Shown here piece by piece: positions 1 through 50,246 of a stretch of DNA of 50,246 nt (within the stretch, counting starts at the first letter, position 1; each line of letters begins with the position of its first letter). The notes under the pieces are model-generated. The model was not told the DNA's origin, did no database searches, and saw only the letters and a list, made by a program, of their open reading frames with translations. The position numbers and the translations under genes were made by a program. The DNA comes from Bacteroidota bacterium (lineage in GTDB: Bacteria > Bacteroidota > Bacteroidia > 2-12-FULL-35-15), in NCBI GenBank assembly GCA_947479085.1, contig CANJYB010000007.1, positions 136,432 through 186,677 on the forward strand, given 5' to 3'.

Positions 1-52
1 GGTTAAAATTGTTTTTTGGCAGATAAAAAAGGGGCAAAAATTACCTATAAGT

Positions 53-144
53 CATGCAGGTGCTCTGGCATGACGAGCAGGTATTCCGACATGACGTGCA
101 GGTGTTCCGGCATGACGTGCAGGTGTTCCGGCATGACATATTGG
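53..144. repeat. 21-bp tandem repeat array
   Basis: Three adjacent 21-bp units begin at 69, 90 and 111, the last two identical (catgacgtgcaggtgttccgg), with partial units on each side. The short open frame through it only reflects the unit length being a multiple of three, so I treat the array as non-coding. The rest of 145-261 is AT-rich with nothing recognisable. Confidence 0.85.
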
Positions 145-261
145 TATTTTATGAAACAAGAAAAATTTGGAGGGAATTAAAATTATTACTATGTTTGTAT
201 CTCATTTACAGTTCTTTGAAAACTTATTTTTGTAAAACTAAAAAAACAGTACGCTGATAAA

Positions 262-381
262 AATGATTGGAATAGACAATTCCGAACGCACTTGAATGAT
301 TAAATTTATGATTTAGCCTTCGGCTTTTATGATTTAAGTTTTAGGGAAACAATCTTATTTTCTTTCATAATTCCAATCATT
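262..381. repeat. 120-bp element with 12-bp terminal inverted repeats
   Basis: AATGATTGGAAT at 262-273 is the exact reverse complement of ATTCCAATCATT at 370-381. The interior is AT-rich and holds a direct repeat (ttatgattta, twice) around a small GCC-TTC-GGC hairpin. The size and ends resemble a short palindromic or MITE-like element. No target-site duplication is obvious, so mobility is only inferred. Confidence 0.5.
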
Positions 382-481
382 AAACCAAATCCCGCAGGTA
401 CTGCCTTATCATAATTAGAAACATTTTTATCTGCGTACCGAATTTTACAGAAATTACCTTAAAGTGTTTCATTATGATTAA

Positions 482-815
482 GTAATGATGTAAAACGTGA
501 TGATAATGAAAGTAAACCCGATTACAATGATGCAGAATGAAACCATAATGAAAGTAAACCTGGTTGCAATGGTTTAGAATGAAACGATAATAAAAGTAAA
601 CGTGCTTACAATGAAGCAGAATGAAACGAAAATGAAAGTAAACCTGCTTACAATGGTTTAGAATGAAACGATAATGAAAGTAAACCTGCTTACAATGATG
701 CAGAATGAAACGATAATGAAAGTAAACCTGATTACAATGGACTAAAATGAAACGATAATGAAAGTAAACGTGACTATAATAGTATAGAATGATTAAATAA
801 TGAAGTGCGGATAGA
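482..815. repeat. 42-bp tandem repeat array
   Basis: Six 42-bp units begin at 521, 563, 605, 647, 689 and 731, flanked by degenerate copies at 482-520 and 773-815. The core gaatgaaacgataatgaaag is nearly constant, while the bases after acaatg vary. Because 42 is divisible by three, the minus strand reads as an apparent 14-residue-repeat protein, but it has no plausible start context and an extreme Tyr/His/Phe composition. I regard the array as non-coding. Confidence 0.8.
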
Positions 816-876
816 GAATACTGGAATAAGAAATGATTGATTATTAGTAATATATAAACCAAAACCTTTCGGTGTA

Positions 877-1527
877 TTGGCTAACCGAGCAATAAAAATG
901 AATACAACACCAAGAATAGTAAGGGTGGTATGCAAACTTACCCGGATACCGATGGCTGAGGTTATTACCACAGTAGATTCGATTTTGCTGAAAATGACTG
1001 CCAACCCAAAATTTCCAGATCCGGAACCATCCCTGCCGGTTATCAGGCGACAAAGGCTGCAACTGATAAACATAGTTGCCAAAGCTAAAGATGGTGCCAC
1101 AGCCGACAAAGCAGCAGTGAAAGTAAAGTTACGTAGGCTATTACTATCTATGACTACATTGAAAGCCTACGTTCAGACAATAGCCAACGCTGATGCTGCT
1201 ACAGCCGAACAGGTGGTGGAAAGCAGCGGTTTGACCGTTCAGCGATTTACTCCCCGCCAGAAAAGAACATTCGGGGTGACCAATACTACTGCGCGTGGCA
1301 CTGTAAAGGCCGTTTGCCCCCGAACCAAAAAGGATGTGATGTTCCTGTTTTCGTACACCACCACTCCCGAAAACGAGGCTTCGTATGTAAAAACCGAACC
1401 TAGCCCGGCAGCTACTGCTATTATTTCGGGACTAAAAAGCAGGGAACGTTATTATTTCCGATGGGCAACAATTACTGCTAAAGGTCAGACTGCCTGGAGC
1501 CAGGTGATGGATACGGTGGTGCAATAG
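877..1527 (+). CDS. Fibronectin type III-like hypothetical protein
   Basis: A 216-residue cytoplasmic-looking protein without signal peptide. The N-terminal ~120 residues are helical and basic. Residues ~125-216 look like a fibronectin type III-type beta-sandwich, with a late Y-Y-F-R-W motif followed by G-Q-T-A-W-S, as in the last strands of FN3-like domains in Bacteroidota hypothetical proteins. The start used is TTG at 877; ATG at 898 is a plausible alternative. It sits alone between the 42-bp array and a palindrome-rich stretch, with no operon partner. I recognise this type of protein as recurrent in Bacteroidota but know of no assigned function. Confidence 0.6.
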   Translation: MANRAIKMNTTPRIVRVVCKLTRIPMAEVITTVDSILLKMTANPKFPDPEPSLPVIRRQRLQLINIVAKAKDGATADKAAVKVKLRRLLLSMTTLKAYVQTIANADAATAEQVVESSGLTVQRFTPRQKRTFGVTNTTARGTVKAVCPRTKKDVMFLFSYTTTPENEASYVKTEPSPAATAIISGLKSRERYYFRWATITAKGQTAWSQVMDTVVQ

Positions 1528-1624
1528 GGATTTTAAAATTTCGAATATTGAATAATGAATTTCGAATTTCGAAGTACCCATTACCCTTCAAAATTCTATA
1601 TTCGGTGTTCGATATTTTTCCAGC

Positions 1625-1784
1625 TATGGTGGCGGGACGCCACCATATAATCGGCACAGGCGAAACACGCCTGCGCCAGCGAGAGAAACACGCCTGCGTC
1701 AAAGCGCGCGAATCCTTAATCAATAAGGAGGAGCCCTTTTTTTTGGGAAATTTTGAAAGGGTGCATTTTGACACCTAGGTGTCA
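1625..1784. repeat. Hairpin and palindrome-rich intergenic stretch
   Basis: Within the gene-free interval 1528-2403 this part holds a 10-bp perfect stem, TATGGTGGCG/CGCCACCATA (1625-1647, 3-nt loop), two copies of gaaacacgcctgcg, and a perfect 16-bp palindrome, TGACACCTAGGTGTCA (1769-1784). The flanking ttcgaat-rich sequence (1535-1620) is low-complexity. No credible gene is present. Confidence 0.55.
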
Positions 1785-1878
1785 GGTTTCTTATTTTTTT
1801 ATGCGTATATTCCTGCCGAAGTGAATTAAATAGAACCCCGACCTTCCTTTTGGGTCCTATTTTTCCTCAAACGCTTCA

Positions 1879-1980
1879 TTCTATTGATTTTCCCAATATT
1901 TATTCATTTTTAAAATAAAATCAAAAAGTATCACATGTGATACTTTTAAAAATTTGATTAATACGTATACTCCCGCAAAA
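1879..1980. repeat. Interspersed palindromic element, copy 1
   Basis: A roughly 100-bp unit centred on a perfect 24-bp palindrome (1924-1947, AAAAGTATCACATGTGATAC then TTTT). It shares left-flank sequence (ttctattg, then an AT-rich stretch ending taaaataaaatcaaa) and right-flank sequence (aaatttg, then ttaat, then gtatactcc) with copy 3 at 3381-3482. It is related to copy 2 at 2241-2320. Confidence 0.75.
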
Positions 1981-2024
1981 GCAAAACAGCCAAAAATGTA
2001 AGAAACCTTAAAAACGATTATCCA

Positions 2025-2185
2025 ATGTCGCTCCTAATGGAGCTGAGAAGCAATGATAGATATTTGTTTCTATTACGATTTAGCTCCTACGGAGCAGAAA
2101 AACTGCGTTAAGATGTCCCGTAGGGACAAAATGTCGGTAGAAAAAATAGTAAGTAAGAATTTTAAAGCCCCGTATGGAGCGACAT
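2025..2185. repeat. Nested palindromic repeat element
   Basis: The element is bounded by the exact 10-bp inverted repeat ATGTCGCTCC (2025-2034) and GGAGCGACAT (2176-2185). Inside are two further perfect hairpins, GCTCC-TAC-GGAGC (2083-2095) and TGTCCC-GTA-GGGACA (2114-2128). It looks like the REP-like, short-hairpin intergenic elements common in Bacteroidota genomes. It has no coding capacity. Confidence 0.65.
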
Positions 2186-2240
2186 ATAAAAGATTTCGGG
2201 CACTTATGACGGATAACGCAAGCCCCACCTGGGTTCCATG

Positions 2241-2320
2241 ATTTTTATTCATTTTTGAAATAAAACCAAAAAGTATCACATGTGATACTTTTTAATTTTA
2301 TTTAGTTTGTATATAGCTCT
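2241..2320. repeat. Interspersed palindromic element, copy 2
   Basis: Same element as at 1879 and 3381: an AT-rich left flank, then a 26-bp perfect palindrome at 2268-2293. It lies downstream of the minus-strand DUF6069 gene, beyond that gene's terminator. Confidence 0.7.
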
Positions 2321-2333
2321 CCACTAAAACAAG

Positions 2334-2370
2334 AAAACGGAACCCTAAATGAAAGTAAGGGTTCCGTTTT
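2334..2370. terminator. Bidirectional intrinsic terminator
   Basis: A perfect 13-bp stem (2334-2346 with 2358-2370, core GGAACCCT/AGGGTTCC) is flanked by A- and T-runs on both sides. It lies 34 bp past the stop of the minus-strand DUF6069 gene and should terminate it. Confidence 0.8.
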
Positions 2371-2403
2371 TTAGTAAATAGAGTGGGCAATAGGGTAGAA
2401 AAA

Positions 2404-2814
2404 CTAGTTCGATTTTTTTGCTCTGTTTATAAAATATAGCAGAGCCGCTACCACCACAATGTGCATCACATCAAGCACCAATGCATATCCTATCGTTATG
2501 CCCGGTATTCCCAAAAACGGATTTAGAAAAGATAAAACCATCAGAATTATTGAAACGATGGTAAATATTTTAAATCCATTTTTAGTAAATTTTTCGAACA
2601 GAAAAAACACCATACTTGCTATTAAGGTAGGAACGAGACTGGAAATAATAATGGGCACTACGTTTAGGGGTGTATTCGGTTGAATGAATATAGTGTCGGA
2701 TAGTATTCCAACAGCATGGAAAATAAAAAACAGGATAACATTAATAATAGCTGCTGCAACAGCAGCCATAAGTCCTGCCAGGATGGTTTGTTTGAAATTC
2801 AGTTTGTTGTTCAT
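2404..2814 (-). CDS. DUF6069-like integral membrane protein
   Basis: A 136-residue protein made of four hydrophobic segments (about residues 12-33, 50-70, 80-98 and 105-130) joined by short polar loops. The pattern fits the small four-helix DUF6069 family, whose function is unknown. The start at 2814 gives a lysine-containing N-terminus before the first membrane helix. It is divergent from an HxlR-type regulator, with 111 bp and a strong palindrome between them, so it is probably that regulator's target. A perfect terminator follows. The family name is from memory of the sequence type; membrane topology is the secure part. Confidence 0.7.
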   Translation of the reverse strand: MNNKLNFKQTILAGLMAAVAAAIINVILFFIFHAVGILSDTIFIQPNTPLNVVPIIISSLVPTLIASMVFFLFEKFTKNGFKIFTIVSIILMVLSFLNPFLGIPGITIGYALVLDVMHIVVVAALLYFINRAKKSN

Positions 2815-2862
2815 AGTTTATAGTTTTTTTTAATTAATTGATTTTTACGTTGCAATAGTACA

Positions 2863-2870
2863 TATATTTG
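2863..2870 (+). promoter_or_regulatory. -7 element of the HxlR regulator gene
   Basis: TATATTTG matches the Bacteroidota TAnnTTTG -7 consensus. It lies 55 bp upstream of the GTG start and 11 bp upstream of the palindromic operator, so the bound repressor would sit at the transcription start. A TTG about 22 bp upstream is a loose -33. Confidence 0.5.
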
Positions 2871-2881
2871 CTACCTAAAAT

Positions 2882-2909
2882 ATAGTACTATCCATTTGGA
2901 TAGGACTAT
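2882..2909. promoter_or_regulatory. Palindromic operator between divergent DUF6069 and HxlR genes
   Basis: A 28-bp near-perfect dyad: ATAGTnCTATCCA, two central bases, then TGGATAGnACTAT, with one mismatched pair. It lies between the two divergent start codons. HxlR-family proteins are dimeric winged-helix regulators that bind such dyads, so this is the likely autoregulatory operator. Confidence 0.7.
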
Positions 2910-2925
2910 CTAAAAAGAAAGTAAC

Positions 2926-3294
2926 GTGGAAAAAACAAAATGCGATACACAGGAAAAGCCTCATTCGAAGGAAGCATGTGCTTCTTTTCTCCGTCCTATT
3001 AAAGATTCATTGGAAGTATTAAGTGGGAAATGGAAACTCCAAATATTAAGCTCCTTAATGTTCGGAAACAAACGGTTTGGTCAGATTTCAAAAGAATTGA
3101 ACGGAGTAACAGATAAAGTGCTGTCGAAAGAACTTAAGGAGTTAGAAACTAACCATCTTGTTAAAAGAACGGTATATGATACCTTTCCGCCTACAGTAGA
3201 GTATTCTATTACCGAACATGGAAAATCATTAAAAAGTGTGTTAGGAGAGTTGAACAGATGGGGGACAAAACACCGTAAAAAAATAATCGGATAA
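2926..3294 (+). CDS. HxlR-family winged-helix transcriptional regulator
   Basis: A 122-residue DNA-binding regulator. The family hallmark is clear at residues ~30-45 (S-G-K-W-K-L-Q-I-L-S-S-L), followed by the recognition region with K-R-F-G-Q-I-S and V-T-D-K-V-L-S-K-E-L-K-E-L-E, and the wing with P-P-T-V-E-Y-S-I-T. Cysteines at positions 6 and 18 lie upstream of the winged helix, where many HxlR proteins carry redox- or electrophile-sensing cysteines. The start is GTG at 2926; no ATG fits. It is divergent from the DUF6069 membrane gene across a 28-bp palindrome. Likely role: autoregulated repressor or activator of its divergent neighbour. The inducer cannot be told. Confidence 0.88.
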   Translation: MEKTKCDTQEKPHSKEACASFLRPIKDSLEVLSGKWKLQILSSLMFGNKRFGQISKELNGVTDKVLSKELKELETNHLVKRTVYDTFPPTVEYSITEHGKSLKSVLGELNRWGTKHRKKIIG

Positions 3295-3380
3295 AAATTC
3301 GAAAGTGTAAAAGATGGCTTTAAAAGTAGTTTCGTCCTTTAAATCTTGAAAATCAGCGTTCAATATTTCTGAAACACTTA

Positions 3381-3482
3381 ATTCTATTGGTTTCTCCGAA
3401 TTTTATTTATTTTAAAAATAAAATCAAAAAGTATCACATCTGATACTTTTAAAATTTGGTTTAATGGGTATACTCCGGGCAA
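3381..3482. repeat. Interspersed palindromic element, copy 3
   Basis: The closest relative of copy 1, with the same flanks on both sides. The central palindrome at 3427-3450 carries one substitution (CACATCTG for CACATGTG). It lies 130 bp after the HxlR stop, so copies 2 and 3 bracket the DUF6069/HxlR pair. Confidence 0.7.
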
Positions 3483-3530
3483 TGAAAAAAGAAGGATACA
3501 GCGGGAGGATGGAACGAAAATAAAGATTTT

Positions 3531-4088
3531 TTAAAAAATAAACCCCATTCCTTCTTCGTCAAGGGCTTTTTTCATTTCTTCCTTTTTTTGTTCCGAAATG
3601 TTTTGCGCAAGGGTATATTCTTTACCAAAGGTGTTTTTATTTTTCATTAACTTTTTCTGGTCGGCTATGTAGGTATCGGTATGAGCCAGGAAGCGGGCAG
3701 GGTTGCCGGCATACACTGAATTATCGGGCACATTTTTGGTTACCACCGAACCGGCACCTATTATCACATCGTTGCCAATGGTTACACCGGGCATAATGAT
3801 GGCGCAGCCGCCAATAAATACATTGTTGCCTATTTTTACTTTTTTAATTTTAGAATGATCGAGGTAAATTTTGGTGCTGGCATCGTGGGCCAGTATGTAC
3901 ACACGGGGAGCAAGGGTAACATTATCACCAATTTCGATAAGCCATGCATGGCCACCATCAATGATACATTCACCAAACATAAAAAAATTGCTTCCCACTT
4001 TCATTCCCCGGCTTTTCAGCTCATCTATCCTGCTCACGGTTTTGATGCCGAGTAGTTTTTTTATGCTTTTTTTAACGGATTGTAACAT
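3531..4088 (-). CDS. Left-handed beta-helix (hexapeptide) O-acetyltransferase
   Basis: A 185-residue acyltransferase of the maltose/xenobiotic O-acetyltransferase type. Imperfect hexapeptide repeats run from residue ~30 to 135 (I-G-D-N-V-T-L-A, I-G-N-N-V-F-I-G, V-T-I-G-N-D-V-I-I-G-A-G-S-V-V), ending with the family's N-P-A-R-F cap. The histidine in I-L-A-H-D (~68) is the expected catalytic base. The C-terminal ~45 residues are a lysine/glutamate-rich helix. It follows the DUF58 gene by 36 bp on the same strand. The likely substrate is a sugar or envelope glycan with acetyl-CoA as donor, but this cannot be determined from sequence. Confidence 0.82.
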   Translation of the reverse strand: MLQSVKKSIKKLLGIKTVSRIDELKSRGMKVGSNFFMFGECIIDGGHAWLIEIGDNVTLAPRVYILAHDASTKIYLDHSKIKKVKIGNNVFIGGCAIIMPGVTIGNDVIIGAGSVVTKNVPDNSVYAGNPARFLAHTDTYIADQKKLMKNKNTFGKEYTLAQNISEQKKEEMKKALDEEGMGFIF

Positions 4089-4124
4089 ATAATTGGGTAG
4101 GGCAGGGGCTTGTTTTTTATTAGG

Positions 4125-5054
4125 TTACATCATTTTGGTGCGCTTCACCAGGTAAGGCATCAGCACTTGTTCAAAACCAAGATTGATATCGGCTTCCACA
4201 AAATCAATTTTATATTGTCCGCATTTCAACATCAGTTCTTTTTTATAGGCTGCCATATTTGCCAGGTAAGTTTCCTTTATCTGGCTGGGGTGGAGTTTTA
4301 CTTCTTCACCGGTTTCCATATCCACAAAGCGGTAAGGGCGGTTATCAAATTCAAAATCCATTTCCTTTTGTTTATCCACCACATGAAACAACACTACTTC
4401 GTGCTTGTTGTGTTTTAAATGCTGCAATGCCGAAAACAGTTTATCATCTTCCGATTTCGATTCCATCATATCACTGAAAATAACTACCAGCGAACGTTTA
4501 TGAATGGCATCCGAAATTTCATGCAAGGCATTAACAGCAGATGTGGATTTATGAACCTTTACATCATAGGGCTGTATTAGTTTTTCCAACTGGTGATACA
4601 ACATTTTATGGTGCAGGGAACTCGATTTGGCAGGGGTATGCAGTTCCACTTTATCTGAAAATACACTTAAGCCCACCGCATCGCGCTGGTTCTTTAATAA
4701 TGCAATCATTGCTGCTGCACAATATACCGAAAAGGTAATTTTGTTTTTCTTTCCTTTGGCATCATCCGGAAGCGGGAAATACATAGAAGAGGAATCGTCA
4801 ATGATAATCTGGCAGCGAAGGTTGGTTTCTTCCTCGTATCGTTTTACATACAACCTGTCAGTACGTCCGAAAAGTTTCCAGTCAATATGCCGGGTCGATT
4901 CTCCTTTGTTGTGCAGGCGATGCTCCGCAAACTCCACACTGAACCCGTGAAACGGACTCTTGTGAAGACCTGTAATAAAGCCTTCTACCACTTGTTTGGC
5001 AATAAACTCAAGATGAGTAAACTGCTGTAAGGGTGCCTGGTTGATGGATTCCAT
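4125..5054 (-). CDS. DUF58 domain protein (von Willebrand A-like, MoxR-associated type)
   Basis: A 309-residue protein with the DUF58 signature near residues 45-75 (R-H-I-D-W-K-L-F-G-R, then Y-V-K-R-Y-E-E-E), followed by a von Willebrand A-like fold. I-I-D-D-S-S-S-M at ~87-94 supplies the MIDAS D-x-S-x-S metal site. V-V-I-F-S-D-M-M-E at ~190 is the later conserved strand. In Bacteroidota such genes usually accompany a MoxR AAA+ ATPase, acting as a chaperone pair for envelope or redox protein maturation, but no MoxR gene is present here. It lies downstream of trxA on the same strand, 93 bp away with an inverted repeat between. Confidence 0.88.
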   Translation of the reverse strand: MESINQAPLQQFTHLEFIAKQVVEGFITGLHKSPFHGFSVEFAEHRLHNKGESTRHIDWKLFGRTDRLYVKRYEEETNLRCQIIIDDSSSMYFPLPDDAKGKKNKITFSVYCAAAMIALLKNQRDAVGLSVFSDKVELHTPAKSSSLHHKMLYHQLEKLIQPYDVKVHKSTSAVNALHEISDAIHKRSLVVIFSDMMESKSEDDKLFSALQHLKHNKHEVVLFHVVDKQKEMDFEFDNRPYRFVDMETGEEVKLHPSQIKETYLANMAAYKKELMLKCGQYKIDFVEADINLGFEQVLMPYLVKRTKMM

Positions 5055-5079
5055 AAAAAAGTGTAAAGTTCAAAAGTCA

Positions 5080-5129
5080 AAAGTTCAAAGTTAAGAAAGT
5101 ACTTTAAACATTCCGCAACTTTGAACTTT
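5080..5129. repeat. Inverted repeat between trxA and DUF58 gene
   Basis: AAAGTTCAAAGTT (5080-5092) and AACTTTGAACTTT (5117-5129) form a perfect 13-bp stem with a 24-nt loop. It lies just after the trxA stop and could reduce read-through or mark an RNA processing site. There is no T-run, so it is not a classical terminator. Confidence 0.5.
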
Positions 5130-5147
5130 AAACTTAATCACTTTGGA

Positions 5148-5465
5148 CTACATTAATGCTTTTAATTTAGCATCCAATACAGATTTAGGCACTGCACCTA
5201 CTTGTTTGTCCACTACCTGTCCGCCTTTAAAAAACAATATCGTTGGGATATTACGGATACCAAACATGGATGAAATGTTGGCATTGCTGTCTACATCTAC
5301 TTTACCTACTATTGCTGTGTCTGCATAATCTTTTGATAGTTCTTCCACTACAGGTCCTACCATGCGGCATGGTCCGCACCACTCTGCCCAAAAATCTAAT
5401 AATACCGGTTTTGTTGCTTTTGCTACTAACTCATCAAAGTTAGCATCTGTTATTTCTATTGCCAT
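5148..5465 (-). CDS. trxA: Thioredoxin
   Basis: A 105-residue classical cytoplasmic thioredoxin. The active site W-C-G-P-C-R-M is at residues ~30-36, preceded by the buried D-F-W-A-E-W strand. The cis-proline segment R-N-I-P-T-I-L-F-F is at ~73-81 and the G-x-x-x-x-x-x-x-G turn follows. Length and start match the family. It reduces disulfides in target enzymes using thioredoxin reductase. It precedes the DUF58 and acetyltransferase genes on the same strand and may head that unit. Confidence 0.97.
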   Translation of the reverse strand: MAIEITDANFDELVAKATKPVLLDFWAEWCGPCRMVGPVVEELSKDYADTAIVGKVDVDSNANISSMFGIRNIPTILFFKGGQVVDKQVGAVPKSVLDAKLKALM

Positions 5466-5564
5466 AATCTTGAAATTTTATTTGTTATTTATATTGAATT
5501 ATTAATTGTGTTCCGTTTCAGTCAAACCATTTGCCAAAATCTAATTAATGACATACTGACATTA

Positions 5565-8500
5565 TTATTTGTTCAGCAGTTTATTGGCTTCTTCCAGCGA
5601 TATTTTTTTACCATCACTAAAAGCCACTATAAATGCATCTTTCAGTTGATCAGATGCTGCCACCTCGTTTTTGGTTTTAGCAGCATCTTCCATGGTTTTA
5701 AAATTACCTAAAATATAAACAGTATATCCGTTTTCGTCTTTATAATTTTTAATACCCTGTTTGGCAATTTTCAAAAAACTATTGGCTATTGGCAAAGGAA
5801 TCATTTCTTTGAATACCCCAATCTGTACTTTAAATACCACACCCGAATCCATTGGTATTTCATTGAATTTGGCAATGGCTTTAATCAGGTTTTGTTTAGT
5901 AGAATCAGGTAATGGCGAAAGCTGCTCTCCTGAAGGAGGAGCTTCGGTATAATTGGCTGTTGGCGTTTGTTCAGCTGAAGAAGGCTTAACTGCATTGGTA
6001 ACTGCTGGTCGGATAACAGGTTCACCCGGTTGGCTGTTTAATACAGGTTCAGAAGGAGTAACGGCTGTAGGTTCCTGGTTGGTGGCCATCTGCTGAATAT
6101 TGGAGGTAAGCTGTTCGATAGAAGAAGGAAGTTTATCTTCGGTGGCTGGAGCCTGGTTATTAGTAGCAGGTTGTTTGCCATTGTTGGAAGAATTTGCCGC
6201 ATTGTTTTTCACCATTTCAGCAATGGTTGGAGAATTTTGCTGAGTACTAGCAGGGATATTTCCAGTAGCATTAGCAGGAATATTTCCGGTAGCAGTTTCA
6301 GAAGCAACCGGTGAAGTAATAACGGGAGCACCTTGGTTTTGAAGCTGTTCTGCCTGAGTTACAGAGATACGTTTACCATTATAATAAGCAGTTACAAATG
6401 CATCTTTATAACCTGCAGCCACTATTGCATTTTTAACTTTATCAGCCAACTTAGGACTTTCGAAACTACCTGAATTGTAGCGTATATAACCATTCGGAGT
6501 TTTTTCAGAAACAAGTTGCGGAATGTTCTTTGCTTTATCTTCTGAAAGTGGTTGAGAGAAAACACCAACCTGCACCGTATAAATTACCTGCCCCGGAGTT
6601 ACAGGAACATAAGTGGTAGTGGAAGTATTGGTTGCAGGTTCATTACCTGTTGTTGAACTCACACCGGGAGTTACGGCCACAGGATTGGCAGGAGTAGAAT
6701 TAACCGGGTTATTGCCGGAAGTTACAGTAGCATTGTTCGGATTTACAGTATTGGTATTAGCAGCATTAGTAGTATTAGTAGCAACTGTATTATTAACACC
6801 CGAAGGGGAGTTATTGGTCACCGTTTGATTGGTATTGGAAGTTGCAGGAACCTCATTACCGCTCTGTTGATTCGAATTACCAGCAGGAGGATTAACAGTT
6901 GATGTATTAGCAACAGGCTGGTTGTTAGTGGCAACCGGTAAAGGCTGATTTACTTCAAAATTAGCAGGGTTATTATTGATTAAAGCAAATGCCTCGGTTA
7001 TAGAAATGCGTTTACCATTTAAGAAAGCCACCACAAAAGCATCTTTGTAACCAAATCCGTTGATTTGTTCTTTGGCTTTCTGGGCGGAGTTGAATTTTAC
7101 AAACATACCGGCAGTATAGCGGGTATATCCTTCCTTGGTGGTTTCGCCAGTGATAGGTTGTATTCCTTCAAACAAGTCCTGAGGAATAGGTTTGGCAAAG
7201 GCACCAATCTGAACTTTAAATACAAGTCCTTCCGGTATTTTCTCATCCAGAGGAATAGGTTTAGTTTCAGAATAAGCCGCTACATTTTTATGTTCATATA
7301 TTTCATTTGGAGCCAGTACTATTGGTTCTGAAATGGTGTTATTGTTGGCAGAAATGGTGGAAGAAGGTTCATTAACAGGATTGTTAGCACCCGGAGCAGT
7401 ATTTCCTAGATTATTGGCATTCACAGCAACCGAATTTTGTTCTTTTTTCAAGGTTTCAACCTTAGCCACTTTTTGTTTGGTCTGATTGGAGATTTCAGCA
7501 GATAATTTTTCGGCATCTGCTATTATTTTGGCATACAGGTTTCTTTCCTCAGGGTCTGCGGTTTTTGCTAACTCTTCTTTTTGCTGAGCAATATTTTTAT
7601 TAATTTCATTGTTCCATGTTTTCAACACCTCCGTTTTAGTCTGTTCTCTTTCTATCGGGTTGGTTATTTTGTCAGCCGATTTTATTTCCTCCACATATTT
7701 CTGATTCAGGCTTGCAAGATTAACGGCAGAGGGTATGTTAGTGTTATTTGTATTGGGTACAGCTGCGTTTGCATTGGGTACAGTTGTGTTTGTATTGGAA
7801 TTTGATGCAGGTACATTAGTGGTTGAAACAGGAGGTTGTGTTCCTGTTGTATTATTAGTCGTGTTATTGTTAGTAGCCTCCGTATTGGCTGCTACAGGTT
7901 GCTGGCTGCCGGTATTGGTTGTATTGGCATTAGCGTTGGTTCCATTGGCAGCAACCGTTTCTGCTTGTTGTTTTTTCAGCGTTTCTACTTTTGCCAAACT
8001 TTCAGAAGTTTGTTTTTTCAGGTCTTTTGAAAATTGTTCCGCTTCCGAAATGCTTTTTGAAATCACCAGCTTTTCATCCTGATCAGTTGTGGTGTTCAAA
8101 TCTGAATATTGTTTTGTCAGGTTTTCTTCAACAGCATTGTCCCAGTTTTTTAAAATATCCGATTTGCTTTGTTCACGTTCCAGTTCGTTGGTCATTTTGG
8201 CAGTTGCTGCCAATTGGTCCTGGTATTTGGAATTGATACTTTCGCTTGGCAAAGCCATTTTTATACGATTGGCAGTTACAGGTGCAGGAGCATTGGTTGG
8301 TTGTGTTGCAGTGTTGTTTGCTGCAGGCGTGGTTGAAGGAGTATTGGCAGCCAATTTTTCTGCTTCCTGTTTTTTTAATGTCTCTATCCTTGCAACGGTG
8401 TCGGTAATCTGTTTTTCTAAATCTTTAGAAGCCAGCTCGCCTTCAGCAATTTTTTGGGTAAACAATTTCTTTTCTTCCGGAAGTGTAATGGTTTTCAATA

Positions 8501-11500
8501 TTTCTTTTTGCTTAGAAACATTTTCTAAAATAGCAGTGTTCCAAGCTTTTAGTATTTCGGATTTGGCTTGTTCATGCTCCGTTTCATTCGCTATCTTTTC
8601 TGTTGTTGCTATTTTTCCCTGGTAAAGAACATTAATGCTCTCTAGGCTGACTATAGCAGGAGCATTTCCGGTTGGGTTGGGTACTGTTGTATTGTTGGTA
8701 ACCTGGCCTGCGTTGGTATTGTTTGCAGGGGAGGTACCTGCATTTTCCGTATTCGTTTTACCGGGTTGTGAAGTTGTGTTGGTTACCGGTTCGCTAGTGG
8801 TGTTGGTTGTATTTGCATTGTTACCCTGATTAGTTACAGCCACACCTCCCTGTTGTTTTTTCAAAGTTTCCACTTTTGCTACCGACTCATTAGTTTGTTT
8901 CTGCAAATCTTTAGAAGCCAGTTCAGCATCAGCAATTTTCTTTGCGTATAAATTTTTCTCTTCCGGGTCGGTAGTTGTTTTTAGTTCTTCTTTTTGTTTT
9001 GTAATTTTTTCATCTATGGCTTTGTTCCATGTTTTTAAAACTTCCGTCTTAGCCTGTTCTCTTTCCACTTCATTTGTTAGTTTAGAAGTGGCTGCTACTT
9101 CGTCTTCGTATTTTTTATTCAACGATTCAAATGTGGTGTTATCTGTTTTGCCTGTTGAGGAAGCTACCGGGGTCCCATTATTTGCGGGAGGATTAGTATT
9201 GGCAGCAGTTACATTTGTGTTAGTTCCTGCCGGGGTTTGATTTGCCGGAGGATTAGCAGAATTGTTGCTAGTTAAATTATTAGCGGGATTGTTGGCAGCT
9301 ACCACTGTGGTGTTTTTCTTTAATGTTTCCACTTTTGCTACCGATTCAGCAGTTTGAGTTTTCAGGTCACCCGAAAGTTTTTCAGCCTCTGCAATGCTTT
9401 TGGTGAATTGATCCTTTTCAGCCTGACTGGCACTGGTTTTTAATATTTCTTTTTGTTTGGCTACATTTTCATCAATTTCCTTATTCCATGTTTTTAATAC
9501 TTCAGATTTGGCTTGTTCGCGTTCTGCTTCATTGGTAATTTTAGTGGTGGCAGCTACCTGGTCCTGGTATTTTTTATTAATAGATTCAACAGCCACAACA
9601 GTTGGTTGAGGGCTAGTTGTTGTTGGAGCATTATTAGCCGCATTTGTATTTGTTGCAGGAGCATTTGTTACAGGGTTTGTACTTGTATTGGTTGCAGGCG
9701 TATTAGTGGCAACCACTGGTTGTGTTGTTGAAGATACCGGAGAATTGGTATTAGCAGTGTTTGAATTAGCAGCAGGTGGCTGGTTTGTATTAGTCGCAGC
9801 AGTCGTGTTATTGGCATTATTAGCAGGATTAGCAGGATTACTAATCCCTGAAATGACATTTGAATTTTCTGTGGTTACTTTTGCTATTTCATTAACTTTT
9901 TGTTCCAATTTCGTTTTATCAATATTGGCAACACTTGCTGCAGCCGCTTCGCTGGTGCCGGTTTTTGAATCAGCAACAACAGATTTAACTAAAGAACTCT
10001 GATTTTTTATTCCTTCGTATTCTTTTTCCAACTGGTCGGCTTTTGCTGTTTTTTTTGCAAGTTCCTTTTCAAGTCCATTGTTGTCCTCGGTTAATTCAGC
10101 AATTTGTTTGGCTAGACCTTGTTTCAAATCTTCTTTTTTTGCTTTCGCTGCGTCTGCTTTTAAAGAGGAAAGTATGGTTTCGTTATCTGCTATTTCCTGT
10201 TTGGTTTCAGTAACCCCTCTTTGTGCTTTAGCTAGTTCCTTTTCCTTATTTTCTTCATCAAGCTTTAAACTCTGTACTATCGAACCTGTAGTGGAGTTCT
10301 CTTTGCTGAGGGCTTCCAGTTTTTTTTGCTGTTCTTCCAGTTTTGAAATGGCATCTTCTGCATTGGTCGATTTTACTGCAGCCTCCAGATCGTTTGCATA
10401 TTGTTTTGATAAGTCAGCTTCCTTTTGTTTGGCAGCGGATACTAAATCCAGCTTTTTTGCAAGGTTAAAAGCAGCCGCAGTTTCATCGTTTAATTGTTGC
10501 GCTAAAGCATTTTTTTCATTGGCCTGTGCCATGATGGCTTGCTTCTTGGTAACATCAGTTGCTTTATTTGCATCAGCCAGTAATTGCGAAGCTTCCTTAG
10601 TCTTACTATCAGCCATCTGATTTTTTTGGTTGGCATAGTTCAATGCAATGTCTGCCTGTTCCTTGGCATCCTTAGCTGCAATATCAATATCTTTTGCATC
10701 ATCTTTCGCAATTTTAACCAATTCCACATTCGATAATTTTGTTTTAGGAGGTTTTCCGTTTGTGGCATTTGCATTATTGGAATTGGAGTTGTTCGAAGCG
10801 ACATTAGGATTGTTATTTACAGGAGGATTGGGAGATGATGAATAATTGGAAGAATAATCACTTACGTTCACTTCCATTCTTGCTTTTTCTCTAATAAAGT
10901 TACTGGCAAGTAAATAATTGGAATCGTCTCCGGTACCTTCAAAAATGGTTTTAAGAACCAATTTATCTTTCTTTGCAGTAAGACTTATTTCCTGGGCAAT
11001 GGGTTTAAATTCATGCTGAACCGGCAAAACAACCACTTCTGATTGTGTTGGCAGGGTAGGAGATTCAATGGTAAAAAGATATTTCCCTCCATTAGGTAAT
11101 TTCATTGAATAGGTTCCATCTGCCGGTGAAGTATTATAAATTCCAAGAATAGAATTATTGTTCAGGTCTTTTACAATGATTTTTAAATCCATTGTATTGT
11201 CTCCCTGACTTTTAATAACAGTACCATTAATAAAGGTCAAATCAATGGGTTTTCTGTCCACATTAATATGGTACACTTCAATCTTGCCACTGGTGCTGGA
11301 ACGCGAGGATGCAAAATAGGCCTGCTTTTCATAAAAATCGGTAACGTATAAAACGTCATCATCAGGAGTATTAATCGGAAAATCTACGTTAACAGGAGTG
11401 CCCCAGGTAAATGTGGTTTCATTCCACGCAGATTTAAAAATGTCGAATCCTCCCATGGAGTTATGCCCCTTTGAACAGAAATACAGAATTTTTCCGTTAG

Positions 11501-12299
11501 GATGTAAAAATGGGAAATCCTCATCATATTCAGTATTTACCGGAGCACCTAAATTCTGAGGGGAGGTCCATTCTCCGTTATCTTTTCTTTTAATGGTATA
11601 AATATCTTTTCCTTTACTTGCATCATCTCCGTAACTGGAAAAAAATATTTGAGAATTGGCAGCGGCACTAAAGATTACTGAGGTTTCCTTTTTCTTTTTG
11701 TCCAATGAAGTTTTAAAAGGTTTGTCTTCCGGTTTTACCAATAATTTCCCGCCAAGGCCAGTAACATCATAGGCACGGAAAAAGTCTTCCCGGCTCATTT
11801 CCTTTTTATCCATTACAATAAGGTCGGATAAGTTACGCAACAATAACTTGCCGTTTTTACACATTTCTATTTGCCTGTCCACTTGTAATTTTTGTGCTTT
11901 AGCTGAAGAAGCAACTTTCTTGTATTCCTTGTATTTTACTATTGCATCATCAAACCGGTAATTGAGATGGTAAGCTTTAGCAAGATAATAAAGTACTTCC
12001 TTATCCACCTCAGGTTTGGTAGAAGCATATTCTAGGAAGCGGATTGGTTTTTCCTTGTCTTCAAAGGAATAAATCATACAAACCCCTAAACGATAATTGT
12101 AATCAGGATCTTTGGGATAAATACTGGTAAGTTGTGAATAAAGAGGGAACGCCTTGTCGAACTCATCGTTTTCGAATAAAGTGCTGGCTTCTTTTTTTAA
12201 ATCAGCTTCGGTAGCAAATTTTTGTTGGGCTTTTAAAATAGAAGTGTTCAGAATCAACACTACAAGTGATAAGTAAATGTAATTAATTCGCTTATTCAT
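5565..12299 (-). CDS. Giant TPR-PD40-coiled-coil-SPOR envelope protein
   Basis: A 2244-residue exported protein. After a signal peptide (residues 1-25, ending K-A-Q-Q) come TPR-like helices (~30-160), PD40 beta-propeller blades (~200-345; Y-F-C-S-K-G-H-N-S-M-G-G-F-D-I-F is the classic motif), a carboxypeptidase-regulatory-like domain (~353-440) and an Ala/Lys/Glu coiled coil (~520-800). Five homologous ~92-residue helical modules then start near 903, 1055, 1220, 1351 and 1528, joined by Asn/Thr/Pro-rich linkers. Three SPOR-like domains follow (~1690-1780, 1903-1985 and 2150-2240), each opening F/Y-x-V-Q-I/V-G-V/A-F. The front half resembles the PD40/TPR part of PorE- and OmpA-type proteins. 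SPOR domains bind denuded peptidoglycan, so it probably spans the periplasm, tethering outer-membrane or T9SS/gliding machinery to the wall. No OmpA domain is visible. A -7 element lies at 12421. Confidence 0.85.
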   Translation of the reverse strand: MNKRINYIYLSLVVLILNTSILKAQQKFATEADLKKEASTLFENDEFDKAFPLYSQLTSIYPKDPDYNYRLGVCMIYSFEDKEKPIRFLEYASTKPEVDKEVLYYLAKAYHLNYRFDDAIVKYKEYKKVASSAKAQKLQVDRQIEMCKNGKLLLRNLSDLIVMDKKEMSREDFFRAYDVTGLGGKLLVKPEDKPFKTSLDKKKKETSVIFSAAANSQIFFSSYGDDASKGKDIYTIKRKDNGEWTSPQNLGAPVNTEYDEDFPFLHPNGKILYFCSKGHNSMGGFDIFKSAWNETTFTWGTPVNVDFPINTPDDDVLYVTDFYEKQAYFASSRSSTSGKIEVYHINVDRKPIDLTFINGTVIKSQGDNTMDLKIIVKDLNNNSILGIYNTSPADGTYSMKLPNGGKYLFTIESPTLPTQSEVVVLPVQHEFKPIAQEISLTAKKDKLVLKTIFEGTGDDSNYLLASNFIREKARMEVNVSDYSSNYSSSPNPPVNNNPNVASNNSNSNNANATNGKPPKTKLSNVELVKIAKDDAKDIDIAAKDAKEQADIALNYANQKNQMADSKTKEASQLLADANKATDVTKKQAIMAQANEKNALAQQLNDETAAAFNLAKKLDLVSAAKQKEADLSKQYANDLEAAVKSTNAEDAISKLEEQQKKLEALSKENSTTGSIVQSLKLDEENKEKELAKAQRGVTETKQEIADNETILSSLKADAAKAKKEDLKQGLAKQIAELTEDNNGLEKELAKKTAKADQLEKEYEGIKNQSSLVKSVVADSKTGTSEAAAASVANIDKTKLEQKVNEIAKVTTENSNVISGISNPANPANNANNTTAATNTNQPPAANSNTANTNSPVSSTTQPVVATNTPATNTSTNPVTNAPATNTNAANNAPTTTSPQPTVVAVESINKKYQDQVAATTKITNEAEREQAKSEVLKTWNKEIDENVAKQKEILKTSASQAEKDQFTKSIAEAEKLSGDLKTQTAESVAKVETLKKNTTVVAANNPANNLTSNNSANPPANQTPAGTNTNVTAANTNPPANNGTPVASSTGKTDNTTFESLNKKYEDEVAATSKLTNEVEREQAKTEVLKTWNKAIDEKITKQKEELKTTTDPEEKNLYAKKIADAELASKDLQKQTNESVAKVETLKKQQGGVAVTNQGNNANTTNTTSEPVTNTTSQPGKTNTENAGTSPANNTNAGQVTNNTTVPNPTGNAPAIVSLESINVLYQGKIATTEKIANETEHEQAKSEILKAWNTAILENVSKQKEILKTITLPEEKKLFTQKIAEGELASKDLEKQITDTVARIETLKKQEAEKLAANTPSTTPAANNTATQPTNAPAPVTANRIKMALPSESINSKYQDQLAATAKMTNELEREQSKSDILKNWDNAVEENLTKQYSDLNTTTDQDEKLVISKSISEAEQFSKDLKKQTSESLAKVETLKKQQAETVAANGTNANANTTNTGSQQPVAANTEATNNNTTNNTTGTQPPVSTTNVPASNSNTNTTVPNANAAVPNTNNTNIPSAVNLASLNQKYVEEIKSADKITNPIEREQTKTEVLKTWNNEINKNIAQQKEELAKTADPEERNLYAKIIADAEKLSAEISNQTKQKVAKVETLKKEQNSVAVNANNLGNTAPGANNPVNEPSSTISANNNTISEPIVLAPNEIYEHKNVAAYSETKPIPLDEKIPEGLVFKVQIGAFAKPIPQDLFEGIQPITGETTKEGYTRYTAGMFVKFNSAQKAKEQINGFGYKDAFVVAFLNGKRISITEAFALINNNPANFEVNQPLPVATNNQPVANTSTVNPPAGNSNQQSGNEVPATSNTNQTVTNNSPSGVNNTVATNTTNAANTNTVNPNNATVTSGNNPVNSTPANPVAVTPGVSSTTGNEPATNTSTTTYVPVTPGQVIYTVQVGVFSQPLSEDKAKNIPQLVSEKTPNGYIRYNSGSFESPKLADKVKNAIVAAGYKDAFVTAYYNGKRISVTQAEQLQNQGAPVITSPVASETATGNIPANATGNIPASTQQNSPTIAEMVKNNAANSSNNGKQPATNNQAPATEDKLPSSIEQLTSNIQQMATNQEPTAVTPSEPVLNSQPGEPVIRPAVTNAVKPSSAEQTPTANYTEAPPSGEQLSPLPDSTKQNLIKAIAKFNEIPMDSGVVFKVQIGVFKEMIPLPIANSFLKIAKQGIKNYKDENGYTVYILGNFKTMEDAAKTKNEVAASDQLKDAFIVAFSDGKKISLEEANKLLNK
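7440..9595 (-). repeat. Five ~92-residue modules within the giant SPOR protein
   Basis: Approximate modules: 9315-9595, 8855-9135, 8360-8640, 7970-8250 and 7440-7715. Each begins S-I/L-N-x-K-Y, has E-R-E-Q-x-K-x-E/D-I/V-L-K-x-W near residue 20, and ends A-K-V-E-T-L-K-K. The linkers between them are low-complexity Asn/Thr/Ala/Pro. Confidence 0.85.
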
Positions 12300-12420
12300 A
12301 TTATGCTCTCAAAAATGAGAATAATCGTTTCCTTTTTATTTAAAATTGATATTGCCCAAAACAACAAAGTGTTTTAACTTGTATTATAAGTCACAAATTT
12401 ATGCTTTTTTATTCATTAAG

Positions 12421-12428
12421 CAAAGGTA
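12421..12428 (-). promoter_or_regulatory. Candidate -7 element for the giant SPOR protein gene
   Basis: The minus strand reads TACCTTTG, a full match to the Bacteroidota TAnnTTTG -7 box, 122 bp before the start codon. No convincing -33 TTTG lies at the expected 19-bp spacing. The rest of 12300-12563 is AT-rich with no other signal. Confidence 0.4.
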
Positions 12429-12563
12429 GAAATCAAGAGATATTAATATAGGATTGTGAATAGTTTCTGTTAAATAACAGTGGTGAGGATAAAAATGACG
12501 GCCCAATTGTAGGATAAACTTACAACAAGACCAGTTTTATTCCGTTTAGGCAAGGAAGGAAGG

Positions 12564-13148
12564 CTAATGAATCATTGTGCCATCAATCATTTTGTAAATC
12601 TTCTTTCCATGTTTTTTATGAACCATGAACATAGAAGTATCCAGGAGAAAAAGAAAGCCACCCTGCATAATTAAGGAATTTCCCCAACCGTTCCATTTTG
12701 CAGCGTTTGGTATATCACTTTTTGCTTTTTCTGTTAAATATAATCCAATAGAAGAATAAACTAAATCAAGAACAGCATTGGAGATGTATATGGTTTCAAC
12801 ACTATGTTGCGCTTTAAGCGAACCAATAAAATCAAGATTGTTCTTTTGTTTGGGTAACAAACTTGCTGCTACAATAGCTATGTTTACGCTATTCCACATC
12901 ACATTCATCTGGTTAAAATACTCATCACTCCCATGAGAATTATAGTACCCGTAGCTGCTTGCCCCCACATTGGCAACAGACCATACACCTAAGGCCTTCA
13001 GCCCGTTGGAAGTTATCCTGTTACGAGACTTGTTAAAATCAAAGAGTTTTGAATTCAAACTGGCTGTATCCTGAACTGGATTTATCTGGCAAAAGGTAGT
13101 TTCAGCTAAAAGGATAGCGATGATAACACTTAGTATACTTTTTTTCAT
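12564..13148 (-). CDS. Uncharacterised membrane protein, last gene of the carotenoid operon
   Basis: A 194-residue protein with a cleavable-looking signal segment (residues 1-20, ending F-C-Q) and two or three later hydrophobic stretches (about 85-100, 118-138 and 158-175). The middle region alternates small residues and aromatics (N-x-G-A-S-S-Y-G-Y-Y). Its start codon overlaps the stop of the lycopene cyclase/CruF gene as ATGA, so the two are translationally coupled. It resembles Bacteroidota proteins grouped as DUF6992, an assignment from memory. A role in carotenoid placement in the envelope is inferred only from the operon. Confidence 0.6.
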   Translation of the reverse strand: MKKSILSVIIAILLAETTFCQINPVQDTASLNSKLFDFNKSRNRITSNGLKALGVWSVANVGASSYGYYNSHGSDEYFNQMNVMWNSVNIAIVAASLLPKQKNNLDFIGSLKAQHSVETIYISNAVLDLVYSSIGLYLTEKAKSDIPNAAKWNGWGNSLIMQGGFLFLLDTSMFMVHKKHGKKIYKMIDGTMIH

Positions 13149-14485
13149 TTTTGTTTTTTTAGGTTCATTCTTTTCTTAAACTCTTCGTACAAGGTAACCA
13201 CTAATAGAATCTGTAACATTCCATAAAACACATCTTCCAAAGGTATAGTATATAATCTGATTCCAAGCATTTGGGAATTGTTATATATTAATACCGGCAT
13301 GGCAGTGAGCACTCCGTTAACTAGAAAAAACGGGAGTAGACATACCAACCAGGTAATGTAAAACCTTCCAAGGTAAGTAGACTTTAATAAAAACTGATGT
13401 ATTAATAGAAATATGCCTAAGAGTAAAAATGTACTGAATGTGTACATTTTATTATAATAAATAAAGGAAACAATTATTAATGCGAAAGACAAAAACAAGG
13501 TAATGTATTTTGATTGCGATGCTAAAATGTCTTTTTTTATAAAATAATGAAGTACCTCATAAATAAAAACGCAGGCAAAAGGAATGACAATAAAAAACAG
13601 CCATTCTTCGAAGGGTAGGTCGAAGAAAATTTTACCGACTACATAGTCAGGATTAAATTTCCAGATGCCGATATTAACAAACCATACATCGCCTGCAATA
13701 AAAATAACCGAGGTGATCAATATGGCTGGAAAAAGATACTTCCAAGTTTTATAAAACTCCAGCCGGTGTTCAAAACTTTGAAGGATAGGGTAGGCAAGGG
13801 TCGCGATTAGCAAAAAAGAATAAGTATAATGTTTCATCTCAAGCACTAAACCTTCCCTGTTAAAATAAAAGAACAGAAATTGATTGATAAAAAGAATAAT
13901 TGCGAAACGATTATTCTTTTTAAAATCAAACCGATTAAACCCAAGCAGCAATACAAATGAAAGAATAAACCAGGCGATGTAGTTCTGTAAAGGAATAATA
14001 GAATTGTTCCATGCCCAGAAATCATAATTCATGGCTACAGGTTCAATAAAGAAATCGAGGAACACAAGTAGTCCTGCACCTAAAAAGCTTTTGATAACGA
14101 TGTTTGTTTTTAACCCGCTGAAAATGGAACCGGCAAAACAAATGAGCATCAACCAGTTTACGCCTATCATTAAGGGTATATCAAAAAGTTTAAATCCTAA
14201 GGTATTTCCATATTTATATTCTCCGAAAATTACTCCTGTTTTAACACCCACTACTTCGACCAGGAAGCCAGATAGAAAAACAGCCAAACAAAAGAAAATA
14301 AACTTACTGCTGAATTTATCGTAATTAATAAAAAGTAAAATGGTACTTAACAGTAAACTGAAAGGAGTAAGGGTAAGGAATAAAGCCTGGTAGGTAGAGT
14401 GAATGCCGATAAACCCCACCAGGTTAACTATTACAAGTATGGCAGTGGTTACAAAAAGCCGTCTATCTTTTTGTGAGAGTGACAT
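13145..14485 (-). CDS. Fusion of CruF-type carotenoid hydratase and two-module lycopene cyclase
   Basis: A 446-residue polytopic membrane protein. Residues ~25-205 match the Caroten_synth/CruF family: E-V-V-G-V-K-T-G-V-I-F-G-E-Y-K-Y, then G-V-N-W-L-M, and later F-I-E-P-V-A with W-A-W-N-N. CruF enzymes hydrate the 1,2 double bond of acyclic carotenoid ends. Residues ~235-440 match the CrtYc/CrtYd-type lycopene cyclase, with one module ending L-P-F-E-E-W-L-F-F and a second with I-P-L-E-D-V-F-Y-G; the acidic pairs are typical of that family. Together they could make a monocyclic carotenoid hydroxylated at its open end. The gene is 2 bp after the preceding unknown gene's stop and ends in TGA overlapping the next ATG. 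The domain split is clear; the exact product is inferred. Confidence 0.82.
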   Translation of the reverse strand: MSLSQKDRRLFVTTAILVIVNLVGFIGIHSTYQALFLTLTPFSLLLSTILLFINYDKFSSKFIFFCLAVFLSGFLVEVVGVKTGVIFGEYKYGNTLGFKLFDIPLMIGVNWLMLICFAGSIFSGLKTNIVIKSFLGAGLLVFLDFFIEPVAMNYDFWAWNNSIIPLQNYIAWFILSFVLLLGFNRFDFKKNNRFAIILFINQFLFFYFNREGLVLEMKHYTYSFLLIATLAYPILQSFEHRLEFYKTWKYLFPAILITSVIFIAGDVWFVNIGIWKFNPDYVVGKIFFDLPFEEWLFFIVIPFACVFIYEVLHYFIKKDILASQSKYITLFLSFALIIVSFIYYNKMYTFSTFLLLGIFLLIHQFLLKSTYLGRFYITWLVCLLPFFLVNGVLTAMPVLIYNNSQMLGIRLYTIPLEDVFYGMLQILLVVTLYEEFKKRMNLKKQK

Positions 14486-14487
14486 TT

Positions 14488-14982
14488 CTAATTGTTTTTT
14501 GGGGTCTTCGAACGATTTTCACCATTCATAACTGCATCAATATTTCTTCTCAGTGTTGCATCTTTTACTGAATTCAAATTAGCAAGAATGTATTTTTTAT
14601 CTGCCGGAGCCTGTTTATTGTAACCCAATACTTTTGGAGAGTTGGTTTGAATAGTATAACGTAAAAACCGAAGTTCTACATTATTACTGTCTTTAGCAAT
14701 GCATTGTTCTATCTGATTTTTCCCATCTTTAAATTTTTGCATTTTCTCTTTGTTGTTAGAAGAATGTTTGGCCATTGCAGCCGATATAGCTCCCTTATAG
14801 CATAATATAGTATTGTCATTACCTTTGTAAAGAAGCGCCTCTTTTTCAAGCAATGCTACCTGGACGCTGTCTGTATTAAGGAAATGAAATTCCTTTCGTA
14901 ATTTCTCTAAAGATATATTCTGAGAAAAGGAAACGACATAAAAAAGCAATAACACTAATAAAACTGGGAAAGCTTTTTTCAT
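14488..14982 (-). CDS. Uncharacterised secreted protein in the carotenoid operon
   Basis: A 164-residue protein with a signal peptide (M-K-K-A-F-P-V-L-L-V, ending S-F-S-Q at ~21). The mature part is helical, with repeat-like stretches (Y-K-G-A-I-S-A-A-M-A-K, then N-N-V-E-L-R-F-L-R-Y) suggestive of a short TPR-like fold, and a charged C-terminus. Its start overlaps the crtB stop as TAATG, so translation is coupled. Nothing identifies a reaction. The periplasmic location, between phytoene synthase and cyclase genes, makes it an interesting candidate accessory factor. Confidence 0.7.
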   Translation of the reverse strand: MKKAFPVLLVLLLFYVVSFSQNISLEKLRKEFHFLNTDSVQVALLEKEALLYKGNDNTILCYKGAISAAMAKHSSNNKEKMQKFKDGKNQIEQCIAKDSNNVELRFLRYTIQTNSPKVLGYNKQAPADKKYILANLNSVKDATLRRNIDAVMNGENRSKTPKNN

Positions 14983-15821
14983 TATTTTATCAGGTTAAAA
15001 CTATGTTTTAAATAAGAGCGAACAAAGAGTAAATACTTTTTGGAATCGGGTATGCGAATCCTTGTTGAAATAACCTTTTCAGCAGGAGTGTTTTGAATTT
15101 TATTAAACAGGGAATAATAATAGATATAGGCAAGGTACACTCCAAAGCGGGCTTTCTTTGGCAGGTTTTTTATTCCTCTTAATCCTGCGTCAAAATCTTT
15201 TTGAATGTCTTTTTCTATTTCTCTTTTTGTTTCAGCATTAAATTTTTCCAGTTCAAACCCAGGGAAATAAGCTCTTCCAAGAATATGGTAGTCTGCTTTT
15301 AAATCTCTGAGGAAGTTGATTTTCTGAAAAGCTGAACCTAATTTCATGGCATCATGTCTCAATTCATCGTATTGTTTCTGATTGCCTTCCACAAATATTT
15401 TCAAACACATTAATCCTACTACTTCTGCAGAGCCTAAAATATAGTCCTCATAAGTAGCCTGGCTGTGTTTGCTTTTATCAAGATCCATTTCCATGCTTCT
15501 CAAAAAAGTATCAATCAGTTCCATATCGATATTGTATTTGTTTACAGTATCTTGGAAACTATGAAGTATAGGGTTAAGGCTTATTTTTTCGGAAATAGCA
15601 TCATGAGTATCCTTGATAAAACGTTTCAGCAATTCCTCTTTATTGTGGGTATGAAAGGTGTCTACGATTTCATCAGCAAACCTTACAAAACCATAAATGG
15701 CATGTATCGGCATAATAAAATCTTTATGAAGCAGGCTTACCCCCAAAGAAAAGGAAGTACTGTAATTGCAGGTAACCAACTTACTGCACTTGTAACACAC
15801 ATCACTGTATAAATCTTTCAT
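14982..15821 (-). CDS. crtB: Phytoene synthase
   Basis: A 279-residue squalene/phytoene synthase-family enzyme that condenses two geranylgeranyl diphosphates to phytoene, the committed step to carotenoids. The first aspartate-rich site is R-F-A-D-E-I-V-D (~48-55). The second is the N-F-L-R-D-L-K-A-D-Y segment (~174-183), preceded by K-L-G-S-A-F-Q. The S-x-S-F-S-L-G-V motif at ~22-30 is the family's N-terminal substrate motif. Length is normal. It lies 29 bp after crtI and overlaps the next gene by 1 bp. Confidence 0.96.
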   Translation of the reverse strand: MKDLYSDVCYKCSKLVTCNYSTSFSLGVSLLHKDFIMPIHAIYGFVRFADEIVDTFHTHNKEELLKRFIKDTHDAISEKISLNPILHSFQDTVNKYNIDMELIDTFLRSMEMDLDKSKHSQATYEDYILGSAEVVGLMCLKIFVEGNQKQYDELRHDAMKLGSAFQKINFLRDLKADYHILGRAYFPGFELEKFNAETKREIEKDIQKDFDAGLRGIKNLPKKARFGVYLAYIYYYSLFNKIQNTPAEKVISTRIRIPDSKKYLLFVRSYLKHSFNLIK

Positions 15822-15850
15822 CTTAAAAGCTAAAATGCTAATACCTTTTG

Positions 15851-17329
15851 TTATTCTTTAACTCCGAATTTCTTATTAATTTCCTTTGCCACTACCTGTC
15901 CGGAAATAATGGAAGGCGGAACACCTGGTCCCGGAACAGTCAGTTGACCTGCATAATACAGGTTACTAACTTTTTTGTTTTTTAATGATGGTTTTAAAAT
16001 AGCTGTCTGCATTAATGTATTGGCTAATCCATAAGCATTGCCACCAAATGAATTGTAATCGTTTTTAAAATCCTTTATGGCATAACTTTTCTTTACTATC
16101 ACAAAGGGTTTTATGCTTTGCCCTGTAAGATGTTCCAATCGGTCCATCATTAATGTATAATACTTTTCCCGAATTTCTTCCGTATCTTCTATGTCAACTG
16201 CAATCGGGATTAAAAGTACTAAATTTTCCTTTCCTTCAGGTGCCACTGTCTTATCTGTTTTGGAAGCGCAGGTAGAGTAGAAGAGAGGATTCTTAGGCCA
16301 TTGTGGTCTGTCATATATTTCTTCAGCATGTTGATCAAAGTCAGCATCAAAAAATAAATTATGATGTTCCAGTCCTTCTATTCGTTTATCAATTCCAATA
16401 TAATACATCAGGCAGGAAGGAGCCATCTTGCGCGACTTCCAATAGCTTTCTGTATAGTTACGATATTTTTGCTCCAATAGATTTTGTTCAACATGATGAT
16501 AATCGGCTGCACCAATTACAATATCGGCTTTATAAGTAACTCCGTTTGAAATCACACCGGTGGCCTGTCCGTTTTCAATAATTATTTTTTCAACGGTTTC
16601 ATTTGCCTTTAATTTTACTCCCTGTTTTTGAGCTACATTTACCATTGCTTCGACAATCTTAAACATACCACCCATAGGATACCAGGTACCAAGAACAATA
16701 TCGGCATAATTCATCATACTGTATAAAGCCGGGGTTTCATTTGGTTTGGCCCCAAGGAACAATACAGGGAATTCCAAAAGTTGTACCAATTGAGGATTGG
16801 TGAAATGTTTCTTAATATATTTGCTGATGGATTTGAATAAATCCATTTTTACAACTGCATTCAATATTCGGAAGTCGATGAACTCGAGAATGGAAAGACT
16901 TGGTTTGTGAACAAAATCGCTCATACTCACATTGTACTTATATTCTGCATCCGCAAGGAATTTTTTAAGCGGAACACTGCTTCCCTTTTCATGTTTTTCA
17001 AATAACTGATAAAACTCATTCAGGTTGGCCGGAATACGCATTACATCATCTTTTCCGAAGAATACAGCATAAGAAGGGTCCAGGCGAACAAGGTCATATT
17101 GTTCAGCTACGGTGGTATTAAATTCTTTAAAATAGTTTTCGAACACATCAGGCATCCAGTACCAGGAAGGTCCCATATCGAAGGTAAACCCATCTATCTC
17201 TAGCTTTCGTGCACGCCCGCCCGGCGAAGCGTTTTTTTCGAGTAAGGTAACATCAAATCCTTTTTTGGCAAGCGAGGTGGCTGCAGATAATCCGGCAAAA
17301 CCAGCTCCTATTACTACTACTTTTTTCAA
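15851..17329 (-). CDS. crtI: Phytoene desaturase (FAD-dependent, CrtI type)
   Basis: A 492-residue carotenoid desaturase. The N-terminal Rossmann motif V-V-I-G-A-G-F-A-G-L-S-A-A binds FAD, followed by L-L-E-K-N-A-S-P-G-G-R-A. The C-terminal FAD site is Y-Y-A-G-Q-L-T-V-P-G-P-G-V-P-P-S at ~462-477, the CrtI signature. It introduces the conjugated double bonds that turn phytoene into lycopene. Its ATG follows the rpe stop directly with no gap, and crtB follows. The number of desaturation steps cannot be told from sequence. Confidence 0.96.
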   Translation of the reverse strand: MKKVVVIGAGFAGLSAATSLAKKGFDVTLLEKNASPGGRARKLEIDGFTFDMGPSWYWMPDVFENYFKEFNTTVAEQYDLVRLDPSYAVFFGKDDVMRIPANLNEFYQLFEKHEKGSSVPLKKFLADAEYKYNVSMSDFVHKPSLSILEFIDFRILNAVVKMDLFKSISKYIKKHFTNPQLVQLLEFPVLFLGAKPNETPALYSMMNYADIVLGTWYPMGGMFKIVEAMVNVAQKQGVKLKANETVEKIIIENGQATGVISNGVTYKADIVIGAADYHHVEQNLLEQKYRNYTESYWKSRKMAPSCLMYYIGIDKRIEGLEHHNLFFDADFDQHAEEIYDRPQWPKNPLFYSTCASKTDKTVAPEGKENLVLLIPIAVDIEDTEEIREKYYTLMMDRLEHLTGQSIKPFVIVKKSYAIKDFKNDYNSFGGNAYGLANTLMQTAILKPSLKNKKVSNLYYAGQLTVPGPGVPPSIISGQVVAKEINKKFGVKE

Positions 17330-17986
17330 CTATTGATTTATGTTTTTCAGGGTTGAAATTGTTGCTGCCGGACTTGCAGAGGAAAATACGGTATTACCCG
17401 CTACCAGAACATTGGCACTGGAATCAATCAGCTTTTTATAGTTATTCAAATCCACACCTCCATCCACTTCAATAAGAGCTTTTGATTTAGTGGTACGTAT
17501 AATATCACGCAAGTTTTGTATTTTATTATAAGTGTTTTCAATAAACTTTTGCCCTCCGAATCCAGGGTTAACACTCATTACCAGTACCATATCAAGGTCG
17601 CTAATGATGTCGTTCAGCAGGTTTACAGATGTATGCGGGTTAATAGCTACCCCCGCTTTCATTCCTAATGCTTTAATAGCCTGAACGGTTCGGTGTAAAT
17701 GAGTACAACCTTCCAGGTGAACAGTCAATATATCTGCACCTGCCTCTTTAAATTGTTGCAGGTATTGATCAGGGTTTGCAATCATTAAGTGAACATCCAA
17801 TGGTTTGGTGGCATATTTTTTTATTGCTTTTATTACAGGAAAACCAAATGAAATATTAGGAACAAATACCCCATCCATTATGTCCACATGAAACCAATCG
17901 GCTTCGCTATTGTTAATCATTTCCACATCCCTTTGCAGGTTGGCAAAGTCTGCGGAAAGAACGGATGGTGCTATCAGGTGATTCAT
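17330..17986 (-). CDS. rpe: Ribulose-phosphate 3-epimerase
   Basis: A 218-residue TIM-barrel epimerase interconverting ribulose 5-phosphate and xylulose 5-phosphate. Diagnostic motifs are A-P-S-V-L-S-A-D-F near the start, H-V-D-I-M-D-G-V-F-V-P-N (metal and acid residues, ~33-44), H-L-M-I, M-S-V-N-P-G-F-G-G-Q-K-F (~137-148) and E-V-D-G-G-V (~173-178). It is the first gene of the run into crtI, abutting it exactly, so sugar-phosphate and carotenoid genes probably share a transcript. A near-consensus -7 (minus strand CATCTTTG) lies at 18054-18061. Confidence 0.97.
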   Translation of the reverse strand: MNHLIAPSVLSADFANLQRDVEMINNSEADWFHVDIMDGVFVPNISFGFPVIKAIKKYATKPLDVHLMIANPDQYLQQFKEAGADILTVHLEGCTHLHRTVQAIKALGMKAGVAINPHTSVNLLNDIISDLDMVLVMSVNPGFGGQKFIENTYNKIQNLRDIIRTTKSKALIEVDGGVDLNNYKKLIDSSANVLVAGNTVFSSASPAATISTLKNINQ

Positions 17987-18111
17987 TTTATTATTATTTA
18001 AGTATTAAACAGTTATTACGGTTTATTGTTTTATTTGAATATTTAATTCAATGCAAAGATGTCAAAAATGCATAAAGCAATGAATATAAATGGTCGAAGA
18101 GGTTATAAGAA

Positions 18112-18139
18112 TCCCCATCCTAACTCAATAGAATGGGGA
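18112..18139. terminator. Weak hairpin after the ferredoxin gene
   Basis: TCCCCAT (18112-18118) and ATGGGGA (18133-18139) form a 7-bp stem just past the ferredoxin stop. The downstream run on the minus strand is only moderately T-rich, so terminator function is plausible rather than clear. Confidence 0.4.
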
Positions 18140-18164
18140 CGTATTAAATACTAAACTTATAATA

Positions 18165-18512
18165 TTATACATGCATCTGACCTTTCTGAGCCAGCAGCGA
18201 TTCTTTACTTTCTCTCCAGTTTTCGTCATCCACACAGCAGTCTACAGGGCAAACAGCAGCACATTGCGGTTCATCATGAAAGCCAACACATTCTGTACAT
18301 TTATCGGGTACTATGTAATAAACATCCATTGTTTTAGGTTCCTGTGGAGCATCTGCATCAGCGGTGGTACCTGTTTTCCCGGTAAAAGTTCCTTTTATAG
18401 ATGTACCGTCTGCAAAACGCCATTCGTTCCCTCCTTCATATATTGCATTGTTCGGACATTCAGGTTCGCATGCGCCACAATTAATGCATTCGTCAGTTAT
18501 TTTAATTGCCAT
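18165..18512 (-). CDS. 2[4Fe-4S] dicluster ferredoxin
   Basis: A 115-residue low-potential electron carrier. The first cluster is bound by [12 protein letters not shown] (~11-22). The second is bound by C-T-E-C, then eight residues, then C-A-A-V-C-P (~73-90), the long-spaced form of Alvin-type ferredoxins. The ~45-residue insertion between the sites is larger than in the smallest ferredoxins. It is divergent from an acyl-CoA reductase gene 54 bp away, and the pair shares a promoter region. A functional link, with the ferredoxin supplying or taking electrons for acyl reduction, is inference. Confidence 0.92.
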
Positions 18513-18531
18513 ATCACTGGTTTGTTTTTAG

Positions 18532-18561
18532 TAGTTTTGTAAAATAATTTCGACAAATATA
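18532..18561. promoter_or_regulatory. Back-to-back -7 elements of the ferredoxin/acyl-CoA reductase pair
   Basis: Plus strand TAGTTTTG (18532-18539) precedes the acyl-CoA reductase ATG by 27 bp. Minus strand TATATTTG (18554-18561) precedes the ferredoxin ATG by 41 bp. Both fit TAnnTTTG. A minus-strand TTG at 18579-18581 is a near-spaced -33 for the ferredoxin promoter. The two promoters overlap, so their use may be mutually exclusive. Confidence 0.55.
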
Positions 18562-18566
18562 ATAAA

Positions 18567-19637
18567 ATGGTACTAGACCAACGAATAAAATCTTTTGTTG
18601 CACTTGCAAATTTCTTAAAACAATTTTCTGCCAATGCAGCAAAAGAGAATGAAAATGCGCTGAATGATTTATTTTACGACAACCTTGAACAACTGATTAA
18701 AACCGTTCATATTTACAATCCCTGGTTTACAGAAGAAAATGTGCGCAATGCACTGGGTGCAATTGCTCAAACCTTAAATGAAGAAGAACTGGTGGAATGG
18801 GCCTCAAAGTATATTCACCAGTTATCCGCAAATAAAGCACCTAAGCAAGTGGCTGTAATAATGGCGGGAAATATTCCAATGGTTGGTTTTCATGATATGC
18901 TTTCGGTTTTGTTGTCCGGAAACATATTTATTGGCAAACTTTCTTCTGACGATAAATTTCTAATGCCTTATCTTTCAAAAATACTCATTGCTACAGAGCC
19001 TGAATTTGCAGGATTGATTGAGTTTACAGAAGGACAATTAAAAGATATGGATGCAGTTATTGCTACAGGCAGCAATAATTCTGCCCGTTATTTCGAATAT
19101 TATTTTGGTAAATATCCTCATATCATTCGTAAAAACAGGAATTCGGTAGCGGTGCTAACGGGCACTGAAACCACTGAACAATTGCGACTTTTAGGGAATG
19201 ATGTTTTTCAATACTTTGGCCTGGGTTGCCGAAATGTTTCGAAACTCTACGTTCCGAAAGGGTATGTATTTGATATGTTTTATCAATCTATTTTTGATTT
19301 CAATAATGTGGTGAATAATAATAAATATGCCAATAATTACGATTATAACCGCACTGTTTATTTAATGGCCAACCATCCATCCCTACTAGATAATAATTTT
19401 TTGCTCTTAAAAGAAGACACCGGTTTTTCATCTCCAATAGGTGTTTTGTTTTTTGAATATTATGACGATGTGAAAACATTAAATACTGAACTGGAAAAAG
19501 CAAAAGAGCAAATTCAATGTATTGTTTCTGGAAGCAGTGATATCAACAATTCAATCCCTTTTGGAAAAGCGCAATGTCCTGCATTAACGGATTATGCAGA
19601 TGGAGTGGATACCATGAAGTTTTTAGTGGAATTGTAA
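18567..19637 (+). CDS. LuxC-like acyl-CoA reductase
   Basis: A 356-residue member of the acyl-CoA reductase (LuxC-type) branch of the aldehyde dehydrogenase fold. Supporting motifs are V-A-V-I-M-A-G-N-I-P-M-V-G-F-H-D (~95-110, dinucleotide side), A-V-I-A-T-G-S-N-N-S-A-R-Y-F (~160-173) and Y-F-G-L-G-C-R-N-V-S-K (~214-224), whose cysteine is the likely thioester nucleophile. The expected reaction is NAD(P)H-dependent reduction of acyl-CoA to aldehyde. It is slightly shorter than LuxC of luminous bacteria. The divergent ferredoxin gene is its only close partner. The natural substrate in Bacteroidota is not evident. Confidence 0.88.
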   Translation: MVLDQRIKSFVALANFLKQFSANAAKENENALNDLFYDNLEQLIKTVHIYNPWFTEENVRNALGAIAQTLNEEELVEWASKYIHQLSANKAPKQVAVIMAGNIPMVGFHDMLSVLLSGNIFIGKLSSDDKFLMPYLSKILIATEPEFAGLIEFTEGQLKDMDAVIATGSNNSARYFEYYFGKYPHIIRKNRNSVAVLTGTETTEQLRLLGNDVFQYFGLGCRNVSKLYVPKGYVFDMFYQSIFDFNNVVNNNKYANNYDYNRTVYLMANHPSLLDNNFLLLKEDTGFSSPIGVLFFEYYDDVKTLNTELEKAKEQIQCIVSGSSDINNSIPFGKAQCPALTDYADGVDTMKFLVEL

Positions 19638-19672
19638 AAGTTTAAAGTATACAGTTTACAGTTTGTTGTTTA

Positions 19673-19912
19673 TTATTTCTTCGGTCCTGGCTTGTGCCCG
19701 TAAAAATGCATACTGGTTCTTCGTTCCTGCCTGCGGTATGCTTTTCTTGCTTTACGGTCGGCCTTGGTTTGCCTTCCTAATTCTGCCCCGCTTGGCTTTA
19801 CTTTTTTATGAAGATAGGGATTATAACCACCTGAATATTTATGGCAGGAACTTACCGTTATTACTAACAAAGTACAGATGGCTAACAGACTTATCTTATT
19901 TATTCTTTTCAT
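19673..19912 (-). CDS. Small basic lipoprotein
   Basis: A 79-residue protein starting at ATG 19912, chosen because M-K-R-I-N-K leads directly into a lipoprotein signal ending V-I-T-V-S-S-C. The mature part carries N-P-Y-L-H-K-K-V-K-P-S and ends in an Arg/Lys-rich tail with H-K-P-G-P-K-K. It shares the N-P-Y-L-x-x-K-x-K-P-S motif with the lipoprotein at 20063-20362, so the two are paralogues. The -7 element TACTTTTG (19920-19927) nearly touches the start codon. Function unknown; the basic tail may contact peptidoglycan or LPS. Confidence 0.75.
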   Translation of the reverse strand: MKRINKISLLAICTLLVITVSSCHKYSGGYNPYLHKKVKPSGAELGRQTKADRKARKAYRRQERRTSMHFYGHKPGPKK

Positions 19913-20021
19913 TGCTTTACAAAAGTAGAGTAATAACTTCTTTGTATTTATTCGCTTTCCCGTTTTTCTCAACGGAATTATAAACAATTGGAAAATGTTT
20001 ATTTAATTTGAAATCATTGTT

Positions 20022-20071
20022 ATGAGGGCGGGCTTTGTTAACCCATACCAAAGCACCGCCCCTCACAACCT
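20022..20071. terminator. Imperfect GC-rich hairpin after the second small lipoprotein
   Basis: Sequence around 20022-20037 (GAGGGCGGGCTTTG) pairs imperfectly with CAAAGCACCGCCCCTC at 20050-20065, overlapping the stop codon of the 20063-20362 gene. It is a plausible terminator between the two paralogous lipoprotein genes, though without a strong T-run. Confidence 0.4.
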
Positions 20072-20362
20072 TGCCCTCACTTTTTCCTTCTTTAATTCCA
20101 TTCCCTTTTTCCAGTGATGCTTTTTCTTCAGAAATTTCTTATTCGATTTATTTAAGTTTTCCTTGTTATTCACCAGTTGTTGCTTGTATTCTTTCCTGGC
20201 AATGGCTATGTTTTTCTCTGTTTCCCTTTTCAATTGCTCACTGGGTTTCATTTTCATGGTAAGGTAAGGATTGGTATGCACCCTTCTTGCGCAGGAACTA
20301 AAAACTATAATGAACAATAGAGATAATATGTAAACCTGTTTCATCTTCAAAATATTTTTCAT
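20063..20362 (-). CDS. Small basic lipoprotein, paralogue of 19673-19912
   Basis: A 99-residue protein using ATG 20362 (20344 is possible). The N-terminus M-K-N-I-L-K-M-K leads into a hydrophobic core and lipobox I-V-F-S-S-C. The mature protein has N-P-Y-L-T-M-K-M-K-P-S and then a long lysine/arginine/glutamine helix with K-K-H-H-W-K-K. It ends with a TGA stop. The shared motif and gene order show a tandem duplication with the neighbour. It is divergent from the cytochrome/copper lipoprotein gene, 49 bp away. Function unknown. Confidence 0.72.
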   Translation of the reverse strand: MKNILKMKQVYILSLLFIIVFSSCARRVHTNPYLTMKMKPSEQLKRETEKNIAIARKEYKQQLVNNKENLNKSNKKFLKKKHHWKKGMELKKEKVRARL

Positions 20363-20411
20363 AGTGTAATCAAACAATAGTTTAATTTTGTTTCCTATTA
20401 TTTATAACGCA

Positions 20412-21779
20412 ATGATTCCAAAAAGATACAGCTTTCTATCTATTATTTTTTTTACACTGTTTGTTTTACCTTCCTGCACCCATAATGAACTACCCGAAAA
20501 AGTTACCTATTCAGAACATATAGCGCCCATACTTTATAAAAACTGTACCGGCTGTCATCGCATTGGTGAAGCAGGAGGATTTAATTTACTGACTTACCAG
20601 GATGCATCCTCCCGCGGAAAGTTATTAAAGTATGTCACCCAGTCGCGGTTTATGCCACCATGGCCTGCCGATGCCACCTATTCTCATTTTATTGATGAAA
20701 AGGTATTGACACAGGAAGAGATAGATATGATTGCTAAATGGGCTGATACGGGTTGCCCTGTTGGTGATTCTGCCAAATTACCTGCACCTCCTGTATTCCC
20801 GGTAGGTTCACAATTAGGCAAACCTGACCTGGTGATAAAACTCAAGGATGTGTATAAAATAAAAGGAGATGCACAGGACCGCTTTTTATTAATGCGCGTG
20901 CCTTACCAGATTCCAAGAGATACATTTGTTTCGGTGGTGGAAGTGGTTCCGGATAATCGTAAACTGGTACACCATGTTAATGCACAATTATTAAGTTATG
21001 AATTTGATAAACGAAAGGATGTGTTTGCCGGAAATTCGGTGGTGGATGTGAAAGATTATCCCACCACACTCGAAGCCTATCAGCAACTCAACCTGGCCAA
21101 TGATGATGGCACTTATCCCATGATGACCTTTTCGCTGACCAATTACCTGCCGGGAGTAACTCCACCCATTTATCCTGATGGTATCGGAGGGTTTGATTTT
21201 ACACGAAAAGGAGCCATTTTTCTGAAAGATATTCATTATGGTCCATCCCGCAGAGATACCACCGACCAGACTGCTTTTAATATTTTTTATGCAAAGGAAC
21301 AACCAAAAAGAAGAGCAAAGGAATTTCAATTGGGGACATTTGGAGTGGTGCCTACTGTGCCTGTTTTAGTTATTCCTCCTGATACCGTAATGACTTTTCA
21401 TGCGGACTATACGTTGCCCTTCGATATTTCGGTACTGACTTTAAATCCCCACATGCACTTGTTGGGGAAGCAGTTTTTGGCTTATGCCATTACCCCAAAG
21501 GGAGATACTATACATCTTATCAGGATAAATAAATGGGATTTCAGATGGCAGTATTTTTACACCTTTAAAACCATGGTTAAAATACCAAAAGGTTCGGTGG
21601 TGCATGCCGAAGGAGTGTACGACAATACTCGTAAGAATCCGAACAACCCGTTCAGTCCACCAAGGCTGGTAGCAGAGCGGGAGGGAAGTATGCGCACTTC
21701 TGATGAGATGTTCCAGTTTATTGTTACCTACCTGCCTTACCAGGAAGGAGATGAAAACATTTCACTGGAACATAAATAG
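20412..21779 (+). CDS. Lipoprotein with cytochrome c motif and copper monooxygenase-like domain
   Basis: A 455-residue protein starting at ATG 20412, preceded by the -7 element TAATTTTG (20383-20390). A lipoprotein signal ends L-P-S-C at ~22. Residues ~35-120 carry one c-type haem site, C-T-G-C-H, with R-F-M-P-P-W-P as the likely distal-ligand loop. The rest resembles the two-domain copper type II ascorbate-dependent monooxygenase fold: L-V-H-H-V-N-A (paired histidines) and N-P-H-M-H-L-L-G (H-x-H site). The haem could feed electrons to copper. Such fusions recur in Bacteroidota and Planctomycetota with unknown substrates. Haem attachment and the copper histidines are visible; the reaction is inferred. 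Confidence 0.85.
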   Translation: MIPKRYSFLSIIFFTLFVLPSCTHNELPEKVTYSEHIAPILYKNCTGCHRIGEAGGFNLLTYQDASSRGKLLKYVTQSRFMPPWPADATYSHFIDEKVLTQEEIDMIAKWADTGCPVGDSAKLPAPPVFPVGSQLGKPDLVIKLKDVYKIKGDAQDRFLLMRVPYQIPRDTFVSVVEVVPDNRKLVHHVNAQLLSYEFDKRKDVFAGNSVVDVKDYPTTLEAYQQLNLANDDGTYPMMTFSLTNYLPGVTPPIYPDGIGGFDFTRKGAIFLKDIHYGPSRRDTTDQTAFNIFYAKEQPKRRAKEFQLGTFGVVPTVPVLVIPPDTVMTFHADYTLPFDISVLTLNPHMHLLGKQFLAYAITPKGDTIHLIRINKWDFRWQYFYTFKTMVKIPKGSVVHAEGVYDNTRKNPNNPFSPPRLVAEREGSMRTSDEMFQFIVTYLPYQEGDENISLEHK

Positions 21780-21789
21780 GTCAATCGCT

Positions 21790-22449
21790 TTACTTAATCA
21801 CTATCACTTTTTTCCCGGTTTGTGTTTCATAATCTTTTGCAAATTCCCTGAACTGATGAACCGAATGCCTATCTAGGATGACAATTTTTAAATCTTCCCA
21901 TTCGTCATCATGAAAAGGCAGGCTCATATCTGTTAATGAAATGCTTCCCAGATAAGTTTCCTTCAGTTTCCAGAAAAAGAAGCGTGTATTTACTTTATAC
22001 ACTTCGTACTTGAAATCGTCTGCTTTACTTTTCGAATAATGTAATTTTATGTTTATTTTATCATCAAACTTTGAACACAGTAATTGTTTTAATTCATCTT
22101 CCTTTCCGCCTCTTATATTTTTAACTTTCATAATATGCTTATTAGTAGTATTATTTGTTGTTTGTTGGTATTCAGGAGCACCTTTGGTCTCCTGGTTTTT
22201 AAGGAATTTTTCAATTCCCGTTTTGCAGGCCTCTTCTCCTCTGGGAGTAAGTTTGGCCCTGTATCTGTAAGGATCAGCAAAAGCAATTAAATTGCGGGTT
22301 AATAATTTTTCTTCTATTAAAACAAAATCGTCAAGCGAAACACCGTTACCGATTAATTTTAACGAATACTCTTCAAAAGCCACATTCCCATTATTAGTAT
22401 GGAGAATATTTAATAATTCTTTTGCCACTTCCATTTCTTTAGTGGTCAT
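21790..22449 (-). CDS. Uncharacterised protein with N-terminal winged-helix-like region
   Basis: A 219-residue soluble protein without a signal peptide. Residues 1-75 look like a winged-helix fold: alternating helices ending Y-R-Y-R-A-K-L-T-P-R-G-E-E-A, the typical wing plus helix of MarR/PadR-like proteins. Then come a Thr/Asn-rich linker and a ~120-residue C-terminal alpha/beta region with F-F-F-W-K-L-K-E-T-Y. It is convergent with the copper-lipoprotein gene (10 bp between stops). I do not recognise a family. DNA binding is possible but unproven. Confidence 0.65.
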   Translation of the reverse strand: MTTKEMEVAKELLNILHTNNGNVAFEEYSLKLIGNGVSLDDFVLIEEKLLTRNLIAFADPYRYRAKLTPRGEEACKTGIEKFLKNQETKGAPEYQQTTNNTTNKHIMKVKNIRGGKEDELKQLLCSKFDDKINIKLHYSKSKADDFKYEVYKVNTRFFFWKLKETYLGSISLTDMSLPFHDDEWEDLKIVILDRHSVHQFREFAKDYETQTGKKVIVIK

Positions 22450-22551
22450 AAGTTTTGGTTATTGATTAAATAAAAATGCTGTTGAATACGCTCCGTTACG
22501 GTTATAAAATGAATAATAACCAAACAGAAAAAACGCTAAAAAAGGAAATTG

Positions 22552-23673
22552 CTAAACAGCAGGGGGCCCGCGAAGCGAAAGGGTTGAAAGGTAATAAGGA
22601 GAAAAATTATTTTTATAATCAGGTAAAACGTAGGAAATATAAATGATAAACGGTGCTGTTAAAGTAGCACCGTATAATAATCCATTTGATAATTGAATAA
22701 GATTGGCAATTGGCATGGTGCCGTTTATGGAATCAAAATCAAATAAGTCAGAATAAGAATTTGAAGCAATATCAAAACTGAAAAGAGTACCCATGCTATG
22801 GACTCCTCCGGCAGATGCGGTTCCATATAGTTTATTGTTGCTTGCCTGCATCAATGCCCCCATTGGGGTTCCTCCTGTAAGCATATCAAAGTCATATAGT
22901 TTTTGATAAGCACTAGTAGAAGGGTCAAACCTGAAAATTACTCCCTTATTATTCGCCCCACCGTCTAAAGTATTCCCATATATTTTTCCATCATTTGCCA
23001 GTACAAGCCCTCCGTAAGGGCTGCTGCCATCAGTAGTTCCGTTAAAATCAAAAAGGTCAGTATAGGTATTTGTAAGTAAATCGTAACTGTATATAGCACC
23101 GGCATTATTATTAAAGGGTCCACCTTCGGAAGCAATACCATATAATTTAGTGTTAATTACTATTGGCACGTAAAAAGGGATAGCACCGGTTATGTTTACA
23201 AAATCAAATAAGTCAGTATATGTATTACTCACAGGGTCGAAACTATAAAGCACACCTTTATTATTAATGCCTCCGTATGAGGTGGTGCCATACAATAATC
23301 CATTTGGGCCTTCCACTAATCCGCTTTGCGGGAGATTATTATGAGTGATGTCAAAATTATGAACATCGGTATAATTATTTGTTTGCATGTTGATTTCAAA
23401 AATGGTTCCTGTAAGCATATTTCCTTTAAAGGAGCAAACACCATAAAGGTTGCCATTTCCTAATCTTATAAGGTTGCAATAAGGCTGCTGTCAACCTGTA
23501 GCGCCACATGTATAAACAGTTGTAAATCCTGTTCCGTTTATATTTAATTTGAAGATAGTTCCGTTTTCATTTATTCCTCCATGCCATGTAGTACCCCATA
23601 ATTCAATATTTTGAGATTTACCTATTAATGAAACAACAAGAATACTGAATAATGAGAGTAGAAGTTTTTTCAT
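22552..23673 (-). pseudogene. Gloeo_Verruco-repeat secreted protein interrupted by an in-frame TGA
   Basis: The reading frame runs from ATG 23673 to a stop at 22552 but is cut by TGA at 23491-23493. The same frame continues without any shift as Q-Q-P-Y-C-N-L-I-R-L-G-N-G-N-L-Y-G, exactly the repeat chemistry expected. About six repeats of the L-Y-G-x-T/A-x-x-G-G...G-x-x-F/Y-x-F-D type (TIGR03803-like) follow, after a signal peptide ending I-G-K-S-Q. A single substitution would restore the gene. The C-terminus is short and lacks the usual T9SS sorting domain, suggesting further decay. Either a real nonsense mutation or a sequence error. Confidence 0.7.
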
Positions 23674-23820
23674 AGCAAGGAGTTTTTAGATAGTATGATG
23701 TAACAAAGATAAATTAATTACATATATAAACAATTGAGTTTATAACAACCGTCTAAATTATAACCCAATGACCAATGTCCAATAACTTTCCTTTGTTACC
23801 TAACTAATAAATAATAACAA

Positions 23821-23828
23821 TACCTTTG
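23821..23828 (+). promoter_or_regulatory. Candidate -7 element before the repeat-rich exported protein
   Basis: TACCTTTG fits the TAnnTTTG consensus and lies 38 bp before the TTG start at 23867. A TTTG at 23792-23795 is 25 bp upstream, longer than the usual 19-bp spacing. Confidence 0.4.
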
Positions 23829-23866
23829 TATCTCATTAAAATCATTTCTTTAAAGAATAAAGGCTT

Positions 23867-24973
23867 TTGAAAAAAATTTACATTGCAGTTATTTTCATCT
23901 TCATTCTTTCTTGCTCTTTCGCGCAGGGTGGTTTAGGATATTATTACGATTACAACGGACATTTTAATGTGTTTGACAAAGGAAACAACATTCAGTTGGA
24001 AAGCAACCATGTGGACAGTATTCGGGCAGGGGTAGATTACATAGCTTATATTGATTACCGGGGAACTTTAAGAGTGTATTATAATGGAGAAACTCAAACC
24101 ATTGAAGAAGATGTGCCAAGTTCTATGTTTGCCACTCCTTACGCATTGGTATATAAAATGGCACAACGGTTAATGGTGTTTGAACATGGAGAAAAAAAGC
24201 AATTGGCAAAAGCAGTGTATGAATTTACTGCCGAAGAAAACATAGTTACCTGGGTGGATATGCAAAGTGTATATATTATGGCGCACGAAAACGGGCAAAC
24301 CAACATTGTGGAAGGTTCTGTTTCAGCCAATGTTATCAGGAGCTGCAGGACGGGGAATAATATATTTGCTTACAGCGATATGAATAATAATTTTAAGGTT
24401 TATTATGGTGGACAGGTTTATGAAACGGGGGCTACCTTAATTACCGATTATGCCTGTGGAAAAAACATAGTTGCCTATGTGGATGGGTTTAATAATACGT
24501 TCAACGTGTTTTACAATAATAAAGCAAGGCAAATAAGTGACCGTGTTCCAAAGAGTTATACGGTGGCAGCCAACATGGTCAGTTATGTGGATTTTGACGA
24601 TAATTTTATGTTGTTTTATAATGGATCAATAGTTCAACTGGAATCGTGGGTGCCTCTTGCCCAAAAAGCGAGAGGTAATATGATAGAATACTTTAACAAT
24701 ACCGACCTGAAAATGATTTACGGAGGCAGGACGTATAATGTGGATAAATTTATTCCCAATCCTTATGTTTTATTGGGTCCTAATTCAGCTCTATACTTGG
24801 ATAATAACAAACGACCAAAGTATTTTTATAAAGGAAAATTGGCTACCGATTTTATGAACGAAGAGGTAAAAGACATGTACCTTATCTGGGACTTGCCCGT
24901 TTTTAAATATGGAACAAATACCATTGGGTTTTATTACAACGGAAAATTGTATGATTATGAAACCAATAAATAA
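23867..24973 (+). CDS. Exported beta-repeat protein of unknown function
   Basis: A 368-residue protein with a signal peptide (K-K-I-Y-I-A-V-I-F, ending C-S-F-A-Q at ~20). The mature sequence repeats a Tyr-rich strand pair, F-x-V-F/Y-Y-N/G-G-x...V-x-Y-V-D, about every 38-45 residues, with roughly seven repeats, consistent with a beta-propeller or beta-solenoid. The start is TTG at 23867, the only codon giving an intact signal peptide. It is followed 24 bp later by an APH-fold kinase gene on the same strand. No family recognised. Confidence 0.68.
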   Translation: MKKIYIAVIFIFILSCSFAQGGLGYYYDYNGHFNVFDKGNNIQLESNHVDSIRAGVDYIAYIDYRGTLRVYYNGETQTIEEDVPSSMFATPYALVYKMAQRLMVFEHGEKKQLAKAVYEFTAEENIVTWVDMQSVYIMAHENGQTNIVEGSVSANVIRSCRTGNNIFAYSDMNNNFKVYYGGQVYETGATLITDYACGKNIVAYVDGFNNTFNVFYNNKARQISDRVPKSYTVAANMVSYVDFDDNFMLFYNGSIVQLESWVPLAQKARGNMIEYFNNTDLKMIYGGRTYNVDKFIPNPYVLLGPNSALYLDNNKRPKYFYKGKLATDFMNEEVKDMYLIWDLPVFKYGTNTIGFYYNGKLYDYETNK

Positions 24974-24997
24974 CTGCTGACAACTATACATTAACCA

Positions 24998-25987
24998 ATG
25001 AACACATTCCCTGTAAACTATTCTACGCTTGATACAAAAGCATTGCTGCAACTGATAATTGAAAATTATGAAGTTGATGCGAATGCTACTATTACTTTTT
25101 TAAAAAGAGGATTTAATGATACTTACCTGATAACCAAACCTGATGGAAAGAAATATATTTTCAGGGTATATAATAATAACAGAAGAACGATTGGAAGTAT
25201 AAATACTGAATTGGTTATTTTATCAATGATGAAAGACAATACTGATATTGGTATTTCTTATCCGATTGAAAAGAAAACAGATGGTTTGATAATAGAGATA
25301 AAAGCACCTGAAGGTGTAAGAACCGGGGTGTTGTTTTCTTATGCTGAGGGAGAACAGATAAGGAAATTGTCAACCGAGCAAGCATATATACTGGGAAGGG
25401 AAGCAGCAAGAATTCATAATTTCTCTTTGACATTTGAAGGAGGAACCACCGGTCATAATTATGATATTGCTTCGCAATTTAAACTTACCTTAACTATTCT
25501 CAAACCCATTCTTAAAGACTTCCCGGAGCAATATGATTACCTGGTAAAGCTGCAAAAAGATTTTATTAATACATTTATTGATTCCAATATGGAGGAGTTG
25601 GCGTATGGAATTTGTCATGGGGATTTACAGGCAGAAAACATTCACTTTACTAATTACAATAGGATAACCATTTTTGATTTCGACTTTATCGGGAAGGGAT
25701 TCCTGGCTTACGACATTGGTGTATTTATCTGGTACGACCATAAAAACAAAACACCTGAAATAATAAACAGCTTTTTAGAAGGCTATCAAACAGAAAGGAA
25801 ACTGTCACCCACCGAGCTTAAACTGATTCCTTATTTCAGCACCTTGAGAGCATTGTTTCAAATGACCTTATATTGCCAGACAAATGATGGTCACTACCTG
25901 CCTCAATGGCAACCAAAAGAGGTGGCGGCATTTGTAAATAAAATTAAATCATGGCATGAAAAGGAAGTGTTAAAGTACTGGAAATAA
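24998..25987 (+). CDS. APH/ChoK-fold phosphotransferase
   Basis: A 329-residue small-molecule kinase of the aminoglycoside phosphotransferase/homoserine kinase II superfamily. The N-lobe has K-Y-I-F-R-V-Y (the usual ATP-binding lysine is replaced by arginine). The catalytic loop is I-C-H-G-D-L-Q-A-E-N (~205-214), with Asp as base and Asn for magnesium. I-F-D-F-D-F (~224-229) is the D-F-D metal motif. It likely phosphorylates a hydroxyl group of a metabolite. Nothing nearby points to antibiotic resistance. Probably co-transcribed with the upstream exported protein gene. Confidence 0.85.
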   Translation: MNTFPVNYSTLDTKALLQLIIENYEVDANATITFLKRGFNDTYLITKPDGKKYIFRVYNNNRRTIGSINTELVILSMMKDNTDIGISYPIEKKTDGLIIEIKAPEGVRTGVLFSYAEGEQIRKLSTEQAYILGREAARIHNFSLTFEGGTTGHNYDIASQFKLTLTILKPILKDFPEQYDYLVKLQKDFINTFIDSNMEELAYGICHGDLQAENIHFTNYNRITIFDFDFIGKGFLAYDIGVFIWYDHKNKTPEIINSFLEGYQTERKLSPTELKLIPYFSTLRALFQMTLYCQTNDGHYLPQWQPKEVAAFVNKIKSWHEKEVLKYWK

Positions 25988-26044
25988 GATTCTGATTTAT
26001 CGTATTCTATTATTTCTTATCTTTCGGAGTTTTTAAACACTAAC

Positions 26045-29000
26045 ATGATTCGTAATACAAAACTCCTGATAAGAAAACTCATTTTTCTTATATTCATTAT
26101 TTTATTTTTGGGATGGCAAACCTTATCTGCCCAATGTACCGTTACTATAGTTCCTAATAGTCCCGTTAGTATTTGCAGAGGAGATTCTGTTATGCTTACT
26201 GCCTCCGGTGCCAACACCTATAGTTGGAGTAATGGTGGTAGTTTAAGTTCGCCAACCGCTGCAAGTGTAATGGCATCTCCAAATTTTACAACAACTTATA
26301 CGGTTACCGGAAATTGCGGTGGTGGAAATAATGGACAAGCACAAATACAGGTTGTCGTTCATCCAAAACCGGTTGCAACATTTGTCTTTGGCCCTAATAA
26401 TGCCTGCTCAGGTACTGCTGTTAATTTTACTTCCAATGTTGTGAACGGTACTCCACCTTATTCCTATTCATGGACATTTGGAGGTGGTGGTACTTCCACT
26501 GCTGCAAACCCCAGCCATACTTTTACTTCTGTTGGATGTGGATCGGTTAATCTTAACAATACGTTGATTGTTACAGATGCGAATGGATGCCGGGATACGG
26601 TTTCTAATCCAATAACCGTTTTGCAGGCACCCGATGTTCAGTTGGCTGATGCAAATGTTTTAAGTCCGTTCAGTAATTGTTTGAACAACCCTTCTCAATC
26701 GAATCCCAATGATACCATTGTGGTGAATAATATTTCACCAAGTGCAGGTTGTATCACTACTTATAATATCAATTGGGGAGATGGAAATATTCAGAATGGA
26801 TTAACAGGAGCTGTATTTCCTTTGCAACATATTTATACTTCTCTTGGTGCTTTTAATATAGTGGTAAATGCCATCGGTGCTAACGGCTGCACCGGTTCAT
26901 CCACTTACCTGGTAGCTAACCAAAGTAATCCGGCCGGTGGTCTCTCCACATTAGGAAGTACAGCAGGTTGCGGTCCGATAACATTACCTTTTTTGATTAA
27001 TAACTGGCAAAGCAATTCACCCGGAACAACCTATAACCTTGATTTTGGTGATGGTACTTCAGTGCTTCTTACTCATCCTTTGAATCCGGGATTAACACAA
27101 GATACGGTTTATCATACCTACACCACATCTCCTTGTCCTGCCACTCCATCTTTTACTGCCATACTTACTGTAACTAATGCCTGTTCTAGTACTGCTTATA
27201 CGGCATCAAATATTCAGGTAAGGACAAGACCTATTGCAAACTTTACTGCAACACCAACTCCTGCCTGTGTGGGTGTTCCTGTTTGTTTTACCAATACCAG
27301 TGCAGCAGGTTACGGACCTAATTGTTCAACAGGAACGATATATGCATGGAACTTTGGAGATCCAGCATCGGCTGGTCTTAACACATCTGCTGCAGGAACT
27401 CCTCCCTGCCATTCTTTTGCAACTGCCGGAACTTATACCATTTCATTATCCACTTCCAATGGTTGCGGTTCTAAAATATTACACAACAGGTTTGTGTAAC
27501 ACCTACACCAACTCCGGCATTCACTTTAAATAACAATACCGGATGTGCTCCTTTAAACGTAAATGCTACAAATACTTCCAACACATTGAATAATTGTGTG
27601 GCTGCAACTTATTTATGGACCATTACTTATACTGCAGCTCCTCCCTGTGCGGTATTCTCTTCTTATAGTTTTACCGGTGGAACAACTGCTACTTCCACTA
27701 ATGCTTCGTTTTCATTTGTTAATGCAGGAACCTATACCATTACGCTTGCTGTAACGAATCCTTGCGGAACGTTTACCACAAGCCAGAATGTCGTGGTAAA
27801 AGGTCCTCCGATAGTTACGGTAACTCCTGTACCTAATTCATGCGGACCTGCAAGCGTTTCACCAACATCAAACGTAATCAATTGCGGCACCAATGCACCG
27901 GTATATGCCTGGACTTTTGGTGGTGGGGTACCTGCTAATTCAGCGGTTGTCGCCCCACCTGCTGTTTCATTTGCGGCAAACGGTAATCATACTATTTCTC
28001 TTTCAGTTACCAATGAATGTGGTTCAACACCTGCCAATACTTCATTTAATGTTAATCCATTACCGGTGGCCAATGCAGGACCAAATGTTTCCATTTGTGC
28101 AGGAGTACCTACCAATCTTTCAGGAAGTGCCGCAGGTGGTACACCGGGATATTCTTATGCATGGACAAGCAACCCTGCAGGATTTGTTTCTGCATCGCAA
28201 AACCCTTCTGTTTCTCCTATCGTTACTACTACCTATTCATTAACCGTTACCGATGCCGGTTTATGTACTTCAACTGCACAGGTGGTGGTAACTGTAAATC
28301 CATTACCGGTTGTTACTGTTAATTCACCAACCATTTGTATTGGAGGAACTGGAGTTCTGACTGCCGGTGGCGCAAATACCTATCTATGGTCAACAGCATC
28401 AATATTAAATCCTATAAATGTAAGTCCTGCAATTACTACCACCTATACAGTTACAGGAACAATTACAGCTACAGGTTGTTCGGCTACTGCTACAAGCACG
28501 GCTACTGTGAATCCATTACCTATAGTAAATGCGGGACCAAGTATAACACTTTGTAATCAGCCGATTCCTTATAACTTAACCGGTTTTTCTCCGGCTGGCG
28601 GAACATGGAGTGGAGCAGGGGTTACAGCAGGTGGTGTGTTTACTCCTTCTGTTGCAGGGAATTTTACACTTACTTATTCATATACCAATCCTGCAACTAC
28701 CTGTAGTAATACAGATACCATGATTGTGACAATTGTAGCACCACAGACTGCCAATGCCGGGACAGGATTTACAGTTTGTTCAAACGCAGCAACTGTTGCA
28801 CTTGCCGGTTTTAGTCCTGCAGGTGGAACATGGACAGGAACAGGAATAGCAGGTAATTCTTTTAATCCTGCAACTGCAGGTGCAGGTGCATTTATACTTA
28901 CTTATACGTTTGGTACTGGTACCTGCGCATCTTCAGATACTATAATGGTGACGGTGAATGTACCACCAAATGTTACTGTTAATTCATCTACAATATGTGC

Positions 29001-32000
29001 AGGACAAACAGCAACACTCACCGCAAACGGAGCAAATACTTATGTTTGGTCAACAGCCGCTGTTATTAACTCGATTTCGGTAAGCCCTGTTGTAACTACA
29101 AGTTATACCGTTGCAGGTACCACCACATTAACAAGCTGCACCAATACTGCTGTTAGTACTGTTACTGTAAATCCTTTACCGGTAGTAAATGCCGGACCAA
29201 GCATAACGCTATGTAATCAACCGATTCCTTATAACTTAGCGGGTTTTTCTCCGGCAGGAGGAACGTGGAGTGGGGCAGGGGTTACAGCTGGAGGTATATT
29301 CACTCCTTCTGCTATCGGTAATTTCACTCTTACTTATACTTTTACTAATGTTGTAACCACATGTAGTAGTTCAGATACTATGATTGTAACTGTCATAGCT
29401 GGTCAAACAGCTAATGCAGGTACAGGCTTTCCTATTTGTTCGAATGCAGCTGTTGTAAACCTTACAGGTTTTAGTCCTGCCGGGGGAACATGGTCAGGAA
29501 CCGGAATAGCAGGAAATACATTTAATCCTACCAGTGCCGGATCAGGTAATTTTATACTCACTTATTCGTATGGTGCTGCCACCTGTTTATCAACGGATAC
29601 TATAATGGTAACAGTAAATCCTCAGCCAACGGTGAATGTAAATTCTCAAACCATTTGTGCAGGACAAACAGCCACACTTACTGCTACCGGAGCGACAACT
29701 TATCTTTGGTCAACGGCTTCTGTTTTAAATCCAATAACGGTAACACCTGCCGCAACCACAACTTATACAGTAACAGGAACCATAACAGCCACCGGATGCA
29801 GCAGCACTGCCACAGGAACTGTAACAGTAAATCCATTGCCAATAGTAAATGCAGGAACAGGAGTAACCTATTGTAATCAATCATCAACTATTACCTTGGC
29901 TGGGTATTCCCCTGCAGGCGGAACATGGACAGGAACAGGAATAATAAATGGTGCACTCGGAACATTTAACCCTTCTGTCCCAGCGGTTGGAACTAACATA
30001 TTAACATATACATTTACTAATGCAAACGGTTGTATAAACTCTGATAATATAATCAATACCATTGTACTTCCTGTGTTTGCTAATGCCGGGCCGGATGATA
30101 CCATTTGTTTGAACAATGGATTATTTAATTTAACTGGTTGGTCGCCATTAGCAGCCACCTGGACCGGAACAGGTATTACCAATCCTTCAGGAGTATTTAA
30201 TCCTGCTGTTTCGGGAGTTGGAACATTTACCCTTACCCTTACTTATGGAACTGGTACCTGCTTAACCACTGATACGAAAACGATAACTGTTCTTGCTTTG
30301 CCGGTTATTATTCCCGGGGCAAATGAGAATACCTGTATCAGCACAGCTGCATATAACTTAACCGGTTTTTCTCCTCTAGGTGGAACCTGGTCAGGAACGG
30401 GTATTACCAATGGTGCTCTTGGAACATTTAATCCTGCAACAACTGGTGTTGGAACGTTTACATTAACCTATACATACACGGACCCAGTAACTACCTGTAC
30501 TAATACGAATACAAAAACAGTAACTGTGGGTGCACTTCCGGTGGTTGCATTTACTAACAATGCGATTGATTGTATAAATAACCCCGTTACTTTTACTAAT
30601 AATACAACTGGAGCTACAACCTATTCATGGAATTTTGGTGATGGAGGAACCTCTATTGCAACAACACCTTCGCATACTTATACCACTCCCGGAAATTATA
30701 CTATCCATCTTATTGCTTATTCACCACTAGGTTGCAGCGACTCTATAACCAACACTATCCAGATAAATAATGTTCCCGTTTCCAATTTTACTACCTTTCC
30801 TGATGTAGGTTGTGCTCCATTGAATGTTTCCTTTACCAATAATTCAACAGGAGTAATAACCACTTATGCATGGAATTTTGGAAATGGAAATTCTTCTGCA
30901 CTTGCTGCGGCTCCCAATCAAACCTATTTGCAAGGCTTATACGATACCACTTATGTGTTTACTTTAACAACTACCAACTCATGCGGTTCGAATACATTTA
31001 CTGATTCTGTGCTTGTTCATCCTACTCCTGTTGTTAATTTCGGAACGAATGTAAATTCAGGATGTTCTCCTTTTAACTTATTAGTGAATAATAATTCTAC
31101 AGGAAATTCTTCCCAGTTCATCTGGGATTTTGGTGATGGTTCTCCGCTTGTAAATACAGCCAATCCTGGCTTCCATACCTATACGACCGGAGCTACGGAT
31201 ACTACTTATATAATTACATTGGTGGGTATTAATCTTTGCGGTTCAGATACGGTAACTCATTCTATATTGGTGATGCATAACAGTGTTACTGCTTTTTTTA
31301 ATACTACACCTGTTTCTGGTTGTGCCCCTCATACAGTAACATTTACCGATGTTTCCACCGGAGCTACCTTTGTTTCGTGGGATTTTGGTGATGGAAATGT
31401 TTCCACTCAGCTTAACCCTGTGCACACCTATCTGAATGCCGGAACGTACACTTGTTATGAATATGTAAACAATGGTTGCAGTTATGATACTACATCCATA
31501 GTTATTACCATTCACCCATCTCCTTTATTAGCTTTTGCTCCTGATATGCCTGTAGTTTGTGCCAATCAACCGATAACATTTATCAACAGTTCTACTAATT
31601 CGGTTAATTATAACTGGAACTTTGGTGATGGAACAACCTCTAATCTTACCAGTCCTGTTCATCTGTATGCTGCAGGTGGAACCTATACGATTACCCTGGA
31701 GGGCACATCTGCTTCTTTTGGTTGCCTTGATAGTATAACGCAAACATATACTGTTAATTCTCTACCAGTTCCCAATGTCTCTTCCAATGTGGCTTTCGGA
31801 TGTTTAGTATTGGCTGTTAATTTTACCAATACCAGCAGCAATGCTACCTTTTATACCTGGGATTTTGGAGATGGAAATACTTCCACATTACCTGCACCAT
31901 CTCATACCTATCCCAATACAGGTATTTATGATGTAAACATGGTGGCAATTAATCTTAACGGTTGTACTGATTCAATGCAATTGCAGATTAATGTATATCC

Positions 32001-33009
32001 TAACCCGACTGCGAATTTTACAGTAGGTGCTCCTTACGGTTGTTCATTACCTTCAACGGTTAGTCTTACCAACACATCCACAGGTGCTGCCGGATATTTA
32101 TGGGATTTTGGAAATGCAGTAACTTCCACTTTAGTTAATCCTACTGCTACCTATATTGCAAATAACCCTTACACCATAACTTTGATTGCTACCAATACAT
32201 TTAATTGTGCGGATACTGCAACTAATAGCTACACTGTTTTTCAACCACCACAAACTTCGTTTACTCCTGATGTAGTAAATGGATGTCAGCCTCTTGATGT
32301 TGTATTTACTAATCAAACGGTGAACGGAACCAATTATATATGGAATACTGGGGATAATAATACTTATAATACTACCGGGGTAATACATACTTATCCAAAC
32401 CCGGGAGTATATACGGTTACGTTAATTGCAACCAATACCACACCTTGTGCTGATACAACTATACTTACTAACCTGATTACAGTTTATCCCCGACCAACCG
32501 CAGGCTTTTCAATCGACCCGCAGGAAACAAATATTTTAACTCCTGAAGTTACAGTAGTTGATCATAGCACCGGAGCCAATACCTGTGAGATGTATTGGGG
32601 AGATGGGACAATAGATTTGACATGCAATAATTTGCATAAGTACACTACAGATGGAACATACACGGTGATGCAGGTAGTTTCCAATTCTGATGGATGCAGT
32701 GATACGGCTTATCATACAGTGACCATCCATCCTGTATTTACTTTTTATATTCCCAATGCCTTTACACCAAATGGCAATGGAGATAATGATGAGTTTTACG
32801 GACAAGGTACCGGCATTAAATCTTTCCAGATGGATGTATACGATCGTTGGGGAATGAATTTATTTCATACCAATGATATTAATATCCATTGGGATGGAAG
32901 GGTAAACGGAAACTATGTTCAACAGGATGTTTATGTTTACAGGGTGGTGCTTACCGATGTGTTTGAAGACGAACATAAATATAAAGGTACGGTGACAGTG
33001 GTTAGATAA
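26045..33009 (+). pseudogene. PKD/Ig-repeat surface adhesin with type B T9SS domain, frameshifted
   Basis: One long gene split into two frames: 26045-27499 and an open continuation to 33009. At 27473-27476 an AAAA run breaks the frame; one extra A would give S-K-N-I-T-Q-Q-V-C-V-T-P and a 2321-residue product. The N-terminus is a signal peptide ending T-L-S-A-Q. Then come many PKD domains (W-x-F-G-D-G motifs at ~90-aa spacing), Ig-like modules with T-I-C-A-G-Q and C-S-N-A-A, and a gliding-motility-associated C-terminal domain (F-Y-I-P-N-A-F-T-P-N-G-N-G-D-N-D...Y-D-R-W-G), which directs export by the type IX system. It resembles SprB-type adhesins. The break may be real, phase-variable or an error. 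Confidence 0.8.
28301..30290 (+). repeat. 660-bp coding super-repeat inside the adhesin
   Basis: Three copies with exact 660-bp spacing (220 codons): the T-I-C motif at 28321, 28981 and 29641, and the N-A-G start of the second module at 28531, 29191 and 29851. Each copy comprises one Ig-like module and two A/B modules. Copies 1 and 2 are close at DNA level, the third more diverged. Confidence 0.8.
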
Positions 33010-33056
33010 TACCTGCCTGAAAACCTGAAGACAACTGATTTCCCTTTTTAATTAAC

Positions 33057-34313
33057 TTATTTCTTTTTGCCAGGAGAAAGTATCAACCTCAAAGAGGTGT
33101 CTTTTGTAATATATGCCCATGCCCAGTTGATAAATATTATCAGTTTATTTCTTACACTAAGTATGAGCATCAGGTGCAGAAACATCCACGTAATCCAGGC
33201 GAAATAACCTTTGAATTTAATAAAAGGTAAATCCACTACAGCCTTATTACGACCTACTGTTGCCATGGTACCAAGGTCTTTATATTCAAATTCCGTAGTA
33301 GGTTGTTGGTTTAGTATTCGCTTTAAATTTTTGGCAAGATTCTTTGCCTGGTTAATGGCTACATTGGCCACCTGCGGATGGCCCCTTGGATAGTTAGGTG
33401 TTTCCATAAAAGCAATATCTCCTAAAGCAAAAATGTTTTCAATGCCATCCACTTTATTCACTCTATTTACTTTTATCCTGTTGCCGGAAGTGAAACAATC
33501 AGTCGTAAGTCCGGGTATAAGATTGGGAGTAACACCTGCAGCCCAAATTACTGTTTTTGTTTTCATGATATTCCCGTTAGTAAAGGTTAGCAAATTACCA
33601 TCATAGTTTTTAACCAGAGTTTCAGTAAGCACTTTTATACCCATTTGTTCAAGGTATTTTCGCGAAGCTGTTTTGGCGGTATCACTCATGTTATTCAAGG
33701 TATGTTTGCTTCCTTCCACAAGTGTAATGTTGAATTTCGAAAAATCAATTCCCGGATAATCTTTGGGTAGTATGTGTTTTTTTATTTCTGCAAATGCTCC
33801 TGCAAGTTCAACACCCGTTGGGCCTGCACCGGCTATCACCAGATTGAGTAAACTTTCTTTTTCTTCTTCTCTTGCGGAGATAATATTTTCGAATGTCTGA
33901 AGTATATGGTTACGGATAGTGATGGCATCCGAAGTTGATTTTAAAGTAAATGAGTTATTATCAATTTCTTTATTACCAAAAAAATTGGTTTTACAACCGA
34001 TTGCAATAACCAGAAAATCGTATTCAAACTCACCAATGGTGGTTTCAATTTTGTTTTCTGTAGGTCGTATATTGGTGACTTCGGCAAGTCTTACCTGTAG
34101 ATTTTTTTTATTTTTAAAAACATTGCGCAGAGGAAATGAAATACTGGAAGGTTCTATTTGCGAAGTGGCTACCTGGTAGAACAAAGGCTGGAACTGGTGG
34201 TGATTAACTTTGTCAATTAATAAAACATCAAACAAATCTTCATTTAATGTTTTTACAAATTGTATTCCTGCAAATCCGCCACCTACAATTATTATTTTTT
34301 GTTTTGGCTTCAT
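33057..34313 (-). CDS. ndh: Type II NADH dehydrogenase (NDH-2)
   Basis: A 418-residue flavoprotein that passes electrons from NADH to quinone without pumping protons. The FAD motif is V-G-G-G-F-A-G (~11-17) and the NADH motif G-A-G-P-T-G-V-E-L (~162-170). The family segment F-A-L-G-D-I-A (~302) is present, and the C-terminal hydrophobic, arginine/lysine-anchored helix (F-A-W-I-T-W-M-F-L-H) marks membrane attachment. ATG 34313 is preferred over 34334 because the -7 element overlaps the longer start. Convergent with the adhesin gene. Confidence 0.93.
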   Translation of the reverse strand: MKPKQKIIIVGGGFAGIQFVKTLNEDLFDVLLIDKVNHHQFQPLFYQVATSQIEPSSISFPLRNVFKNKKNLQVRLAEVTNIRPTENKIETTIGEFEYDFLVIAIGCKTNFFGNKEIDNNSFTLKSTSDAITIRNHILQTFENIISAREEEKESLLNLVIAGAGPTGVELAGAFAEIKKHILPKDYPGIDFSKFNITLVEGSKHTLNNMSDTAKTASRKYLEQMGIKVLTETLVKNYDGNLLTFTNGNIMKTKTVIWAAGVTPNLIPGLTTDCFTSGNRIKVNRVNKVDGIENIFALGDIAFMETPNYPRGHPQVANVAINQAKNLAKNLKRILNQQPTTEFEYKDLGTMATVGRNKAVVDLPFIKFKGYFAWITWMFLHLMLILSVRNKLIIFINWAWAYITKDTSLRLILSPGKKK

Positions 34314-34321
34314 TTTTTTTA

Positions 34322-34329
34322 CAAAGGTA
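34322..34329 (-). promoter_or_regulatory. -7 element of ndh, almost touching the start codon
   Basis: The minus strand reads TACCTTTG, ending 9 bases before ATG 34313. If this is the promoter, the transcript would have almost no leader. Confidence 0.5.
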
Positions 34330-34363
34330 TACAAAACAAATTGGACTTAAATTACATCCTGTG

Positions 34364-34588
34364 TTATAAAATTCTTTTGCCTTTTTCACTTTCACGAATG
34401 ACTTGCTCCAGCCTAGAAAAACGGGTTGTTTCCTGCTTTACATTCATTATACGGTGGATAATTACTCTTTGATAGGAGGGAGCTTGTTCAGTAAAAAACT
34501 TCCGTGCTGTTTTGTTGGCTTTAAATTTCTTTTCGTATTCTAACGAAAGCTGTTGCGGTTCATTTTCGTATGCATAACCCCAAGGTGA
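34364..34588 (-). pseudogene. C-terminal remnant of a YdeI/OmpD-associated family gene
   Basis: The minus strand encodes about 74 residues with P-Q-Q-L-S-L-E-Y-E-K-K-F-K-A, then A-P-S-Y-Q-R-V-I-I-H, and V-K-Q-E-T-T-R-F-S-R-L-E, ending E-K-G-K-R-I-L and TAA at 34364. This is the conserved C-terminal helical segment of YdeI/OmpD-associated proteins. An in-frame stop at 34589-34591 precedes it and no start codon exists at the right place, so only the 3' part of the gene remains. Confidence 0.6.
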
Positions 34589-34732
34589 TTAGAAATCTCA
34601 TTGAGGAATAAAATATTTTTTAACATATTGTTAAAATGGGTTTTATTGTATTGTAAAAATTAAACTATGCAACTACAATCGTTGGAGCTTTTTTGCTAAT
34701 TTACAACTGCATTCAACCAATTGTACTTATAA

Positions 34733-34853
34733 ACTTGCATTTTTGCAACTATGCTCACAGACTTGTGTGAGCATACTTGCATTTTTACAACTACGCAAAA
34801 AGAGTTGTGGGAGCTATGTTGCATTTTTACAACAATGCTCACACAGTTGTTTT
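34733..34853. repeat. 42-bp hairpin repeat array
   Basis: TTGCATTTTT recurs at 34735, 34777 and 34819, giving three 42-bp units, the third cut short. The first unit contains the perfect 9-bp inverted repeat ATGCTCACA...TGTGAGCAT. The unit is AT-rich with a conserved acaact core. The surrounding 34600-34730 contains only degenerate fragments of it. Confidence 0.65.
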
Positions 34854-34967
34854 TATTGAGTTTCAGAGATTCGTAAAAAGAAACTCATTTTTGGCAGTTT
34901 TTATAAAAAAGAAAGAATTCCGGATTTTTACATCCTGATATATTACCTCTTTTTGTTGTTTTTGAGT

Positions 34968-35375
34968 TTAGGCTACCATCACTTTCATTTTCTCATGGTG
35001 TTTCCTCCGCACAGATTCTCCGATGGGAGTGGGGGTGCCATCATCATCTATCCTCACAAAGGTAATATTTGTGCTGCAAACAAGGGTTTCTTCCCCGCTA
35101 TACAGGCTGTATTTCCTTGCCTCCAGCGCTAGTGTAATGGAGGTGGTGCCCAGTTCCACCACTTCCCCTAAGATACGAAGGTGTTGCCCGGCTTTCAGCG
35201 GTTTTTTAAACAGGAGTTCGCCCACCCTCACAGTCACCATGTTAGGGGTGTAACAGTATTCGGTGGCAAAAGCAGCTGCCGCCTCGTCTATCCAGGCCAT
35301 TAATGTGCCTCCGAACAGGTTGCCATGAATGCCAATGTCCCGGGCCAGCACTATTTTTTTTGTTATCAGTTTCAT
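34968..35375 (-). CDS. Acyl-CoA thioesterase (hotdog fold)
   Basis: A 135-residue cytoplasmic hotdog-fold thioesterase of the YciA/BFIT type that hydrolyses acyl-CoA to acid and CoA. The signature G-N-L-F-G-G-T-L-M-A-W-I-D-E-A-A (~18-33) carries the catalytic Asp and the oxyanion glycine. F-K-K-P-L-K-A-G (~56-63) and T-N-I-T-F-V (~104-109) are the later conserved strands. A single domain, normal length. It starts at 35375, 49 bp after the terminator of the upstream small-protein unit, so it needs its own promoter. None matching the consensus was seen. Confidence 0.92.
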   Translation of the reverse strand: MKLITKKIVLARDIGIHGNLFGGTLMAWIDEAAAAFATEYCYTPNMVTVRVGELLFKKPLKAGQHLRILGEVVELGTTSITLALEARKYSLYSGEETLVCSTNITFVRIDDDGTPTPIGESVRRKHHEKMKVMVA

Positions 35376-35423
35376 TTTTTCAGATTTGGTTTATTTTTAT
35401 TTGGTTAAGGTTAAGAGCAAAAA

Positions 35424-35449
35424 AAGCCCTGCAATATTTTGCAGGGCTT
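35424..35449 (-). terminator. Intrinsic terminator of the 28-codon small-protein unit
   Basis: AAGCCCTGCAA (35424-35434) pairs perfectly with TTGCAGGGCTT (35439-35449), with a 4-nt loop. On the minus strand it is followed by seven T residues: a strong rho-independent terminator 30 bp past the small frame's stop. Confidence 0.85.
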
Positions 35450-35478
35450 GTTTTTATATAATGTGTTTTTTATCAATT

Positions 35479-35565
35479 TCATTTCATCATCACAAAAAGC
35501 AATATCGCTGCAGGGTGCTTGCGCATCCAGCATTTTACAGACATCTTATGTTTCAGTGATTGCAT
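35479..35565 (-). CDS. 28-residue small protein with its own promoter and terminator
   Basis: ATG at 35565 opens a 28-codon frame ending in TGA at 35479. The peptide is basic (M-Q-S-L-K-H-K-M, then W-M-R-K-H-P) followed by the hydrophobic stretch A-A-I-L-L-F-V-M-M and a final lysine, so it could be a small membrane-associated peptide. The case for expression is the context: a near-perfect Bacteroidota promoter (-33 TTG, 19-bp spacer, -7 TACTTTTG) 20 bp upstream, an A-rich leader typical of the phylum, and a perfect terminator 30 bp downstream. Coding status needs protein evidence; a small RNA is the alternative. Confidence 0.5.
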   Translation of the reverse strand: MQSLKHKMSVKCWMRKHPAAILLFVMMK

Positions 35566-35585
35566 TTGTTTTATTTTTTACGGCA

Positions 35586-35616
35586 CAAAAGTAGGTAATG
35601 ATTTTAATCCTGCAAT
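35586..35616 (-). promoter_or_regulatory. Promoter of the small-protein unit
   Basis: On the minus strand ATTG (35613-35616) is separated by exactly 19 bp from TACTTTTG (35586-35593), the best full match in the window to the Bacteroidota -33/-7 promoter pattern. Confidence 0.65.
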
Positions 35617-35665
35617 GGAATATGCATTATATTAATGTTAACGTTTCTTAAAATGATTATACTGA

Positions 35666-35794
35666 TTATTTCATCAGTTCCTTGAATGCGATAAGTAGAG
35701 AATTAATTTCTTCCAGAGTTTTATTATATATAATAATAGACTCATTATTAATTTTTGTTTTAGCAAGAGGAATTAATAACTGGGTTTCATCCGT
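35666..35794 (-). pseudogene. Possible C-terminal remnant of a helical protein
   Basis: The minus strand is open for about 42 codons between two stops and ends I-N-S-L-L-I-A-F-K-E-L-M-K before TAA at 35666. There is no start codon. The composition and K-E-L-M-K ending look like the last helix of a four-helix-bundle (S23-like) protein, but this is weak. The rest of 35640-35955 is AT-rich and empty. Confidence 0.22.
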
Positions 35795-35955
35795 TTATTC
35801 TAATTCAAAGTAGAAAAGAAAACAATGAGAATAAGTAACAAATCTACTTTAATTTTTTAGAAGAAAAAGTGAATTTTCAAAACGATAAAATCAGGAACAA
35901 AATAAATAAAAAAAGCAATCTTTTAATTTCTGGGAAGAAGAGTAAGTGAGGAATA

Positions 35956-36933
35956 CTAAGAAATTGAGTCGACCGACTTATAATAATGAAGAACGTCTTT
36001 TAAACTTTGTTCAGTGGAGATGGTAGGAGTCCAACCGGTATCTTTCCTGATTTTTTCGTTGCTGCCAATTATTATCGTGTTATCGTTAGGGCGAACAAGA
36101 GCCGAATCCGTATGATGGCTAACATTGATGTTTAATTCAGCAGCCATTATTTGAATGGCTTCATTTAATGAAGTGCCTTTGCAGGTGCATACATTATACA
36201 ACTGGCCCTTTACTCCTTTTTTAAACAAAAGATAATAGGCTTGTACCACATCTCTTACATCCACAAAATCCCGGATAATGGAGGTGTCGCCTGTGGTCAG
36301 GTCTTTTACTTCCGAATTATTTTTACTCAATGCAATCAGTTGCTTTGCAAAGGATGGAATAACAAAAATATCTTTCTGATAACTGCCAATATGATTGAAC
36401 GAACGGGTCATTACTATGTCCATTCCGTAACTGTCTACATATACTTTTGATAGCATTTCCTGGGATACTCTTGCTACTGCATAAGGGCTAACAGGTTGCA
36501 ATGTATGTTCTTCCTTTAAAGGTAAATCGGCTGCATTTACGTTTCCATATTCCTCTGAAGAACCAATGGAAAGAATGCGGCATTTAATTTCCAGCAAGCG
36601 TATGGTTTCAATAAGATTCAGGAAAATATTGGTATTGTTGGTAAAACTTTCCACCGGTTTTTTCCAACTCATGGCCACACTGCTGTTAGAAGCAAGATGC
36701 AATACATAATCAGGTTTAAAGTCGGAGATAACCTGTTCCACCTGTTCCTTGTTCAGCAAATCTATTTTACGAAAACTACAGGAAATATATTCGAAATGAG
36801 TAAGGTTCAGATCGGTTTGATTAATGTCAATACCCAATACTTCGGAAGCAATTTTATTTGCTTCGAGGTAATCTAAAAAATGTTTGCTCACAAATCCCGA
36901 AAAACCGGTAATTAAATATTTTTCTTTCTTCAT
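35956..36933 (-). CDS. SDR-family nucleotide-sugar epimerase/reductase (GDP-mannose dehydratase or RMD-like)
   Basis: A 325-residue extended short-chain dehydrogenase. The NAD(P) motif is L-I-T-G-F-S-G-F-V at ~7-15 and V-L-H-L-A-S at ~76-81 is the expected strand. The catalytic serine region is S-I-G-S-S-E-E-Y-G (~123-131) and S-P-Y-A-V-A-R-V-S-Q-E (~151) holds the tyrosine. The usual Y-x-x-x-K lysine is arginine here. The C-terminal R-P-N-D-N segment contacts the nucleotide. It most resembles GDP-6-deoxy-mannose reductase or GDP-mannose 4,6-dehydratase. It is divergent from two glycosyltransferase genes, with a -7 element TACTTTTG at 36950-36957, so it likely supplies a sugar for surface polysaccharide. 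Confidence 0.82.
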   Translation of the reverse strand: MKKEKYLITGFSGFVSKHFLDYLEANKIASEVLGIDINQTDLNLTHFEYISCSFRKIDLLNKEQVEQVISDFKPDYVLHLASNSSVAMSWKKPVESFTNNTNIFLNLIETIRLLEIKCRILSIGSSEEYGNVNAADLPLKEEHTLQPVSPYAVARVSQEMLSKVYVDSYGMDIVMTRSFNHIGSYQKDIFVIPSFAKQLIALSKNNSEVKDLTTGDTSIIRDFVDVRDVVQAYYLLFKKGVKGQLYNVCTCKGTSLNEAIQIMAAELNINVSHHTDSALVRPNDNTIIIGSNEKIRKDTGWTPTISTEQSLKDVLHYYKSVDSIS

Positions 36934-37068
36934 TTATTTATTGGGTTGGCAAAAGTAAACAATATTTTGAAGTGGAAGTAAAGGGTAGGTGGTGAAATAA
37001 AAAGTGAAGAATAGCAACATCTGCAAAGCAGAAATGAAAACAATAAATACTTTCTTGCAGGTAATTGT

Positions 37069-37076
37069 TATATTTG
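37069..37076 (+). promoter_or_regulatory. Candidate -7 element for the glycosyltransferase pair
   Basis: TATATTTG fits the TAnnTTTG pattern and lies 37 bp before the first glycosyltransferase ATG. There is no TTTG at 19-bp spacing, so the match is partial. Confidence 0.4.
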
Positions 37077-37113
37077 TCCTGATTGCATATTTATTTGCCC
37101 GCAATTAAAATAT

Positions 37114-38367
37114 ATGAAGATTTTACAGATATGTAGCAAAATGCCTTTTCCACCAAAAGATGGAGGAAGTATTGCTATGAATATACTTACGGAAGGTTTA
37201 ATAAAATGTGGTAATGAAGTAAAGGTACTTGCTGTAAATACTCCCAAACACTTTATAAAGGAAGAAAACATTGACCGCGAATACAGGAAAAGAACTGATT
37301 TTAAATCGGTATTTATTAATACTTCCATCAAACCCTTTTCGGCTTTTGTAAATTTGTTTAGCTCTCAATCCTATAATGTCGTTCGTTTTTATTCGAATGA
37401 TTTGGAAACGAAACTGATAAAAATATTAAAAAGTCAGGAGTTTGATGTGGTGCAACTGGAAACATTGTGGGTGGCGCTTTATGTTGATGTTATCAGGAAA
37501 CATTCAAAGGCAAAAATAGTATTGCGTTCGCAAAACGTGGAATATGCCATTTGGGAACGCCTGGCAGAAGCGGCTTCCAATCCCTTGAAAAAAATGTATT
37601 TGAAACTGCTTGCAAAGCGGCTAAAGAATTATGAGCTTTCCATGCTTAATAAATACGATGGCATTGCAACCATTACAGATATTGACGGAAATGCCTTTAA
37701 AAAATTAGGATGTACCGTTCCAGTTATTAATATTCCGTTTGGAATAGATATTTCAAAATATAAAGAAGATAAATTGAGTGCCGAATTCCCTTCTGTGTTT
37801 CATATCGGGGCAATGGATTGGATGCCGAATTCAGACGGGATAAAATGGTTTCTTGAAAATGTATGGAAACAAATTCCTGCGCTTCATCCCGATGTAAAGT
37901 TATATCTGGCTGGGCGTAATATGCCGGAATGGTTAAGCCAATTAAAAATGCAAAATGTAGTAGTAGTGGGAGAGGTGGAAGATTCTCATTTGTTCATTAA
38001 TTCCAAATCAATAATGATAGTTCCGCTTTCTTCAGGTGGAGGCATGAGGGTAAAAATTATAGAAGGCATGGCCTTAGGCAAAGCCATTATTTCCACTTCC
38101 ATAGGAGCAGAGGGAATAGAATATGAAAATGGAAAAGATATTTTGATTGCCAATACTGCTGGCGAGTTTGTGGAAGCATTAAACAAATGCCTGGGTGATA
38201 AAACGTATACTGAAAGGGTTGCTCACAATGCTCGAATACTTGCAGAAAATAAATATGATAATTTAGCAATCTGTAAAAAGCTAACTGAATTTTATCATCA
38301 ATTAATTTTAAATTCTACCCCTGTCAGGGTTCCAAACCCTGACAGGGGTAATGACACCACAAGCTAA
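37114..38367 (+). CDS. GT4-family glycosyltransferase
   Basis: A 417-residue GT-B-fold glycosyltransferase. The N-terminal domain starts M-K-I-L-Q-I-C-S-K-M-P-F-P-P-K-D-G-G and has the acceptor-side R-S-Q-N-V-E-Y (~139-145). The C-terminal domain carries F-H-I-G-A-M-D-W-M-P-N-S-D-G (~228-241), the donor site M-R-V-K-I-I-E-G-M-A-L-G-K (~310-322) with the conserved Glu, and S-I-G-A-E-G-I. It probably adds a sugar from a nucleotide donor to a surface glycan. The last ~15 residues are encoded by a 33-bp REP-like hairpin and look acquired. The second glycosyltransferase gene starts 4 bp after the stop. Confidence 0.88.
   Translation: MKILQICSKMPFPPKDGGSIAMNILTEGLIKCGNEVKVLAVNTPKHFIKEENIDREYRKRTDFKSVFINTSIKPFSAFVNLFSSQSYNVVRFYSNDLETKLIKILKSQEFDVVQLETLWVALYVDVIRKHSKAKIVLRSQNVEYAIWERLAEAASNPLKKMYLKLLAKRLKNYELSMLNKYDGIATITDIDGNAFKKLGCTVPVINIPFGIDISKYKEDKLSAEFPSVFHIGAMDWMPNSDGIKWFLENVWKQIPALHPDVKLYLAGRNMPEWLSQLKMQNVVVVGEVEDSHLFINSKSIMIVPLSSGGGMRVKIIEGMALGKAIISTSIGAEGIEYENGKDILIANTAGEFVEALNKCLGDKTYTERVAHNARILAENKYDNLAICKKLTEFYHQLILNSTPVRVPNPDRGNDTTS
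38317..38349. repeat. REP-like palindrome inside the 3' end of the first glycosyltransferase gene
   Basis: ACCCCTGTCAGGGTT (38317-38331), a 3-nt loop, and AACCCTGACAGGGGT (38335-38349) make a perfect 15-bp inverted repeat. It is much more GC-rich than its surroundings and supplies codons for T-P-V-R-V-P-N-P-D-R-G. The same kind of CCTGTCAGGGTT palindrome is a familiar interspersed intergenic hairpin in Bacteroidota (from memory). Confidence 0.75.
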
Positions 38368-38371
38368 CGAA

Positions 38372-39538
38372 ATGAAACTCCTTGTTATATTATCCCGTGT
38401 TCCCTATCCCCTTGAAAAAGGGGATAAGCTAAGGGCGTTTAACCAAATAAAGGAGCTTTCGAAAAGAAATAAAATCATTTTGGTAGCATTAAATGATTCC
38501 AAACTCGACCCAAGAGCATTGGATGAATTGAAAAAATATTGTGTGGCCATTTCTATTGTTCCATTTTCCAAACTGACTGTTTTTAAAAACCTGGTAAGGA
38601 CTTTTTTCAGCAGTAAACCATTGCAGGTGGGATATTTTTATTTCAGTAAGGCGCAAAGCAAGGTGGACGAAGTGATAAAAAAACATCAACCGGATCATAT
38701 TTACTGTCAGCTCATTCGTACTACCGAATACGTGAAAAAGTATAAGGATATACCTAAAACATTTGACTATATGGATGTGTTTTCGAAGGGAATAGAACGA
38801 AGGAAAACAACAGATCCATTTTATATGAAGCCATTTTTAGGAATGGAATACCGAAGGCTATTGAAGTATGAACATGATATATTCTCTTATTTTAAGAATA
38901 AAACCATTATTTCCGAGCAGGATAAAAACCTGATTCCTCACCCGGATAAAAATGAAATTACTGTAATTCCCAATGGAGTGGATACGGAGTATTTTAAAGC
39001 CATAAAGTTTGAAAAGGAATTTGAATTACTCTTTAACGGTAATATGAATTACCCTCCCAATGTGGAAAGTGTGGAATACCTGGTGAATAAAATAATGCCG
39101 CTGGTATGGACTAAGTTGCCTAATGCAAGGTTATTGATTTCGGGTGCATCACCAAGTAAAAAAGTACTGGCGTTAAAATCAGAGAAAGTGGAAGTAAGTG
39201 GTTGGGTGGATGATATACGTTATAATTTTGCTATTTCAAAAGTATTGGTAGCACCCATGCAAATCAGTATTGGTCTTCAGAATAAATTATTGGAAGCAAT
39301 GGCGATGCAGTTACCCTGTGTTACTTCCACACTTGCCAATAATGCAATAGGAGCAAAGCATGATAACCAGGTAATGGTGGCAGATACTCCTGAAGAATAC
39401 GCGAAACACATTATTGAACTACTGGAAAACGAAACGAAAGCAAAACAGATAGCTTATAACGGGTATAATTTTGTGATTAATAATTTTAACTGGCAAAGTA
39501 CCACGGCTAAATTAGAGAAGCTGTTTCTAAAAAAATAA
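38372..39538 (+). CDS. GT4-family glycosyltransferase, TIGR03087-like
   Basis: A 388-residue GT-B glycosyltransferase starting at ATG 38372, chosen because M-K-L-L-V-I-L-S-R-V-P-Y-P-L-E-K-G-D-K matches the family start; an ATG at 38351 would overlap the upstream gene and add non-homologous residues. The C-terminal domain has L-L-F-N-G-N-M-N-Y-P-P-N (~219-230), V-S-G-W-V-D-D-I (~275-282) and L-L-E-A-M-A-M-Q-L-P (~302-311), whose Glu contacts the donor. The pattern recalls sugar transferases linked to exosortase/polysaccharide systems (TIGR03087), but no exosortase gene lies here. A strong terminator follows. Confidence 0.87.
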   Translation: MKLLVILSRVPYPLEKGDKLRAFNQIKELSKRNKIILVALNDSKLDPRALDELKKYCVAISIVPFSKLTVFKNLVRTFFSSKPLQVGYFYFSKAQSKVDEVIKKHQPDHIYCQLIRTTEYVKKYKDIPKTFDYMDVFSKGIERRKTTDPFYMKPFLGMEYRRLLKYEHDIFSYFKNKTIISEQDKNLIPHPDKNEITVIPNGVDTEYFKAIKFEKEFELLFNGNMNYPPNVESVEYLVNKIMPLVWTKLPNARLLISGASPSKKVLALKSEKVEVSGWVDDIRYNFAISKVLVAPMQISIGLQNKLLEAMAMQLPCVTSTLANNAIGAKHDNQVMVADTPEEYAKHIIELLENETKAKQIAYNGYNFVINNFNWQSTTAKLEKLFLKK

Positions 39539-39567
39539 AGTCCCGCAATTATTTCGGGACTTTATTT
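39533..39567. terminator. Bidirectional terminator between glycosyltransferase and convergent gene
   Basis: AAATAAAGTCCCG (39533-39545) pairs perfectly with CGGGACTTTATTT (39555-39567), loop 9 nt, T-rich on both sides. It overlaps the glycosyltransferase stop and also ends the convergent small secreted-protein gene. Confidence 0.85.
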
Positions 39568-39577
39568 TTGTGGTGAA

Positions 39578-39991
39578 TTACATTTTACCACCCATTGTCC
39601 ACAAAGACCAGTCTTTTTCAAACTTGTTCCAAACTCCATCAGAACCTGACCATTTCCACTCAGGAACTTCAGACCAGGTTTTTCCACCATCAGCTGATCA
39701 TTTTAACATTTTCATGTCAATCTTAAGCCATTTTCCATCTTTGTCCTGCCACATGCCATCTTTCACAGCATCCCATTTTTTTCCATCCATCGACATCCAT
39801 ACTCTTGCATCTTTAGCATTCAGTTTGTACCAAACTGTTTTGCCACCTTTCATTTCTTGCCATGTGCCGTCTTTTGATTTCATCCAATCGGTAGCGGTTA
39901 CCAACACCTTTGAGATTTTTACTTTACTTATTGTTGCATTTGCTGTAAACGCGAAGCAAACAATACTTGCTAATAGAACTAATTTTTTCAT
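39578..39991 (-). pseudogene. Small Trp-rich secreted protein interrupted by an in-frame TGA
   Basis: ATG 39991 gives a signal peptide (K-K-L-V-L-L-A-S, ending A-N-A) and a basic, Trp/Lys/Asp-rich mature part with repeated W-x-x-x-x-G-x-W motifs. TGA at 39698-39700 stops translation after 97 residues. The same frame then continues as S-A-D-G-G-K-T-W-S-E-V-P-E-W-K-W to TAA at 39578, right beside the shared terminator. The repeat pattern expects Trp at the TGA, a one-base change from TGG. The intact protein would be 137 residues. Function unknown; it is probably periplasmic or surface-associated. Confidence 0.65.
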
Positions 39992-40129
39992 TTGTTATTG
40001 GTTTTAATTGTTTATACTATCACTTACGAAGCAAAGTTTTTTTTGGATTTAGTATGATTAAAAAAATTTATGGAAATTTTAAATAAAGGAATATGTTTTA
40101 GCTTTACACCCTGATAGACTTAACCAACG

Positions 40130-40696
40130 GTGAAAATTTTACTTTTAGATAATTACGATAGTTTTACTTATAATCTTGTTCATTATATAGAACAGGTTTT
40201 AGAAGGAACTGTAGCTGTTTTTAGAAACAATGAAATAGAATTGAGTGATATTGAAAAGTACGACAAAATAATGCTTTCCCCGGGGGCGGGATTACCAAAA
40301 GATGCAGGGATTATGCCTCAACTGTTAAAAAAATATTATAAAACAAAAAGTATATTCGGGATTTGTTTGGGTCAGCAGGCCATTGCAGAAACTTTTGGAG
40401 GGACATTGTTAAACCTCAATGAAGTATTTCATGGGGTTGCCTCCCCGGTTACTATTGTTGCAGATGATTATCTTTTTAATAATGTTCCCAAAACTTTCAA
40501 TGTAGGTCGTTATCATTCCTGGGTAGTAAATAAGGTTGATTTGCCTGCTGAACTCGAAATAACTGCAGTGGATGAATTCGGTAATTGTATGGCTCTTAGA
40601 CATAAAGAGTATGACTTAAGGGGAGTGCAATTTCACCCGGAAAGTATTTTATCGGAATATGGTTTGGAAATAATAAGGAACTGGATAACTAATTAA
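40130..40696 (+). CDS. Anthranilate/aminodeoxychorismate synthase glutamine amidotransferase subunit
   Basis: A 188-residue class I glutamine amidotransferase releasing ammonia for a chorismate-using synthase. It begins at GTG 40130 with the typical I-L-L-L-D-N-Y-D-S-F-T-Y-N. The nucleophile is in F-G-I-C-L-G-Q-Q-A-I-A (~76-86) and the His/Glu pair in V-Q-F-H-P-E-S-I (~170-177). It could be PabA (folate) or TrpG (tryptophan); the absence of trp genes favours a stand-alone PabA-type subunit. A GNAT acetyltransferase gene follows 3 bp later. A 7-of-8 -7 box (TAGCTTTA) lies at 40099-40106. Confidence 0.92.
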   Translation: MKILLLDNYDSFTYNLVHYIEQVLEGTVAVFRNNEIELSDIEKYDKIMLSPGAGLPKDAGIMPQLLKKYYKTKSIFGICLGQQAIAETFGGTLLNLNEVFHGVASPVTIVADDYLFNNVPKTFNVGRYHSWVVNKVDLPAELEITAVDEFGNCMALRHKEYDLRGVQFHPESILSEYGLEIIRNWITN

Positions 40697-40699
40697 GAA

Positions 40700-41197
40700 A
40701 TGAAACTGACATTTAAAAAGGCTGAAGAAAAAGACATTCCTATCATTAATCAATTAGCTGATGTTATCTGGAAAAAACATTATCCGTCTATTATTACCAT
40801 GGAGCAGATTGATTATATGTTGGATAAGATGTATTCGACAGCAGCACTTGCAGAACAAATGAAACAAGGCCATCAGTTTACGCTTGTTTATTTGGAGAAT
40901 GTTCCGGTTGGATACATTTCGATAAGTACAGAAAACGGTAAGGATTATTTCCTGAATAAATTTTATGTGCTTACAGATATACATAGAAAAGGAATAGGAG
41001 CAAAACTGTTTGAACATGTTTTAAATCAAATTCCGAATGCGGAGACTATAGAACTTGCTGTAAACCGCATAAATTATAAAGCCATTAACTTTTATTTTAA
41101 GCTTGGCTTTACCATTAAGTATTCGTTTGACAAGGAAATAGGAGTGGGATTTTATATGAATGATTTTATGATGATTAAACGAATTCATCCTTTGTAA
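40700..41197 (+). CDS. GNAT-family N-acetyltransferase
   Basis: A 165-residue acetyltransferase using acetyl-CoA. The pyrophosphate-binding motif is L-T-D-I-H-R-K-G-I-G-A-K-L (~93-105). The strand before it (F-L-N-K-F-Y-V) and the late I-N-F-Y-F-K-L-G-F motif (~130-138) complete the GNAT fold. It lies 3 bp after the amidotransferase gene and is surely co-transcribed. The substrate (amine, peptide or antibiotic) cannot be inferred. Confidence 0.9.
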   Translation: MKLTFKKAEEKDIPIINQLADVIWKKHYPSIITMEQIDYMLDKMYSTAALAEQMKQGHQFTLVYLENVPVGYISISTENGKDYFLNKFYVLTDIHRKGIGAKLFEHVLNQIPNAETIELAVNRINYKAINFYFKLGFTIKYSFDKEIGVGFYMNDFMMIKRIHPL

Positions 41198-41286
41198 ATA
41201 TTGATTAATCGCTTCCTGAAGATTGCTCTCCACTTCTTAATCAATACTCAATTGTTTTTTATACCTTGCGCTCTCAAATCTTTCGA

Positions 41287-44200
41287 ATGCTACGAAAACT
41301 ACTTTCTTTATTGTTCATCGTTTTGTTTTTTACAAACACCACGATTGCCCAGGATTGGGTAAAAAAAATGCAGGATTCCACTGTAAATTTTTATGATGTA
41401 AAAAAATCATTTACTAAATATTGGGCAAAGGAAGAACGCAAAGAAAAGTTCAAGTCCCTGTTTACTTTCAGAAAAGAATCGGAAGAAGAAAACGAAGGAA
41501 TGATGCTTTACAAACGTTGGGAAAACTTTGTTGAACCGCGTATATACCCATCCGGTGACCGAAGCGTTATGGAAGCGGGTAATTCAGAAATCAGAAAACT
41601 AATTAATGATCATCAATATAAAGCTTCCCGACAGGTGGGAGGTAACTGGTCGCCAATAGGTTCCTTTGTAGTGCCTGACAGTGGAGGAGGAGCAGGGCGT
41701 GTAAACTGTGTTCGTTTTGACCCGTCACATCCTAATACTTTATTTGCAGGAGCTCCTGCAGGAGGATTATGGAAATCAACAGCCGGAGGCTCCGGCTGGG
41801 TAACCAATACTGATGCACTCCCTTCGCTTGGTATAAATGATGTGCTGGTTGACCCTTTGAATTCAAATGTTATGTATGTAGCCAGTGGCGATGGTGACCA
41901 TGCGGATACTTACAGTGTAGGAGTTCTAAAGTCAATAGATGGTGGGATCACCTGGAACATTACAGGACTAAGTTCCACCACCATCCAGGCGCGTTTGGTT
42001 TATAAATTATTAATGAACCCTTATGACCATAATATGATTTTTGCGGGAGCAAGTAATGGCATTTTCAAATCAATTGATGCGGGTGTTACATGGGTGCGTG
42101 TTTCTGCTTCCGGAACTATTCACGATATTGAATTCAGACCGGGAAGTAGTACAGTAATGTATGCAGTTTCGTCCAATACTTTTTTGAAATCAATGGATAC
42201 AGGCAATACCTGGACATCGATTTTTGGTGGGCTTCCTTCGCCTTCGGGTGTTAACAGGTTAGCTATTGCCGTTAGTCCTGCAGCTCCCGGTTATGTGTAT
42301 TTATTGGCTTCTGATAATGCAAACAGTGGTTTTTATGGTTTGTATCGTTCTACTAATTCAGGAACCTCTTTTGTTTTACGATCAAGTTCCCCTGAATTAT
42401 TGGGTTGGGATGTAAACGGTGGAGGAAATGGCGGACAAGGCTGGTACACGCTTTCTTTGGCTGTTAATCCTATTGATCAATATGAAGTGGTGGTAGGTGG
42501 TGTTAATACATGGAAATCGATGGATGGTGGAGATACCTGGTCCATTATCGGACATTGGACAGGAGCTAGCGGAGTGCCTTATGTGCATGCTGATGTACAC
42601 GATTTAACTTATAAGCCGGATGGAAGTGCTTTATTTGCCGGGACAGATGGTGGAGTTTTTAAAACAACCGATGGCGGGCTATCTTGGACAGACATCAGTG
42701 CCGGACTTCAAATAGGGCAGTTGTATTGTCTTGGAGGTTCTTATACTCATTGGGATAAAGTTATACAAGGCTGGCAGGATAATGGTAGCAACCTTTTTAA
42801 TGCAGGAACATGGGACCATGTGGTGGGAGGAGATGGCATGGAATGTTTTATTGACTGGAATACTTCCCGTTATATGTATGCAGAATATCAATATGGTGCT
42901 TTAAGGAGGTCGGTGGATTATGGAGCCAGTTTTCAGAATATAATGAACCAGATAAACGAAACCGGACAGTGGGTAACCCCATGGTGCCAGGACCCGCAGG
43001 TGTCCACTACTATTTATGCCGGATTTAAAAACGTATGGAAATCGGTAGATAGGGGTGATAACTGGACTGCTATTTCTACTTTTAATTCAGCAGGTTTAAA
43101 GTCATTGGCCGTGGCTGCTTCCAACCCCAATTACATTTATACAACAAACGGTACACTTGTTTACAGAACTACCGATGGAGGAACAACATGGAACAGTGGT
43201 ATTGTAACCGGAAACACGGGAGCGATATCCTACCTTACGGTTTGTACTACCAATCCACTTATTGTATGGGCAACTGTTTCGGGATATACAGCAGGTAAAA
43301 AAGTTTTTAAATCCGTTAATGGTGGAGTAAGCTGGACCAACATTTCCTATAATCTGCCTAATATTCCGGCTAACTGTGTAATAAATCAGACAGGAACTGC
43401 GGACGGAGTGTATGTGGGTACTGACCTTGGGGTTTATTATAAAGACAATACAATGACTTCCTGGATGCCTTTTTCAAACGGATTGCCGAATGTAATAGTG
43501 GATGAACTCGAGATTCACTACCCAAGCAGTTTGCTTCGGGCTGCTACCTTTGGCAGGGGATTGTGGGAAACACCTATTCGCGACCCTGCATCCAATTTAC
43601 CTTTTGCTAATTTTAGAGGAGATACCTTGAGTGGCTGTCCCGGTTTTAATGTTCAGTTTTATGATAGCACGCTCAATACTCCCATTGCCTGGCAATGGCG
43701 TTTTCCGGGAGGAACACCTGATACATCTTCACTTCAGAATCCGGTGGTGACATATAATACTCCCGGCACTTATAATAATGTAACTCTTTTAGTGACCAAT
43801 GCCAATGGTACCGATTCGGTTACCAAGTATTCTTATATTGCAGTGAGTCCTAACCTGCGACCGCTTATTTATCGTAACCCCGGAGATACTATTTGTTCCA
43901 ATACCACAGGGCAGCTTGTTTCGAGTCCTGCACAGACTTATCACTGGTGGCCGGGAAATCAAACCACAATTGGTATTTCGGCAAATACAACCGGTGCCTT
44001 TGCTGTTACTACCACAGATGTATTCAGTTGTTCAACCGTATCGGATACTGTTCATATTTATTCTGTTCAGGCGCCTGCTATTCCTACAATTACTATTTCG
44101 GGTGATACTTTGTTTTCGAGTGCTCCTTTCGGGAATCAATGGCTAATGAATGGAGTTGTTTTGCCCGGTGAAACGCATCCTTATTATGTAGTTATAAACG

Positions 44201-44547
44201 GTGGAAATTTGTTTAAAGTAATTGTTACGGATAGCGTGACAGGTTGTTCGGCTGCTTCGCTGAATTTTGTTGGAATTAATGAACTCACCGATATGGGTGT
44301 TTCTTACCTTGTTTTTACTAATCCTGCCAGTAATCTAACCACCATTACTTTGCAACAAAATACTACAGATGACCTGGTAATTAATCTGACTGATGTATTG
44401 GGCAAAATTATTTATACCAAAAAGTATGTTTCTTTTTCAGGAAAAATGGAAACGAGCATTGATGTAAATCTTTTCCCGAAAGGGGTATATCTTCTTTCTA
44501 TTAAAAATTCAAAAGGGAGTATTGGAAAGAAACTGGTGATTTATTAA
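41287..44547 (+). CDS. Secreted BNR/sortilin-like beta-propeller protein with PKD and type A T9SS domains
   Basis: A 1086-residue exported protein starting at ATG 41287 (an upstream TTG at 41266 adds non-signal residues). A signal peptide ends T-T-I-A-Q. Residues ~110-770 form sortilin/BNR-type propellers: G-A-P-A-G-G-L-W-K-S-T and many S-x-D-G-G-x-T-W motifs. A PKD domain follows (~775-860; F-P-G-G-T-P-D-T-S-S), then an Ig-like stretch, and a type A T9SS sorting domain at the end (V-F-T-N-P-A-S-N...D-V-L-G-K...G-V-Y-L-L-S-I), which is cleaved on export to the surface. Such proteins are often glycan-binding or hydrolytic; no catalytic residues are obvious. Convergent with the TonB receptor gene, 12 bp between stops. 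Confidence 0.85.
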   Translation: MLRKLLSLLFIVLFFTNTTIAQDWVKKMQDSTVNFYDVKKSFTKYWAKEERKEKFKSLFTFRKESEEENEGMMLYKRWENFVEPRIYPSGDRSVMEAGNSEIRKLINDHQYKASRQVGGNWSPIGSFVVPDSGGGAGRVNCVRFDPSHPNTLFAGAPAGGLWKSTAGGSGWVTNTDALPSLGINDVLVDPLNSNVMYVASGDGDHADTYSVGVLKSIDGGITWNITGLSSTTIQARLVYKLLMNPYDHNMIFAGASNGIFKSIDAGVTWVRVSASGTIHDIEFRPGSSTVMYAVSSNTFLKSMDTGNTWTSIFGGLPSPSGVNRLAIAVSPAAPGYVYLLASDNANSGFYGLYRSTNSGTSFVLRSSSPELLGWDVNGGGNGGQGWYTLSLAVNPIDQYEVVVGGVNTWKSMDGGDTWSIIGHWTGASGVPYVHADVHDLTYKPDGSALFAGTDGGVFKTTDGGLSWTDISAGLQIGQLYCLGGSYTHWDKVIQGWQDNGSNLFNAGTWDHVVGGDGMECFIDWNTSRYMYAEYQYGALRRSVDYGASFQNIMNQINETGQWVTPWCQDPQVSTTIYAGFKNVWKSVDRGDNWTAISTFNSAGLKSLAVAASNPNYIYTTNGTLVYRTTDGGTTWNSGIVTGNTGAISYLTVCTTNPLIVWATVSGYTAGKKVFKSVNGGVSWTNISYNLPNIPANCVINQTGTADGVYVGTDLGVYYKDNTMTSWMPFSNGLPNVIVDELEIHYPSSLLRAATFGRGLWETPIRDPASNLPFANFRGDTLSGCPGFNVQFYDSTLNTPIAWQWRFPGGTPDTSSLQNPVVTYNTPGTYNNVTLLVTNANGTDSVTKYSYIAVSPNLRPLIYRNPGDTICSNTTGQLVSSPAQTYHWWPGNQTTIGISANTTGAFAVTTTDVFSCSTVSDTVHIYSVQAPAIPTITISGDTLFSSAPFGNQWLMNGVVLPGETHPYYVVINGGNLFKVIVTDSVTGCSAASLNFVGINELTDMGVSYLVFTNPASNLTTITLQQNTTDDLVINLTDVLGKIIYTKKYVSFSGKMETSIDVNLFPKGVYLLSIKNSKGSIGKKLVIY

Positions 44548-44559
44548 TTGACCAACTAT

Positions 44560-46722
44560 TTACAAAGTCCACTTAAGTGATAGGTTAATCACTCTTCCTT
44601 CCAGAGAATTCCATACTGGTTTGAATACCGGTTTTTGTTTGGTGCCTTCCACCAGACTTTCGTATTTGGATTGTTTATTATTCAACAGGTTTTCGCAATT
44701 TAAAACAATACTTCCAAATTTGAATTTCCTTTCTATCATGGCTGCCATGAACCAAAAGTCGTTTACTTTATCGTTGTTGTAAATATACTGATTGGCTGTA
44801 AAAGCAGCTTCTAAAGCGAATCTCCATTTTTCTTCCACCGTATAGGTTATCACAGATGAGAATTTATCCTTTGGATTGAATGGTGTATTGATGAACGTGG
44901 TATCGAATTTCTGGCGCGATTCGGTATGATTGTAACCAAGGTACACTTCCACTTGTTTGTATGTTAACCTTGCGTAGGTATCTGTTCCGTAACTGTTGGT
45001 TTTGTAATCTGCATTGGCAGCAAATAGGTTTTGGGTGGTATCCGTTTGCAGTACTATCGGGTTAGTAATGTGTGCGTAATAAAAGGCCTGGTCTATCTGC
45101 AGGTTTAAGGCTTCGAACAAAACGGTATGATAAATAATATCGGCATTGGCACCATACGCATTTTCAGATTTAACTTCTATGCCCACAGGATTGAGGTAGC
45201 GCGAAGGTGCTGCCAAATCGAACATGTTAGGTGTTTTGTAACCTGAACCTCCCGCAAGGCGGAACGAAATTTTTCTGTTTGGTTTGTAAAGAAACGATAC
45301 CCTTGGGAGATAAAAGGAATTGAAAGTGAAATGATAATCGTAACGCATGCCCATCTGCATAATAAGCTTGCTGCTGATGTTCCAGTCGTCCTGTATAAAG
45401 CTTCCGGCTGTGTAATTATCGTAATTGCCAAAGCGGGTGGAATCATTTTGAACCAATACAAAGTTTTCGGAAATGAAATTTAAACCTAATACCATGGTAT
45501 GTTTTTTCAGTTTAATAACATCATTTAATTCGGAATAGGAGGAATACTGAATGCCATTAAATATGGCTCCCGAATAATCGGCATCGCGCTCGTAAGCACT
45601 GCCAGCTGCCTTAAAGGAGAAGGTATGTTTATGCGAATGTTTGTTGACAATAGAAAAATCAAGTGTATTTCTATAGGTGTTTTCGGTTTGGATAAAGGGA
45701 TGTGCATCATCCGGACCGAAGTCGATGGCTTGAATGTCGCCACCGGTGCGGCTATCATAGGTGGAAGTGAAGCTAAGAATGATTTTGGTTTTGGGATTTA
45801 CTTCAAAAAACAAACGGGGATGAACGGTATAGTTTGTGTTTTTTGGCACTTCGGCAAAGCCGTCTCCGTTAATGTCTTGCGCTTGTTTTACATTGGCTCC
45901 TGCAAAAAGTGTATAACCTGTTTTATTTAATTTACCGGAGGTGTAAGCATTCAGGTTGCCTTCGCCAAGGCTGGATGCACTGGCAGTGATGGTGGCTTCG
46001 GGTGTTTCGCCCGGTGTTTTGGATATTAAATTTATTAATCCACCAATGGCGCCACCACCGTAGAGTGTAGAGGCTGCTCCTTTTATTATTTCAACCTGTT
46101 TTAAATCCAGGGGCGGGATGGAAAGCACACCAAGGCTACCCGAAAAGCCACCAAACAAGGGCATTCCATCGCGCATGATTTGTGTATATTTCGAATCGAG
46201 GCCCTGCATACGGATGGCTTCGTTTCCGTTTATCGGGCTGGTGTGTTGCACGGTGATGATAGATAAATCGCCCAAAAGGCTGGATATGTTTCCGGGTACC
46301 ACAGCGCTTTCCTCGTCCATTTCTTCCTGGCCCATTACTTCTACCATGGTGGGAGAGTCTTCTATGCGCGAGTTGGTGCGGGATGTGGTGATGACTACTT
46401 CATCCAGGTTGGTGTCTGTTTCGGGCAGAAAGATGGTGATTGTTTTTTTTGAATCGAGCGGAAAGGTGTAGGTGATTTTTGTTTTTTTATGGGCAAAGGC
46501 ATAGATGACTATTGTTTGTTCTCCATCGGGTACTTTGCGAAGCGTGACAGAACCTTTGTCGTTGGTGATGTCGGCTATGTTGGTTCCTTCTACACTTACA
46601 GTGGCGCCTACCAGCGGTTCGTGGCCGGCACTGTCTTTTACCACTGCACGGAAATTGTTTTGGGCATGGGTGGTAACAGTAATTAAAATAAAAAGACTGA
46701 TGATGGTTATTTTAAATTTCAT
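44560..46722 (-). CDS. TonB-dependent outer-membrane receptor
   Basis: A 720-residue outer-membrane beta-barrel transporter driven by TonB/ExbBD. A signal peptide ends T-T-H-A-Q. Residues ~22-110 are a carboxypeptidase-regulatory-like domain (V-V-K-D-S-A-G-H-E-P-L-V-G-A-T-V). The plug follows (V-V-I-T-T-S-R, then I-R-M-Q-G-L-D-S-K-Y and G-G-G-A-I-G-G-L-I-N). The rest is the 22-stranded barrel ending W-T-L. Length is normal. There is no SusD partner, so it is not a glycan PUL receptor but more like iron, haem, vitamin or siderophore receptors; the substrate is undetermined. No Fur-like site was seen upstream. Confidence 0.93.
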   Translation of the reverse strand: MKFKITIISLFILITVTTHAQNNFRAVVKDSAGHEPLVGATVSVEGTNIADITNDKGSVTLRKVPDGEQTIVIYAFAHKKTKITYTFPLDSKKTITIFLPETDTNLDEVVITTSRTNSRIEDSPTMVEVMGQEEMDEESAVVPGNISSLLGDLSIITVQHTSPINGNEAIRMQGLDSKYTQIMRDGMPLFGGFSGSLGVLSIPPLDLKQVEIIKGAASTLYGGGAIGGLINLISKTPGETPEATITASASSLGEGNLNAYTSGKLNKTGYTLFAGANVKQAQDINGDGFAEVPKNTNYTVHPRLFFEVNPKTKIILSFTSTYDSRTGGDIQAIDFGPDDAHPFIQTENTYRNTLDFSIVNKHSHKHTFSFKAAGSAYERDADYSGAIFNGIQYSSYSELNDVIKLKKHTMVLGLNFISENFVLVQNDSTRFGNYDNYTAGSFIQDDWNISSKLIMQMGMRYDYHFTFNSFYLPRVSFLYKPNRKISFRLAGGSGYKTPNMFDLAAPSRYLNPVGIEVKSENAYGANADIIYHTVLFEALNLQIDQAFYYAHITNPIVLQTDTTQNLFAANADYKTNSYGTDTYARLTYKQVEVYLGYNHTESRQKFDTTFINTPFNPKDKFSSVITYTVEEKWRFALEAAFTANQYIYNNDKVNDFWFMAAMIERKFKFGSIVLNCENLLNNKQSKYESLVEGTKQKPVFKPVWNSLEGRVINLSLKWTL

Positions 46723-47188
46723 GCTACTGATGGTATTGGTAAAAATAAGACCTGCCTTGGAGATTGGGGCAGGGAATCATTGTTTTAAATATTGGTATAA
46801 AAGTAGGAAATTAAAGTATTTAAGGTAGAGAAGGAGAGTTAATAAAATATAAATGGTAGGAGAAGGGTGGTTAGGTACTATGGTATTCAGCCTTTGTTGT
46901 TGTTTTCTCCAACAAACTTCCATAAAAAAAGAATTGTTTTTTATTTGAAAGACACTCCCTGCTGATTAAAAACCTGTCTTCCCGCTTTACACTTCAATCT
47001 TTTTCTTTTTTTGAAATAAAAAAAGAAAAAGGATTTCCGTTGCAATCGGGTTTAGGGAGAAAGGTTCAGTTGCCTTAAATGGCTTTTTTTTAGATATGTT
47101 TTAATAAAAAATAAATCCTCTTCTGAAAAAAACAAAAGCCCCTCATTGCTGAGAGGCTTTTGTAATTGTAAATAAAAAAAAATGCAAC
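46723..47188. other. Gene-free stretch
   Basis: No credible gene. It contains one low-complexity inverted repeat (CTTTTTCTTTTTTT at 46999-47012 with AAAAAAAGAAAAAG at 47018-47031, a perfect 14-bp stem) and, at its right end, the terminator of the next gene. A 7-of-8 -7 box for the TonB receptor (minus TACTTTTA, 46798-46805) lacks a -33. Confidence 0.5.
47133..47162 (-). terminator. Terminator of the 47189-48115 gene
   Basis: CAAAAGCCCCTCA (47133-47145) pairs with TGAGAGGCTTTTG (47150-47162) with one mismatch. On the minus strand it is followed by a run of T residues. It lies 26 bp past the stop codon. Confidence 0.8.
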
Positions 47189-48115
47189 CTATTCAATAGA
47201 CATAATAACATTCAGTTCGGTGCTGCCATCGTCCATTATTTCCACCCTTATGGTTTGAGTTCTGAATCCGGGTTTGCTGAATTCTACCATGTAAAAACCT
47301 GTTACCAGTTTCTGAGTTTTGTATTTGCCATCAGCCTTGCTATAGGCATTGTCTATCCCGCCATCTATTACATGTACTTTCACATCTCCCTCGGCATCTG
47401 TGCTGCCATCGCGGGTAATCAATCCACCAAGGGTACCTTTGTGGTCGGTAGCTTCGTGATGTTCCGGGCGAAGATAATGCTGAGTAAAAAAGTCGTTCAT
47501 TTTATCGGGCTGGCGTTTAAATAATTTTGCCAAATCCAGCAAATCATCATTCACCTGGTCTTCCCAGACTATTTCGGCAGCATCGCGGTCGGTGCGGGCT
47601 CCTTCGGTTTGTCCCATTTTGGTGGTTTGCAATGCACGGGCAGTACCATAGTTGGTTTGAAACGCTGTAAATTTGGTTAATACAGCTGCTCCTCCTGCTT
47701 CGGTGGTATTGGCGGTAATGGCAGCCACCAATACATCTATATGAGATGATATGTTTCCTTTGTTTGTATCTCTGGTAACTGCCTGCACTCCTTGCGGAAA
47801 AAAGGTATCATACAGTGGCAATTCATTTAACCCTGTAGAAACAAAATAAGCATTCAGCTGGCTGGCTGCTTTTGTAAAGTCCGCCATAATTTTGTCCACC
47901 AGTTTGGTTTGTGTTTTTTGTACTGCAAGTTTAATGGCCTCATTATTTACATCGCCAAAAAAAGCGGTATGAGCAGCAAGCATGGTGTCGTACTGGTTTG
48001 CAGTGTTTTGGGCCGTTAGTTTCCCTAAATGAGCTTCGCTAAAAAGTCGTTTGTTTTCGTACGAAGCATCTGTAGCCGCAATAGGGTTGGTAAAAAAGTT
48101 TTCTAAGTTTATCAT
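47189..48115 (-). CDS. Uncharacterised protein with C-terminal carboxypeptidase-regulatory-like domain
   Basis: A 308-residue protein starting at ATG 48115, chosen because a longer reading frame would add a spurious hydrophobic leader encoded in intergenic DNA. Residues 1-220 are helical, rich in Ala, Asn and Gln (N-Y-G-T-A-R-A-L-Q-T-T-K-M-G-Q). Residues ~225-308 are a carboxypeptidase-regulatory-like beta-sandwich: L-G-G-L-I-T-R-D-G-S-T-D, then T-G-F-Y-M-V-E-F-S-K-P-G-F, then V-I-M-S. No signal peptide. No family name can be given for the N-terminal part. It stands alone with its own terminator. Confidence 0.68.
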   Translation of the reverse strand: MINLENFFTNPIAATDASYENKRLFSEAHLGKLTAQNTANQYDTMLAAHTAFFGDVNNEAIKLAVQKTQTKLVDKIMADFTKAASQLNAYFVSTGLNELPLYDTFFPQGVQAVTRDTNKGNISSHIDVLVAAITANTTEAGGAAVLTKFTAFQTNYGTARALQTTKMGQTEGARTDRDAAEIVWEDQVNDDLLDLAKLFKRQPDKMNDFFTQHYLRPEHHEATDHKGTLGGLITRDGSTDAEGDVKVHVIDGGIDNAYSKADGKYKTQKLVTGFYMVEFSKPGFRTQTIRVEIMDDGSTELNVIMSIE

Positions 48116-48294
48116 ATTTTGAGTTTTAAAGATTAGTGATGCAAATATGGAAAAAATATTAATACAAAACACATTGATGAGCAAAATAATTGCTTCTATC
48201 GTGCCCCACAGCACCCCGAACAGGTTAATTTCCCTTTCCGGAAGCGACTTTTAGTCCATAATAGCCTGTCAAAAGTGTCGGATATGCCACCCGT

Positions 48295-48520
48295 AACTTT
48301 CGGATAGGGCTTCCGCACACTGCAACATGCCATTCCTAACTTTTGGATAGGGCTTCCGCACACTGCAACATGCCATTCCAAACTTTCGGATAGGGCTTCC
48401 GCACACTGCAACATGCCATTCCTAACTTTTGGATAGGGCTTCCGCACACTGCAACATGCCATTCCTAACTTTTGGATAGGGCTTCCGCACACTGCAACAT
48501 GCCATTCCAAACATTTGGAA
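48295..48520. repeat. 43-bp tandem repeat array
   Basis: Five full 43-bp units begin at 48295, 48338, 48381, 48424 and 48467, plus a partial sixth. The units are nearly identical (core ggatagggcttccgcacact), with only a few bases alternating. Because 43 is not a multiple of three, the apparent frames through it shift every unit, which shows it is non-coding. A degenerate half-unit lies at ~48270-48294. Confidence 0.9.
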
Positions 48521-48645
48521 AGAAAAAACCTCCATACGCAGGTTATAACGCATTATAATTTTTGTTGCGTGTTTTCCGGTTTTTTAGCAAAAAAGCGTTT
48601 TAGGGGCAATTTCGGAAAAAGGGGGATTTTTGCCCGGCTGGTTTT

Positions 48646-48663
48646 ATACATATATATATGTAT
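48646..48663. repeat. AT-rich 18-bp perfect palindrome
   Basis: ATACATATATATATGTAT is self-complementary. It lies in the gene-free stretch 48521-48851, which otherwise has only short G-runs and no signals. Confidence 0.5.
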
Positions 48664-48851
48664 GGTTTTAAAAGTTCATAAATCCTGACATAAAAGTGCG
48701 TAAGTTTTTTGGGGGTGCTGGTAATGAATAAATTAGTATTATTGCAAGTGGGGGGAAATCAGGATATTATCAGTAATGCTGGGTGACGTGCTAACTTTGA
48801 CCGAATTGCACGAAACGACAATAAGATTAAAAATAATAGTAATTTTGCCCA

Positions 48852-48898
48852 ATGAAAAAAACATATAAAATAGCAAGTTTGTTTTCAGGTTGTGGAGG
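48852..48898 (+). pseudogene. First codons of a DNA cytosine-5 methyltransferase, truncated
   Basis: ATG at 48852 opens M-K-K-T-Y-K-I-A-S-L-F-S-G-C-G-G, which is motif I (the SAM-binding F-S-G-C-G-G) at exactly the N-terminal position seen in Dcm-type C5 methyltransferases. The frame stops at TGA 48906, after the sequence has already switched to the antisense of a histidine kinase gene. Only about 16 codons survive. A -7-like TAATTTTG (48840-48847) precedes it. Recognition rests on one short but distinctive motif. Confidence 0.6.
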
Positions 48899-49833
48899 GC
48901 ATTGGTGAGATGAGTTTTATTTCCCATTATTACGCAATGAACTGCAGTAAGGTTTAATTTTATATTTCCATGTTTATGCTCGAGCTGGATAGACATACAT
49001 TTGAGGGCATCCTGAATCAGGTCATTAACGTGCAATTCTGATTTATGTAAAGGTATTTCGCCTCTTTCTAAAGCGGTCATGCTTAATACCTGTTCCACCT
49101 GGAGTCTTAATTTTTCGTTCTCTTCCAGTATTATTCCGGAGTAATGTTTTGTTTTATCGCCAAGGGAGTTGTCCTTTTGAATCATTTTACCTGCAAGGGC
49201 AATGTTAGTTAAAGGAGTTTTAAATTCGTGGGTCATATTGTTTAAAAACTCGGTGGTATGTTCCGATATTTTTTTTTCTTTCATTAAGGATAAAATGGTT
49301 CGCCAGAATAGCACCAATACAATGAGAATAAGAACAACCGAGGTAATGAACATGGTTCCCATTTCGGCAATGATGAATTGATTTTTTTCAGGGAAGATAA
49401 GTTTCAGGTTAGCAAGGCTTTTATTTGTTCTGTCCTCAAGAGGTTTATAGTAGCTGTTGAGAATTAGATTGTTTTCGTTCACATGAATAAATTTTTCGGG
49501 TTTGGTAACCACAAAAGTATAGTCGATATGAAAATTATAAAACCGCAAGTAATAAGTAAACAAGGAATCTATTTTGTGCACTTCGCTTTTTCCCAGGTTA
49601 GCGACTGTTCCGGGAGCATCTTCGGGTTGAACACATGCTCCAATGCTCTGGCAGGCCTGTTTATCAGAACGCAATGCTTCAATGGTTTTTGAAAGCACCA
49701 TATCGGCTTTTTCGTTAAAAAAGTCTTCTTTGATTTTAGCGGTTTGAAGTATCCAGTTTACCTGTATAATCAGCACTATAACCAAGGCAATGGAAGAGAT
49801 GGCGATAAATAAATAGGTACGGTTCAATTTCAT
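48887..49833 (-). pseudogene. Sensor histidine kinase lacking its ATPase domain
   Basis: From ATG 49833 the protein has a first membrane helix (~8-27), a ~130-residue periplasmic sensor with two cysteines (C-Q-S-I-G-A-C), a second helix (~163-182) and a HisKA domain with the phosphohistidine in M-T-H-E-F-K-T-P-L-T (~200). The N-box begins at T-H-L-T-N-A-L-H-N-L near 48890, then the sequence becomes unrelated and stops at 48739. The whole HATPase_c region is absent, so it cannot autophosphorylate. The breakpoint coincides with the methyltransferase start at 48886-48898. No response-regulator gene is adjacent. Upstream 49834-49973 is intergenic. Confidence 0.8.
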
Positions 49834-49937
49834 TAGATGGTCCAAAATTAGCCTTTTTATAATTGATACAAACAGCATTAACAAGTCGTTAACAACAGAA
49901 TAACTTCTCACTAACAAGTTCTGTTTTAAATTAAAAC

Positions 49938-49945
49938 TACTTTTG
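49938..49945 (+). promoter_or_regulatory. -7 element of the terminal small lipoprotein
   Basis: TACTTTTG fits the TAnnTTTG consensus, 28 bp upstream of the ATG at 49974. No TTTG lies at 19-bp spacing. Confidence 0.45.
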
Positions 49946-49973
49946 TTGCATAAATTTTAAAACCAAAAGAAAT

Positions 49974-50123
49974 ATGAAAAAAACTAAAATCAGTTTATTG
50001 TTTGTAATAGCTATAACTATTGCTGCCTGCAGTACTTCTAAAAAAGGTGCAAAGTCAACTGCGGCTGCTCCTGCTTCAACAACACCCACCCCCGCGTCCA
50101 ATGTCATTAAGTTAAGGAATTAG
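49974..50123 (+). CDS. Small lipoprotein
   Basis: A 49-residue protein: M-K-K-T-K-I-S-L-L-F-V-I-A-I-T with lipobox I-A-A-C at ~19, then a Ser/Lys linker and an Ala/Thr/Pro-rich tail ending V-I-K-L-R-N. The tail looks like the flexible linker that precedes a folded domain in larger lipoproteins, so the gene may be cut short. It has its own -7 element. Divergent from the truncated histidine kinase. After the stop, 50124-50246 shows nothing recognisable. Confidence 0.6.
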   Translation: MKKTKISLLFVIAITIAACSTSKKGAKSTAAAPASTTPTPASNVIKLRN

Positions 50124-50246
50124 AAAGCATGCTTAAAGTTCTTTGTTAACGGAGGTTTCTTTCGGTTTCGATACTTCGATGTATTTCGTTCAAAACTCCT
50201 TTTTGGTCTTATCGGAATAACATTTTTCACAAACAACTTTTCTAAC

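Follow-up and report, generated by a model that had tools for sequence, protein, structure and literature searches.

The window analysed here is a 50,246-nucleotide stretch of DNA from a member of the Bacteroidota, and one gene occupies positions 5565..12299 on its minus strand. Read from the ATG to the stop codon (12299..5565), this frame encodes 2244 amino acids with no internal stops; the plus strand across 5565–12299 is full of stops. The domain order is a signal-peptide-like start, a TPR domain, PD40 blades, a CRD-like (carboxypeptidase-regulatory-like) fold, a helical and linker arm, and three SPOR domains, all encoded on the minus strand. An original prediction had proposed a 2244-residue protein linking TPR and PD40 elements to three SPOR domains, giving no strand, and the intact minus-strand frame confirms it. 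Pfam run on the protein's own sequence reports PD40 at residues 251–288 (27.9 bits; cut-off 20.9) and SPOR at residues 2178–2225 (22.4 bits; cut-off 21), the best stretch in the last SPOR domain, with TPR_14 below its cut-off (18.7 vs 23.5 bits). Pfam alone thus sees one blade and one SPOR domain in this sequence.

The signal-peptide-like segment (residues 1–25; 12225..12299) ends in LKAQ|Q without a lipobox; it was called by eye, without a signal-peptide program, and the family consensus likewise ends in AQ. No 19-residue window of the 2244-residue protein reaches a Kyte-Doolittle value of 1.6, and 66 of 67 family proteins have no transmembrane-like window past the N-terminus. A simple pattern finds a lipobox-like motif in 4 of 67 family heads and none in this protein. 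The TPR domain (residues 31–154; 11838..12209) was identified by VIA-align and by its invariant cysteine columns, Cys74 and Cys147 being invariant in the family alignments. Its model matches chain 8ye5_B with Z 16.4 and rmsd 2.4 over 119 aligned residues, followed at lower rank by designed and natural TPR proteins. About three PD40/TolB-like beta blades lie at residues 159–350 (11250..11825), recognised by Pfam PD40, by alignment with PorE-like paralogues, and by a VIA-align match of residues 186–349 to the TolB/Pal entry 2hqs_B (Z 10.9, rmsd 2.7, 128 aligned). Set against four PorE-like proteins encoded in the same genome, which include a 789-residue SPOR-ended paralogue, this protein and four of four family members lack PorE blades 1 and 2. 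The CRD beta sandwich (residues 354–452; 10944..11240) was placed from AlphaFold strands and from Pfam in relatives, with CarbopepD_reg_2 in 2/24 members, CarboxypepD_reg in 1/24 and neither in the protein itself. AlphaFold models the N-terminal part, on the family alignment, as TPR, blades, CRD and long helices with a mean pLDDT of 76.5. Foldseek paired this model with chains of dynein and of Tc toxin (E≤0.001), but with rmsd values above 40 Å these matches were rejected.

The middle of the protein, about residues 480–1675, comprises a long-helix region of 289 residues together with five helical modules and linkers, as anticipated by the description of some 1200 residues of helical modules with Asn/Thr/Pro linkers. 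The long-helix, coiled-coil-like region (residues 524–812; 9864..10730) was taken from AlphaFold helices, and the modules from comparison with one another: H1 (residues 900–998; 9306..9602), H2 (1058–1150; 8850..9128), H3 (1216–1312; 8364..8654), H4 (1350–1446; 7962..8252) and H5 (1525–1622; 7434..7727), the last also modelled by AlphaFold as a three-helix fold. They are 93–99 residues each with 38–66% mutual identity, and the arm linkers consist of 38–60% Asn+Thr+Pro. The family alignment shows a conserved N-terminus and conserved SPOR domains with a poorly conserved middle. One stretch of this middle matched Mediator subunit 9 in the PDB (E 5.6e-4), a similarity that we set aside as owed to low-complexity Asn/Thr sequence.

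Three SPOR domains close the protein: S1 (residues 1676–1775 including a conserved PIP lead-in; 6975..7274), S2 (residues 1900–1988; 6336..6602) and S3 (residues 2150–2244; 5568..5852). All three were delimited by alignments and AlphaFold, with Pfam in addition for S3 and, for S2, a profile made from S1 only, which recovers this protein's S2 with an E-value of 9.2e-27. S1 is the best-conserved piece of the C-terminal part. Pfam SPOR (PF05036) is matched at E≤0.01 in 20 of 24 aligned orthologues (best 2.3e-12), and a profile of S1, S2 and S3, built like the SPOR-counting HMM from 11 of these 24 aligned family members, has the solved CwlC SPOR domain as its best match in the PDB (E 3.4e-5). AlphaFold predicts residues 1520–2244 as a three-helix module and then three separate SPOR-like folds at a mean pLDDT of 63.9, with about 78–92 per 10-residue block in the SPOR-like folds and mostly less than 50 in the linkers. 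The predicted secondary structure of S1, S2 and S3 is beta-alpha-beta twice (RNP-like), the first helix being short. Foldseek places the RlpA SPOR/glycan complex 6i09 at rank 1 in the PDB for this 725-residue C-terminal model (prob 0.97, E 0.18, TMt 0.56). VIA-align of the same model returned no SPOR chain among 50 rows, mostly helical matches to module H5, a result that counts neither for nor against a SPOR fold. A VIA-align match to 6ozd over the S3 part has a Z of 8.1.

SPOR domains are described as binding denuded glycan and as enriched at the septum, with RlpA Q270 a conserved polar contact and a basic patch formed by R302/R309/R311 in RlpA, R285 in FtsN and K47 and K42 in CwlC (PMC6895207). 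The corresponding residues are Gln1697 and Arg1727 in S1 and Gln1910 and Arg1940 in S2; S3 has Gln2159 and no Arg. When the profile is aligned to CwlC, its Gln position pairs with a Gln in the VQIGAF strand, and its Arg position with the Lys counted as chain residue 47. Every one of the 24 aligned orthologues has the Gln of the VQ(I/V)G motif in all three SPOR domains and the Arg of the RY motif in S1 and S2. Among the named loci (the best 80 of 443 relatives) plus this protein, the first SPOR keeps its Arg in 81/81, middle SPORs have Gln in 80/82 and Arg in 78/82, and the last has Gln in 62/81 and Arg in 4/81. These loci were found by S1 patterns, so that invariance of the first-SPOR Gln, Gly, Ala and Phe among them is partly by construction, and the Gln, being part of the scan pattern, provides no evidence there. 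With Arg missing from the last SPOR and Gln only partly kept, S3 is doubtful as a binder. Pfam in orthologues, the CwlC profile match, the predicted fold and the conserved contact residues together establish that the terminal blocks are SPOR folds; profile search and structure prediction therefore bear out the three SPOR-like domains originally proposed, and the idea of a wall tether survives this check. Judged from the conserved glycan-contact residues of S1 and S2, this is likely a wall-binding end.

This architecture is not unique to the window and belongs to a conserved, class-wide family. All 41 relatives searched match some part of the protein, several of them only through PorE-like heads. 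The 24 aligned orthologues are 23–64% identical to it over the alignment, and the SPOR HMM finds three SPOR domains in 24/24; in L047, S3 is incomplete in this alignment, and its full-length sequence carries all three. Named genomes were scanned as well, with the result limited to the best 80 of 443 relatives (from 596 stretches); several of these loci and of the 24 orthologues come from the same contigs. Eleven of the 80 end at a contig end and were excluded, and the 69 complete frames, 1500–2363 amino acids measured stop to stop, have three SPORs in 62, four in four and two in three. Of these 69, family HMMs detect the TPR and the blades in 68 each and the CRD in 66; the 1500-residue L105 is without a head. 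Carriers include Flavobacteriales, Vicingaceae, Crocinitomicaceae and Salibacteraceae metagenome-assembled genomes and Acidiluteibacter ferrifornacis strain S-15, in whose locus L153 the HMM detects two SPORs. Across 197 genomes of the class, an S1 profile matches 156 at 1e-6 and gives strong matches (≤1e-28, a threshold picked after viewing the match list) in 80, drawn from 23 of 61 family codes. The best matches in those 80 lie in frames of 1488–2601 amino acids in 71 cases and in shorter ones (356–1257 amino acids) in nine.

A tree of 63 SPOR domains from 21 proteins (every third protein with three SPORs, plus this one) separates S1, S2 and S3 each by one branch, with SH-aLRT values of 72, 93 and 94 respectively, from few alignment columns. 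Their separation places the triplication before the sampled radiation. The SPOR HMM finds no SPOR domain in the syntenic proteins L067 and L068; at the end of L067, hhalign recognises a degenerate domain resembling SPOR (prob 94). A similar end in L068 was considered and is unsupported (hhalign prob 1.4).

The scan of 24 members with NCBIfam gave matches to PorE in 23, to CHU_0125 in 20 and to one chaperone family in 1, and among its models none for the triple-SPOR family itself was seen. In this protein T9SS_PorE (NF052230) scores 89.5 bits over residues 216–427 (profile 291–493 of 648; cut-off 600) and CHU_0125 (NF053607) 87.5 bits over residues 205–421 (cut-off 620). The PorE-like front of the original prediction is supported by this match, which is far below the family cut-off. 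OmpA is absent from the 14 Pfam families found at E≤0.01 in the 24 members. A PorE-like gene of full length is present elsewhere in the same genome (529 bits over profile positions 8–647 of 648, below the 600 cut-off), and 31 of 41 relatives have such a gene at 1e-150, two of the 41 exceeding 600 bits. The 2244-residue protein, with no OmpA domain, no lipobox, about two blades fewer and a separate PorE-like gene beside it in the genome, is not PorE. That its SPOR end marks a replacement of PorE is not shown, given this second gene.

In 62 of the 80 named loci (best 80 of 443) the gene is followed on its own strand by clpS within 666 nucleotides, 79 of the 80 having at least 700 nucleotides of downstream sequence. 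An M48 peptidase gene is found within 4 kb in 40 of these 80; upstream, where 61 of the 80 reach at least 1200 nucleotides and all less than 6 kb, there is plsY in 18 and a protein of about 1500 residues with no Pfam match in 26. In the window, L045 and L046, thioredoxin and DUF58 genes follow in place of clpS, and in L044 DUF58 only. L067 and L068 keep clpS, NfeD and FloA downstream. Linkage to clpS, M48, NfeD, FloA and plsY is a mark of orthology, and we do not take it as an indication of function.

The reading that we prefer, at very nearly an even chance, is a soluble periplasmic scaffold that is drawn by its SPOR domains to wall trimmed by amidases, probably the septal wall, and that couples envelope and wall in the manner of Tol-Pal or PorE. 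The role of wall tether contained in it is well supported. The protein would be exported by the Sec pathway to the periplasm, where the TPR, blade and CRD head, judged by PorE and by TolB/CpoB-like folds, would make protein contacts, and a long flexible helical-and-disordered arm would join the head to the C-terminal SPOR cluster. Since S1 and S2 keep the denuded-glycan contact residues, the arm should attach through them to peptide-free glycan just trimmed by amidases; the same genome has three Amidase_3 matches over the cut-off. The known site of trimmed wall is the septum, and the protein would be expected to concentrate at the division site. A partner of the head would then be linked to the wall there, in the way suggested for PorE, viewed as a Tol-Pal-like system fused into one protein, and with neither a lipid anchor nor a barrel, contact with the outer membrane must go through such a partner. 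All known SPOR proteins are described as acting in division or morphogenesis (PMC6895207). Several observations stand against a septal scaffold: the recurrent neighbours (clpS, M48 peptidase, plsY, NfeD and FloA) do not point to division, the Foldseek match to RlpA is weak, and the last SPOR is mostly without its Arg.

The same genome encodes other secreted or outer membrane-type proteins ending in SPOR, so that in this lineage SPOR could serve as a wall anchor of general use rather than one specific to the septum. They are a 789-residue TPR-PD40-CRD protein whose SPOR is kept in 11 of 12 fetched orthologue frames (the twelfth being a 426-residue fragment), a 629-residue protein (24 bits), a 784-residue protein with a DUF6089 match and a 614-residue protein found with P0001, the last two with barrel-like parts as judged by eye. 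In this lineage SPOR domains would stand where others use OmpA, holding a complex all round the cell. We regard this as unlikely: SPOR domains are described as denuded-glycan binders enriched at the septum (PMC6895207), and the decisive positions are retained in S1 and S2. The same residues, Gln and Arg of S1 and S2 in all 24 aligned orthologues, make it improbable that these SPOR folds now serve a different ligand and bind no glycan at all, despite the changes in the last SPOR and the degenerate SPOR-like end of the syntenic L067, which lacks the triple SPOR.

A role in type IX secretion or gliding, as an accessory part tethering that apparatus to the wall, had also been suggested and is not shown by our data. 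The head is related to PorE, a protein that P. gingivalis is reported to require for T9SS (PMC5053529), and in 6 of 25 fetched regions a PorP/SprF gene (TIGR03519, 132.8 bits, cut-off 90.55; PF11751 also over its cut-off) and a cargo-like gene, whose product is a PKD protein bearing a type-B T9SS sorting domain, are found upstream past a divergent gene. The pair recurs in 6 of the 80 named loci (best 80 of 443, each covered over less than 6 kb upstream), partly on the same contigs, and leans toward T9SS rather than a septal scaffold. Among the 25 regions, however, all six with PorP/SprF are from the window's genus, and the same search of the window itself found no such pair, just a sorting-domain-like match in another gene. 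SprA is present in 79 of 80 genomes with a strong S1 match, but equally in 113 of 117 without one (192 of 197 in all, assuming from identical handles that both counts cover the same 197 genomes, 21 of which had no S1 match); it is near-universal, so that co-occurrence with T9SS is uninformative. The separate full-length PorE-like gene is a further point against this role, and we consider it unlikely. Still less can be said for a molecular ruler fixing the distance from outer membrane to wall, which was part of the same proposal. The spacer from CRD to S1 averages 1174 residues with a CV of 0.14 in 67 proteins, despite poor sequence conservation, but it spans 843–1498 residues. A constrained (OU) model of its length has an AIC of -109.6 against -109.7 for Brownian drift, with no preference between them, and 24 of 200 Brownian simulations gave an OU gain at least as large as that observed. 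Much of the arm is low-confidence linker in the model and would not be expected to be taut. The ruler is thus unsupported and very improbable.

Returning to the septal scaffold, the architecture was not found described in the open-access literature searched. The protein would be a PorE-like tether that joins the outer membrane to the wall and carries several SPOR domains at its wall end. Bacteroidetes are described as having no identifiable tol-pal loci (PMC12204202), which raises the question of how Bacteroidota hold outer membrane and wall together during division. The triple-SPOR family offers a concrete conserved candidate for envelope-wall coupling in division, and it is a case of a PorE-type head in a protein that does not end in OmpA. 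The proposal predicts that denuded glycan is bound by S1 and S2 and that these domains bring the protein to the septum. A broader form of it would have a large part of the Bacteroidia using a one-chain, septum-targeted replacement of Tol-Pal, with a PorE-derived head at the outer envelope and a triple-SPOR tail reading amidase-trimmed wall; we put this forward as a possibility, albeit a doubtful one.

FtsN, DamX, DedD and RlpA have one SPOR domain each. The 2244-residue protein resembles them in placing SPOR after disordered linkers and in the conserved Gln and basic residue (PMC6895207). Most SPOR proteins are described as having an N-terminal transmembrane anchor (PMC6895207), whereas this protein starts with a signal-peptide-like segment and has a large folded head besides its three SPOR domains. 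A close relative in architecture within the same genome is the 789-residue paralogue (G000:C33:33274-35640), which shares a TPR-like N-terminus, PD40, a CRD-like part, a low-complexity linker and SPOR (Pfam, 28 bits), but has a single SPOR, a short linker and a fuller PorE-type propeller. PorE (PG1058) has a TPR, a PD40/TolB-like propeller, a CRD and a wall-binding domain in the same order, with five blades placed within residues 167–433 (PMC5053529), compared with about three in this family. PorE ends in OmpA, of which an OmpA_C-like domain has been solved with a wall fragment (PMC7192894), and has a lipoprotein trait; the 2244-residue protein has three SPORs on an arm of about 1200 residues and no OmpA in Pfam, and most family members have no lipobox. 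CHU_0125, a Pal-like outer membrane integrity protein of Cytophaga hutchinsonii whose deletion is reported to harm that integrity (PMC5891637), has a related blade and CRD region, but is OmpA-like according to NCBIfam, unlike the 2244-residue protein. PorE itself has been proposed to be a CpoB-TolB-Pal fusion (TPR, TolB-like propeller, CP and OmpA) that tethers the outer membrane to the wall and may go to the septum (PMC12204202). The family described here resembles Tol-Pal (TolB, CpoB and Pal) in combining TPR, TolB-like blades and a probable wall-binding end, as proposed for PorE (PMC12204202). This likeness is at the level of the fold, through the matches to TPR proteins and to TolB, and with a partial propeller. 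In contrast to Tol-Pal, these parts are carried by a single polypeptide with a partial propeller and no known motor partner, and its wall-binding end is SPOR, not OmpA.

The cysteines at residues 74 and 147 of the 2244-residue SPOR protein P0001, both within its TPR domain, are invariant in the two alignments of the family (24 of 24 proteins in A1 and 26 of 26 in A2), and they possibly form a disulfide.

Elsewhere in the same genome, a 789-residue paralogue of P0001 is encoded on contig C33 (33274-35640; positions 9275-11641 of locus L070), and is arranged as TPR, PD40, CRD, a Gly/Thr linker and a single SPOR domain. Among twelve fetched frames of the genus that are related to this paralogue, eleven (666-947 residues) are terminated by SPOR, the remaining one being a 426-residue fragment. 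A cluster of three SPOR-ended proteins lies on contig C8, in locus L071 (6642-8528, 8589-10430 and 10463-12814); the 629-residue protein has a SPOR match of 24 bits, and the 784-residue frame matches both DUF6089 and SPOR. By eye, the N-termini of the 614- and 784-residue frames appear barrel-like, with thrombospondin-type-3-like repeats. Five PorE-like TPR/PD40 frames are arrayed in tandem on contig C3 at about 194-206 kb (locus L072), one of them with an in-frame TAA.

Directly upstream of the P0001 gene and on the same strand is a carotenoid-type gene cluster (window 12564-17329), in which 12564-13148 corresponds to DUF6992; phytoene desaturase-like, phytoene synthase-like and membrane cyclase-like ORFs were recognized by eye. 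Tandem repeats are present at window positions 502-769 (42-bp unit, 6.4 copies) and 48294-48519 (43-bp unit, 5.3 copies, 96% match).

A conserved protein of ∼1500 residues, for which Pfam gives no match (L061 9692-14215; also contig C9 of this genome, 53995-58434), is found in 40 of the 41 searched relatives at 1e-30, and its gene is upstream of the SPOR-protein gene in 26 of the 80 named loci, the best 80 of 443 relatives. In 6/25 fetched regions, the SPOR-protein gene has, two to three genes upstream, a PorP/SprF gene paired with one for a type-B T9SS cargo-like PKD protein (L048 13947-18192 and relatives). The window itself has two successive PKD-repeat-like frames (26045-27499 and 27586-33009), which are separated by 86 nt and are possibly a single gene broken by a frameshift; the terminal stretch of the second resembles a T9SS type-B sorting-domain protein.
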